From positions 5,084,001-5,148,000 of the forward strand of contig NC_088788.1 of NCBI RefSeq assembly GCF_949628265.1: 64,000 nucleotides of DNA, read 5' to 3'. The translations under genes were made by a program, and so were the position numbers. Shown here piece after piece: positions 1-64,000 of this stretch. Every line of letters begins with the position of its first letter. Positions within the stretch are counted from its first letter, which is position 1. The DNA is from Cloeon dipterum. Lineage: Eukaryota > Arthropoda > Insecta > Ephemeroptera > Baetidae. The notes below the pieces were generated by a model. It did not search any database and was not told the DNA's origin. It saw only the letters and a program-made list of their open reading frames with translations.

Positions 1-801
1 ACAAATTCCGATTTGGCGGAAAAGCAATTATGATTTCACCCGAAAGGAATTTTCGCATCCGGATGCGCTGCTAATAAAATCACGACTCTTTTCGTTCGCT
101 CTTATCAATTATATGTGAAATGAAAATCCACTCTCCAGTTGAGACTGTGTCTGCTGTCCATGAAATTTTTAGGAGAACAAATATTATTCCGGGCCAAATA
201 AATGAATATATATATATATATTTTTAGAGTAAATTAAAAAAAGAAATAAAAAATTGACATTTTACACCTTTTAAATAAAATTGATTTCAATATTGATTGT
301 ATTTAAGAGCAAGGAAATAAGAAATCCAATTATAAATTATCGTCACTATCTCATTTTTTCTGGTCTAGTTCAATTTTATCAGATTTTAGAAAGATTTAAT
401 TTAAAAACGCGGCTCATTTAATGAACTGAATGAACTGGATAGTGGCAATTAATTCCGTTGCGTGCTTTGGTATTGGATAAATATTTTTTGACAGAAGAAA
501 GATTATGAAAAGCATATTAAGACTAATTAACAAAAGGCAAAACACCAGAGGTTAATATGAAAAAGGGGTAAAGGTACAAAAATTGTCCTACATTAATTTG
601 ACTAAATAAGAACGATTTCATTTTACATTTTAAATTTTGGGATAACTATTTCTATTATTTAATTTCATTTGTTGAGCACAGCTGACGTGACTCGATCGTC
701 TTCTAAAATTTATTCGTTTGTCTCTTTTAATTTTTTTTTAATGGATAAGAGAGAAAAATGGTCTTGAAATTATTATATTCCCTTTCCCCCGTGTTCCTAT
801 C

Positions 802-1160
802 CACCGGGGTCCGGATTCACGCGATGCGCAGATATGGCGTCTGGTAGAGCTAGTACGGCGGAAGAGTTGAAAATAAAATTGGCTTAAAAAATGTATCACC
901 AGAATGAATATTTTGGTAGTTATTTCTTTACTGACTGCTGATTAGCTCGGTAATTGGCGAATCGCCGTTAGATAGCACATCAGGCTAATGGAAATGTAAC
1001 AAAATACGCGGGAATAAAATTATCAGATCGGCACGCCTCTTTTTCAACGCTTCTATATAATTGGCCGCTGGACTGTCTCCTGATTGGCCGCCATTATTTC
1101 GACGCCATATTGACTTCTGACAGGCGGGAACCAACACAGATCGCAATCTGGACCCTGGTG
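802..1160. mobile_element. hAT-type MITE, copy 1 (diverged)
   Basis: The left end reads CACCGGGGTCCGGATTC and the right end is the imperfect inverse, CACCAGGGTCCAGATTG on the other strand. Both continue into a GCGCAGAT/ATGGCG-like subterminal block. The flanking 8 bp are TTCCTATC (794-801) and TTCTTATC (1161-1168), an 8-bp target duplication with one mismatch. Eight-base duplications and CA(G)-starting ends fit the hAT superfamily. There is no transposase, so it is non-autonomous. Related copies lie at 50388-50646 and 62922-63182; this one has about 100 bp of extra middle sequence. Confidence 0.75.
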
Positions 1161-2879
1161 TTCTTATCCTAATTTATGTAAATTTTCATTTATTATTATA
1201 TAAAAATCAAGCAGTCCATTCAGTTTATTGTTTGTGAAATTTAGCAACAGAGTTCATCTCTTCAGGAGCTAGCAAATTTCGCGAAAATTGTCAATGACTT
1301 TTCGCTTGATTTCAATCCCTTTCGTCCGATCTATCCAATTATACGTGAATTATGAGCTGGCGAAATAAATTCTGATTTATGATTTAAAAATCACCACTCG
1401 ATTAGCATGCAAACTTTGGAGCCGATTTTTCCATAAATTGAAACTGCAACCCGAGAAATTTTTAGGAAACGTTATGAGACAATTCAAAAAATGAGTTTTC
1501 ACAAATGTTCTTTAAAGCATATGGAACCTTAACACACGACCTTATATTTTATTTGTTAATAATAAATTAAAATTTACAATTTTTAAAAAGTGAATCAATT
1601 TATCAGCTTCTATTTTTTTTATTAAAAAAGCTAAATTTGGCCAATGATAAGAAATAATTTGATTTATAATGTTATCCAGTAAACGATAATTTTTAAAGTT
1701 TTCTTTGAAACTTCTGAAATGTTGGAACTTGGTTATTTTATTTAAGAAAAAAAACTAAATTTTTACTAAAACACCACAATGCTGAAATACATTTCCAAGA
1801 CTAATCTGTATTTCTCTCGCGGACAATTAGTGAGATTTACCCAAATGGTGTTTGGCTTTTCGAAGTGGAAACTCCTTGTTACGTAATAAGATTTCAAGCA
1901 GGCGCGGATGATAGTTCCCACAATTTACCTCATAAACTTTGCAACAAATTTTCTCAAATTAATATTAAATACAATTTTGGGTGAATTTTGTCTCTTTGGC
2001 AATAAGGATTATATATTTATTCTATCGATTATTTATATATTTTAAAAAAGAAATGGTTCCTCAGATTGTGTAAAAATTGCTTCCCTCTTTCAGCCCTGAA
2101 ATAATTTATTATATTTTCAAACGAGCTCCAAAGACTTCTCCTTTGTAAGTATTTTATTATTTTGCCACGACACTTTCTGGCTCATTAGCTCTACGCACGC
2201 TGGCGCCGGAACTCTTTTCTCGCTCGTTAAATTTTACGACATTGTAAAACTTTGCACTTTGTTGCCGCGCTCCAGACATTTTGCACAAGCAAAAAAGCTA
2301 AAAAAAGACACACAGGCATTATGCAGAAAACTGGATTAGCTAGCACACGACTTGTGCGAATCGCCGGAATTTATGATAATTTCCAAGTTAAGACACAGAG
2401 TAAGAGCAGCAGAGAGCCTAGTTTTGATAAGATTTACAATTCATTAAGTTCATCTGGACCGGTTTCGCGAGCAACTAAAGAGAGAACCTTCTTGCACTGG
2501 TCACTTCGCAACACGGAAAATTTCAATTTATATTAATTTTAAACTAATTGCAATAAATTTTAGATTTTCTAAAGACGTTTAACGCGATTTATACTTGATA
2601 ATTTAAATTTTATTAAATTCACCGAGGCAAAAGTGCAAAATTTGTAACCAAATATTTTTAAAATTCAGAAATTGATTTCTAGGTCGACGTAAATATTATT
2701 TAATATCATTAAAAAAATTTAAAATGAATTCGAAAGGTGAGAAAAATCATTTTTATTAATTTGCAATGTCGAAAAAACGTTTTAGGAAAAATTTTGGTAA
2801 CATCAAAATAAACGTTCTCCCTACGATAAAATTTGCATAATTGTTTTAGTCTATTGATATTGATTTTTTTAATGAAATT

Positions 2880-3460
2880 CAGAGCCCAGGGTGGCGATTG
2901 GCCGGCGGGGTTTTGGCGTGGGCCAGGCGGGGAGACGGCCCCGGCACGACATTTGAATAAAATCGAGGCATTCCATGCGTTTGCTCATTAGTTGTAAATC
3001 AGCTAGCTGCGGGAGCCGCATCGGCGGCGCGAGTGCTCTCGATATAAACGGCGGCAGCGGCGGCGGCGGCGGCGGCGGGATGCAAGGAATGCGAGCGATG
3101 CGAGGAATTTTCGGCCTCCAGTGCCGGCCGGCCGGCGTGAAATGGAAAAACAACAAACCGCGAGAGTGCGCGAGGCAGCACCTGGCCCATGAATCACTGC
3201 TCTCCCGCACTCGCCAGCGAGCCGAGCCGGGCCATTGTGCCCCCAGATTACCCCGCCCACGCATTTTTCTCTCCAATACAAAGAGCGCGGCGTGACAAAA
3301 CTTCGAAAAGTGCTCCTCGGGGAAATTCCGAGACATCGCGAAAAGTGCAAGGGGATTCCCTCCTCCGAGTGCGAATTTTCCATGGGAAATTGCTTTGCAG
3401 AAATCGCCGCAATTTATTGGGGTTTGCCCGGATTTTTTTTTACTCGTCGTTAAAATAAAT
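2880..3460. promoter_or_regulatory. GC-rich island with CGG-type repeat
   Basis: An abrupt GC-rich, CpG-rich block in AT-rich surroundings. It contains a GATATAAAC box near 3040 followed directly by a run of GGC triplets (about 3049-3077). Open frames exist on both strands but are low-complexity and match nothing I recognise, so I read it as a promoter or untranslated first exon rather than coding. Which gene it serves cannot be told. Confidence 0.3.
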
Positions 3461-5330
3461 TGGCCGTTGAGACAACTGCTAAAAATCCAAGGGAGATATG
3501 TTTCGGTGGGTATTTTGATTTAAATTAAATTTATTGAATTTAGGTCGCTTTCCCATCATACAAAACTTTATAAAAATAAATTTGAATTTTTCATGAATTT
3601 AAAATTTTGTTGTACCTTCTTTTGTGCAGAAAAAGAGTTTCATGTTTTTGCAAAATAATTAAATTCCCGATTTTATTTTAACAAATTTCCATTCTAAATA
3701 GAAAATCAGCTGAAAACCGAAATTAAAAATCGCTCGTAAATAATTAGATGATTTAAAAATAAACATTTGCAAATTTTTAAGCCTCTCGAGGAGGCACAAT
3801 TCTTAAAAAAATATTAAAATTAATTTATTAAATCCTCTGGAAATATTTTTATTGAATAATTTCGTATGAAAATGACCTTTTTTGGCTTTCCACTCTCGCA
3901 AAAATATCATTTTTAGTTGGAGATTGGCTAAACTGTTTTTTCCCCTCCATCACACGCCAATTTCGAACACGCAGATTGTGTGCAAAGGTGAAAAAATGGA
4001 GCATTCCAGGCGCATGCACTCGGAAAATGATAACAATATTCGCTTAATAACCTGTTCCGCATTCCAACAAATCAGCGGCGGCCAAAAATGAAGAGCACAT
4101 TATTGCCGACGGGGTAGCCTCCTTTTCTCAAGAAATCTCCCTTTTCTCGAAAAATCAGGAAATTATTTAGAAAAATAAAATTTTCTTTTTTAAACCTGTT
4201 CAAAATTTAGAGCTTAAAAAATAATTCAAATTTAAAATTAATTTTTCGCACCTGTTTCAATAAATTAAACCGAATTTTTCCGAGCGAGTGAGGGCTTCCT
4301 CTCGGAGAGTCGTTTTTCACGGCAGACACAATAATGATTTTCGTCAAAGTGAAAATTCTCTGGCGCAGATGAGGCTTTGTATTTTTGATGGCACACACCA
4401 CGCCGCGCCTCGTGGCGATAAATCCATTAAAAGCGAGCGGCTCGCTTGAAAAAGAGATCGATTTATGTGCTGCCGAAAAGCACAGCAGCCTTTTGATACA
4501 GTTAATATATTTTAATAATAATACGTGTGTGCGTGCAGCAGCAACAACGGCAACGGCAGCCGCTCTCGACACACCGGAATCCGATCCTCTGTAATTAGGC
4601 TCAACGCGTCAAAATCGATGCGAAATAATTATTTATCTATGGTATAATAAAACAGTTAATTTATTGATTTGATTTTTATTCAAATTATTTGTAATTTCAA
4701 TGGATTGAAAATTTCACAAATAGAATGAGGTTTTTTTATTTTTCATTTCTTCTCAACATTGAAATAACTTTATATATTTTTAGAGTTTGTACGGTTAAAT
4801 TTAATTTGTCTTCTGATTATTTGTAATTTCATCTCGGATCAAGGTCTTGAAAATCTAATGGAAACTTCTACCAAAAAGAAATTATTTACGGTTTTTTAAG
4901 GGTTTAAAAAATAAAAAAAAATCTGCAAATATATTTGAACTGAATTAAATTTTAAATAATATCAGGGGAAACTTAATACTGTCCTATTAATTATTTTTCT
5001 GATTCTTATCTATTTCCAATGGAATCAGGAGAGAAACAATTTTAATAATTACTAATATTTTAAAATCAGCTCGAGGAAGAGAAAATAAAATATCGTTCGA
5101 TTCTACCCATATTTTCCCGTTTTGCGTGCCGACTTTCTCACGTCTGATTTGTATCTCTGTATGTGGTCGGATGCACGGTAGTAATTCATAAATAATGCAC
5201 ACAGAGCGCGCAAGGTGACACACAGGAAACCATGTTAAAGTTGCAGTCTCATCTTTTTTTTGTGCTGCTTTTCTGTGTAACGCGCAACAAGAAATTTTGT
5301 TCCAGAATCGACTCGAAAATGGGGCCTGAC

Positions 5331-5909
5331 CTGAATCCGCAAATGGAGCCGACGATTCCAGAGGCCAGGGTGGCGCCCAGGACGCTGACCCTGAGCATCT
5401 TGAAGGGCAGCCGTCGCACCTCGTCGGCCAGGGCCCGCCCTTTCGCACCCCCGACGACCAATTTCGCCTGAAATTTGGAAATTTTCGCTGAAATTTTGGT
5501 CTTCGACAGGGCCAGGGTCCTGCAGAGGGCCCTGAGGATTGGACAAAGGATTTCTGAAGCAGGTTAGACCTGAATTAAAATTAAAACAAATTTAATTGCT
5601 TAAAATTAAACAAAAAACAGTAAACCCTTTTATCTTCTCAGGGTTTTATTTTTTAAATTAAAAAAATTAATATCCACCCTGACGAGGACCTGTTCTCAGG
5701 TGAAAGGGCCAACATTTCATCTTGGGAAAATTATTACCGCACCCGCGACTGACCAGAAAAAAGATGAGCATGTAGGGGGTGGTGCCGAGGACGCCGTCGC
5801 GGCCCATGAGCAGGAACTCGGAGGCGCAGGTGGCCCCTGGCCGCGGGTGCACCAGGTGGCCGCAGGGCCGGTGGGCCACGAGCCGCTCGAACTTGCTGCT
5901 GGCCGCCAT
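5331..5909 (-). CDS. TMEM135: TMEM135-like protein, first two coding exons
   Basis: Exon 1 is 5909-5754 (52 codons) and exon 2 is 5467-5331, joined in phase 0 by a short intron; exon 2 ends in phase 2, so the gene continues to the left. Exon 1 starts MAASSKFERL and has a Cys-His-Pro-Cys pattern (CGHLVHPRPGATC), like the cysteine-rich N-terminus of TMEM135. A hydrophobic stretch (PYMLIFFL) follows. Exon 2 encodes a basic linker and a second hydrophobic segment ending CGFR, which aligns by eye with the family segment ending FFCxLR. TMEM135 is a multi-pass protein of peroxisomes and mitochondria involved in lipid homeostasis. The call rests on about 98 residues and remembered family patterns. 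No further exon was found down to base 1, so the next intron would exceed 5.3 kb. Confidence 0.5.
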
Positions 5910-7067
5910 AGTGGCTCGACAAATGCAAATTCATCCTCGCCGCCGGCGCCGTCACGACACAATCGCGCGCGCGGTTTCACGGAAAAGTGGCTCCGTTTCG
6001 TGCGAAGGAATTTTTATGGCGCGCCGACGTCACTTACGTGTGTTCCATCTTTCAAACCAGACCGAAATTTTCGCATCGAATTTCAGACAGTTTGAACGAA
6101 AATTCGCCCAAAATGCACTTTTCTATTAATTTTTAAATAAATTGACTATTTATTTTCGTCTACTAGCGAAGTTTACACGTCTAAATAATGATGTCTTATA
6201 GTTAATGGATATTATGAATTGTTCAAATTTATATAAAAATCTTATTTTCTATTTATTCTTAATTTTTGATTAAGTATATACGTTTAAAATTTCAAATATA
6301 AGATATTTATTCTAAAAATAAAAATTAGTACAATTAACAAAACATTTATTAATTTTATTAAACTTTAAAAAATAGAATTATGATTTGGTTTTTAAATTTT
6401 TAGGTTGTTGTAATTAAAACATCGTAAAGAAATTGAATTTTAAAACATAATTTTTGAGTTAGACAAATTTACTGGAAAGTCGTGTTCTTTTTTCAAACTT
6501 GCTTAAATAAATTATACATTTTTTACGATTGAGTCAAATTTGATTTACCTTTAAAATGATTTAAAGCAAAGTCTGTTTTAATTTAAAATAAAATAGTTCG
6601 TGTTTTTATTCTTGTATCAAAAGGTTTAAAATTTCCTTCAAAGTTTTAATTTACTAATAAATTATTAGAGCCCGTGAATAAATGTTTTTTTTCGATTATT
6701 AATTCTTTCCAACCCATAGTGATTACTTACAGAATTTTTAATTTAAAGAAGCATCAAGTTGTACAGCGAAACTAAAAAATATTGATTTTGAAATTAGCTG
6801 TTAATGCTATAAATATAATTCACGGGGAAAACTGACCTTTTAGATAACCTGAAAATTTGCATTTTATTTTAGGTAAAATTTTCAACCATATTATTTTGCT
6901 CTAATTGAAATAAAAAGCCAAAAGAGGTTGGAATACCTACTTTATTTGTCAGAAAACTTTAAAAAAGCCCCAAAAAGCCTCCCTCTTTTATTGTACCATT
7001 TAAAATTTCTATTCATAATTTTTTTTTATAATTTTAAACTCATTTCCCGGTTCAATAGATATTTTCC

Positions 7068-7287
7068 GTGCTGATTTTCGAAGGTAGAGGTGACCAGGGG
7101 CCGGCGAAAAGGGCGGCGAGGGTGAAAGCGGGCGACCCCCCACCACGGCGGGCGCGCGCGGACTCTGCTCTTTGTCCGGCCGGCCGGCCGCGGCTTTTCT
7201 CTTCTCTATTCCGCGGCCAGGAACCGACCTGCGAGCACCTCCGCACAGCCGGCCAGACCCTTCGCACTCCCTCCCTCTCAGCCACAG
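7068..7287 (+). promoter_or_regulatory. Candidate promoter / untranslated first exon
   Basis: A sharply bounded GC-rich block that ends in a good donor, CCACAG|GTGAGA, at 7287/7288. The 12323 gene has a matching acceptor at 12300/12301 (TTTCTTTCAG) just before its start codon. This could therefore be its non-coding first exon. Inference from composition and splice signals only. Confidence 0.3.
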
Positions 7288-7791
7288 GTGAGACCGTTTT
7301 CTGGGGGTAGATTCATCCCCTCCTTTCCTCTCCACTTGCACCGGCCGTTAAAATTCCCATTTTTTTTAAAAAAAAAAGAGGAATTTTGACGAAAGGTTAC
7401 AGATTTAAATTGAAAATATGATTAGGCATGATGCAATTTTATTAATTTTTAATTTTAAATTAAATTTAAGGTGAGAGGACACCTAAATTTTATTGAACAA
7501 TCTTGGTTGTGATAGTAATTTGTTTCACAAACTGTTTAAAAATTCCCAGACCTTTAAAAAAATTATTTTCCCCTATCATTTTGGACCTTTTATTTATTTT
7601 TAAAATTTCTGAACCAAATTAATTTTATTTTAAGCCATTGTAGGAACTTTAAAAACAATTTTTTCATTTTTATCCGAGCTAAACATAACATTTTCACGGT
7701 AAAAATGTATCCTTTTCAAACGGAAAAGTCTTCTTTTGTTCCTGAGCGAAAGTGCGAGGAATGTCAGGCGGACAAAAGTATGCGCGCGTTG

Positions 7792-7932
<141 letters not shown>

Positions 7933-9597
7933 AACGAGGGCAAAGTGGCGCTGGAATTTTCCTCATTCATTGCTCCCGCGAGAGTGTGCCGAGCGCGAGA
8001 TCGCCGAGGAAATAATGCAATTTGCTCTGCGCGCGGCTCTCTGGTCTCTGCGCTAGCTGGTTGTCCGCGCGCGCGAGATCCACCTGATTAATGACAATTA
8101 GCAGCCAAATGGGCCTTGTTTTGCGTCATACGTGTTTCCTTCCTCGCGGCCGCAGCAACCCGAGCGATCGCCTCTCACGCTCGTCGCGAATTAAAGGGCT
8201 ATTTTTAGGTTCACGATCAGTCGATCAAATTATCCAGTTGTTTGCGTCAATTTAGCAATTTAGCGAAATTGCCAGCTGCTCGCACATTTGTTATATCAAG
8301 TTTTAAAAAATATTCACAACTGTAGTTTGATTTATTAAACATTTTAAACTAAATTCATTTAATTTCAAATGGATTGTATCAAAATAAAAAAATTAAGTTT
8401 ATCATCTTCGTTCTGCTTGGATTTTCACATTTTTTAAAAGATAAATTTTGCTTGCAGAATGCATAAAAGAGATTTAAATATAAAAATAATTTAACGCCTA
8501 CTTTCAGGTGATTTTTAATCATTTGAAAGTTTTCATTTGAAATTATCTGTATCTTGTTTTCTTTTACTGGACAGTAAAGAATGGAAAAAGCTTCACAACT
8601 TAAACAATTATAATTTCCCATGTGCAGCTGATCTGCCTTGAAAAATTAATCATTGCGTATTTTGAGCAGATGTACAGTGTCCCATTTTTGCATAAAAAGA
8701 ATAACTTTTTCTGGAAATTAAAATCAAATATTTAACTCAATTTTAATTTAAGTTAAGAATGTTTTATTTACAGCAAACATAGAGTAACAAAATTTTAATG
8801 TGAACTTGAAAATATTCTTAAAAAATTAGCTTCAGTGTAGGATTTTTTTAATGTTCAAATTCCTGAAACACAACTGAAAGAAATTTTGTTACAACAAGCT
8901 ATTAATATTAGTTGTTGCACCGTATTAATTCCACAAAAATTCTGTAATGAAATTATGCACAGAGTAGGATTTTAAAAAGATTTTGTATATTTCCATTTTA
9001 AGTGATAAAAAAATTCAAAAATGAAAACCTCGTTGAGTGTTGCAAAAACCGCTCAACAGTTGATGTGAAAATTAAAATCTTTTCTCAGACGTTACTGGCA
9101 ATCGACTCTGCTACAGCGATTTAAAATTTCATCTCATATTAATTTGGATCTATGCAGCACAAGCGTGGAAACGCTAAATATCCTCAAAAAAGATTAAAAA
9201 TTAAATTTACAATTTATTTTCAAAGGTTTCTTAGTCAATTTCACGGGAACTTTGCTCCATATTTTTTTATTTTGTAAAATAGTTCATGCGCTGATATTTA
9301 TTTTGCTAGGAAAAGAGGAGTTGCACCTTATTGCTCATTCGATCGATTATCGAGGAAAGAATAAAATATCCTAATAAGCCATTAAATTTTTAGGAAGTTT
9401 TTCGTACACTGATGTGATGCTGCACTTATCCCGATTAGAGATTTTTGCACAAAACTGTCTGCTAAAAATACCCTTTTAATTCAATTTCCAGTATGAAAAA
9501 TTCTCAATATCTTTGGTAAATTTATGCTAAAAAATATAATTTTTTTTTAATTTTAAATATTCAAAAGATTCAGGAGAGGACATTCCAGAAATTAATA

Positions 9598-10015
9598 CAC
9601 CAGTTGCGACAGCCCTTAGTGATTGAAGACGCCAACAGATGGCGCCATCGTATACTTTAGTAATAAATTTAATTTTAAGGCACTTCCACTGCGATTTTAG
9701 ACTTCATCCTGCCACTGTGGGTTCTTCACTTAATTTTCTTTCTTTTGACGTTCTGAAATCCATAATCGGTTAAGCCAATCGCAATAGAATCGGGAAAAAC
9801 TATTTTTTGAAATATAAAATCATTTCCAACGTTTCTACGGCGAATGGCTGGACTAATTTTGGTTTTCAGCACGTCAAAAGAAAACTTATTAAATGAAGAA
9901 CCCACAGTAGAAGGATTGAGCCTGAAAATCACAGCGGAAGTGCATTAAAATTAAATTTATTACGAAAGTATACAGTGGCGCCATCTGTTGGTGGATTTGA
10001 ACACTATAACTAGTG
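9598..10015. mobile_element. Foldback MITE family A, copy 1
   Basis: Nearly palindromic along its whole length. Ends read CACCAGTTGC and its inverse (AACTAGTG). Each arm carries the block GCCAACAGATGGCGCCA near its tip and GACGT(G)CTGAAA near the centre, with the inverse TTTTCAGCACGTC on the other arm. Bases outside are TA on both sides, a possible TA duplication. No coding capacity. Other copies: 35504-35915, 36746-37170, 39200-39471, 52557-52905 and a relic at 57541-57575. Confidence 0.85.
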
Positions 10016-10189
10016 TAAATCCCTATATTTTTTTTTAAATTTCATTCATAAATAAATTAAGCATTCTACTATGCTGATCCTAGGCTTGCGGGCCGAGTCG
10101 TAGTGTATCACATTATTTTTCTTTTCAATTTCTTTTTGTTGGCCTATTGTAAAATAAATCTTCCAACCAATTTTTCATTTCTCGGGCTG

Positions 10190-10801
10190 CGATATGAGCG
10201 AAGTATGATTATCGTCGAGCTAGCTTGTCAACTGTCGGTGACAAGTGCTAAAAGTCGGATTAATTTTCTTCGCTCGGCTGCACGCACGCGGCCGGCGGGA
10301 GCTGGTTTTCTTTTTTGTTCTAATTCGCATTCTCGTCATGTTTGGCGTGTACGTTTTTTCCTGCGACGCGCTCTTACCCGTTCTTTCTTTCTCTCGATCG
10401 GTCGTCACTTTCTCACTTTTGCGCGATCTCCTTTTTCGCTCGTCCGCCGCCTGAAATTAATTCGAGCAGCGCGTTCACTTTTCTCTGAACGAAATTCGAT
10501 GACCCCTCTTGCCTGCCGATATCGCATTGTTAATTGCAACTTTTTTGCCGCATTTTCCACGTACGCCCGGACGAACGAACTCCTTGTCCACCGCCGCCGC
10601 GCCGCGTGCACCGACCGAAAAAAACATTCGCCGCGCGCTGCATTTATTTTATTTTGTATCATTTATTGGTTTCAGCAAAACGCGGAGCCGGTCGCCAGCC
10701 GTCTCTCTCCTTCGATTATTTAATTCGTCGCGATTCTGGCTAAGCTCCCGCAAAAACGGCTTTCGTTTCGTAACGCGCGCCCAGACAGCTGCCGTCATTC
10801 C
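10190..10801 (+). promoter_or_regulatory. Second candidate promoter / first exon
   Basis: Moderately GC-rich, CpG-rich sequence rich in pyrimidine tracts, ending in a strong donor CATTCC|GTAAGT at 10801/10802. Open frames here are arginine-rich and do not look like a protein. It may be an alternative untranslated first exon for the gene at 12323. Weak inference. Confidence 0.25.
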
Positions 10802-12322
10802 GTAAGTGGATATGTTCATTTCGTGAAAAAACAAAAAAGACGACGGCAAATTCCGCAAATTTAGTGATTATATTGTATTCAAACGATTCATTCCACCTTA
10901 TTGAACCTGTTTTAGGATTTTTTTTCTTCTATTTAAGGGTTTTTGCAGCTCAGAAATATATTTTTAAATATTTAATTATACCCAAAAACGGATTTTAATT
11001 TATTAAAGCATTTTCTATAAATATTTTATTGAGAATATTAATAAATTCACAAAATTAAATATTTTGCAACGTTGTGTGTGCTTCGGCAATTGGAAATTTT
11101 TACAATTTAACAATTAATTTGCAAATGGCAACGAGTCTAATCACTTGCTCGAGAAGGTTAAAATTAATCATTGAAATTTCTATATAATATTTTAAAAATA
11201 GTTCAATAATTAATATTTTATTAGCAAAAATGAAGAACATTTAGTGATTTAGCAAACAGACTATGTTGGATATATGAAAAAAGGATGATTTTTGAAAAAA
11301 AGAAATCTTTAAAAACAGTTTTTGCAGCGAATTTCGATCTAACTTTCTGGGCATTTTTTAAAATTTAATTTTTATTATAATTGTATGCATTTTTTGCTTT
11401 AAAAACATAGTTAACGTAACAAAAATTGAAACGTCTAAAAATTCATCTACATTAAATTTATTCCTGCTAAAAATTAATTCTCTCCAACAAGTAAATAATC
11501 AAATTGAACACTTTCATCGATTCTATTTGATTTTAATTTTAAAACTAGCTCTTTGAATAATTTTTTAGGGGTTGCCAATGATTTTTTCTATGTCAATAAA
11601 TTCAAAATAGCTTTTCCTTGTCTAATTTAAAAAAATCCATCTCGTCAAACTTGCAAATTCTTGGCTGTGGAAATAATCGGACGGAAAAAATTGCAAACTC
11701 TTCCACAGCCAAATTTTAAAGAAAAAATCCCGGAAAATCGGTTGAAGCCAAAATTGACCAAAGAACCACTGTATTTTTTTTGCCTGGAAAGTCAGCATTC
11801 TTTTCAAATGGTGAGGATTGTCTCGTTACTTGAAATCTTATTTTATTTCCCAACAAAGAGTATCCTTAAAAGGTTTTATAGGCCGTTGGACGGACCTCGA
11901 CGAGAGGAATCGAAATCTGTCAAGAAAATGTAATCAAGCGCTGGAAAATTTGGAGAAAATGTGAATTTTTTTATTTTTTTAAGCAAGAGACACTTTCAAA
12001 ATCATTTCGAAATGCAGAACAAATTGTTTATCGATCAACAATTCAAATATTTTTCAGTTGTCACCCTTGTCCTGCATTCCATGATTTTTACAAGCGTAAA
12101 TTTATTTACTTATGAATGCCATTAATTTTTAAAAACAAAATAATTAAATTAAAAAATTTAACCAACTATTCAGAGCGTTTTATTTTATTTTAAATTAAAA
12201 ATAGAGTTGACAGATCATGGATGAATTACGCGCCTTTTTTCAATTTTCTTATTTGACAGAAATAAATATTTAATACATGTATTTGTAATAATTCTTTCAG
12301 GTGTAATAATCAGAGCGAGACG

Positions 12323-12748
12323 ATGTCGATGACCTGCCTGGTGGTGTTGGCGCTGTTGGGGGTGACAGGCGGTGCACCCACCCCTCCCGTGCCGAGCAGC
12401 AGCAGCAGCGTGTCGGGGGCGGAGGGCGGCAGCCGCGAGGCCGCCTCCAGCCCGAGCAGCACCGAGGCCATCGTCGTCCCTTCCTCCTCTTCGACATCAG
12501 TGACAACAACGACCGCGTGGCCCGAGTATGAGCCTGCACCGGCCACGACGACGGTGGAGGCGGCGGCGGCGGCCGACGGCCACGACGAGGCCATCCGGCT
12601 GTGGCCGGGCTACTGGATCAAGACGGACGAGCAGGAGGAGGCGCACGCCGAGAGCAGCCTCGATTTTCGCACCGAGATCTACCACATTGCCGACCTCTTC
12701 GCGACGAAGACCGACCAAAACTCCTCAACATCAACGACGACGAACTAA
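12323..12748 (+). CDS. Secreted Ser/Thr-rich orphan protein, 141 aa
   Basis: Single coding exon behind an acceptor at 12300/12301, so a 5' untranslated exon lies upstream. The start follows only 22 bases of exon. Residues 1-18 are a hydrophobic signal peptide ending in small residues (LALLGVTGGA). Residues about 20-75 are a low-complexity Ser/Thr/Ala/Pro region, a likely mucin-type O-glycosylation area. A more complex part follows (EAIRLWPGYWIKTDE, then an acidic Glu-rich run and FRTEIYHIADLF), and the end is again Ser/Thr-rich. There is no cysteine after the signal and no transmembrane segment. I do not recognise the family. GC-rich codon use matches the confident genes nearby, which supports a real gene. 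Confidence 0.5.
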   Translation: MSMTCLVVLALLGVTGGAPTPPVPSSSSSVSGAEGGSREAASSPSSTEAIVVPSSSSTSVTTTTAWPEYEPAPATTTVEAAAAADGHDEAIRLWPGYWIKTDEQEEAHAESSLDFRTEIYHIADLFATKTDQNSSTSTTTN

Positions 12749-13477
12749 ATTACAAAATAATTATTAACTAAGCCAAATCGCCGACGACTCTTGTGTCTTT
12801 CAGGGGTGCCTTCAGCAGCATTAGAATAATATAAGCCTCAATGGACTGTCCTACCTCCAGGAAAGTATTCAATCGTCTCATCTCCGTTTTCGCTCCGACC
12901 GGAAACAAACCGCCGACTGCGAGAACAACCAAAGTGTCGGTTTTCTCCGCCATTTCTTTTTAGTCTGTAGTTAAGCGAGCATTTATTAAACTTTGTATTT
13001 ATAAATAATTACTCAGAGTGATTTTATTTATCTCAAAACCCTTTGGCTAAACCTGAAATATTAATTTTAATTTATTACGATATTGAAATATTTTTTGTAT
13101 GATTTTTTTTTTAATTTTGTGCAGTTGACTTTTCCTTTTCGAGCTTCCAATTCTCATAAGCCATTTCTAATGTTTAAATAATGCAAAACATGTCTTAAAA
13201 CAGCTCTAAATTCAAGGGAAAGGCCATTTTTGAAGATGAATCCATTCATAAATAAAAAAATGTATTTTTTGTTGCATTATGGTCCTCACTCTAAATGCCA
13301 TTAATTTATTATCCTTATTGTTTCTCAGTTAACTATACAATATTATTATGAAATACGCGTTTAATCACAATGTGTGCTTGAACCCAGGTTTTATGCACTG
13401 CAGGAAAATCGGAACAAAAGCAGCGGCAGAAAATCTTTGGTCTCCCTCCACTCGGCTCAATTCAATAAATCGGGCTC

Positions 13478-15587
13478 TCACTCGAGCAGGAACATTCTCC
13501 GGTAGAGCAGCAGCGCGATGGCCACCAAAAGTCCGAGAATCACTGCCTGGCTGCCGGCGACGCTGCCGTCCGGCTGCGCCTCCGCCACTACTTCCGCCGC
13601 TTCTGGCACAGGACTGCAACAAAATTTGAAATATATTTGAAAATTAAACAAAATGAAAAGAGTAAAAGCGGAAAAAAACACACAAAGGCAGGAAAATCGC
13701 GAATGATTTGAAAATAACATTTAATAATATTTGTTTCTTTATCTCATCTGAATTAATCGCGAAACCCGAAAATTGAAGACGGCGGAACGAGCAAAACTAC
13801 GTCGACATTGTCCTCAGGTTGACCGACCTGAGGAAGGTCGGGGAAAGGCGAGGGTGAAAAATCGTTGCAAAGTATCGTCAAACGTTCTCGAAACTGTAGA
13901 AAAACATTTAAAACGCGCCGCGGACACGATATCAGGTCGGGCTACCCTGAAAAAGGTCGTCAGGTTATTGCCAGTTAAAGCTGGTCCAAATACCTATCTT
14001 ATGAGGGGTCGTGGTTGAGGATAGGACGAGCGGTCGAAATTTAATAAAAATAAAACTTTTTTCGCCTATGCACATCGCGCGAGAAATCAGGAAAAAATTA
14101 ATTTTTATTTTTCTATGGGCTTGAAAATTCTCAAAATCGGTTTTCAGACAGGCGTTGGATTTCCACGTAAGGTAAAATTGGTTAGAACCCATTATGGTTT
14201 CCCGTTTGAAAAAAATTTGACGTTCATAACCAGAGATTTGACCGAAAAAAATATTTTAAATTCAAAAATTTGTTCTTTCCGAGTTTCCAGGTGGAAATTC
14301 TTGAAAATGGAAGCTAAAAACGCCTTGAAGTTTTCGCATGTGTGGTCAACACTGATTTGAAGGGCCTCTCCAATTTTTAAAACATGGCAATTTTTTTAAG
14401 AAAAGAGACTAAATCACTTAAAATGACCCGCAATGACCTCTGACCTTGTCCAATGACCTTAAAAATGGTGTTCATTCGATCAGGCTTGAAGAGAGGAATC
14501 CAAAGCACACCTTAAATTTTAAATTGGACCACCAGGAGACGAGATATGTAACTCTAAATATTATAAAAAATGCCCAAAAACCATACAAATGTCAAAAACA
14601 ATTTCCCGGATTTTCAAATCGAGAATTAAGCCTTAAATGATCGGAAACTGTCCAAAAGCCGGAGCCATTCCCATAATTGCTAATTAATTAACATTTTAAC
14701 ATCAAATTATACCTATTATTTTGACTGGCCGTGGCAGCAGCCGCCGCAGCATTATCCTCCTCCTTGAACGTGATCTGTCCAACGAGCTCGCTCTCCTCAG
14801 TGGACAGCGGAGCGGCCTCTTCGTCCGAAGAGGCGAGGTGTCCGGCAATATGTCCGCACTGGTCACAGCTCCAGTTTGCGGACCTCTTAGCCAGCACTTG
14901 CCTTTCTTCAGGCGTGTAGTCAAGAGCGCCGATCGTGCCCTGGCCGTCTGTCGGCATGAACGCTACCAGCGCCAGCAGGGCCGTCCGGATCGACCAGGAC
15001 GGCTGCCAGGTCTCAGGGTGGTGGCCTGAGATGCTCAGACAAATCTTTTTGTTCACCTCGAAACGACCACTCGGCTGTAAAATAGAATTTTTACATAATT
15101 CAGTAAACAGGAAAAATTAATAATATTGTTGGAATTTTCCCTTGTAAATTCAAAATTATTTCTAAAATTCTTTATACATAAAAATCCCAACGCACCCCTC
15201 ATTTAAAACGAGTGACGTCATGAACCATGAACCAACACCCTTGTCCGGTTTCGAAATAAACATCAGAAGAGGGGAAGTGTCATATCAACAAACCGTGAGG
15301 AGAATGATATTAGGCGGCTTCATGGGGTACTCGGGCGGCAGGAGGATGCGGCCGTGGTAGAGGCCGCCCTCGAAGTCCGTGCCCGAAGGCCCTCGCACCG
15401 TGAAGTGCCACTCGAAGAGGTTGTCCTCGAGCGGTCGCGCCCAGTAGTGGTCCGTGGCCGCCTGCAACTCGCAGGCCTCGCGCATAATGCGCTTCACGGC
15501 TGAAAATTCGACGCGAATTTCAATCAAATTGGCGATAAATCTAGATTATTTATTACCGGGGCTTTTGGCGTTGTATTTGCCGTCCAT
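13478..15587 (-). CDS. UBE2J1: Ubiquitin-conjugating enzyme E2 J1 (UBC6-type, ER-anchored)
   Basis: Four exons: 15587-15557, 15499-15294, 15074-14713 and 13613-13478, all in consistent phase, giving 244 aa. The E2 fold begins MDGKYNAKSPAVKRIMREA and contains EYPMKPP followed by the UBC6-type active-site segment NKKICLSISGHHPETW with the catalytic Cys; this CLSISGHHP form is diagnostic of the non-canonical J family. The C-terminus is a tail anchor (VILGLLVAIALLLYRR) ending FLLE. The enzyme charges ubiquitin at the ER membrane for ER-associated degradation. Closest by eye to human UBE2J1 (318 aa); this form is shorter in the linker between the E2 domain and the tail anchor. Head-to-head with the receptor gene at 16220. 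Confidence 0.93.
13614..14712 (-). other. Intron 3 of UBE2J1
   Basis: About 1.1 kb of AT-rich sequence between the third and last coding exons. Nothing conserved or coding was recognised. Confidence 0.8.
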
Positions 15588-16219
15588 GACGTGGCCCTCT
15601 CACGTCGGTCGGCCGCTAAAATTTGATAAAAATTGAAAACTGGGTTGTCAGCTGAGATAACAATGGGTATTTAATTCAGTGGTGATTAGGGTGTTTAGAA
15701 AGGAGATAGGTTAAGACAGTTTTTGTTTACTCTTAAAACTTCTAAGATTCGTTTCTGATTGAGAAAATTGCCTTGTGTCTTTAAAATCAGTTGCTTTATA
15801 TTTTTGTTTGATTAGAATCTCTGAATAATCACTTTAATTTATGTTTTATTAATTTCAATTCTCTCCTCCGTTCCTCTATCCCAATCTTTTTGTAAACACA
15901 ACAACGCCATCTGTACTTGATTTAATCAAATAATTCAAACAACGCCTACAACAAGCTAGAAAAGGACCAGAAATGACGCCATGTTTTACTTTGTCGTCTA
16001 AGGCAGGGAGGGTTATGCCCACGAATCCAACATGGCGCTGTCTCGAACTCTCCAGCCCATTTAAATACCACTGACAATTCTTTCCACTTCCAACCAAATC
16101 ACCTCGAGTCTCTCGGCATCACGGACGAGACCGAGAGTTCGATTTTCGCCGATCGCTTTAATTTAATTACGCATGGCCCAAGTGTCGCGTATTATGCGTA
16201 TGTAAATAGGCTGGCGACG
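15588..16219. promoter_or_regulatory. Head-to-head promoter region of UBE2J1 and the mannose-6-phosphate receptor gene
   Basis: The 632 bases between two divergent start codons must hold both 5' untranslated regions and promoters. Several ATGGCG/CGCCAT words (near 15976 and 16031) resemble YY1-type initiator sites common in housekeeping promoters. No clear TATA box on either side. The open frames inside are chance. Confidence 0.55.
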
Positions 16220-19200
16220 ATGTGGGCCCGATTCGTGCTGCTGGCCGCCGGTGTGGCCTGTGCGGCGACGGCCGTTTCGTCGCATTGCCTCTACACGATC
16301 ACCGGCGATAACGGAGACCCTCAGACCTACGACTTCTCCAGGTGAAAACTACCCTTGAGAAGAAATAATATAATTTGTTTTCCCATTCGTGTAAAATGGA
16401 CGAAAATCGTAAATCATAGCCAGGAATCCCAGGAATTTTAATTTAATTCTTGTCAGCCTGTGTCCGATTTTTCGTAAACCCTTTCCTCCTGCGTCCAGAA
16501 GTATAATTTGACCATTTTTCGTGTCCAGCCTGGCGACGATTGAACCGTGGACGGTGCCTATTGTGTCCGACTCGATGCAGAAGTCCGGCACGCTGTTCCT
16601 GTCCGTGTGCGGCCCGCTGAAGGGCCTGACGAAGGCCCAGTGCCCTGACGAGGACGCGTCCGGCTGCCTGGCGCGCAAGGACGGCGAGCAGTGGCGAACG
16701 TTGGTGCCCTCGGCCGCCGCTGCCACCGCCAACACCACTCTGGTGCTTCGCAATGGCTCTCCCGTCCTCATCATGCCTGGACACTCGCCCTGCGAGCCTG
16801 GACGAAATTATACAGTAATAATTCTATTTTAAATTCCCTTGCTAAAAAAGAACGTCACGATTCACGATTTTCTAAAGGAAAAAACCTTTTTTAAAAATTC
16901 GTCATACAATTCGGAATTTTCCTCCTTGAATGGTTTTTGTTTTTATGATTTGTTATATAATTCAGTTTTAAGTTTTGGCTCTGTTGGCGCTCTTGGTAGA
17001 TTTTTATCTTATCAGTGGTCATTCTGTTTGATCTCGCTTGGAATGCTTTCTATTTCATCAATTGAAGAACAACGCTGACCTCCTCTAGTGTCACGTGTGT
17101 GTGAGTTGTATAAATTTAAAAGCATTTACGTGTTCAGCAACGAGACGACTCCCAGGAAATCACATACTCCAGCGCACAGAGTGGATGTAGATGTTGAAAT
17201 AATTCCACGCGCACAGGCACTATACTTGCATAACATTTTTCCTAAAAAATACCTACCTCGGAATTGAAAACCCAGACTGTTATAAGAGTCTTAGTCCAAG
17301 AGACGTAATCATAAACATCATCATAAACAGTGTGACGTCACGATTTAGAGAGCTGTACATGACAGAAATTCTTATCTTCATTTTTTGCTTGCTAGTAAAT
17401 AATGTTAGATAATATCCCATCATGTTCAATCAACTTTGGGGTCACTCAGGGTATCAACAACCAAATGAGAGTTTTTATCGCTTTGAAAATGACATTTTGT
17501 CTCATTTGATTAGGGTTTTTATTATTTTTAATTATCTATTAAACACAAAAGAGAGTCTTTTGTAATCCCAATTTTTCACCACGTCTAAAAAATTCTCATT
17601 AATTGCAATCAATTAATCCATTTATTTAAATCATTAAAATTCTTCTTTTAAATAATTCATCATATTTATTTTTGTGTTATTTTTTAAATAAATTAATAAT
17701 TTGGTTTTTTAAAATATTTTATCAGGTATATAAAACGTTAGAGAATTACGCTAAAAATCAGGTGTTTTTAATTTGGACCAGCTTCACATTAATCAAATTT
17801 TGTTTCCTTTAAAGATGAATCAAAACTAACAGAGTAGTTTTTCTGCAGAATTCGTGCGGCTTTGACCCAAATTTAAATTAAAGTAATTAATTTCGTAGTC
17901 ATAATTGGGGGCTGAGACCCATCCCCTGTGTCCCGAGGGTGGATTAATTGAGTTATTTCGAATTGAACAGAACTGAGCATTCTTGGGATCGTTGTTTTTC
18001 GCCAGAAGAAACTCAAATTTATCATTCATCGTATCTTCCTTCAATGGTTGCGCCGTTTTCGTGCACCGGTAACCTTTCAAAATAAGGGAAATGGGTTAAA
18101 ATTGACTGATACAGGGTGACAATTGAAAATATTTAAAAATTGTTGGATGCAATTAGCAGTTGATCGAAAAACAATTCGTCCTGGTCCCGGTAAAATTGCG
18201 CAACGTTCAACAAACACCCACTATTTCACTGTCGAATTGATTGTTGACCTTTTCTTGCAACAAAGAAGCGTTTGGTTGTTGAAAGTTGCGCAATTTTACC
18301 GGGACCAGGACGAATTTTTTTCCTTTATAAAAAAATAAATTTTTTAAATTTTCTCCTAAATTTGCAGTTTATTGGCGGATTTTGACTCCTCTTGTCAGGA
18401 TCTATTCAATGTTGTTTGACACTTTTAGGGGACACTCTTTGTTTTGAAATAAAATTGATTTCAAGTAAGGAGACAGTTCTCACCATTTGAAAAGCATGCT
18501 AACTTTGCAGAAACTTTTCTATTTTTTTTTTAATTTTGCCTTCAACTGAATCCTGAGGGATAATTTCGTGCATAAATGCATTTGCAACAAGCATCCTCCA
18601 GGCTTTTGCAGTTTCAACCCTCTTTAAAACCATTTTAAATTTTTTTTATCGGTAATTATTGGCGACTCCTTGTTAGCGAAAAACTCGCGGAAACTCCGTG
18701 TCCTGATGAACTGTACAATTATTTTAATTATTTTCAGATCATTTTGGAATTGTTGTGCAATCAAGAAAAGGTGTTGGCGCCGTTCTTCCTCGGGCTGACG
18801 GGCTGCGAGATCGCGCTGGGGTGGATCACGGCGGCCGCCTGCCCTACAACCAAGACAGGGCGTGCGTGCTCCCTGGCGGCTTCCGGCGGCTACTGGTTCG
18901 ACCTGTATCCGCTGGCCAACGACACGGCCTACAGAGTGGCTGGCGCCAACGGCCGCCAGTTCTACCTGAATCTGTGTGCGCCGGTGGCCGGCAGGTTTTG
19001 TCCCGGCCAGAAGGCGGCCGCCTGCGAGGTGAAGGCCAAGACCTCGCTGGCTCGCTACGACGACAGTGTCACCCTGCGACACGCGCCCAACGGCTACCTC
19101 GTCTCCACGCAGCGCAGCGACAACGGCTCGGTGGCCCTCGAGATCCGATACTACTGCGAGCAATTGGCGCCCTTGAAGACGCAGCCCAAGTTCATCAAGC

Positions 19201-22200
19201 AGGAAAATGGCATCACCTACTTCGCCGTCCACTCGCCATACGCTTGCCCGCCAGTTCCCGTCGATTGCGTTGTAAGTTATAATAATATATTTTGAATCAG
19301 AATATTTGCACGCGATTGAAACAAAAATTATTCAATTTTCCATGGTTTTTTAGCCAGAGTTTGCCAATTCTGCAATCTGCAAAAATGCACCACTGTTTTT
19401 TTCTGGAAAAAACACCAAATTTCCTCATTTTCCCGAATTTAACTCCAAACAGGTCACATTTCACGTTGAAAATTACGATGAGTGTTAATAACTTAATATT
19501 ATTATTGTTTATGGTCAATACAGTAAATTTAAAAGCAAGAAATGGCGAACAGTACTAGCAAAATAAAGCTAAAACGATCCTTTACAAAGCATTGTTAGTC
19601 TTTTGATGGTGAACCAATGGTTTACATCTACTGATTTTGTTAAAATCCCTTTTTTGTCATCCATCATGAGACATTTTGATCTTTAATTCAAATGCATGTG
19701 TTTCAGAAAAATGCGCTAAATTGCAAAAAACAGGTTTTTGTTTTTTCCTGAAAATATCGGGTTTTTGCGGACCTAATTTGACCAATTTTGACTTAATTTA
19801 ATCAGTATTTGGAGTTTAATACGGTTTCAGGTCTGGTTTAAACGACCTGAAATTGCATTATCAGTGCTAATTTGATGGTCCAGCAACAATTGGAATCTCA
19901 GAAAAAAAAATATTGACTGGCTAAATTTTTCAGTCTTGTTTTAAAGTTGATAAATTTAAGATAAAAACATTAATGGTAAAAAACGTAATGATAATTATTC
20001 TTTTTGCCTTTTCATCAGTTTTTGTTTGTTTTATCAGCCAACTAAATTTTTCTTTAATAAGTAATATAATATGCAATTTTTCCAAGCCAAATTGAAAACC
20101 TATAGCGCAAAATTTTTTCGAAAGCAAATACGAACTATTTATCTAAATAAATAAATAAATTAAACCAACACAAAACGACACATCGATGAATTTCTATCAA
20201 TAACTGAAGTTGGTGCACTACATTATTATAGTTTTTTAATGTTTTTAAAATTTTCCTGGTGGTTATAATAGCAGTTTTAAAATTAATGAAATGATCACAA
20301 TAATAAATTACAAGGAAATTAAATATTAAAATAAATTATCGGTTGCTCTTATCAGATATATTATTTTTAAACCTATTCTTCTTCCTTGCTCTGATTGTGA
20401 GTACTAATTTCTATTTTACTTTTCCTCAAGGCGTACACAAGGCAAGGCGTTAAAATCGACTTGAGCCCGCTGCGAAAGACGAACAGCTACTGGACCGTCC
20501 GCGACCCCCGATCCAATTATACGCACCAATTGTACTATATTAACGTGTGTGCACCCCTTCCACGCAGCCTACCTTCGCCGTGCCATGGTTAGTAAAATAC
20601 AAATCTAAAATCAACCAAGTAATTTTTAAAATGAAAATTATCTAGCTGGAAATGTCGGAGCTTGCATTTCAAACTCAAACCAATCGGATTTAGCTCAGCC
20701 CCTCGGTCTCGTGGAGCACCCTCCCAGGGTCACAAAGGACGGCGACCTTATTTTAACCTACAGAGGTGATGCCATGCCAACTTTTTACTCTGCACAGAAA
20801 TTTACAACTTTTATTTCATTCCAGACGGTTCTTTATGTCCTGATTTAATAAACAGGCGTAAAATCCACATTAATTTTAAGTGTCACGACGTGGAAAGAGG
20901 ACCAGAGTTCCTGATCGCCAGTGATGACTGCGTCTACAGTTTTATGTGGCTCACTCCTGCCGCCTGTGAACCTAAGGTTGGCATCAAAATTTTGAATTCT
21001 GCTACTATAAAAACAAAATAAAGAAGAAAGCTAATTTCAAGCTGTAAAAACCAATTAAATCTTATCTTTAGAGCATTGTTCCAGTCTGTTTATTTGTTTT
21101 TATTTTGTTTTAACAATGTTTAAGGCTTTTTAGAATTAATTTGTTCAAAAATAAATATTCGACTGCATAGAAATTGTATTAAACCGTTTCTTTTGAGCGA
21201 AATAAGTACAATTTTACAATATCGACAATTTTCAGCCTGACCAGGGCGACAACTGCCGCGTGCTGGACTCTCGGATGCTGTACTCGTTCGACCTGCGCTC
21301 GATCTACAACAAAATGCACGACTACGAGGTACAAATGGAGTCGTACAGTTACCGAGTAAACCTATGCGGGCCGCTGCACAAGCCGTGCAACAACGTCAAG
21401 AACGTGAATGTGTGCCTTGTGCTGAAGAACGGCACCGAGATTGCCATCGGGATGCGTAACGACCGCCTCGAGTACAGCGACGGCCGCCTCAGCCTCCGCC
21501 TCACGGGCCAGGAGTGCCTGCCCGGCGTCAAGAGCAGCGTCACCGCCATCCTCGCGTGCGAGCACATTGATCCTGATGGAGGGGTCACGCAGCCCCACGT
21601 TTTCGCCTCAGGTAAAAACCTTCATTAAATAAAGTTGGGATTATTTTTCAGATATTTTCAAATTATATTTAAAATTAAAAATATTTATTGTTACAATTAC
21701 AACCTTTTTTATTTTTCATAAAGTTGTAATTAAAGTTTCTCATAAATATTTTGCCTTTTTGTTAATTTTTTAAGTCCATGTAAATATTTTATTTGTGAAT
21801 TGAAATAAGTTTTAGCAGACAAGGACAGTTTCTAAATATTTCTACAGATTCTAGAGAGTTTTTTATGGTTTTAACAGCTTAAAATGGGTTTGAAAATTTG
21901 AAAATAAGGTTAAAATGGTTTAAAGTAGCATGATTTGACTTTCCTTAAATGTCACATTAATTTGATGCTTAGAGGAAACAATAAATAATTTTTACTGTTG
22001 GATAGGCGCTGGCGACTGCAACTATTACCTGGTGTGGAACCATCCTAGGGCCTGTCCGCCGTACAAAGAGGTGCCATGCACAGTGCAGGGCGAGGACGGC
22101 GCCCTGTACGACCTGAGCCCGCTCTCCAGGCGCTCAATCAACCACATGGCCCGCACTCGGCTGGGAAATCCGTCAGGCGTCCTACTAAATGTCTGCCGCT

Positions 22201-25200
22201 CCGTTGTTTTCAACAGAGACGCCAACTGCGAGTCTACTTCTGGGGCCTGCCTACGCGAGGGTGACAAGTAGGAAAAATTGTTTTTGTACCGTCCAGTCGT
22301 ATTGCTCGAAAAAAGATTTAGTTCTTTAAATTGGACACAGATTCATGAACTTTTCCAAGGGCAAAAATTAAAGACTCCGATTTAAATGGTCTTGTCCAAG
22401 ATTTAATTCGTATTTTTTTTATTTTCAACTTGTTTCTTGTTGTTCTAAGAGTAGTCTATTTTCAGATGCCAATTTTAAAATTGGAGTTTGATCGTTTGCC
22501 ATCTACAGAAATTAATAAAAATAAATATATAAATTCGTTCAAAATTGCAAGGTTGATGATCTCCACCTTTAGTAAATTTTCTAAATTCTTTTCAACTGAT
22601 TATTTAAATGCATTTTAAGAAGATAATAATAATGAATCAGTATTTAATACCCTGACCGTGAAATCTCTCACAGGTTCATCAACCTGGGAAACGTGCAAAA
22701 AGGACCGACCCTGGATAGGAATGTGCTGAAGCTGCACTACGTGGAGGGAGCCCTGTGCCACGCCCCTCAAGGACCAGTGCATGTGACCACGACGATCACC
22801 TTCCTTTGCGACGAAGGCGCGATTGACTCGCAGCCAGAGTACCTGGGCGAGTTCCAGTGCGACCACGCCCTCTTCTGGCGCACGTCGGCCGCCTGTCCGC
22901 AGCGGCCGGTCTCGGGACACAACTGCTCCGTCCTCAATCCGTCCTCGAAGTTCAGGTTCGACCTGAGCCCACTGGCCGGCCAGGACCACTTGGCCACCGA
23001 CGATTACGACAACCCAATCGCGCTGGCCGTCTGCTCGGACCTTTCCAGCACCAATAACTGTAACGATAATGCCTCGGCTGCTTGTTTGACTACCAAGTCG
23101 AACGGGAAACTGTCCCTGGGACGCAGCTCCTCTGAGCTCCGCTTCCTACACGGTGGCACCTTGGAGCTCAGGTACAAAGGTGGAGATGCGTGCGGCGTTG
23201 GACGCACCAGAGAGACGACCATCGAGTTCTTCTGCGGCGCTGAAGGTAGCCTGGAGGGACCCAGGTTTGTCGAAACGCTTCAGGTAAGAATTTAAGCAAT
23301 TTTTAAAGGGTATTATTATGTGTGTGAAACTCCCTTTCCTCTTACCCTTTGGTTAAATGGAATCAAACGAAGAGCCTCTACTTTGGAGAGCCCTCCATTT
23401 TTTTCTTAAATAAGGAACCCTGCGAATCAGAAGCCAAGCTCCAATTGGCTGTTTCTGACTCCCTCTCCTTACTGATATAAAATTGAGGGTTGAACTCAGA
23501 TTCTTTTCCATTTTTTACTCAAGCGCAAGGATGGCGGCGCTGCCATAGTTCCCACCACCATGTTTTTATTGGCGTTTGTTTCCTCCCCTCCTTAACCAAT
23601 GAGAGGGAGGCGAAACCTTTTTCACTCCCCTCTTTTAAATTCAGGAATTGAGGGGAACAAATCTGAGTATACCATAAATGTTCCTAAAATATATTTAGTT
23701 ACAAACTGCCATATATATTTAAAATTCTGGATTTAACTGTAAACAAACTTCCCCTCCCTCCCCTCGTTTTAAAAAGAAGAGGGGCGCCGGATTCATTCCC
23801 ATTGACATTGACAAACAATGCAAGCCTACATAAAATTGGGGATTTTTCCATCCCTGCAGCCTCATGTATCTCCCATTTTAAAACTCCCCCTCCTCTTGTT
23901 TTCAGGGTTGCATCACGGTCATCCACTGGCACACGCGTCTAGCGTGCGAGCAGCAGGTGGCCTGCTCCAACTCGCTGCTCGGCCTGCAGACTGACCTCTC
24001 CCCGCTGATCAGGGTGACGCAGAACTACCGGGCCGAGCTTCCTGACGGCCGAATCTACTTCCTGAACGTGTGTCGGCCGCTGGTGCCGCAGTCCAAACTC
24101 AACTGCGGCGCTGGCGCCGCGGCGTGCGTTGCCCGCAAGCTGGCGGGCGGCAAGATGGTGGAGGAACTGAGCCTGGGCTACGCGTCCACCAGCCCCACCA
24201 TAACGGCCGACGGCGCCCTGCTCATCTACTCAGGGGGCAGTGCGTGTCCCAGGAGGCCTTCCGTCAACGCCTCCACGCGGATCGACTTTATTTGTGACCC
24301 CTATGGTGTCAATGTGCGTCAAGTTTGTATTAAATTTAATCAAGGTTTTGGAACTCTTCATGAAAATTTGATCCCTAACCGAAGTTCTTATTTTCCAGAG
24401 CGGGCCGATTTTTGACAAAGAGTCGCCCGAATGCCAGTATTCATTCATTTGGCACACAAGCCTGGTGTGCGGCCCTGAGGAGGAAGAGGTGCAAGGCTGC
24501 AAGGTGTACGTGAGCCAGCTGAAGCGCTTCCTCAGCCTGGACAGCCTCGGCGGACAAGTCGAGGTGGGCAAGTACACGATCGACCTGTGCGGCCGCGGCC
24601 GCGACTGCAGCGGAAATGCAGTCTGCCAACGCTCGGCCGAAGGTACCTGGGCCTCCTACGGCATCCTGCAGAAGGCCGTCCTCTACGGCGACTACCTCAA
24701 ACTCTACTTTGGCGGCGGAGCCACCTGCGTGACTAATAGTGAGAGTTGAATTTTAGGGTTGCGTGTTGGAACTTAATCGCCATTTTTTGTCGCTTTAGAA
24801 ACGTACGGAGCGGAGGTTTGGCTCGGCTGCGACAGTAAGAGCAACGGAACGGGGGCTCCTAGACTGCTCATGGTGAGTACCCAATTATTTTATATTTTAA
24901 TAATGATTTAGGCAAGAAAATGATTCGAGAAATGTGATTTTTTTTTGTGGATTTTAAAATGCTTAAAATGGCGTTAGAAAAGCGATTCGCTCATTGAAGT
25001 CTCCAAGTGAAACGCGTGTTTCGTATAAACAATTTTCTTATTTTTATTCCGCTGACATAATACACAATAACAGCTTTCAAACTCATTTGCATGTTTCATT
25101 CACTCTGACACAATCACTCGCGGCTCTCGTCGACACAATTGAGCAAATCCTCGATTGTCCTCCGTATTTAAAATTAACATGGCAGACGCAGAGTTCAGAT

Positions 25201-28200
25201 TCCGTGCTGCAGTTGCTCCAGCTTATCGTTAATTTTGATGGCGAGCGGGCGAGGCCCCTTTCGCGCCGTGCCCTTGAGCTTTCGGTGCGGCATGGCGTAG
25301 TGCAGTTTGTCCCAGAACCAGGGTTCGCCCCACTTGACGTACGTGTTCATCGACAAGTAGGCGCGCAGCTCAGGGTCTAGTTTGTCCAGAGGTCCCACGT
25401 CCTCCAGTAGAATCACCAGCACTCTCGCTCGGCCCTCACTCATTGCCTAAAAATTCGGAAATATTAATATTTTGATTGCACATTGAAAGCAGAACTGACT
25501 TGTTGGGATCAATTCTTTTAATTTTATTAAAATTATAACTTTTTAATTATTAATAAATATCTGAAACATATTTTAACTATAAAAATGAATGAATTGTTTT
25601 CAAAATTACAGATTTTTTAAATTATAATTGATAAGGTAGTAACCTTGAACAATTAATAATTTCTCTACGTGAATTATTTTATTGGAAAAATTGTATCATA
25701 TGAAAATGGTCATTTATTATTTGAATCAAATGTCTCACCTGCTGGTGGGCAGCCCTGAATTCCATGCGTCCCCAGACGCTCTCCAGGTAGTTGGGCGACA
25801 GCACCACGATGGTCCGTCGCGACTCCTCGACCGACCTGGCGATCTGGTCTGGAATCCAGTCACCTGCGTTCCAGTCGCGGGCGTGGATGCACAGTTTGAA
25901 CGGCGGCTCGAGGCCAGGTACGAGGGTTTGCGCGACGAACAGCTCATCCTTGTGCGAGTATGAGATGAAGCCGTCGTAGCGCTTGTCTTTGTCCACCTCG
26001 GCTTCGGTGACCAGCCATAGCAGCAGGTTGTGCGCGTAGAGCCACACCTAGATATAGCAGGAAGAAAAATAATATTAGAATATTTGTCAGAGCGCTTTGT
26101 GGCCGGGGCGAAACCGCTCGGAGCGGAAGAGATGCAACCTTTGCCTTGAGAATGACACGACGGAAACACAAAAAAACGTGACTTCTTTGGTTGTTGGAAA
26201 TTCAGAAGTGATTGTTTGGGGGTCAAACGAAATCTTACAGGATTGAATTTAGATTTAAAAGAAATGCGACAGGATAGTTTAATTTATCCGTTTTTTTCCT
26301 TCAAAATCATATTTATCTTTTACGTCAATGCTACTGTTGAATAAATGATATGACGTCATTCAGACCAAAAGAGAGTATATAGGAGCCGCCATGCTGAATT
26401 CTTTTGCATTATTTCGACTTAAAACTTATGCTCTTTGAAGGTAATGCTCACCTTGATCTCGTGCTGGAACTTGTAGTACAGGGCAGCCAGGGCGCCGAGG
26501 ATGATGCCCGCGATGGCGATGAAGACGCTTGCGGCCACGGCTAGCTGGGCATTGTTGCACAATTCGTCAGCACTGAGTTTCGCGAGGGCGCGTCCGTCTT
26601 TGCACGTGACGTTGGCCAGGTCGGCGACGGCTTCGAAGCGGCGCTGCACGAATGCCATCAATTCGAGAGTTTCACAGTCGCAGGTCCACGGATTGTTGGC
26701 CAGCGTGATTCGCTCCGTGTGGTTCAGCCGGGCCAGAACGCTATCGGACAGACGGCTCAGCTGATTTCCGTGCACCTCCAGCACCGTCAGGTTGACCGGG
26801 ATGCTCTGCACGCCAGTCAGGCGGTTGTTTCCCAGGAGCAGCCTTTTGATTTTCAGCTCTGATTGGGAGAAGTTCCCTGACAATCCCTGCAGCCTCAACT
26901 CTCCGATGGTTGCAGAGTAGATCGGCTCAGAGCGGTTGCTTGGCAGTACGAGCGGTGAACTGCAGTTCATGTGAATACTGTTGGTCTCTTTGTTATTCAG
27001 GCAGGTGCAGTTTTTCGGACAATTAAACCCGTCCTTGACTGGACACAGGAAATTCGCGGCTGTGTAGTTTGAAAGACAGGAGCCGGTCACGTTCATGTCC
27101 AGTTTGAACAGCTGCTCTTTGCCGGCGTTCTGGTTCTCCAAAAATTTGAGCAGTTCGTGCGTGACGCAAAACGTGCAGTTGAGGACGCCAGAGTCGACCT
27201 TGATCAGGTTGTTGCTCGGCTGATTGCCAGACGAGATGACGTCGTACGCCCACATGTTGATCAAGGAGACGTTGTTGCCTCTCAGGTCAATCTCAGCGTT
27301 TCTGCACAGAAAGTTGAACTCAACCACGTCGATTATGATTATCTGATTTTCGCGCAGATCAAGCCTCTCCAACTTGGTGAGGGTGTTGCGCCAATCGGCG
27401 GGAATCTCCGAGATCGAATTGTTGCGGAAGGACAGTCTCTGCAGGTTGGTGCACGAGTGGAACGGCGAGTACACTCCGAAAGTATCGCGTATCGCCGAGT
27501 CGAAAGTCAGTTGGTTGTTGTCCATGTCCACGCTGGTCAGCTGCCCGTTGGCGTCGAAGGCGGACGTGCTGATCACGTCCAGCAGGTTGGACCGCATCAC
27601 CAGCGTCGTCAGGGACTTTAGGGGCCGCATTTCCTCTGCGCCCAACTCATACAGCTGATTTCTGGACATGTCCAGGGTTTCTAATACTGAAAGTCCAGTG
27701 AAGTCTGGCACAGAGCTCAAGCGGTTGCCACTCAGGTCGAGATTCTTCAGCGCAGAGCAGTCTTTAAATGTTCCGTCCGGCACGGACGTGAGTTTGTTGC
27801 TCGCCAGGCTGAGCGTCGCCAGGCTCTTGGCACCGTGAAAGGCGTCTTCAGGTAGTGACACCAGTGCGGATCGCTCGATGGACACTTTCTCCAGGGAGGG
27901 AAGGTCGGCCAGGAAGCCAGCTGGAAGGCGCAGCTCCGTGGCGTTGATATCGTTCATCCTCAGATCTGTCAGGTTCTTCACCGTTCTAAGCACCCCTGGT
28001 GGCAGCGCCCTGAAGCGGTTGTTGCTCAGGTTGAGCACTGACAGGTCGGGAAGATGTGCGAAGGCGTCCGCGGCGATGGATACCATTCCGTTTCCGCTCA
28101 CGTCGAGCGAATAAAGCCGCGGAAAACCTTCTAGCGGTGGCAGGGCGCTCACCCTGTTCTTCCACAGGTTGAGAGATTTGAGGAGTGGCAGTTTGGCAGG

Positions 28201-31200
28201 TGGCTGCGTCAGCAGGTTGCTTCCCAACTCGAGCTCCGTCAGCGACTCAGGCAGGTCGGCGGGCAGCGCCCGCAGCTGGTTGTCCCTCAGGTGGAGGCTG
28301 TGCAGACGCTTCAGAGGCGCCAGCAGCCCCTCGGGCAGCTCGGTGATGCGATTGCTGCTCAGCTGGAGCTTGGTCAGGGCCGAGAATCCCTCCAAGTGGC
28401 CCGGCGTCAGGAGGAAGGTGCGCTGCGCGTACTCGGCCACCAGCGACGCCACCTGAGACGCGTTCATCAACTTGGACAGCACCGGCAGCGGGCAAAACTG
28501 CAACAGCACCCTGGCAGGCGCGGTCTCCAAGAACCCGACGGGGCTCAGGTCCTCCTGTCCTGCCGCCTCGGCACACTGCACCTGAAGGTCGTTTCCGTCT
28601 TTCAAGATAACCTTGACGAGGCTGCACTCGATCTCGCGGTCGCCGTTCTGGAAGCGGCCGCACTGGCAGTCCGCGGGACACGCGGCCGCGGCCACCCCGG
28701 CGGCCACCAGGGCCCCGAAGAGCACCCACGGGCCCCACATCACGGCATGCTGTAGCACGAATATTCTCGCCAAAGAGAGAGCACCAGGAAAGAAACGAGC
28801 GAGCGTGTGGAATGGCGCAGCGCTTGCCACCGACTGGTCTCCCTCCCGCTACCTTGCGAGGCGGAGGATGACGCGCACGCTGACGTCACTGCAGAAAGAA
28901 GGAGACGCTGCTCTTCTCTTGGAACGACCGCACGATGAAAATATTATGATCGTACAGGCAAAATAGAGAATTTTCCATAATAAGTGGGGCATTTCCCCTC
29001 GCAGGATTGCATTTTCTTGTCATTCAATGATTTACCAATATATTTTGCGTCGAAATTTCAAGAAACGATCGTGTCAAGGAAAGCTATTACTCTTGCAAGA
29101 TTTATGTGCTGCACTGAAGCATTACACTCCAATTTAAGCCAAATTTCCCGTCCGCCTTCAGCTGGAGTTACAGTTTAAAGTAGTAAATTTATGAATAACA
29201 GAAAAAAATGAGGATAGTTCTTTTTTATTTCAGAGAAATTATGCATCACTTCTTTCATGAGTTGCATTTAATATTCGTAAGAACTTTCATAATGAAAAGT
29301 GTAAACTTCCAAAAGGCTTCACAAATTTTGTTCTTAAGGAGAAAAATAGGTCAAAAATTGCATTTTTGTTTTGTTTACTTGCCTGCAAACCCGCTGAAAC
29401 ACATCCAGATTGGTTCTTTGACCCGCGCGCCACAAGATTTTGACAGCAGGCAGGAAACTATGGCTCTTATCTTGAGATAATGTGTGGTGAATGGTCCAAA
29501 TATCTCACTAGAAAAATGACCCTGCTACAGATACATGGGATAAAAATATTTATTTCCACAGCGAATCATTTAAATTTACACATTTTTTATTCGGAAATAA
29601 CTATTTTGTAATTTAATTTACGCGTTAGCTAAAATTGCGGGTTAAAATTTTAATTCCCTGATCATAGAGGGCGATAAAATTAATCTGTTGATGCGTCGCC
29701 CAAATGATTAAGAGCGTATTTCAAGGTTCAGTGGGGTTAAAAGTTTATCAGTGCCAAATCAGAGAAGCTATTAAGATTGCGTGATTATTGCGCAATTTAA
29801 TTAGCGCGCAGCACTCGAAAGGAAACGTGCTTGTACACGGCATAATAAAAAAGTAAACAATCCCGTTTGAATTGGGAACAGGGGGTGTCGAAATCGATTT
29901 GCGTCGGATCGGGTTTTCCATTCGGGAGCGAGTGCCAAAAGGGTCCTTTGTGCCAACGATGATCTGCAAAATAAACAGCGACACGATTTTGGTGCCGCAC
30001 CTGACTGTGCAGTGCTCGCGCCGTTTGTTGCCAGGTCACTCACTTTTGCCCTTGAAACGCCGAGCGCTCCGCGGTTTCTAAGTGCCGTGCTCGAAAAATT
30101 CAACCACGCGTTTAAAAACAAACTCGGCCTTTTTATAATTAGCAAAATAAAACGGACATGTTGGGATTTCCAAGTCGCCATCGTGGACACACGCACTCGT
30201 CAAGAATTTCGCGCCGATTAAGTATTCTGGACGCGGGCACACGAGCGAGAGAAACGCTCACAGCGGCGGAAAAGTATGCGTGACAATAGCCACGACGCAT
30301 TGAAACTCCAAACACAAAGAGAAAGAAGAGATAATCCGAAATAAATGCCAGCGTCAGGCTTCATCATCTATAATTATCGTGATTGGAGAAGAAAGTTGCC
30401 AAATTTTCAAAAGTCATGTTTGTAGTTTAAAAATATTGCCTCAGCAGGTCAGCGAAAATCCGGTTTTTCAGGTTGCCATTATCGCCAGCAGTTTTCAGCG
30501 GTTGCGCAAAAATTTAAACCTCAGAGGACGAGCTCAACAGGAATTTTTATTAATTTCTCCGCCCAGCTTGCTGCCAAAAAAATAAGTATTACAAAACTGG
30601 CATGAATTTCACAAGTTCAGTGTGGCTGGGAGCTTATTCACTGCACATTTTGCTTAAAAGCCTACTTTTTCACTATTTTTGTTGGCAGAATTCTCAATTA
30701 AAATTAATTGTCGACTGATGATAGCAAAAATGCCGAATCATTGCTGCAAATGAGCATAAAAAACCGTTTTACACAATTTTGATTGCTCGGAATGTGTGGA
30801 TTAAACATCTAAAAATTGCTTTTGAATGTTAAACGGCACAATATTTTTTCTATCACCGAGTTTTGATGCAAATTTGTACATAAAAAATGAATTTATTCCT
30901 GAATGAAAATTATTTTAATTTAAAAAATCATTCTGTTCGCTAATTTGAAATGATAATTCTCTTTAGAAAAATTTTATAGCTGTAGGTACAACCCTGATTT
31001 CAAAAGAGGTGTTTTGTTTTAATTGAATTAGCGCTCACGCCGTGACAAGAGATTGCACTTAAGCTGCGAAGTTGACACTCGCTCGCTTCCCATCAGGTCG
31101 TTGGTATTGTAGGAACCGCAGAGCTCGACGCGATTTATTGCGTTTTATTTTTTTCTGTGGTTTTCCTCACAACACCGTTATTATCTATTTTTATTTTTCG

Positions 31201-34200
31201 ATTTTATCACCCAAACTTGCTCTAAAATTATGCAATATGGCAGAATAAAAAAAATTAAACCTGACACTTAATAATTTTTGCAGTTGATCCGTATTTGTTT
31301 TGCCTAATAGAGTGACTAGTTTATTTTCTAGAGGTTCTGCTCTTTTAACAATTCAATAATTTTAAGCTGTCGCAACAACTGGCGTTTCAGTGACCTTCCG
31401 TTGTTTTGCACGCGCAAAAACAACTTTTGTGTCCTTATCCTTACCACTGCACGAGAGCATTCAATAGGTTTTTTCTTCCTGCTGATAAGAATAGCAGTGC
31501 GAAGCGGAAACTGCAAAATATCAACACATGATATGATAATCTTGAAAACGCATTATTAAAAAATTCCCACATAATGGGTTTGCATTAAATTGGCGATTTA
31601 TTACATGCGTATTTAAACCGCAACTTGAATAATAAGTTGAATTACAATACATGCAATTACATATTTACTTTTTCAGTTAATATTAAAACGCAAGGTTTAA
31701 ATTTTTCATTAAATGTATAAATAAATAGCCCTGTTGTAACATTGGATTTTTATTTCTGTCTTCAATTTCAAAACTTTTTATATTTTAATTGATATATAAA
31801 TTAAATCCCTTTAAATCAATTTCATTGTTGACTTTAACGTGTGATTATATACAAAAAATAATTATTACAAAAAAGGGACTTAAGAAACTTTGGGAAAAGA
31901 ATAAAATTATTCCAACCTAAAGTTGAATTTTGCCCAATTCATTTTTGAATTGAGACGTAATTCCAGTTCATCCAACTCTCTTTGAAATAAATAATATCCT
32001 CCTCTTTACATTTAAATGTAGAATTTGGTTACCAAATTCACGAGAAAACATTTTATTCATGCTTATCTGCGGTCAATTTTGCTCGGCGCTCGACTTTGAA
32101 TGTGGCAGAGAAAGTGTGGTGTAGTGCGTTGCGGAGCAAAGTGCGCGCGCGGACAATCACGAAATAAGCAGATCCTGGTGAAAGTGAGTCTGAACAAGAA
32201 GCCGAGCACACGGCCGTTCACACTTTGATGTTGTGTATACTATGCCTCCATTACGTATTCGCTTTCGAGTCGAGAAAGAATATAATTGAAAATTCAACGA
32301 TTCGGCAGATGACGTCCATCTGCGTTGCTAAAGAGAAGAAAAATATCGCTTATCTCGGTCAATTGCGCACAGTCATTTCTTAAATTTGCATAGCTCGGGA
32401 GTGAAAAGAGGCTGTAAAGATATTTTTTCCTTTATAATTTACATTTTTAAATTTTCGTTTCCAAAATAAATAATTTTTGCTTCTTTGGGTCCATTTAGTT
32501 GGTTTTATTTTAATTTAAAAGGGATTTTTTTAATATTTAATAAAGAGCATCACAATTAGGATGGTATTTAATATTCACAGATGAAAATAGGCTCTCATCC
32601 ATTAGTGATTTTATTTCGTTTAGAATTTTTTTAAATTTAAACTTTAGACGGTTTGATTGATTTTGGGGATTTACTGTTGACGAATTTTGACAGTTATTCC
32701 AAGAACCACGAAACTCTCTAGGAATAAAAATTTACTTTTTCATTTTATTGGAAAAATCTGCCACTTTTTTATTTCTGTATGGAAATTTCATAGCACATGA
32801 TCGCGATGTTATTGGGACACGGAGTTTTCGCGAGTTGTTCGCTATCTGCCTATCTCAAAAGTGGTTAACCTTTTAAAAGATATCAACAAAAAGTAGTGCT
32901 TTCATCGTTTTGTAAAAAAATATAAGGAATTTTCATTGTTATAATATTTTTTCCGGTTTAAAAACAATTCCGAATAAAAATTGAGTTTTTATGCAAAAAT
33001 TGGAATATAATAAAACAAATTAAGGCAAAGATATAATATATCCGTGGGAAAAAGCCCAGAATATTTGGTCTTAGATAAAATCTGTTTAGGAAATCATTCT
33101 ATTTAAAAAAATAAAAATTCTGCACGCAATCACCATTTTATCATTTCAGAAATTAATTTCTATTTTATTGATAGATGCCAATGAAGGTTAATGTCGTAAT
33201 CATTATCTGCATTTAATTTCTTCCGATACATTCCAGAACAAGTCATAAACATATTCATCTGAGCTATTCTTGGATAATTTTTTTTCTTTAAATTAACCGG
33301 TTTTTCAAGTTGATAGAAGTACAAATGAGATCTATAAAAAACCCAATTTAGTTGCTTCCCGTCTAGTAATGGAAGTAATGACTCGCAATTTGCGCTGGAA
33401 AACACTGCAAAGTGCACAAACAGGAGGGTTACATAAGATTTGGTGTTGGATAACGCGTCAAGTACGCCTGGAAATCCCGTTTGTTCTCTGCGCTATTCGA
33501 TTCCCATGAAGCTCTCTTCTACTATAATATATTATTTGTATAATGCTAGCTTTCTCTTGAAACGTGGTTAGTCACCATAAATAATACGCTATCGTCTGTT
33601 TGCGTGTTGCAGGAACGGCCGTGCTACGCCATCTTTGAGTGGAAGTCGGACGCTCTGTGTCTGCAGAGGAACGCCTCGCCGACCCTGCCGACCAGCCGGC
33701 CCGACGTCCCCGTCGAACCGGCCCAGCAGGATGCCATGCCGGCAAGCCATTCCTTCGCAGGTAATTATCAAGGTGACAATTATTAGAAGAAAAAAATTAC
33801 GGGCAGGTTAGCTCTGAAGAGGAAAAATTAAATAATTCATTTTGTAATGTGCTAAATGTCGAATATCAGGTTTAATTTTTAACCCAGCCCTCAAATTTAG
33901 TTATTTTTGGCATTCTAAATTTAAAATTCCACTTATAAGGAAATTTATTTTTTTTTCAGGAATTTTTGAAACGCTTATTTTCTCGTGGTTTAATTTTAAT
34001 TATTAGATATACATTGGATTCCTCTCCATATGTCCAATCAAAAGAGCACCAAAATTCAAGGTCAAAGGACTCATTACGGACCGTTTTCTATAAATTTGAT
34101 CATTTATTAATATTCTATTAAAAAAAAGAATTCTCAAACCCCTTGTGTGAAAATTTCGAGAGTGATCCAATTTTTTGCACCAGCAACAGAATTGCAAAAT

Positions 34201-36383
34201 CTTCTCACCAAATTTTTCTCCCGCTTCCGAAAAATATTTTTATCCTTTTACCGGAATTTCCTCGAGGCCCTATATGTATAGTGAAATATTTATCCTGGGA
34301 CTTCCCGCTCCCGATTCCTCCCGTTCTGTTTCTGTTGTGAATATTTAATTTGACTCTGTTCCCGGGAATTCCCGCTCTTAAATTTCCTGCTTCCGTCCCA
34401 ACCGTCGCTCCATCTAAGAAATTTTGCTCCTGCGGCACCGGGAATTTCCGGGAGATTCCGGGAGTCCCAGCCAACGCACTAACTAGATCTTCTTACATAA
34501 CCAATTTTTCTCAGAGTGTCGAAGCATCGTCAAGAATATAATTTTAAAACTCCTGTTACAGGGTTGCATTTGCTTACCACCCGGTTTTGTTTTTCACCAC
34601 TAGTTTTTACCACTCAATTTTTGCCAATTTGTTGCGCAAGAATTGCAAGAAATGAATTTATTCCATTTTTTTATATGAAAATCTAAAATTTCGTTCGGAG
34701 TGCTCAAAACTTCCTCCACTGTGCAGATTATTTTCTTTTTGCCGCCTCAATTTCTCCAAAAATTTATCTTTGACAATTTTCAAGTCGAGGTTATACGCTA
34801 ATAATTAGTAAATTATTGAAAAATGAGGTGAAAACATTTCCTGCCTGAAAACATTTATAGCCATTATTTAGAAGCGAATGGCGCAAAAAGCATGTTCTCG
34901 CAGATTTTGATAAAACAAAATTTAATCTCTTGTCTGAAAGCAATGAAATATCGATTGTCTCGAGCTTTTAACATTATCTGGCATCGAGTAAATATTTACG
35001 AGTCACCGTTTTTTTCCAAACCTAATCTTATCTCATTGGCACATATATTGCAAGTGCAGCGTTCTGATCAGTGCTGATGATGCTTTCAGTGGCGTCGCTG
35101 GTGCTTTGCAGCGTAATTACCGTCGCCGCCGTCGTTGTGATTTTCGTGCGGCGCCGCTACCCGCTGCTCTGCCTCTCGTGGCGCTTCCCCTGGCCCTCGT
35201 CTGCCTCGCACACCCAGGTCCACTATTCGAGGGTGAGTATCTCAACCAAAAAGCGCCGACTTAGTGTGGAAAAATATTAATCGCTGTTTGCTTTAAATGA
35301 GATAATCAACGTGAATATTGTCCAGAAAATGTTTCTGATTGAGACAGCAAAATTGCTAATATCATTCCTCTCATGAAATTAATTTTTTTGTTTGATTTTA
35401 AAAATTTTTATTGATCTAGATATCAATTTTCATGATATTTTGCTCGAAAATTTTGCTTTTACAGCTAAAACTGTTGTTTTTCTGTTTTTTAAAAAAATTC
35501 ATGCACTAGTTGCATGAACCCTTAGTGTTTGAAGCCGCCAACAGATGGCGCCACCGTATACTTTCGTAATAAATTTAATTTTTAGACACTTCCGCTGCGA
35601 TTTCAGACTTAATCTAGCTGCTGTGCATTCTTCACTTAATTTTCTTTCTTTTGACGTTCTGAAAACCAAAATCAGTCCAGCCATTCACCGTAGAAACGTC
35701 GGAAAAGATTTTACATTTCAAAAAATAGTTTTTCACGATTCTACGGCTTTTGGCTTAACCGATTTTGGTTTTCAGCACGTCAAAAGAAAGCAAATTAAGT
35801 GAAGAATGCACAGCAGCTAGATTAAGTCTGAAATCGCTGCGGAAGTGTCTTAAAATTAAATTAATTACGAAAGTATACAGTGCCGCCATCTGTTGGCGTC
35901 TTATTACAACTGGTGAATTAATCTAGATATCAATTTTCTTGATATTTTGCTTAAAAATTTGTTTTTGCAGCTAAAACTTTTTTTCAATTTCTTTTAGATT
36001 TAATTATTAATTTTTTTTAATTTGCTGTGCCAATTTTCAGTCCCTTATACTAGTTGAATCCATCAAAGTGAACCATTCTTTTGTCCCGGAAAGCCTTTGT
36101 GTTCGCTTTGTATTCGACCATGTTTTTGCAAAAAAAAATAATTTCACTCGCGTCTGCTTTTCGTCTGGCTTGTCGTGTCTAACGTGGCTGTGTGTTCTCT
36201 CTGTTTCTTTTCTTTGGCGTTGCTGCGTGGTCGTCTGGTTGGCGCGGTGTGGCAGGAGACGCTGAGCACGTACTGAGCGCGCGGAGCGATTTGCAGGCGC
36301 TGTCGGTGGCCGAGGCCAACGCCGCCCTGCACAACCACCAGGAGCTTGAGTGGGACAGCGACGAGGAACTGCTCAAGTTGTGA
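16220..36383 (+). CDS. Lerp: Mannose-6-phosphate/IGF2 receptor-like sorting receptor (Lerp/IGF2R type), 15 exons
   Basis: Exons: 16220-16341, 16529-16814, 18738-19271, 20431-20587, 20646-20765, 20825-20976, 21236-21611, 22006-22267, 22674-23283, 23906-24313, 24399-24738, 24799-24872, 33613-33760, 35090-35232 and 36297-36383. All phases agree and give 1272 aa. A signal peptide ([15 protein letters not shown]) is followed by about eight repeats of roughly 145 residues, each with the MRH (mannose-6-phosphate receptor homology) signature of a DLSPL-like strand, NVCxPL, an aromatic-GG-x-C turn and a W-x-T/S..AC end. Exon 14 encodes the transmembrane segment ([12 protein letters not shown]). The tail ends DSDEELLKL, matching the acidic-dileucine GGA-binding signal of this family. 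Expected role: carrying lysosomal hydrolases from Golgi to endosomes. Mammalian receptors have 15 repeats and fly Lerp fewer. Ligand residues were not checked. Polyadenylation signal at 36554-36559. Confidence 0.87.
18173..18316. repeat. Hairpin MITE family B, copy 1
   Basis: Two 40-base arms (18173-18212 and 18277-18316) are inverse complements at 39 of 40 positions, starting AATTCGTCCTGG and ending CCAGGACGAATT, around a loop of about 64 bases. The low divergence suggests a recent insertion or selection for the hairpin. A decayed relative lies near 43938-44050. Confidence 0.85.
18375..18630. repeat. Dispersed repeat family D, copy 1
   Basis: Similar by eye to 43540-43790 in the same orientation. 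Shared words include TTTCAAGTAA, GACACAGTTC-like, AACTTTGCAG, GGCAACAAG-like and CCTCTTTAAAACCATTTT. No terminal repeats found. Both copies lie close to a family B hairpin. Confidence 0.55.
19272..20430 (+). other. Intron 3 of the receptor gene
   Basis: About 1.16 kb, AT-rich, ending in an unusual TCCTCAAG acceptor (AAG rather than CAG). Nothing else recognised. Confidence 0.75.
25195..28740 (-). CDS. Toll: Toll receptor (Toll-1-like), nested in the receptor gene's intron 12
   Basis: Three coding exons: 28740-26452, 26047-25739 and 25446-25195, all phase 0, giving 949 aa. I start at [15 protein letters not shown] because a signal peptide follows directly; an in-frame ATG 30 codons upstream would bury it. 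The ectodomain has an N-terminal cysteine cap (CPADCQC), about 15 leucine-rich repeats, a C-terminal cap, a second N-cap (CPKNCTC) with short repeats and a second C-cap (NPWTCDC). This multiple-cysteine-cluster layout is typical of Drosophila Toll. A transmembrane helix ([17 protein letters not shown]) precedes the cytoplasmic TIR domain with box 1 [12 protein letters not shown], box 2 [17 protein letters not shown] and box 3 FWDKL. Role: Spatzle-type ligand receptor signalling through MyD88 to Rel factors. The gene is complete and lies entirely inside an intron of the opposite-strand sorting receptor. Confidence 0.96.
28741..28960 (-). promoter_or_regulatory. Upstream region of Toll with CRE site
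   Basis: GC-rich sequence just 5' of the Toll start, with a perfect CRE palindrome TGACGTCA at 28881-28888. A possible splice acceptor (GTGCTACAG, on the minus strand near 28752) sits just before the start codon, so the true transcription start could be an exon further right. Confidence 0.4.
28961..33612. other. Rest of receptor intron 12, upstream of Toll
   Basis: 4.6 kb with no convincing coding exon. Mildly GC-richer patches at about 29880-30270 and 32060-32290 could be 5' untranslated exons or enhancers of Toll. The remainder is AT-rich. Confidence 0.5.
34253..34468. promoter_or_regulatory. Cluster of kappaB-like (Rel-binding) sites
   Basis: Within 216 bases of receptor intron 13 there are GGAATTTCC (34253-34261), GGGACTTCCC (34297-34306), GGGAATTCCC (34364-34373), GGGAATTTCC (34440-34449), GGGAGATTCC (34450-34459) and GGGAGTCCC (34460-34468). 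Several fit GGGRNNYYCC, and 34364-34373 fits the insect Dorsal-type GGGWWWWCCM pattern. It lies about 5.5 kb upstream of Toll. It could instead be a decayed simple repeat of a GGAATTCCG-like unit. Confidence 0.45.
34560..34850 (+). repeat. Dispersed repeat family E, copy 1
   Basis: Matches 47555-47840 on the opposite strand by eye. Shared words: GGGTTGC-TTTGCTTACCACCCGGTT, AAATGAATTTAT, GAAAATCTAAAATTT, TGTGCAGATT and ATTTCTCCA. Roughly 280 bases, no coding capacity. Confidence 0.6.
35504..35915. mobile_element. Foldback MITE family A, copy 2
   Basis: Inserted in the last intron of the sorting receptor gene. Ends CACTAGTTGC and its inverse CAACTGGTG. Both arms carry the CCAACAGATGGCG block and the central GACGT-CTGAAAACCAAAATC / GATTTTGGTTTTCAGCACGTC pair. 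Almost the whole 412 bases can fold on itself. Confidence 0.88.
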
Positions 36384-36553
36384 ACCAAGACTGACCCGCC
36401 ACCAATTCTCTCACCCCCCCCTCTCTCTCTGTGCAGCTTCGCCGCAAATTGTGGAATAACTTCAACTAATCAAATTTAGCTGAGATCCTTTTTGTAACTG
36501 AACATTCCTCTTGTACTCGATATTTATGTAACTAAAACTTAATGTCCGACTAA

Positions 36554-36559
36554 AATAAA
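36554..36559 (+). terminator. Polyadenylation signal of the sorting receptor gene
   Basis: AATAAA 171 bases after the stop codon, followed by a GT-rich stretch (GTAATGTTTGTGTCTG), the expected layout of a cleavage site. Confidence 0.7.
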
Positions 36560-36745
36560 AGTAATGTTTGTGTCTGCGTATTAAAGTGGAATCAATGCTG
36601 AATTTTATTTAAGTATTTATCGAACAAATATGATTTTTTTTTTATTTTTAGGATCAAGTTAAGCGTCCCTTTTTTACTTATAACGCAGAGTTGGAACCTT
36701 CACAGAATGTTCAGGAAATTAATTGGTTTTAAGAGGCAAAAATTG

Positions 36746-37170
36746 ACCAGTTGCATAAACCCTTAGTTATTGAAGCCGCCAACAGATGGCGCAACCACAG
36801 ACTTTCTTAAAAATTTTGTTTTAAGCGATTTTAAGGCATTTCCGCTGCGATTTCAGACTCAATCTAGCTATTTTGCTTTTTTTAATTAATTTGCTTTATT
36901 TTTGACGTGCTGAAAACCAAAATCGGTTCAGCCATTCGCCGTAGAAACGTTGGAAAAGATTTTTTTATTTCAAAAAATAGTTTTTCACGATTCTACGGCG
37001 ATTGGCTGAACCGATTTTGGTTTTCAGCACGTCAAAAATTAGCAAATTAATTGAAGAATGCACGGTAGCTAGATTGAGTCTGAAATCGCTGCGGAAGTGC
37101 CTTAAAATCGAAAGTACACGGTGGCGCCATCTGTTGGCGGCTTCGAACACTTAGGGTTTATGCAACTGGT
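36746..37170. mobile_element. Foldback MITE family A, copy 3
   Basis: Best preserved copy. The ends ACCAGTTGCATAAACCCTTAG and their inverse are near perfect, and both arms carry GCCGCCAACAGATGGCGC. Lies about 190 bases beyond the poly(A) signal of the sorting receptor. Confidence 0.9.
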
Positions 37171-38650
37171 GAATTGCTCTGGAAATTACTTTATTAGTGC
37201 TCATATGAATCAATATTTCAAATTTCAAAAAATTCTGCTGTTTAATTTTTCTAAAATCTCATGTTTGGAGATTGGTTTAATATCGAATAAATTGTTTTAA
37301 GTAAGAGTAAAATTATTAAATTTATCTTTTTTAATAGATAAACTCGTATCCTCAAAGATATATTTTGTAAAATATTGGAAATGTGTCTAGAAAAACGAAG
37401 GAATGTTTTTGATTGCAAGATTAATTAGATTATTTTGATTAAAACACTTTTTTACACTCACATACTGGAAAGAACGATCCTAATTAAATTTATTTTGTGG
37501 CCAGTAAATTTAATTGATTAAAAACTAAATTACTTACATAACAAATGCTTAGAACTTTCATTTTAGATGTAATTATATTTGCAAAAGAATTATTTATTTT
37601 GTTAAAATCTATTTTTTTAAAATGACGTTGAATATCAAGAGTATTTAGGTCTTTATTTAACAAGAAAATCGTGTTTTATCTTTAATATATATTTTTGATG
37701 AAACAAAATAAATTTATTTTCTTCAAAAATTTTTGGCAGATATACGGACGTATTTAGTAATTTTGTGAAATATAGAATAATTTCTTGAAAAATCTGCCAT
37801 TTATTGCATGTTTATTTCCAAGAAATGAAATATTTAGGCCCTTTTGGGCTAGGGCACACGCTAATTTCCATTATATCATGTGAATATCCCCCCTTTATGA
37901 AGCCCCCTTTTATGAAGAGGATATTTATATCAGACAATTGAAAATTCTGCAATTTCAAAAAGTGGTTCATTTTTAGCACTAGGATAATTTGATTTAAATT
38001 TTAATGTTGTCAACTGTCTAAATTTAATATTTTGACAAGTAGCATAATTATATTTTAAGATATTATCATTTTTGAACGCTTAGACAGTCAGAAAAATTAG
38101 ATTGGTTCGAAATTAAAAATTTAAAACTTGCAGACTAAATTTCTCGTGGAAGCACCCTTGAGAGATATGTTTTCTATTAAATCAAACTTAACTGTAGAGT
38201 TTTAAATGTAGATCTGTGTATGCCCTCAGAAAATTTCATCCTTTATATTTAAATTTTTACTATCTTTATTTCAGAGCAGACTTCGCAGTCAAACACGTAG
38301 GTCTATGACCAAAAGATATTTCGGAAAAGCCGAAAAAATAGAAAAATAATAATTTATGTGTTCCTGGTTCCTGCTAAAAATCTAATTTTTTGTTGATATA
38401 AAAATAACGTAATTTAAAACAAAGTGAGGCAAACCCTAATGCTGGCCGACTTCTGTAACTCAACGATCGTCCAATTAAGTGCTAACATTAATTAATAAAT
38501 TTGGAAAAAAACACGTCAATGTTCTCTTGTGTCAGTCTCTAAGAAAATTACCTCTGAAACATTTTTTTAAACTATTCTTTTGTCAGTTTTCGGGGAGAGA
38601 ATTATCAATCACGTAGAAAGAAAACCAACTGTTTCATTTCAGTTCAAAGT
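37171..38650. other. Convergent intergenic spacer
   Basis: AT-rich sequence between the convergent 3' ends of the sorting receptor and TAK1. No gene, RNA or repeat recognised. Confidence 0.7.
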
Positions 38651-38963
38651 TTCATACAAAATTTATTTATTTATTAATCTCTGGGTAGTAAAAACGATTT
38701 GTTCCACTTGTCGGAAGCAGTAGTTAAAATACTCTTTTGTTGTTGGCCGTCCGACGGCGTTGGTTGGTTGCTTCTTCGCTCGCTCGCTCACTCGGGTCGG
38801 CTGAGAAAATAAATACGAGAGCGGTGCGGCTTGTTGGCGGCGGCGGCCGGCGGGAATGACTAACGGGAGCCGAGGACTAGATTCGGCGGCGGCCACGGCC
38901 ACGGCGGCGGCGACGGCAGTGTATCACAGTCAGGGGCGGCGCCGGGGGCTGGCCGGCCGCCGC

Positions 38964-41900
38964 CTACGTCCTCGGCGGCACCACCACCCAGTCGTGCGGC
39001 GACCCTCGCGCCCTCCGGATCAGCTCCAGCTGCCGCCGCAAATTCCGCTGCAGCTGCTCCAGGTTCTCCTGAGGAACACAAGACGAAAAATATGCAGATT
39101 TATTAAACAAATAGTTACAAACAAAATAGGACAAGGAGTGATGCTTTTCGATTATTTGAACTGATTTTTTTTAAATTTTGTGAATTAATTAGTAGCAAAA
39201 TCCGCCAACAGATGGCGCCAGATTAAGACTGAATCCTGCCATTGTGGATTTTTCACTTAAAATGTTTACTTTTGACGTGCTGAAAACCAAAATCGCCGTA
39301 GAAAAAGTGGAAAACAATTTTTACGAAATAAAAAAATCTTTGCTGACATTTATACGGCAATTTGCAGGACTGATTATTGTTTTCAGCACATGAAAATAAA
39401 TAATTTTAAGAGCAAAAATCTAAAGAAACTACTGGCACCATCTATTAGCGGCTTCTAAAACTAAGGGCTCTTGAAAATTGCCTCAAAAAGCCAATAAAAC
39501 AACTCCTTTTACAGTCTAATGACAAGAAATTTGTTAAGAATGATACTGTTTAGTTGGAAGCGATTTTATTTAGGTCGTGAATTTTTTTCAAAACTTTTAA
39601 ACTTCAATTTAAGTCATTCTTGGAGCTCGAGGAAATGACTAAATACTTGAAATTGTAGTTTTTTTTAATTTTAGACAAGTTTAAATAAAGTCAAAAATTC
39701 TGAAAAATTTATAAATGGCCTCTAAGGTTTTTCTGTATCTTTAAAACGCGTTAAAAACAAAATCGTAAAATAAAAACTGAGCTTAAAATTATTTGCGATT
39801 TTCTGGTAACTTTTGTGTCCATGTTAACATGTTCTATGGCAGTGGAAAATAAGTTTTATAAACAAAATCAAATAACTGGAGCTACTTTATCTGATATCGT
39901 GCCTTTTGAAGCCCTTTACGAGATATTTCTGGCAAAAATACAAATCTAGGGACACTCTGAAAAGCCAAAATTACACTAATTTGATTGGTTTTTAGTCATA
40001 AAAGGGCGTGAATGAATCAAAACTGGCTCAAAAATTCGATTTTAAAGCATTTTCAGGTTAACACACAATCAGTCCAATCACCATAGAATTAAAAACCCTT
40101 GTAATAGTTCGTAAATTATCAGAAAGTGCACTAATTTTTTAAATTTTACCAAAAACTGATGCACATGATACAAAACGTTTACTTGTTCAGCACATTTTTA
40201 AAATTTAGAGGGTACTTTTCCAATAATCCTCTAAATTGTTTAACAAAATCAAATTTTAAAATAATAGAGAAACTAAAAAATTGCAGAAACCCTTGATCCA
40301 TCATATTTTAGATAAATTTTATCCTTTTAAAAGGCTCTTTGTCCGCAAACAAAGGACTGGAAAGATACTATTCAATCTAAATTCTAGAAGCAATGTTTTC
40401 AGAAGCTTACGTTATTCCGTTCTCAACACGGGAATAATAAAAAATGCGTTTTTTCCAGTCTGTCCAGAAAAATGCGTCGATATCAAACTGATTATGTCAT
40501 AATTCCAATAATTTAGTGTATGGAGGCATTGTTGCCCTGGCAACCTATAAAATTCAAGGCCCAATTTAATCCTGAAATCAGATACACACGAAAAATTAAA
40601 AAAAAGAAGATTTAAATTACATTTTGCACTGCTAACGTCGTCATTGAGCCAAAACACATTTTTTAAACGAGAAAAGACCCGATAAAATGGATAATTTTAA
40701 CCGATGAAAAGAATAAAGTATCTTTTGGTCCACTCAAAGCGATACTTTAGGAATTTCAAGCAATTTATGGTCAGGAAATGTCTTTTTGCTCAAGAGGAGC
40801 GGCGGAAATATTTAATAGGGCGGCGGGTGCCAGGCAGGCGTGTGAGTCATGCTTGGAATCAACAGAGGCGCGCTCGCTTGACAACAGAGGAGCGAAAATA
40901 AACATTGTCCGCCAAATTTTACCAAGTGCCACTTACCAGGACGCAATTTATTTTCATATTTTTGTCTTATAAATTTTTTTAAATTCATTTTATAACTCGC
41001 AATGCAACATCGAAAGTACTGGTGAATAATTTTTTATTTATTACCATCACACGGAAGGTTAATAAATTATTTTCTATAATTTTTTTGCGAAGGACCTGAA
41101 AAAATTTGCTCGGCAATGAATTTTGTTTTTCATAATATTTCGGTGATAAATTAGAAAATTAATCTTTAATATTTGGAATTAAAAGCCAATTTAAATTAAA
41201 ACTACTCTTGGAATAGTAAGAAAAAAGTATTTTTTAGTTAAATAATCCATCAGAATTTTACGAAAAAATTTAATTTAAAAATAATAGAATTTAAATGTCA
41301 AAATTAAGAAAAAAATTACCTTCTCGCTCTCGAGCTTGGCGAGCTCCTCGAGTTGCTGGCTGGGCTGCTGGAGCTGCTCCTCTGAGAGCCTCTCGGCCAG
41401 GTTGTCCCTGTGCTGGCGCGTGTAGGCCATTTCCGTCTGCACCCTGAAGTACTCCTGCGCCAGCTGCTTGTGCTCGTTGAAGACCCGCAGCGAGTCGGGG
41501 TTGTCCGGGTCGGGCGGCAGCGGCTGCAGCTTCGGGTCCAGCATCTGGTACACGTTGTCCAGCTCCTCTGCAACACGCGCGCACACACACACACACCGCG
41601 GTGAGAGCAAGCGAGAGAAGCGCACACACACGCACACACAGCTTCTAAATCCGGAGGAGCAGCGCGCGCTGACTCACCCGCGCTAAATGGGGAGCGCGCG
41701 TGCCGGCCACTCGGCGCACACCGCGGCCCTCTGCCCCCGACGGGCCCGACCCGTTTCCCAAATCATCATTTTTTTTTAAGCTGGCCGGCCTTCTCCGAAA
41801 CGCGCATCATACTTCCTCGTACGAAAATACACTTCCAGAAACAGAAGAGAATTGTTTGATTGGTCTTTCGGCTTAATTTTAAGTGTTTACAGGTGCCAAC

Positions 41901-44900
41901 TGCTCATTAATAAGTTTAAGGTACTTCCGTTCCGGTTTTAGACTGAAAGTCTTGGTATTGTGTTAATAGATTTGGTTTGAGAATGTAGACTTTTCCCTGT
42001 TTTAACAGCTGGTCGGTCTTTTGACGCGGAAATTTTGCGATTTTTATATTTTTAAAAATAAAAAAAAGGAAAATACTTGAAATTATACACGTTTCTGCCT
42101 CAAAATCGTCGCCTAACTTTATTTCCATCCCACTCTAATTTTAGAAAAAATAATTTTCATTGCTGCATCCAAAACTTTTAACAAAGCCAATCAAATTATT
42201 AATTTTAACAAAAATATATATTAGGCATTTTTCTCATCTACGCGAGTAATAAAAAAAACTAAAATTATGGTAAATCTAACGAGGGAATAAATCGTTTTTC
42301 GAGATCGAGGTTGTAGCGGCTATTTTCTTCCGGGTTTTAACAAACAAATTTTGCAGCTACTGAATTTTGCCTTCTTAACTCTATCGACAACTTTTAAAAG
42401 GCAAATAATATAGTGAAATTAGTTGTAGATTATTTTTTATTTACGCAAAAGTCGTTCAAAAATACTAAACACCGTGAATCCCTGACTTTTAGATATAATT
42501 TAACAGATATTTAGATGGAAAAACTGATTTATAAACTGGTTGGGAAACTGCCCGGGAGATTTCTAGCCCTGAAACCAATTTTAGTTAGTTTTAATCCGGG
42601 TAGCAATAAATGAAATTGATTTGAATTCTCTCTCTAAAAAGACGACCAAGCAGAAAAAATTTAAACTTGACCATTTTTTTTTAAATTTTCCGGCAATTGC
42701 ATTGGCATAAATTTTTCATGGTAGTTCTTTTAGGAATGGATCTATCCAACGGTATTTTTCTTATTACACGGAGACTCCTCAAAACGAAAAAGAAAATAGA
42801 TACAATCCAATTTGGAAGTTTAAAACTGCATGATTTTAAACGCAAAATTTTCCCGTTGCCTATATAACTACTAAAATTTGAATGTTATTTATTCAATAAA
42901 TTAACCACCAATTTTCTAACTTTTTAAAAATATTATTATTATTTTTATAAAACGCGATATGGATTATTAAACTTTTAATAGAAGCTCCTTGAAACCAATA
43001 TAATTAAAGGGATTTATTTATTTATTTATTTCACTGATTATATGTGAGTGGAAATAGGTTCAAATTGGATCAATTAAATGTGCTATTAACTTTGTCATAT
43101 TAAATTCAACCATATTTTGCCTAAAATTATTAATCACCAAGTTTGAATTTAAAACTGAACGTTTTTGTGGTTCTTATACGCCTATATTTTACGAAATACT
43201 AAAAATTTACGGAAATAAAACTGTTTCTTAACCAAATGAACCACTTTTACAGTCTTAATAAATAAGTGTTTTTAGTTTTAAAGACTGGAAAATTGGTAAA
43301 TCTTAAAGGAAATGAATAAAAAGAATATAAATATCGCTCAAAGCTCCCAGATTGCTTAGAAAATTTTAATTTTTCTGATAAGGCTATATCTTAAGATTTT
43401 CACAAGGATTGATATTGGGTAATAATTGAAAAATCCTAAGAATTGTTTGCAACAGCAAGAAGTTGATCAAATTGTTAGTTTTAAAACTATCTATCCTAGA
43501 ATCAGCAATAAGTACTTTTTATTTAAATTCGAACTGTGCTAATCCTCTCGAGATCTATCCAACATTGTGCGGCACTTTTTCGGGAAGATTTTGGTTGTAA
43601 AATAAAATAAAAAAAGTTTCAAGTAAAGACACAGTTCCCGACATTTAAAAAACTTTGCAGCCACTTTTCTCAAAGATTTGCACTGCAACTTTGGTCAAAT
43701 TTTGGTTTCAACAGAAATCATGCACTGGCAACAAGAATTTTCCAGGATTTTGCAGTATCAAATCCTCTTTAAAACCATTTTTTAATTTTTAGCGCGCCCT
43801 TTCCGGTCCGTGGGCAGGGATAAAACGAAAAAAAAATAGAAATTAATTTTTCAATTGTAAAAAAAGGATTTTCCAGGGGTTTCCAAGATCAAGCCGAGTT
43901 CAGGGGATTTTGAATAACACTGATTTAATAAACATTTACAACAAACACTCAAAATTTCCGTTGTCGAATTGATTGTTACTTTTTCTTTTTTGTAGCAAAA
44001 TGCAGAACTGAGTTTGTTTGTTGCGCCATCAGGACGGATTGTTAAAAATTTCAGAGCAAAAATAGGAAAGATTTAGCCATTGACCCAAAAAGGGGTTCGA
44101 AAATAAAAATTTTCTGGCTTTCCTCTAATCCTTGAGGAAGCGAAACCAACAAATTAATTCAATTTTCGCAATTTTCATCTTTAAGACTCAGATGAAAAGA
44201 AGTGGATGGCCCGGGCCCGCGGCTGCGAGTTGTCGTCGGGCGGGCGAGCAACCACCGCGGCCCGAGAAAGCGAGCGGGGGGCGAGAGAGTGCGCGCGTCG
44301 TAAATAAAGAGGCCAGGCCGGCCTGCCAATCAGCCCGATAATCAAAAGTGCCCCCTCCGTGCCCCGGTGCCCCCGCCAGCCCGCGAGAGTGAGTCGCTCG
44401 GTCTGTTCTCGTCGGGGAGGAGGGTGAGAGCGGGCAGGCCAGCGAGTGAATCACCGCCGCAGCCGCGCTGGTCAAGGCGATCCCGATTCGAGAGGAGCAG
44501 CGAGCGCGAGAAACGAGATGCACTTCTTCTTCTGCTTTCGAGACCGACCGCCTGCACTCGGGCCCCTCGGCCCCCTCGCCGCCGCGGGCCTCAGCCGTGA
44601 TTAATTGCGGCCGATGATTAATCAGGCCCATTTCCAAATCCAAACTCGCCACTTCTTCTGCCGCACCAAAAGCAGTAAAAGCAAAAATCCTGGCACGTGG
44701 TTTTTCCGGGGAAAATGGAATGTTTATTTTACTTAAAATCAGTTTCATTATATTGGTCTAAAGAATTTTAACATTTAAAAAACGATTATTGACTCGAAAT
44801 TTTAATTTATTAAATTTACAATCTAAGCCATCAAGCTGTTTATATAAATTGTTTTAAAAAGTTGAAAAATTTGTACTTCAAATTGGTTTTAGAATACATT

Positions 44901-47900
44901 GAACAAAAACAATTCATCCGAAATCATACATTAAAAATTAAAATTTTTTAAATTGACGAACAGTAGAAAATTTAAATAATGTTTTAATTTAATAGTACGG
45001 TTTTTATTTCAAAGCAATATAAGTAGAGCAATTTTTAGCAAAAAAAGCCGATTCTTCAGGAAAAAGTCCAACCACTGGTAGAAATTATTTTAATGGAAAT
45101 TTTTAAAATCCAATTTTTCCGTGATGAAGTATACGATGTTGTTGGAAATGGCGATATGGCTATTTATACCAAACTAAACAAGTAATTATGGCAGAGAAAG
45201 CCATTTCATAATTTAATTTTAAGGCAATAAATTATCATGCAAATAAGCTGTCTTCATTTTTAATGCATATGTTTTAAAGACTCTTTAAAACAATAAAGCC
45301 AATGGAAGTGGTTAAAACTTTGTGGGAAATTTGGTTTAAACTTCTGCCGGAAATAACCAACTGGCTAATTTGGCAATTCCCGAGTTAATTTTAAAAATAA
45401 AATTTTCCTGTGCTTTAAAAACATAGGGAAAGAAATTTTAAAATATTACCAGAGTGCCGTTTGGATTTTCGAGGAAAGTTTGCATGTAAATTACTGTCTC
45501 CCCATTGAAAATCATGATTTTATCCACGAGAAGGGACAATTTTCTCAAAATTTGCACTGTCGGATAGATCGTGATGATAAGGATGCAGATCAAACGAAAA
45601 TTCAATGAAACAAAATTACGTAAAATTTACCAAATCTTAAATTTAAATTGTTTCTCATGCCTGATTTAATTATTGCGCATTTTTGTGACGAATGTTTCTA
45701 AATTCCAAAATTGGATAATTATTGCCACCTGCATGGAAATTTCTAAATCAAATTCTAGTTTTTTTTTTAATTTTTTTAAATACAAAACCAGCAGCTAATT
45801 TTAATCTATTTTTCTGAACAATGATTTACAAGAAATTACTCTCAGGGCTGGTTGCAAAATGCGCGCAGATTGTGCAGCTTGGTGGTTGGTGTCGCAATTG
45901 CGACCCCTCGACTCGACTCGCTCGCTCGCGCTGCTCGGCGGTGTTAATCATCTAGAAGATGATATTTCGAAACGGCGCCGCTTGTCTTCGTAAACAAACT
46001 TGCAAACCGTGATTGATAGTGAGAGCTCCAACACGCGTTTCGCATCCCGAGCGGCCAAACAAACTCAGAAACACAATGTGCAAAAGGCAGGAAATCAGCT
46101 TGACGGGACACTATACTAACTTGCTACTTGAGTTGTTATTTTTCTGGCGTTAACCTCAGCCAAAATAAAATAAAATCCTGAGAGACAAAACAACCGTCTA
46201 AATTTTTGTCGAGGGCGGAAATGTTTTGACAAGTTAATCAACGTTAAATTCGCTTAATAAACAGTAAATATATCATCACGGAAAAATTAATTGAGAGACA
46301 AACAAAGAGAGGATTTCCTGTAAAAGTAGTTCAAACCGCAGAAGACAGCTTCTCGTTGTTGATAAAAATTAAATAATGAAAACTGCAGCAAATAATGAAT
46401 AAACTTGTAAAGAGAGATGCCTCGGATTACTATGTTAATTTTTTTTAAATATTTAGTCTGCCAGTACAGCATAAAGAAATATTTTCTAAACGTTTTGAAA
46501 ATGTTTCATAAAATACGAGTAAATTTTAAATTTGTCAATTTGGGATAAAGAATGAAAATCAACAAAAATATTTAAAAATATAATTGAAAAATATTACAGT
46601 TTAATAAATAATGGGTAAAATGTCATTTTTTTTGGATATTACTATTAATCTCAGTGATCAGAATGGCAAAAATCTAAAATTAATTCAAGGAAAATTGCAA
46701 TAAGATAATTTTTAGGATTTTGATACAGGAAATTAGACATAATTTAAAGAAATAGTGCGAAAAGAAACAAAATATTTTCAGTTTCAAGTTAAAAGATAAT
46801 TTTAAGCCGAGGAAAATTTTTTTCGAGTGCAACGAACTATGAGCACGTGTTTCGGATCGGCCTTCTCGGGGGCGGCACTCACCGGAGGCGGCGGCGCTGC
46901 TCATGGTGCTCGTCGCGCGACACGCGAGCGACTGATTGGCGGGGACGCGCGCGGTCGGCCGCGGCCGGCCGAGCGCAGGACAAGAGAGGGTGCCACTCAC
47001 CAGACTCGCCGCCGCCACTCCGCGCCTCCGGACCGCTGCTGCGTGGAGCCGCCGCTGCCGTCGTCGCCGTGGTTGCCGCCGCCGCTGCTGCTGAAACAAC
47101 ACCCCTTGCTATTGGACATTTGCCATACACGGCCAGAGCTTTGACTCATCCGTGTCGAGGACGAGTTTTCGAAAAGCAATGATTCAATTAGTTCTTTCTT
47201 GCTCTTGCTGGGATTAAGAGTTAAATTTAAATTTACTGTGGGTTAAAAACAGATCTAAGGAGACACGCTGAAAATTTAAATACATATAAGCATTTGATAT
47301 GCTTGATCGTGTCGAGGCACTTAAAATTTATAGCTCTTTAAAAATGGTATAAAAATAGTGTCAAATGATAATGGGAAAATGTGAGAGTAATGTTCTCATT
47401 TTCATTAGAATTAAATTCAAGCAAGGAAAATGCTGTATTTTTCATATTTTTTTTTTTTAAATAATTCAGTGTTCTAAAAACCTGCATTCTTTTGAATTTT
47501 ATAAAAAAATAATGTTTTACAAAAATGCAATGAACCTGTTTTTTTTCTTTTATCAGATTTTCGCACCTCAGTCAGTTTTCAATAAATTTCTAATAATTTC
47601 TCGTCATGAAAAATGGTCAATGAGAAATTTATGGAGAAATAAAGGCAAAAAATTGCAATGTTAAAGAAAAAAATCTGCACAGCAGCGGATATTTTGACCA
47701 ATCCATCTGCAAATTTTAGATTTTCACAGGGGAAAATTGGATAAATTTATTTCTTGCACAAAAAAAATGGTAAAAATTGAATGATAAAAAACCAGAGGAG
47801 CAAAACAACCGGGTGGTAAGCAAAAGCAACCCCCCTGACATCTTCCCCGTCTTGATCGTTTTCGTGGTGTACAAAAAGCCAAACTATGGTTCAGGTTTTT

Positions 47901-50900
47901 TTTAGAAAGAGTTCAAATTAAAATTAAAAGGAGGAAAATGAATAATAGAATAAATAAAATTGACAAGAGATCATTAGAAAATTATTGAAAACTAAGGTAT
48001 AAACATTGCCTGCAGACCCTGGTGAACTTTGAAAAAAAAAAACGTTTTTTACGGCTGAATTTTTAAAATAACGTTTTTTATCAACCCTGTTTTGGAAATT
48101 TTGATATAAAATGAGTGATTTTTCAGAAACAAATGCTAAATTTTAGCGGAAAACATGCCTCAAAAACTGCGTTCGACAATTTCGAGTTATAATGCAGCAT
48201 TGTTTTTTTGCGCGAAAATCAGCTGGAAAGAACACGAGTTTTAGGGTTTTCCATATTTTTCAGAAATTAACTCTAAAATAGTCACATATCGAGGATTTCT
48301 TTTTTAAATAAGGATGCGGATTTTGGCGAACCCTGCTCAAAGCTTGTCTAGTTAGCGAGGAAAACAGGTCAAGGTAATTTTCGGAATAAAACCTCTCCCA
48401 GTATTTCTTTTTTTTTAAGAAAAATTAACCGTCTTCGTATCTAATAGGAGACTCACCAGTAGGGATGGGTTTGGCCTCCTCGACAGGGCTGATCTCGTCA
48501 CCGACCTCCCACTGGTCGTTGTTGATGTTGGACTGGCGCATTTGCGGCCGCTTGGGCGGCTGCAGCAGCGTGGTGGGCCGTGTGGCCGTGATTGCCTCCA
48601 GCCTGGCGAACGGGTGCGGCCGCAGCTCAACCTCAGGCAGCGGTGCCAGCGTCTCCGGCTCCGACACCTGCACCGACAGCGGCGCCAGCTGGGTCGAAAG
48701 CACCGAGCTGATTGTTCCGTTTAGCGACGTGGCTGAAACACAAAACGGATTGCGTTCTGGAAAAGAATTCTTCAGCAAAATTAATTGAAAAATAAAACGC
48801 ATTTGAATTTTTTGAAATTATTATGGCTGCTATTTAATTTCTTGTATTCGATTTGTGTTAAATAAATGAGAGGATGCCTGTGTAGTTTTTTTTAAAAATT
48901 CTGTAACAGAGAATTTGCAGTGCATATATTCGCAAAAATCGTGAAAGTTCGTTTATTTCCAATTTAAATGTAGAATTTCTCTTCCAAATTTTCACTTAAC
49001 GGATCAAAAATTAAAAACAAATCTTTAACCCCCAACTGTAAAAATTTCAAAGATTTTTTCCCACAGATTTTGAAGATTTAAAGCCACAAATTTTCCTAAT
49101 ACTCTTATTTTCCTTTTCCAATATTTCAGATTTTCCTGGTCTCCTCAGAGATAGAGGAGGAAACGGCAGCTAGAATTATTGTCAATTAAAATTTTCTGTG
49201 AATAGTTGGCAGGCAAACTGTTTTGGATCGTAACGCGTGGGCTTTCCCCTGGCGAGACAAGCGGTGATTTACAACACTCGAAAAAAAATAGCAAATCGTC
49301 GACAAACGGACATAGCTAATGTAAAAAGCACAATGTTGCCTTTGTTCCTCCTAATTACGTTTAAAAAAAATAAGTAAACAAGCTAAGACTAAACTAATTC
49401 GTAGCTACCTCTGTCAAGGTTTAATGGTCTCCCAACAATTACTTTTAATTTATTACTAAAAATCATCCATAAGATTTTAAATTAAATTTTTAGCAATCAT
49501 CAGCGGAAAAATGACAGAAAATACCATTACATGCATAAATTTTGCGTTTGAGACCATGTATTGTATTGTCTGTATCGCGTTTCTCCCCAAGCTGCACACG
49601 GTTGATTATGACTTCGAGTACAATATGTCCCAGTTAGTCAGGGAAATCAAGGAACAAGGATTTGGCGAACTCCCTCTTTCACCAAAACACCGTTTGAGTG
49701 TTTCGCAACTCGAAATGTTTGGACAAGAGGACCTTTTTCAGTTCCTTTGTGTCCTTGGTTTGGAAAAATCCAAGGTCTATACAGTTGGACGTCTTTCAGC
49801 GGCAAATGAAAAAGTGGAAAAGGGGCAAATATTGTATTCAAATTCATTCTGAGATAAAAATAATAAAATTTGTGATTAAAATTTTGATTTTTTTAACTTT
49901 ATACCTTGGCCTGGTTGCCGTTTTAATTTCTGAAAAATCAGATCCAAATGTTGGATTGGAATCAAGCAGAGAGCAAAAAATCATGATTATAATTTAATTT
50001 AATTTTATGAGAAATTTGTTACTTTGTAGCGATGAATTTAATCCTGGTCTTTCACGAACAATTCTAATTGCCTCCATTTTCTAGTTAATTTTGTTTTCTT
50101 TTATAAATGAAATATCCATTTTTTTCATTCTATTCACCAAAGAGTTGCTTTTTATTATCCACGTTGTAATAAGTAAAATTATTGGGAAAAAATATTTTAA
50201 AAATAATACTCCTCTCCGATAGGTGGAACGACGAGAAAACACTGTGTACGATCGGTTTTTAATTTAAAATAATCATCATTACATATGAGACAGAACACGT
50301 TGTTTAATTTTCTCTAAATCTTTTTATTATTTATGTGACGATCACTTTTTTCTGAAATTTTAAATTAACTCTTGTGATGTTAGTTAACAGCGGGAGCCAG
50401 ATGTGCGATGATATTGGTTCCCAGTGCGCAGATCCAAGATGGCGTCTGAATGTGGGAAGCAAAAAGCTCTATTTGGATTGCCGTACGAGTGTCAAGTTTT
50501 TTTTACGATCCAAAAGACACAATTAATTCAAGTAATGCAAATTAATCCCAATATTGACACGAAAACTTGCTTCTTTTCGCGCATTTTGACGTGCCATACT
50601 CCACCGGACGCCATATCTGCGCGTCGCACGAATCTGGACCCTCCTGTTAGTTAAGACTTGAATGGAAATTTTTGTCAATCACTGCGCTACATTCGTACAA
50701 AAAATAATTCTCTCCTTACTACCGACGTACGCATATTTGGCCAAAAGCCACAGTAAGGGACCGAGAGCTTCTTGTGATAGAGATCCAAGGCAAGAAATCT
50801 TTCCGATTAAGGTAAATTCAAATCTAATTCTTTGTGTTAATAGCCTGGGTCAAGTGCACAATTGACTGACTTTAAAAGCCTGATGCACGGAATCAACTTT

Positions 50901-53900
50901 CTTGTAAAATATAATTAGTAATAATTAATTAATTTATTTGAAGATTAAATTGTTTTATTTTGATCTGAATATGTGTGCTACATGGAATTCAGGATAAATT
51001 TAACCATTTATTATCTCGTTAGACTTTTTAATTACTGCTTGGTGCAAATGCAACACGCATTTTTTGGATAAATAATTCATTTTCGATAATTCCATAATGC
51101 TGGAATCTGAGCAATGAAGGCAAAAATTCTGTAAAAATATTCGAGATATTCCACAAATGTGACAAGAACGCGCACATAGCTTTTACGCGCATAGAAAATT
51201 TACAATTCGATTTCTGGAACTGTTGAGGTGGATAAAAAGTACTCTAAAATCTCTTAATTAACCTAGTTAATTATTTAATTATTATTTATATTTAAATTCC
51301 AGCAGCACTAAAAACACTCCTGCGCAATGAGTCGGCATTCCCCTGAACCTGCCTCAGCTGAAAGTGGTGAATATAAGGCTACGAGTCAGCATTTGAGATC
51401 TTTGCTGCATGCCTGGAAATGTGGGCACAAACAGACTCAAGACCAAAGTGGGATGCCCGCACCGGAGGTAAAATTTGGAAGACTTTTTTTCAACTAAATA
51501 AGAATATTTTTATAGTGTCCCTATCCCGGCTGCACGGAAATGAAGGATCTTGTGAACCATATTCTTATCTGCACGAATGACCATTCTTGCGACACGTATC
51601 TCTGCGTGGCATCTAAAACGATTTTATCGCACTGGATGAAGTGCACCGAGCATAACTGTCCCTTATGCTCGCCTTCAAGGCAGATGGAGAACCTGCGTGG
51701 TATTTATAACAAGTTGCAGAAAATCTAAATCTCGCATCAGCATTGTTGATGCGGTTGAATGAAACTCTTTTCAGGAGGACGCTTTTTCAATATGAAAAAT
51801 TATAACATTTTTTTCAGAGGTAGAACCCGCTATATCTGGACTCATCAAGACCATTGAAGACTGTAAGGAAGTCTTAAAAAAGAATAATGAAAAGGCGGAC
51901 AATCTCGAGATCATATTTCAGGACACCATCCATGAAATTGACACAATCGTTAACATTGCTTTGGACGCACAAAATTCTGAAAGTAAGTGACAACTATAGC
52001 TCGTGCATTAATTAATAACAAAAATAATTTTATAAATTTACAAAAACTAAAACCGCTTATATGCAGGATAATTCAATCCGTCCTGCATGATAGATATTAT
52101 AAAAAGTATATGACCTCCTGGACACGAATCTGCTGCGCCCAGAAAGTCCTGGGACACTGAGTCCTTATCAGCAGCGATTTTTGTATGTTTGTAATATAAA
52201 AATATTATTGAAGGAAAGGGTGAAGTCGCAGCTGGACCTCTGAATCCGATTGGATACTTGCAGCGTAACAAGCAGGTTTTGAGCCCTATTTTAGAGACTG
52301 ATGAGAATTCTGTTGGTGAAAACAGCGATCTAGTTCCAGACGACAATACTCATATTAGCCTACCCATGAACTCTGATGTAAGTGTTTTTTCTATTAAAAA
52401 AATAGCGTTTTTAAACTTAAATTTTCACAGATTGAATTGCGCCATACACCAGCAACGAGAACGTATATTGATAGCCAACAGTGTAAGTGCTGTAATATAT
52501 AGGAAATTATTTTAATTTATCAGCTTACTTAAAATTTTTAAATATATCTATTATAAAAGCCCTTATTGTTGGATTAAGCCGCTAACAGATGGCGCCTACG
52601 TATGCTCTCGTAATAAATTTTATTTTAAGGTACTTTCGCTGCGATTTCGGACTCAATCTTGCCACTGTGCATTCTTCACTTAATATTTATTCTTTTGACG
52701 TGCTGAAAACCAAAATCGGTTAAGCCAATCGCTGTAAAATTTTGAAAAACTATTTTTTGACACGTAAACTTTTTTCCAATGTTTCTATGGCAAATGGCTG
52801 GAATGATTTTGGTTTTCAGCACGTCAAAAGAAACTATTTTCAAGTGAAAATGCGCAGAAGAAGGATATTGAGTCTGAAATCGCAGCGGAAATGCCTTAAA
52901 AATAAATTTTAAACAGAGAACATAAATAAATAAATGAAACAGAGAACGGCGCAAAGTTTTTTTTTAACTTAAAGGCGCGTGAAATGAAAAAATGGAAAAG
53001 ATTAAAATTATGGGTGGCTTGCTGGCTGGCGCGACTCAGCCGATAAAAAAGGTCGGTGGCTGGCGGCTCGAGATAAGGACCGGCTGAGTCGGCTGGCTCA
53101 GATGTCTACATGTTTTATATTAACATTCATTGAAAAATCCTAAAAAAGTCCTAAAATAAATTAATTTTTATCAGATCTGAATAAAAACTAAATAATTAGT
53201 ACAGTTTTTACCTCCCGACAAGAAAAGGTAGGCCTTAATTTCTGAAATTCGTTTCATTTAATTAAATAAAAGCTTGATAAAAATTCCTAACTCACTGGTT
53301 TGGGGTCCAAAGGTCTCCATTGTGTCCTCATCATCATCTTCGTCTTCATCCTCTTCATTTTCGCTGCTTTGGCCTTCGTACTCGATGATGGGCAGTTCGC
53401 CGCCAGGAAAGTGGACGGCCAGCCGCTCCATTCGCTCCACGACCTCGACCATGGCCGGCCGTTCAGACGACTCCTTCTCCCAACAACTGGTCATCAGCGC
53501 CTCCAGCGGCGGAGGGCAGTTAGCGATCAGTGGCGGCCGCTGGCCCGTGTGCACCGCCCAGAGAATAGCCACCGTCGCGCCTTTGATGTTGTCGAAGGGC
53601 CGCCGCCTCGTCAACACCTTCGAAAATTGATTGAAATAAGAAATTTGCTGATAAGTCCCAAATAAAATATATTTTTTTAAATTATCATAGTAAAAATTGG
53701 CAAATTATTTATAAAAATTCATTTTAAAACGAATCAAATTAAATAAAACGAAGAAATACCTTTTAAAAGGATTTGCTTACAATACAGATTAAAGAAATTA
53801 AAAGAAAAATCCAATTCTTTAACAAATAAAAAAATCACTCTTCAAGAAATTATTCTTTCTCCATTTACCTCCCACAAAATAATTCCCCAGCTGAAGACAT

Positions 53901-54968
53901 CACACTTCTCCGTGTAGCTGGACCCCTCGAAGACCTCTGGCGCCATCCAGGCGGCCGAGCCCTGGTTGTTGGTCAGATGTCCGCAAGTGGTGAGGTCCCG
54001 CGCCGTGCCAAAATCGCAGATCTTGAGCCTCGTCCCGCCTCGGTCCACGAGCAGCAGGTTTGGCGGCTTCAGGTCGCGGTGAATCACCTTCGGCTGCAGG
54101 CTGTGCAGGTAGGCCACGCCCCTGGCGCACTGCAGAGCCCAGCTGATGGCGTGACCGGCCGTGTACGTCCGGTAGGGCCGGCTGTGCAGCACTACAATGG
54201 ATTTAAATAGGAGAAATTTAAAAATTTGACGAAATTTTGGTGGAATTACATTAAGGGGCAAGTAGGTACAGATCTCGTCATGAGGAAAAACGGTGTGATA
54301 GATTATTTGAAGTTTTTCCTCCTTTATTTAGGCGAGAAATGGTCACGTTACAGTTAGTGACCACTAGTTATTTATCTAATCATGCCAATTTGAAGGAGGG
54401 AAATGAGCTTTGTAATGATCCGATTATTCATAAAAAGCAATTTCTAAAAATAAATAAATAAAGTGTCCCAGAATCAATAAATACAAGGAAAAACTACAGT
54501 AGTGGACCACTTGCACGAAGCAATCTTATTTATGTACATCTAATTATTGATTTCAGTCCGAATTCCAAGCTGGACAATTAACAATAAATTAATTTTCCTC
54601 CTTACGATTGTAGAGGGATCCGCCCTCCGCGAATTCCATCACGAGGCACACGGGCCGGACGGTGCTGGCCCCGTAGAGACGGATGATGTTCTCGTGCCGG
54701 ACGCGGGACAACTGCTTCTTCTCGACGGCAAAGGCGCGCTTCTCCGAGTCGGACTCGATGAACTTGACGGCGACCGGACGCTGCCGCCACTCGGCGCGCC
54801 ACACCACGCCGAACGATCCGCGGCCGACCACCTGAAACGGCGCACACACTTTGCAGACCCGCTCGGCGGCCGTAGGGACACTCGCTCCCGGACACTCACC
54901 TCGACCTTGAACAGCTCCGCCGAGTCGATCTCCTCGACGAACAGTTGCTCCTCCTTCGGCTGCGCCAT
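38964..54968 (-). CDS. Tak1: TAK1 kinase (MAP3K7)
   Basis: Exons: 54968-54900, 54831-54606, 54191-53869, 53617-53296, 48732-48457, optional 47090-47001, 41567-41320 and 39068-38964. Phases agree throughout; 522 aa, or 552 with the optional exon. Kinase domain: glycine loop [11 protein letters not shown], Lys46 in [19 protein letters not shown] with Asp138, CDFGTA with Asp158, [20 protein letters not shown] activation loop and [13 protein letters not shown] Glu/Asp-rich stretch and a variable linker follow. The C-terminal exons ([12 protein letters not shown], then a coiled coil ending [10 protein letters not shown]) match the TAB2/TAB3-binding tail of TAK1. It relays IMD/TNF-type signals to IKK and JNK. 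The 3' untranslated region is CGG-rich and reaches AATAAA-type signals near 38660. Shares a short spacer with the divergent ZAD gene. Confidence 0.96.
39200..39471. mobile_element. Foldback MITE family A, copy 4 (truncated, diverged)
   Basis: Sits in the last intron of TAK1. Keeps CCGCCAACAGATGGCGCCA at the left, GACGTGCTGAAAACCAAAATC in the centre and TGGCACCATCTATTAGCGG at the right. Outer ends are partly lost. Confidence 0.75.
39472..41319 (-). other. Remainder of the last TAK1 intron
   Basis: AT-rich apart from a small GC-richer patch near 40790-40910. No exon recognised. Confidence 0.65.
41576..41640. repeat. Interrupted (CA)n/(TG)n tract at a TAK1 splice acceptor
   Basis: On the minus strand, the transcript sequence just before the acceptor of exon 41567-41320 is TG-rich: two TG runs separated by a pyrimidine-rich segment, then GCGCGCGTGTTGCAG. 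The repeat therefore serves as, or sits in, the polypyrimidine region of this acceptor. Confidence 0.8.
43540..43790. repeat. Dispersed repeat family D, copy 2
   Basis: Counterpart of 18375-18630, same orientation, clearly diverged. Shares GTTTCAAGTAAAGACACAG, AACTTTGCAG and CCTCTTTAAAACCATTTTTT. Confidence 0.55.
43938..44050. repeat. Hairpin MITE family B, decayed copy
   Basis: Matches the loop and inner arm of 18173-18316 (AACAAACACT, GTCGAATTGATTGTTAC, TTTTCTT, CAGGACGGATT). The arms no longer pair well. Confidence 0.5.
44200..44620. promoter_or_regulatory. GC-rich island inside a TAK1 intron
   Basis: Strong CpG-rich block (start GATGGCCCGGGCCCGCGG) with open frames on both strands that are Arg/Pro/Ala-rich and unlike any protein I know. 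It may be an intronic promoter; no exon with matching splice phase was found. Confidence 0.3.
44621..46860. other. TAK1 intron, no gene seen
   Basis: AT-rich apart from a GC-richer patch at about 45860-46080 with repeated CTCGCTCG words. No exon, RNA or element recognised. Confidence 0.6.
46883..46904 (-). CDS. Tak1: Possible alternative first coding exon of TAK1
   Basis: In a GC-rich island, ATG (46904-46902) opens seven codons (MSSAAAS) plus one base, then a strong donor G|GTGAGTGCC. This phase 1 end fits the next TAK1 exon (41567-41320). The product would be MSSAAAS joined to the TAB-binding tail, without the kinase domain. Seen: ATG, donor and phase match. Inferred: that the island is a promoter. 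Confidence 0.35.
47001..47090 (-). CDS. Tak1: Probable 90-base cassette exon of TAK1
   Basis: Flanked by TTGTTTCAG on the left and a GTGAGT donor on the right, in the transcript direction. It is 90 bases long, starts and ends in phase 1 and stays open, adding an Ala/Thr-rich then Gly/Ser-rich 30-residue linker ([19 protein letters not shown]...). It sits between the 48732-48457 and 41567-41320 exons, in the variable linker where mammalian TAK1 also has an alternative exon. Confidence 0.55.
47555..47840 (-). repeat. Dispersed repeat family E, copy 2
   Basis: Inverse-orientation counterpart of 34560-34850; see the shared words there. Confidence 0.6.
49511..49852 (+). CDS. Open frame of unknown status, 113 codons
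   Basis: ATG-initiated frame with moderately complex sequence (for example [21 protein letters not shown] and [20 protein letters not shown]). I recognise no domain. Codon use is AT-rich, unlike the confident exons but like the neighbouring TAZ1 gene. There is no signal peptide or membrane segment beyond a weak hydrophobic N-terminal part. It could be an exon of the TAZ1 gene's neighbourhood, a pseudogene fragment or chance. Confidence 0.25.
   Translation: MTENTITCINFAFETMYCIVCIAFLPKLHTVDYDFEYNMSQLVREIKEQGFGELPLSPKHRLSVSQLEMFGQEDLFQFLCVLGLEKSKVYTVGRLSAANEKVEKGQILYSNSF
50388..50646. mobile_element. hAT-type MITE, copy 2, with perfect 8-bp target duplication
   Basis: Ends CAGCGGGAGCCAGAT and, inverted, CAGGAGGGTCCAGATTC. 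TTAGTTAA occurs at 50380-50387 and again at 50647-50654. Opposite orientation to copy 3 at 62922-63182, with which it shares nearly all its 259 bases. Confidence 0.9.
51327..52502 (+). CDS. Stand-alone TAZ1-type zinc-finger protein, nested in TAK1
   Basis: Exons: 51327-51467, 51516-51699, 51818-51982, 52214-52377 and 52431-52502; phases agree; 241 aa. Residues about 24-105 form a TAZ1 domain as in CBP/p300. All three HCCC zinc sites are visible: HAWKC with CPYPGC, HILIC with CDTYLC, and HWMKC with CPLC. The core words MKDLVNH and SHWMKC are close to those of CBP. A charged helical part ([17 protein letters not shown]) follows, then a polar tail. No bromodomain, KIX or acetyltransferase exon is nearby, so this is not CBP itself. 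TAZ1 domains bind activation domains of transcription factors; a role as adaptor or competitor is inference. Codons are AT-rich, unlike TAK1. A second donor (GTAAGT at 52486) could extend the gene, and exon 4 uses an AAG acceptor. Confidence 0.7.
52557..52905. mobile_element. Foldback MITE family A, copy 5 (right end lost)
   Basis: Begins AGCCCTTATTG, carries GCTAACAGATGGCGCC and GACGTGCTGAAAACCAAAATC with its inverse, and fades after GCCTTAAAA. Lies 55 bases beyond the stop of the TAZ1 gene. Confidence 0.82.
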
Positions 54969-55378
54969 CGGCACGCCGCCGCGGACAAAGAAATCGGGCG
55001 AAAAGAGCGCGGACGACACTTTGGTACCAAAACACCTTAACCCTAGGTAGCCGCCATTTTCCTTCCGGCTGACAGTGTTGCCGCGATGCCCGTTTTGAGC
55101 GCGGTAAACCTGAGTTTTTCGGTGAAATTCAAGTATTTAAGAATAAAATTCTTTCTTTTAGTTGATTTCTTTAAAAACAATTCATGAAAACATCTTTATT
55201 TATTTGTTTTTGGGAATTTTCACCGAAGAATGTGGGTAAAATGCAACGACGCCACACGTGGTATGGGGGCGTGTCCTTTGTTTTCATTCAGCTATCAGCT
55301 GCGGGGGAAAATCAACACAACACAAACACTGACGCCGAAACGGCTGTTGTTGTCGGCTGAGAATTTGACATTTCTGCG
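54969..55378. promoter_or_regulatory. Bidirectional promoter of TAK1 and the ZAD gene
   Basis: 410 bases between two divergent start codons. Contains GCCGCCATTTTCCTTCCGG (about 55050), which reads as adjacent YY1-like and ETS-like sites, the usual make-up of housekeeping bidirectional promoters. No TATA box seen. Confidence 0.55.
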
Positions 55379-56354
55379 ATGGACGCCCTAAAACTTTGCC
55401 GATTTTGCCACCAAAAGGGTCAGATCGATTTGAACCAAGACAAATCGGGTGAATTAGTGAAGAGAATTAAACTGGTCGTTTCATTCAAGGTTTGTTTGCA
55501 ACCTTTACTTCCGTAATACATATTCCTAAAATTTTGACTTATTCCAGTTTGAGCTTCGGCCGGAGCTGTCCACTCTACTCTGCAAGGAATGCTTCAAGGA
55601 TATTAAGACGTCTTACGCGTTTCAGATGAAATGCCTGAAACACGAAAACCTTATGCGGAAGAGAGCAAAACTCCTGGCCCCTGAGGTCAAGGTTGACAGT
55701 TATTCGACTGATGTCAACGAATCCAATACCACCTCAGTAATATCATAATTAGAATTTTTTCTTTAGTGTTAATAATAAAATTCACCAGTTGCTTTCGGAC
55801 TCGGGCCTGCAAGTTCTGCGACAGAACATCAAACAGCTGAACGATCAAATCGCTACAATGAAGCAGGATAAAATCCTTTTCGTGGACAAAATAAAAATTC
55901 TCGAGCAGGAGAGGGATGACCTGAAGAGATCTTTGATGCAGTACACCATAAGTAGGATCTATGTGGTTTTAAAATTGGACTTATTAAAAAATTTCAAATT
56001 GCAGCCCTACCTGATATTACGAAAAACATATCGAGCCTGTTGTCCCGCATGGAGCAGCAGTTCGTCAACATGAACACTCGCATAATTCCTGACAATTACG
56101 TGGAGACGAGAGCCAGGAGTCCCATTGTCTCGATTTCAGTAAACCAAAAGTCCTGCGATTTGGACGATGAAATGTAATTATAGTTATTTCTTATTGGCAT
56201 GGTTTTAACACATTTTTCTAGGGTTATTGGAGACATGAACGAAGATGAGGATGAGGACGAGTTGCTGCTGCAAGGTGTCACGACAATTTGGGATCCAAGT
56301 GCACACAAATCTAATTTTTATACAGTCCTTGTGGCAAGACGACCGATAACTTAG
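55379..56354 (+). CDS. ZAD-domain protein with coiled coil, no C2H2 fingers
   Basis: Exons: 55379-55489, 55548-55736, 55789-55951, 56005-56173 and 56222-56354; phases agree; 254 aa. The N-terminal about 80 residues match the zinc-finger-associated domain: CRFC in the first exon and CKEC in the second form the zinc-binding four-cysteine set, followed by the helix FQMKCLKHENLMRK. The middle (ISRMEQ-like and KQLNDQIATMKQDKILFVDK) is a predicted coiled coil, then an acidic stretch (EDEDEDELLLQG). Insect ZAD proteins normally carry a C2H2 array; none is present here and the frame ends cleanly. ZAD domains dimerise, so a dimerisation partner or chromatin role is possible. No ortholog recognised. 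Confidence 0.75.
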
Positions 56355-56630
56355 GATCGGTGAAAGAAAACTAAAAAATGTATTAAGTGTGGCACATGAC
56401 TGTTGTAATATTTTCATAAACAAAACACTGCCAATAACCTCTAGCATTACATTTTTATTAATTCTAAGTCACTCAAGTTTGTTTATTCATATTTCAGTTT
56501 AATTCTGCTGCAGCTTAGATTTAAGTGAAATAATAATTGTCTATCATGATTTTAACCAGCTTTTCATATCAAAACAAAAAATATAAGAAAAAACAGCAAA
56601 AAATAATGCTTTTTGCTGACCATCCAGTTT

Positions 56631-56958
56631 CCTGAGGGTCGAACTAGGTCAGTTAAATCATTTTCCGATCGAAAAACATTTTGTGACGTGCGAGCAGAGG
56701 CGCAAAGCAAAACGCACGCTGCTTTGGCGCGCAAATCACACGAACCTTTTGGTCACTCCCCCCTGTGACGTCACAGCTCAATGCTAAACACTATGCACGG
56801 CTCTGACGTCAGAGAGGGACGCTTGCGAAGTAGCAATCTAAAGGTTCGTGTCATTTACGCGCCAGAGGAACGTGCGTTTTGCTTTGCACCTCTGATCGCA
56901 CGTCACAAAATGTTTTTCGGTCGGAAAATGATTTAACCGACCTAGTTCGACCCTCAGG
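56631..56958. mobile_element. Foldback MITE with paired CRE sites
   Basis: Ends CCTGAGGGTCGAACTAGGTC and its exact inverse. The arms pair for about 130 bases each, including AAATCATTTTCCGA and ACATTTTGTGACGTGCGA. The centre holds two TGACGTCA palindromes (56766-56773, 56804-56811). No coding capacity; target duplication unclear. Confidence 0.85.
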
Positions 56959-57540
56959 AATCAATTGGAACATGAAACTTTGTGGTTTCATTGGGTCTTG
57001 AAAAAGTTTAAAATAAATGAAGTGTAGAATAAATTGATTTTTATTCTGAATAAAGTTTATTGGCAACCAACAATCATAAAAATCACGCCATTTTCATCCC
57101 TGTGAACAGTAAACGACTATTTTGGCCCACAAGACCGACAAAAAGTCTATGAAACTATTAACAGATTAGGCTTTTCAAACTAGAATGATTCTGAAATGCA
57201 ATTTTCGTTCCAGTCCTATCCAATTCGTAATAATTCTGGTACCCCCTTTTTAATTTTCCGCCACAAATCCCCTGATTTTTAATATTTACTACTCAAATAA
57301 TTATTTAGCTTCATTTTCAGGTAACCAAAATGATGGTTTGGTATTTTATTTGCAGAATTACAACAGTTTAATCCATGATTAACACAAAATGGCGTCAACA
57401 GTAAAGTTAGAGGGTCTAAATAAATATTTCTAGATAACGATTCAGCAAAGATTGCAGTATTTTAGGGCACAGTCTATTTCATTGCTCTTATTTATATTTT
57501 TCTTAAGCTTTAAAACAGGGCCAAAAAGAAGCAAATCGAC

Positions 57541-57575
57541 GCTGGTGCCATCTGTTGAAAGCTTATTAAAGCGCT
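57541..57575. repeat. Relic of foldback family A
   Basis: GGTGCCATCTGTTGAAAGCTT resembles one tip of the family A arm (GGCGCCATCTGTTGG..GCTT). Only this end remains. Confidence 0.35.
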
Positions 57576-57626
57576 AACAATTTTTGAACAACAACCGACT
57601 ACGTCAGTATTCGGACTAGATCACGA

Positions 57627-58193
57627 TTAGCTTTTGGCCTGGTAGAGCCACACGGTGTCCACTCCACTTCCAAACTCGGCCAGCGGTGTCCAGTTAGGCA
57701 GAGGGAACCTGCAGGCGACGACCCTGGCGCCGGAGACCAGCTCGGCTCGCATTTTCCTCTCGAGCTCCTCCATCATCTGCTCGACCCCGAAGACGACGAC
57801 GTCCGAGAACGGCGCCAGGGAGAAGCGGAAGAGGTCTGTCCTGAGGTACCTGGGCCTCGGCCTGGCCATCTGCAGGGCCCTGGCCCTCGAGTACGCCACC
57901 AGCCAGGGATTCAACTCGACGCCGAGGCTCTCGACGCCCAGACTGGCGCCGAGTTCGACGACCCGGCCGTCGCCGCTGCCCAGGTCGACGAGGCGGCGCT
58001 GCACCGGACCCTGGGCGCCGGGCCAGGGTGCCTGCAGGGCCGCCCTGACGTTGGCCAGCTGCTGCGTGGTGGCGGGCACGTACGGCAGGCACACCCTCCG
58101 CAGGGCAGGGGTCACAAAAGGAATGCAGACCGCCGTGACGGCGACGGCGGCGCCGCCACTCAGTCCGATGAGGAAATGACCCACGTCCGGCAT
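57627..58193 (-). CDS. ATPSCKMT: ATP synthase c-subunit lysine methyltransferase (FAM173 family)
   Basis: Single exon, 188 aa. A hydrophobic N-terminus (LIGLSGGAAVAVTAVCIPF) leads into FVTPALRRVCLPYVPATTQQ, a family hallmark. The Rossmann methyltransferase core follows: motif I VDLGSGDGRVV, GVELNPWLVAYSR, FGVEQMM and ARVVACRFPLPNWTP, ending DTVWLYQAKS. In mammals the enzyme trimethylates a lysine of the ATP synthase c subunit in mitochondria. The start at 58193 lies one base after the stop of NME6 on the same strand, so there is no room for its own promoter after NME6; expression from a shared transcript is likely. Human protein is 233 aa with a longer N-terminus. Confidence 0.93.
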   Translation of the reverse strand: MPDVGHFLIGLSGGAAVAVTAVCIPFVTPALRRVCLPYVPATTQQLANVRAALQAPWPGAQGPVQRRLVDLGSGDGRVVELGASLGVESLGVELNPWLVAYSRARALQMARPRPRYLRTDLFRFSLAPFSDVVVFGVEQMMEELERKMRAELVSGARVVACRFPLPNWTPLAEFGSGVDTVWLYQAKS

Positions 58194-58194
58194 T

Positions 58195-58832
58195 TTAAAA
58201 TAAATTTGTGGCTTCGGGGAAGAAAAATTGTATCTCTTTTCGAGCTGATTCCTCCGAGTCGGAGCCGTGGACGGCGTTGCGAGTGTCTGTCAAGCCGTAC
58301 TCGCCGCGCAGGCTCTCAGGGTCGGAGAAAATGGTTCGGAAGACCTTGGTCGGGCCCAGCAGCTGCCGCCACTCTTTTATTGCATCCTCTTTGGCCAGAA
58401 TTTTCACTTCAACTGGCCCACTGAAATATATTCCTCATTACATTCAAGAATTTCTATATTTCAAAGAATTATTTACCTAGCCATAAAATTTACGAGCCGC
58501 TGGTAGAAAAATCTGTCCTTGTGCTCGATGTAGAAACTGGCAGCCTGATTTTCAGAGAGTGAGATCGTTTTAGAAGCGACGACAGTGAATCCGTGGTCAA
58601 GGATGGCTTTATTTACACCCTGGAAAATCACAGAAAATTCTTGAATAAATAAAAAGCTGAATAGAACCGTATTTTTCTACGCAAATTCATATTATGATAA
58701 ATGAAAGTAAGAAATTCATAAAAAGACTTTTTAATATCGTGAATTCTGTACCTGAAGGGCGTGTGGTGCCTTAACAACGTGAGGTTTAATTATGGCCAGG
58801 GTCAATTGCAGCCCTTTCGGCACCACATACAT
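58195..58832 (-). CDS. NME6: Nucleoside diphosphate kinase 6
   Basis: Exons: 58832-58752, 58619-58477 and 58420-58195; phases agree; 149 aa. Starts MYVVPKGLQLTLAIIKP, the first NDK strand. FFYQRLVNFMASGP and WRQLLGPTKVFR follow, then the catalytic motif TDTRNAVHGSDS with active-site His126, and EIQFFFPEA at the end. The GPTKVF spacing and the short C-terminus match NME6 rather than group I NDKs. It is a mitochondrion-linked family member in animals. The stop and the next gene's start form TAAAATG. Confidence 0.93.
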
Positions 58833-59563
58833 TATCACCTCTCGTGCATTTCATTCATATTACCACAAAATAATGTAGGGCAACCAAAGGTCTGGAGAAC
58901 AGCGGCTCCAGTGGCACAGCTGATGGCTTTCAATCAAAACAAAACCATGACCGCATGGATTGAGGCGACGCTAACGCTTCCTGGCGCTATCTCACTGTAC
59001 CAACAAGAAAAGAGTTAATGTCAAGTTTGGCGGCAAATTATATTCGGGAAATTCGCAGGAAAATGGTTAACGTTAATTTTTAAAGCTGTTACAAATTTCA
59101 GATGTTTATTAACCAAATTAAGTTGAGGTTTGAGACTTTTAGACAAGTGTTTAGAGCAAAATTGTCAGTTAAAAAATAAGAAAATTTAAAAAAATTATAA
59201 ATCCGTTGATCTAATAAAAGGTGAAATGTATTTATATTTTTGGATCGACTATTTTTACGATGAATTTTTATGAGATTTTGCTCATCAGTGCTGAATTTGG
59301 GTCAGTAAACTTATATTGCAGAAAATATGGCAGCTTCCATTGTACAGTGTGTTCCGGTTATAAAGCTATAAAAATTGTTATTCCCTTATTGGACATGTTT
59401 TGAGGACAAACCTTCATCAAAATGGAGGAAGTAAATACGCAGCAGTCAACCAACTGAAAACTAGGACAGCAACAAAACAAAAAAAAATTGGAACAGTTCG
59501 GATGCAGTCGCTTCATGGAAGCGTGTGGATGTGCGTTGAATTTCAAATTTCCATCCAGATATT
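58833..59563. promoter_or_regulatory. Divergent spacer between NME6 and the Kunitz gene
   Basis: 731 bases holding the upstream regions of both genes. AT-rich, no TATA box, repeat or coding exon clearly recognised. Confidence 0.4.
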
Positions 59564-60581
59564 ATGAAACTGCAGTATTTTTCCATCTTTTTCTTACTCT
59601 CTTGCTTATTGCTGGCTCTTCCCTCAACAAGATCTTTCGAGATAATTCGTGAGTAAAGATTTCATTGCCTAATCCTACATACAGTGTGTGTGAAAAATAA
59701 CAATATGTTCAGTGTAATTTCAAACTTTCGTAAAATCAATAATTCATAGAAAATTTTAGTCCAATTTGATTCTTTGTTTGAAAATTTCTTTTCAGTTTCA
59801 ATTGAGTCGCTAGGCAGTGCCAAAAAGGATGGTAAGTTCATGTTCATGTCAGTTAAAGGGACAAATTTACCAATTCATTACTTTTCATAAAAAGAGTCAA
59901 ATACGGAAAAATCGGTATCAACTAACACTGTCGTTGAAAACGGCCCAGATCCGTCGTGCAAGCAGCCGATAGAAAAGGGTCCTTGCTACGCCGCCTTTCC
60001 CAGATTCGCCTACGACCCGGTTCGACTTTTTGTTCAGTTTCCCCTGCTACATGAACAAACCTTTATATTAAATAATGCACCAGAGTGACATTTAATTAAC
60101 TTAATCTCTTATTTGATCATTAATATATATATCTAGCAAATGAATAAAAACAAACTACGCACTGTACAGACAGTTCAGTTTCGAGTTACCAATTTTAAAT
60201 TTGTATCAAACTGTCTCTCACTAAAATTATAAAAATTGAGTATGTAACTCAATTAATCACTTCGTCATGAAAACACATCAAATATAAATTTTAATTAGTT
60301 TTCAGTTCTATAATTAACGATTTATATGATTTAAAATTGAATTTTAAGAATAATTAATGAAAAATACTTAAATCAAACTTAAATGATCACCATTATTAAT
60401 AATTTGTTTTGTCTAGCTCAAAGGTGGCTGTTTCGCATTTTTGTACGGCGGATGCGGTGGCAACGAAAACAACTTCAGAACACATGACGAGTGCCTGAAA
60501 AACTGCAACGTTGCCCAATTCAAGAATTCCAACTTTGACGACGTCCCGACCAATGATAAAACCGTCGTCGAAGCCAACTGA
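59564..60581 (+). CDS. Secreted single-domain Kunitz-type protease inhibitor
   Basis: Exons: 59564-59648, 59796-59831, 59895-60019 and 60417-60581; phases agree; 136 aa. Signal peptide [20 protein letters not shown], then a short polar linker with [10 protein letters not shown]. The Kunitz domain runs from [11 protein letters not shown] to CLKNC. Its six cysteines have the classical 8-15-7-12-3 spacing, with [13 protein letters not shown] in the usual place. The P1 position after the second cysteine is Tyr, which predicts inhibition of chymotrypsin-like enzymes. A 30-residue acidic tail follows. Exon 3 ends at a weak donor (GTTCGA) and starts at an AAG acceptor. Polyadenylation signal AATAAA at 60774-60779. 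Likely roles are haemolymph, gut or gland protease control. Confidence 0.9.
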
Positions 60582-61236
60582 ACGATTTTTCCAAATTTCT
60601 CTTTTGTCATTGTATTTCATCATGAACAGATAAGCCCGGTATCCAAAAAGAGCACCAACTTCTACAATTAAATTATCATCGAAAAATTCACCCTTCAACA
60701 TTTGTGTGAGCTGCACATTGACATAGATTAGTAATATTAAACGAAATCTTTTTTTATTGAATAATACACGTTGAATAAAGGGTTGTGGCCTTTTCTCGTC
60801 ATTAGCTTGAAACTTTAAAATTACCGATAGTTAATTCAATGAAATAGATTGAGATACGAGTAAATTTAAAACAGAAATCGCAATAAAAAATGAAGAAATA
60901 AAAAATAAAAAAATTTATTTCATTTTTAAGAAGGTCTCTTATTTCCTCTTTAATTTGCACCCAAAAAATGGCATTCTGACCGTCTAAAAAACTGCAAAAC
61001 AAACTTGAATGAAACAAACGAACAATTCTTTTAGATTCCCAATTTAAAAATTTCGTATATTAAATTAAAATCAGTTCATAGAACCATTTAACTTCTGCCT
61101 CCTCTAATTAAATTAGTCGCAATGGTTTGAATTTGTGCGCTAGCTGTTTGTGAAACCAAACAGCTGAAACCCAAAATAAACAAGCATCAGCCAGGCTCGA
61201 TCTCGTGTACTAATAAATTAAATTTTTGTGTGATCG
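60582..61236. other. 3' region of the Kunitz gene and DUSP23 upstream region
   Basis: 3' untranslated sequence to about 60800, then AT-rich spacer. The repeated motif AACAGCTGAAACC-like and AAACAGCT near 61140-61165 gives a small inverted pair. No gene seen. Confidence 0.55.
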
Positions 61237-62761
61237 ATGAGTGAAGCTCCGTGGAACTTCTCGTGGGTGGTGCCGCAGGAACTGTGCGTGTTTGCGTGTC
61301 CCGGTTCGACGGCCAACGTGCGTTTCTTGGTAGATTCAGCGCGGGTCCGGCACCTGGTCACGCTGTCCCGGAGCCACAGGCCGCCACCAGACGCGCTGAG
61401 AGACTCGCCAGAGCTTCAATGGACGCTGATCGACGTGCAGGAGTTTGAGCCGCCAACCCTGCAACAAATGCAGCAGTTTATTGATATTTGCAAGAAAGCC
61501 AGAGACCAAAATCAGGTGAGAAAATATTACTTAAAATGAAATAAATTTCGCTTAAAGGGATACAATTAATTATTTCATAGCATTACAAATATTTTTCCTA
61601 TTTCATACTGAAACTTCTGTGTAGAGGTTTGAGAATTTACTGGCTTTTTTCGTCGATTTCGGCCATTTTTTTCTCTCATAAAAATGCTAAATATTCAGAA
61701 ACATTTCAATTTTGAGCCATTTAATTGAATATTTGCTGCAGGCATTGAATAAAATTTATTAAGAATATATTATATATGAATCAAATTAGTTTTAACATCA
61801 GTAGAATTAAATTTAACCCACATGAATTTTCCATTTAATTTATGACCGAGGATTGTGTCGCAATTTAACAGTCTTAAAGAACCACATTTTTGTATGCGTT
61901 CCAAATTCGATTCCTCAGGGTCCAAATAGAGGTTGGTTTATTCATTTTTTGCGATTGACAAATTATTATTTCCCCCTATTTCGCCCCTCAGAAATCGATT
62001 GAAACATACAAAAATGTGGTGCCAGTCATACTTGTCATAAAATAATTTTTCTCGTCAAGAATGATATAAGTTGTTACTGGATATACAAATCTCATTAAAC
62101 GATAAAAATAAAAATACATTAGTGTATATTAAATTAAAAATTCACTGACATACTAGAAAGAAATGAATATTTATATTAATTTAATATTGGGACCCTTTTG
62201 ATTTTATTTATACATTATTTTGTAAATTCGTTTGTGAAATTGAATAAACAAGAAGCTTTATACTGCTTTGTAACAAAATTCAACTAATTATTTCCCCGTT
62301 TTCCACTCGAATTAAAATTTCCAATTATTATTTTTCGGCAAAGGATAATTGGCTAAGCAAACAGGAAAACTGTCATCGGAAAACAATTTGGCACGTAATC
62401 AGCTGCAAGTTTCCGGCTGATGAATAAATAAAATATACAATTCCGCGTTCGTGTATTGTGTTATCCGAACAATCGAAATGGAAACACGTTCGCCTCGGGA
62501 GTACTAAAATCGAGTGTGTATCTGTGACGTAGCTAGAGCTGGCGTGTCTCTCTTTCTGTCTATTTTTAGGCGGTGGGAGTTCATTGTCGCATGGGCCGTG
62601 GCCGCAGCGGAGTCATGGCCGCGTGCTACCTCCTGCACTTTTGCCACCTGACGCCAGGCACGGCCGTCGCCAACCTGAGACTCCAGAGGCCAGGCTCCGT
62701 CGAGACCTACGCGCAAGAGAGGGCCGTCCACGCCTATTTTGACTACATTCGTTCCCTTTGA
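61237..62761 (+). CDS. DUSP23: DUSP23-like dual-specificity phosphatase
   Basis: Two exons, 61237-61515 and 62570-62761, phase 0, 156 aa. NFSWVVPQELCVFACP at the start and VRHLVTLS match DUSP23 (VHZ) closely. The P-loop is HCRMGRGRSG with nucleophile Cys99 and Arg105. RPGSVETYAQERAVHAYF at the end is the family's conserved C-terminal helix. It is a small atypical phosphatase without a MAPK-binding domain. The usual general-acid Asp of the DFxPP segment is Glu69 here (EFEPP). The intron of about 1.05 kb is AT-rich and empty. Poly(A) signal AATAAA at 62882-62887. Confidence 0.92.
61516..62569 (+). other. DUSP23 intron
   Basis: AT-rich, no exon or element recognised. Confidence 0.75.
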
Positions 62762-62921
62762 CTCGTTGAAAACTCTTATACAAAAAATTTTGTGGCATGA
62801 AATGACACCTTGCCGTGAAATATGGGACAAAAGCAACGTTAAAAAGCAGGTTTCCTGACATTAAAATGTCTAGCTGTAAATAATAAACATTTTTCTAGAG
62901 AAAATAAGAATTACGTTTAAT

Positions 62922-63182
62922 CAGTGGGGGCCAGATTCGTGCGACGCGCAGATATGGCGTCCCGTGGAGCATGGCGCGAAAAAACGGTCACGTGAAAGCA
63001 AGTTTTGGTCAATATTGTGACATATTTTGCATTATTTATACTAATTGTGTCTTTTGGATCGTAATATCAAACTCTTGACACTCGTACGGCAATCCAAAGA
63101 GAGCTTTTTGCTTCCCACATTCACACGCCATCTTGGATCTGCGCAGTGGGAACCAATTTTATCGCACATCTGGCCCCCGCTG
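62922..63182. mobile_element. hAT-type MITE, copy 3
   Basis: Ends CAGTGGGGGCCAGATTCG and, inverted, CAGCGGGGGCCAGATGTG. Flanking octamers CGTTTAAT and CGTTTGAT form an 8-bp target duplication with one mismatch. Lies just past the DUSP23 poly(A) signal. Confidence 0.87.
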
Positions 63183-63938
63183 CGTTTGATTTTATTTTTG
63201 AAAACACAAAGATCGGTCATTGGAAACAATTCATAATTATTTTTATTTTAATAATTAAAATACCACGGTTGGAACATCTGGAAAACATATTTTAATGAGA
63301 AATCAAAGCCTTTACGCCTTTACGCACATAACAGCGAACGGGCCGTTATTCTCTTATGCTGTTGGCGCGGTGGAAAAAAGTGCTGCGGCGTAATGCGCAA
63401 TATTTTCCAATCTCTGGGGCTAACATAAGACCCAAGAGCGAGTTTTCATAACTGCTCGCGATGCAAATAACCTGAGAAGAAGAGGCCTGCAAAGTGGAGC
63501 ACATACGGAGTGCTCTGCTCGGCGGCGCAACACAAAAGAGATTAAAGTCTTTGTGCCCGAAGAAATCCATACTCGAGAATTATTCGCAGCAAAAGCAGCG
63601 TGGAACAACACAACATAAAATACAGTTGCGCGCGCGAAGGAGGAAAGCAAATAATGTGTGTGCATGTGGCCTTGTCTGATAAGTCGAAAGTTTGTTGCGT
63701 TCAAGAGAGCGTTTCCGTAGAGCGAGCTGATGCCGCGAGTAGTAATCTCTGACAAGAGCAGAAAATCCGTTTCTTAACAGGCTTTGTTCCGATTCCTACA
63801 GGATGAAATGGAATGTGGTTTCTTGTTTTTCCATTTCACTCCAGGGAGAACTGAAGAGAGAAATTTATCGGGTATTTCTCAAGATGTATTTTACTATGAT
63901 AATATATTCATGCTAGACTTGTTAGAGAAAAAATAAAA
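63183..63938. other. Right-edge spacer
   Basis: Mixed composition, somewhat GC-richer around 63300-63750. No coding exon recognised; open frames lack family features. Confidence 0.5.
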
Positions 63939-63939
63939 C

Positions 63940-63999
63940 CAGGCTTCATCCTCGTTGAGAATTAAAACGACGAAATTGAAACAACGAGGATGAAGCCTG
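63940..63999. repeat. Perfect hairpin at the window edge
   Basis: CAGGCTTCATCCTCGTTG (63940-63957) and its exact inverse complement (63982-63999) around a 24-base loop. May be complete or the inner part of an element continuing past the edge. Confidence 0.85.
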
Positions 64000-64000
64000 C

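Follow-up and report, generated by a model that had tools for sequence, protein, structure and literature searches.

The window, a 64,000-nucleotide stretch of the Cloeon dipterum genome, carries in an intron of TAK1 what we read as a dispersed, 3'-truncated gene, probably still coding, from a large family derived from the TAZ1 domain of CBP; its product may act as a decoy or adaptor lacking an acetyltransferase (HAT). Judged from sequence, we give this reading a probability of about 0.45. Rebuilding the exons yields a 241-aa product from five exons on the plus strand (window 51327–52505, stop included), with all four introns bounded by GT–AG and compatible in phase. The exons, together with the remnant of a further one, are as follows.

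51327–51467, plus strand: exon 1, with the start codon and TAZ1 helix 1 carrying an H and a C ligand (LLHAWKC); ends in phase 0
51516–51699, plus strand: exon 2, the TAZ1 core with the remaining ten zinc ligands; acceptor at the same position as in the TAZ1 core of the genome's CBP
51818–51982, plus strand: exon 3, helical or coiled-coil-like by eye; the array genes carry this module repeatedly (phase 1 to phase 1)
52067–52243, plus strand: exon 4' remnant, open in the array copies, with a stop and a frameshift in the window (by eye)
52214–52377, plus strand: exon 4, an acidic segment, open in all five aligned copies; the least certain exon
52431–52505, plus strand: exon 5, with a conserved GTAAGT donor after 52482; its final six residues are former intron

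The five phase-consistent exons and complete set of HCCC zinc sites described by the initial annotation are reproduced in this model. In Pfam, zf-TAZ is its sole domain above cut-off (E = 3e-13, 50.5 bits against a cut-off of 25), and its best solved relatives are p300/CBP TAZ1 chains (8.4e-17 to 4.6e-15), with TAZ2 fusion chains far weaker (0.04–0.7). All 12 zinc ligands are present as three HCCC sites at TAZ1 spacing, and not one of them differs from copies 6830 and 6842, against 31 and 29 changed residues among 108. KIX, bromodomain and acetyltransferase give no Pfam match in the model, which agrees, for the model itself, with the earlier description of a CBP-type TAZ1 protein lacking these parts, and a genome profile search finds no KIX at the window. 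The protein is predicted to fold as a TAZ1 domain with a helical tail and no acetyltransferase.

The 3' end of the model has a different character. The other four aligned copies share the GTAAGT donor at 52483, and the model reaches its final six residues and stop by reading through it, so exon 5 would probably not come last in a natural gene. Exon 4' overlaps exon 4; it was considered as the true fourth exon, and by eye its frame is open in the array copies and broken by a stop and a frameshift in the window. Exon 3 plus exon 4' gives no Pfam match.

The host gene lies on the opposite strand, with its kinase exons to the right of the unit.

53261–55128, minus strand: kinase-domain exons of TAK1 (MAP3K7), matching the solved TAK1 kinase (E about 3e-108)

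These exons confirm that the TAZ1 gene is antisense to TAK1 and within its intron. On the host strand, the open exons that flank the TAZ unit are at 53.26 and 48.82 kb. The 48.82-kb exon and another at 41.3 kb (41278–41673), a candidate for the C-terminus, are assigned to TAK1 tentatively, by eye; the C-terminal candidate has no convincing solved relative (best E 0.27). Just upstream of TAK1 and divergent from it, window 55530–55748 (plus strand) gives a zf-AD match below cut-off (23.6 against 28 bits). Elsewhere in the window, two open frames in 18639–23292 (plus strand) match cation-independent mannose-6-phosphate-receptor repeats (CIMR) and are probably parts of one large receptor gene, and an 809-aa open frame at 26422–28848 (minus strand) is rich in leucine-rich repeats and, by eye, probably carries a signal peptide and a membrane segment.

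The copy in the window turns out to have many relatives. The genome search covered one genome (190 Mb, 10 contigs), so any lineage-specificity of the TAZ family is presumed from this genome. Profile searches return at least 48 zf-TAZ matches, all above cut-off, which alignment and tree divide into 41 TAZ1-like and 7 TAZ2-like cores, CBP's own included; the window copy is one of these 48, which does not support the earlier idea of a single undescribed component. The same searches find one acetyltransferase match, at CBP on contig C2, and three KIX matches, two at CBP and one sub-threshold on C3 at 34.3 Mb. The genome thus has one complete-looking CBP, on the minus strand of C2 (TAZ1 at 22126863, KIX at 22125546, HAT at 22118353, TAZ2 at 22115190). 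A literature search of partial coverage found no report of a TAZ-only expansion in animals.

The zinc scaffold is widely kept across the family. All ten core ligands are retained in 35 of the 41 TAZ1-like cores; of the other six, three show a substituted ligand, two are partial and one is cut by the end of the match. Each of the 39 complete TAZ1-like cores (the two partial ones left out), CBP and the window included, has its first core Cys codon immediately preceded by an AG acceptor. This shared acceptor is a sign of spliced coding origin and points to duplication of DNA rather than retrocopying; it speaks for an origin of the TAZ family in CBP TAZ1 exons that were copied at the DNA level. 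The TAZ2 core, too, seems to have been copied independently, as six TAZ2-like cores are found besides CBP's (C2:31.985, 31.987, 22.079 and 22.0995 Mb, C1:29.50 Mb and C3:7.327 Mb).

We placed the copies on a tree of the cores, built on 52 columns from 46 of the 48 (two partial cores omitted) and with 10 of its 41 inner branches starred. The fork between TAZ1-like and TAZ2-like cores has a support of 88/88 and is not starred, and the window falls on the TAZ1 side. There it pairs with a copy at C2:3782 (95/75, not starred), and the pair sits inside the A clade of a large array on C2. A lone decayed CBP fragment is rejected as a description of the window copy, which the tree places with the array rather than CBP and whose reading frame is kept. 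That description suits the CBP-like pieces at C2:22.1386–22.1389 Mb better. Two extra TAZ1-core pieces lie there upstream of CBP (C2:22138628–22138908), one identical to the CBP core at 50 of 52 positions and the other broken; they may stem from a partial duplication of exons of CBP itself.

Most of the family is concentrated in this array, with 29 of the 48 cores within C2:6.78–6.88 Mb. Two clades stand apart in the tree, an A clade of 17 rows, window included (support 86/98, not starred), and a B clade of 14 rows (90/70). With the exception of the core at 6875568, the B-type cores (13 of 14) come next after an A-type core on the same strand; for one of them, the preceding A is an A-like core at C2:7883480. 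The 6.83-Mb array unit carries exon 3 more than once, and by eye the frame can continue in phase into the exon before the B core; CTG replaces CAG at some of its exon 3 acceptors, and the gene models in this unit are approximate. The most likely product of an array gene is a protein with two TAZ domains linked through helical modules. In the window copy the core is of A type, belonging to the A clade, and no second, B-type core follows it: the zf-TAZ search gives a single match in the window. The earlier label of a TAZ1-only protein therefore holds for the model as it stands, although the single domain is owed in part to the lack of the second TAZ exon that the array genes have. Among and beside the TAZ array, at C2:6.858–6.880 Mb and C2:6.772 Mb, there are also repeated leucine-rich, F-box-like open frames (by eye), and a second gene family seems to have expanded in this region.

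The relationship to the array and to the C2:3782 copy extends well beyond the exons, to a unit that makes up most of the TAK1 intron.

49573–53116, plus strand: moved unit of about 3.5 kb, filling most of the TAK1 intron; both breakpoints are shared with C2:3780673–3784335
52576–52910, no strand assigned: palindromic, MITE-like dispersed repeat inside the moved unit
52914–53116, plus strand: right end of the unit, largely made up of a dispersed repeat with at least 40 matches (40 scored of 60 candidates)

Window 49573–53116 aligns to C2:3780673–3784335 in two pieces, at 89% and 92%, and window 50390–52913 matches three array units at 85–90%. The left breakpoint also borders the array unit at C2:6828402. 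The window copy is a moved unit from the array lineage that lacks the second TAZ exon. At its left end, window 49481–49852 (plus strand) holds a 123-aa open frame with no Pfam match. The palindromic repeat (about 330–400 bases; matched at 52549–52912 inside the unit) is seen again at window 9594–10006, 35496–35910 and 36773–37166, making at least four in the window, and occurs several times in the TAZ array region.

Two dispersed copies with identical breakpoints on both sides, the left of which also bounds an array unit, are what would be expected if the unit were a transposable element that had captured a TAZ gene and was spreading it. We consider this quite improbable. No terminal repeats or target-site duplication are recognised by eye; the left breakpoint is preceded by A and begins with TC, and no Helitron-like right end is recognised by eye at the unit. 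The first 280 bases occur only four times in the genome, once with no TAZ match nearby. As the right 200 bases are mostly the dispersed repeat, this sequence may partly account for the shared right breakpoint, and segmental duplication explains the whole pattern equally well.

The origin of the unit also bears on its location. The initial annotation had taken the position inside the gene of an NF-kappaB-pathway kinase as a hint of function, and a component of the TAK1/NF-kappaB pathway, sited in the intron for co-regulation, would fit with an interaction of CBP/p300 with RelA (described in the portion of PMC3760798 available to us) and with Dorsal binding by a viral TAZ-finger protein (likewise from a portion of PMC12187017). 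We regard this as very improbable. The segment has moved, its sister unit lies on another contig, its array relatives are far from TAK1, and the unit plus its own upstream region simply fills the intron. The hint therefore falls away: since the unit came from the array lineage and has a sister elsewhere, its location in TAK1 is most simply taken as incidental, and the intron position is discarded as functional evidence.

The sister unit provides a direct comparison for what has happened to the window copy. At C2:3782 the gene is frameshifted, exon 1 contains a stop, one zinc ligand is gone, and three of the four exon indels are out of frame. The indels private to the window number two in the exons, both of 3 nt, and nine in the non-coding DNA, of which two are at alignment ends and none of the other seven is a multiple of 3. 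We then divided the substitutions among the branches that join the copies. On the internal branch there are 39/654 exon against 7/712 non-coding changes (one-sided p = 1.4e-7), a roughly sixfold difference in rate, with 32 replacement and 4 silent changes; the excess persists for exons 1–3 (p = 1e-7) and exons 1–2 (p = 0.0008), and the changes may belong to the dispersed pair, to the array or to both. On the branch to the decayed copy, exons and non-coding DNA are alike (14/654 against 18/712, one-sided p = 0.74). The window branch lies between, with 27/654 against 15/712 (about a twofold rate in exons, p = 0.022) and a ratio of 25 N:2 S that does not differ significantly from the neutral value of about 3.8:1 (p = 0.06). 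Dropping two sites beside a gap raises the p value of its excess to 0.042 and dropping exon 4 raises it to 0.10, and the TAZ exons (1–2) by themselves give 0.23, so the signal on the window branch is weak and fragile and depends on exon 4.

These data are where our preferred reading meets its most serious competitor, a young, non-functional segmental duplicate that is becoming a pseudogene, with a frame that is intact through youth and changes that mostly took place in the parent lineage before the move. We regard this as a real possibility, if short of an even chance. The strongest excess is on the internal branch, where it is common to both dispersed copies or belongs to the array lineage; the window's own excess loses significance when exon 4 is set aside; and the missing second TAZ domain, the broken exon 4', the truncation and the want of a natural last exon are all expected of a dying copy, as the sister unit already is. 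Against it, the window branch with exon 4 included is still in excess, the window's exon indels are exclusively in frame, unlike those of the sister, and no zinc ligand has been lost. The notion of a decayed CBP fragment, raised earlier as one finding that would undo the claim of a gene, is answered in part: the retained frame and ligands lean toward a copy that still codes, while the truncation and the broken exon 4' fit one that is dying.

Across exons 1–4 the pairwise dN/dS values in the window's clade run from 1.05 to 3.0, and the optimum of a codon model lies at an omega of about 2–3, although synonymous counts in these selection tests are small. With five copies, 2ΔlnL against omega = 1 is 14.6 for exons 1–4, 9.1 for exons 1–3 and 5.8 for exons 1–2; leaving out the decayed copy lowers these to 9.45, 4.17 and 1.15, the last of which leaves the TAZ exons alone not significant. 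The 34 close pairs of cores show how far this extends. Ten are in the window's clade, with dN/dS of 1.2–1.9, one pair at 13 N:0 S and one identical. Among the 24 outside it, 18 have dN/dS of 0.27–0.94 and four have 1.22, 1.22, 1.69 and 1.98, the rest being one identical pair and one at 3 N:0 S. The TAZ core changes significantly faster than neighbouring DNA in two of five pairs in the window's clade and in none of 11 outside; in several outside pairs the core is much slower than its flanks, partly because the flanks no longer align. The acceleration is not general, and the family's zinc scaffold looks conserved, with one fast-changing subgroup.

It is unlikely, in our view, that the acceleration is an artefact of introns held alike by conversion or constraint, or of a higher mutation rate in exons. 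Such an effect would account for a synonymous divergence in the exons (0.08–0.09, from few synonymous counts) above that of the introns (about 0.045) when the window is compared with array copies. Non-synonymous divergence, at 0.17–0.19, is still higher than synonymous divergence, and the equal exon and non-coding rates on the branch of the decayed sister speak against the artefact as well.

Taken as a still coding member of the family, the window copy would have the following history. The TAZ1 exons of CBP were presumably duplicated as DNA and gave rise to a large TAZ family, with an array on C2 made mostly of two-TAZ genes in which an A core precedes a B core. A unit of about 3.5 kb from the array lineage then moved, without the B exon, into the TAK1 intron, which is a landing site only. 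We hypothesize that the window protein binds in place of CBP to activation domains that normally recruit it and, bringing no acetyltransferase, acts as a decoy; it could instead be an adaptor if the helical part causes dimerisation. The zinc-sparing change in the window's clade may reflect selection for altered partner binding.

A bolder extension of this scheme is that, in this insect lineage, the CBP TAZ1 domain was cut loose and multiplied to about 40 HAT-less decoy or adaptor domains. Part of them would be changing through positive selection, driven by an arms race for access to the activation domains of host factors that evolve rapidly or of viral or selfish ones, and the family would be colonising sites like the TAK1 intron. 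We offer this as speculation, and as somewhat unlikely in its entirety. A genome that has one full CBP and dozens of HAT-less copies of its TAZ1 exons, with a few of TAZ2, would offer a natural experiment in how decoys affect coactivator recruitment, in which it could be tested which activation domains the free TAZ domains bind and whether host–virus or intragenomic conflict drives their change. The window copy and its decayed sister of the same origin, which serves as an internal control, make a convenient test case.

CBP is usually a single or few-copy gene and highly conserved, and the binding of RelA goes through its TAZ1 domain. The window protein is like CBP/p300 TAZ1 in sequence relationship, in its 12 zinc ligands, in an acceptor site before the core as in the genome's CBP, and in its affinity to TAZ1 and not TAZ2. 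It is unlike it in having no adjoining KIX or acetyltransferase, in the helical-looking and then acidic segment after the core, and in the core itself, which is identical to the genome's own CBP TAZ1 at 21 of 51 positions. As to partners, available portions of the literature describe binding of the HIF-1alpha activation domain by CBP TAZ1 (PMC5959852, PMC6851107) and interaction of RelA with CBP/p300 (PMC3760798). A parallel in architecture may come from white spot syndrome virus (WSSV), whose 624-aa protein wsv100 is described, in the available part of the source, as having a coiled coil and a TAZ finger, with residues 125–248 binding the Rel homology domain of Dorsal and blocking Dorsal phosphorylation (PMC12187017). 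By that description the two proteins would share a coiled coil, which exon 3 resembles by eye, plus a TAZ zinc finger, and on the viral side the NF-kappaB factor Dorsal is the protein bound. This lends some weight to the competitor or decoy idea; the available part does not pin the binding on the TAZ finger (PMC12187017), and we treat the parallel as a lead only.

Plant BTB–TAZ proteins resemble the window protein in having a TAZ domain and no acetyltransferase. They carry a BTB domain, for which the window model gives no Pfam match. At the level of the family, the general pattern of comparison is that of duplicated, fast-changing genes that stand in tandem arrays and keep conserved introns. 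The TAZ family departs from this pattern in its substrate, a coactivator docking domain, and in the absence of the acceleration from 11 pairs of other TAZ subgroups; it agrees with it in the window's clade, where exons outpace introns, and in its combination of an array with dispersed copies.
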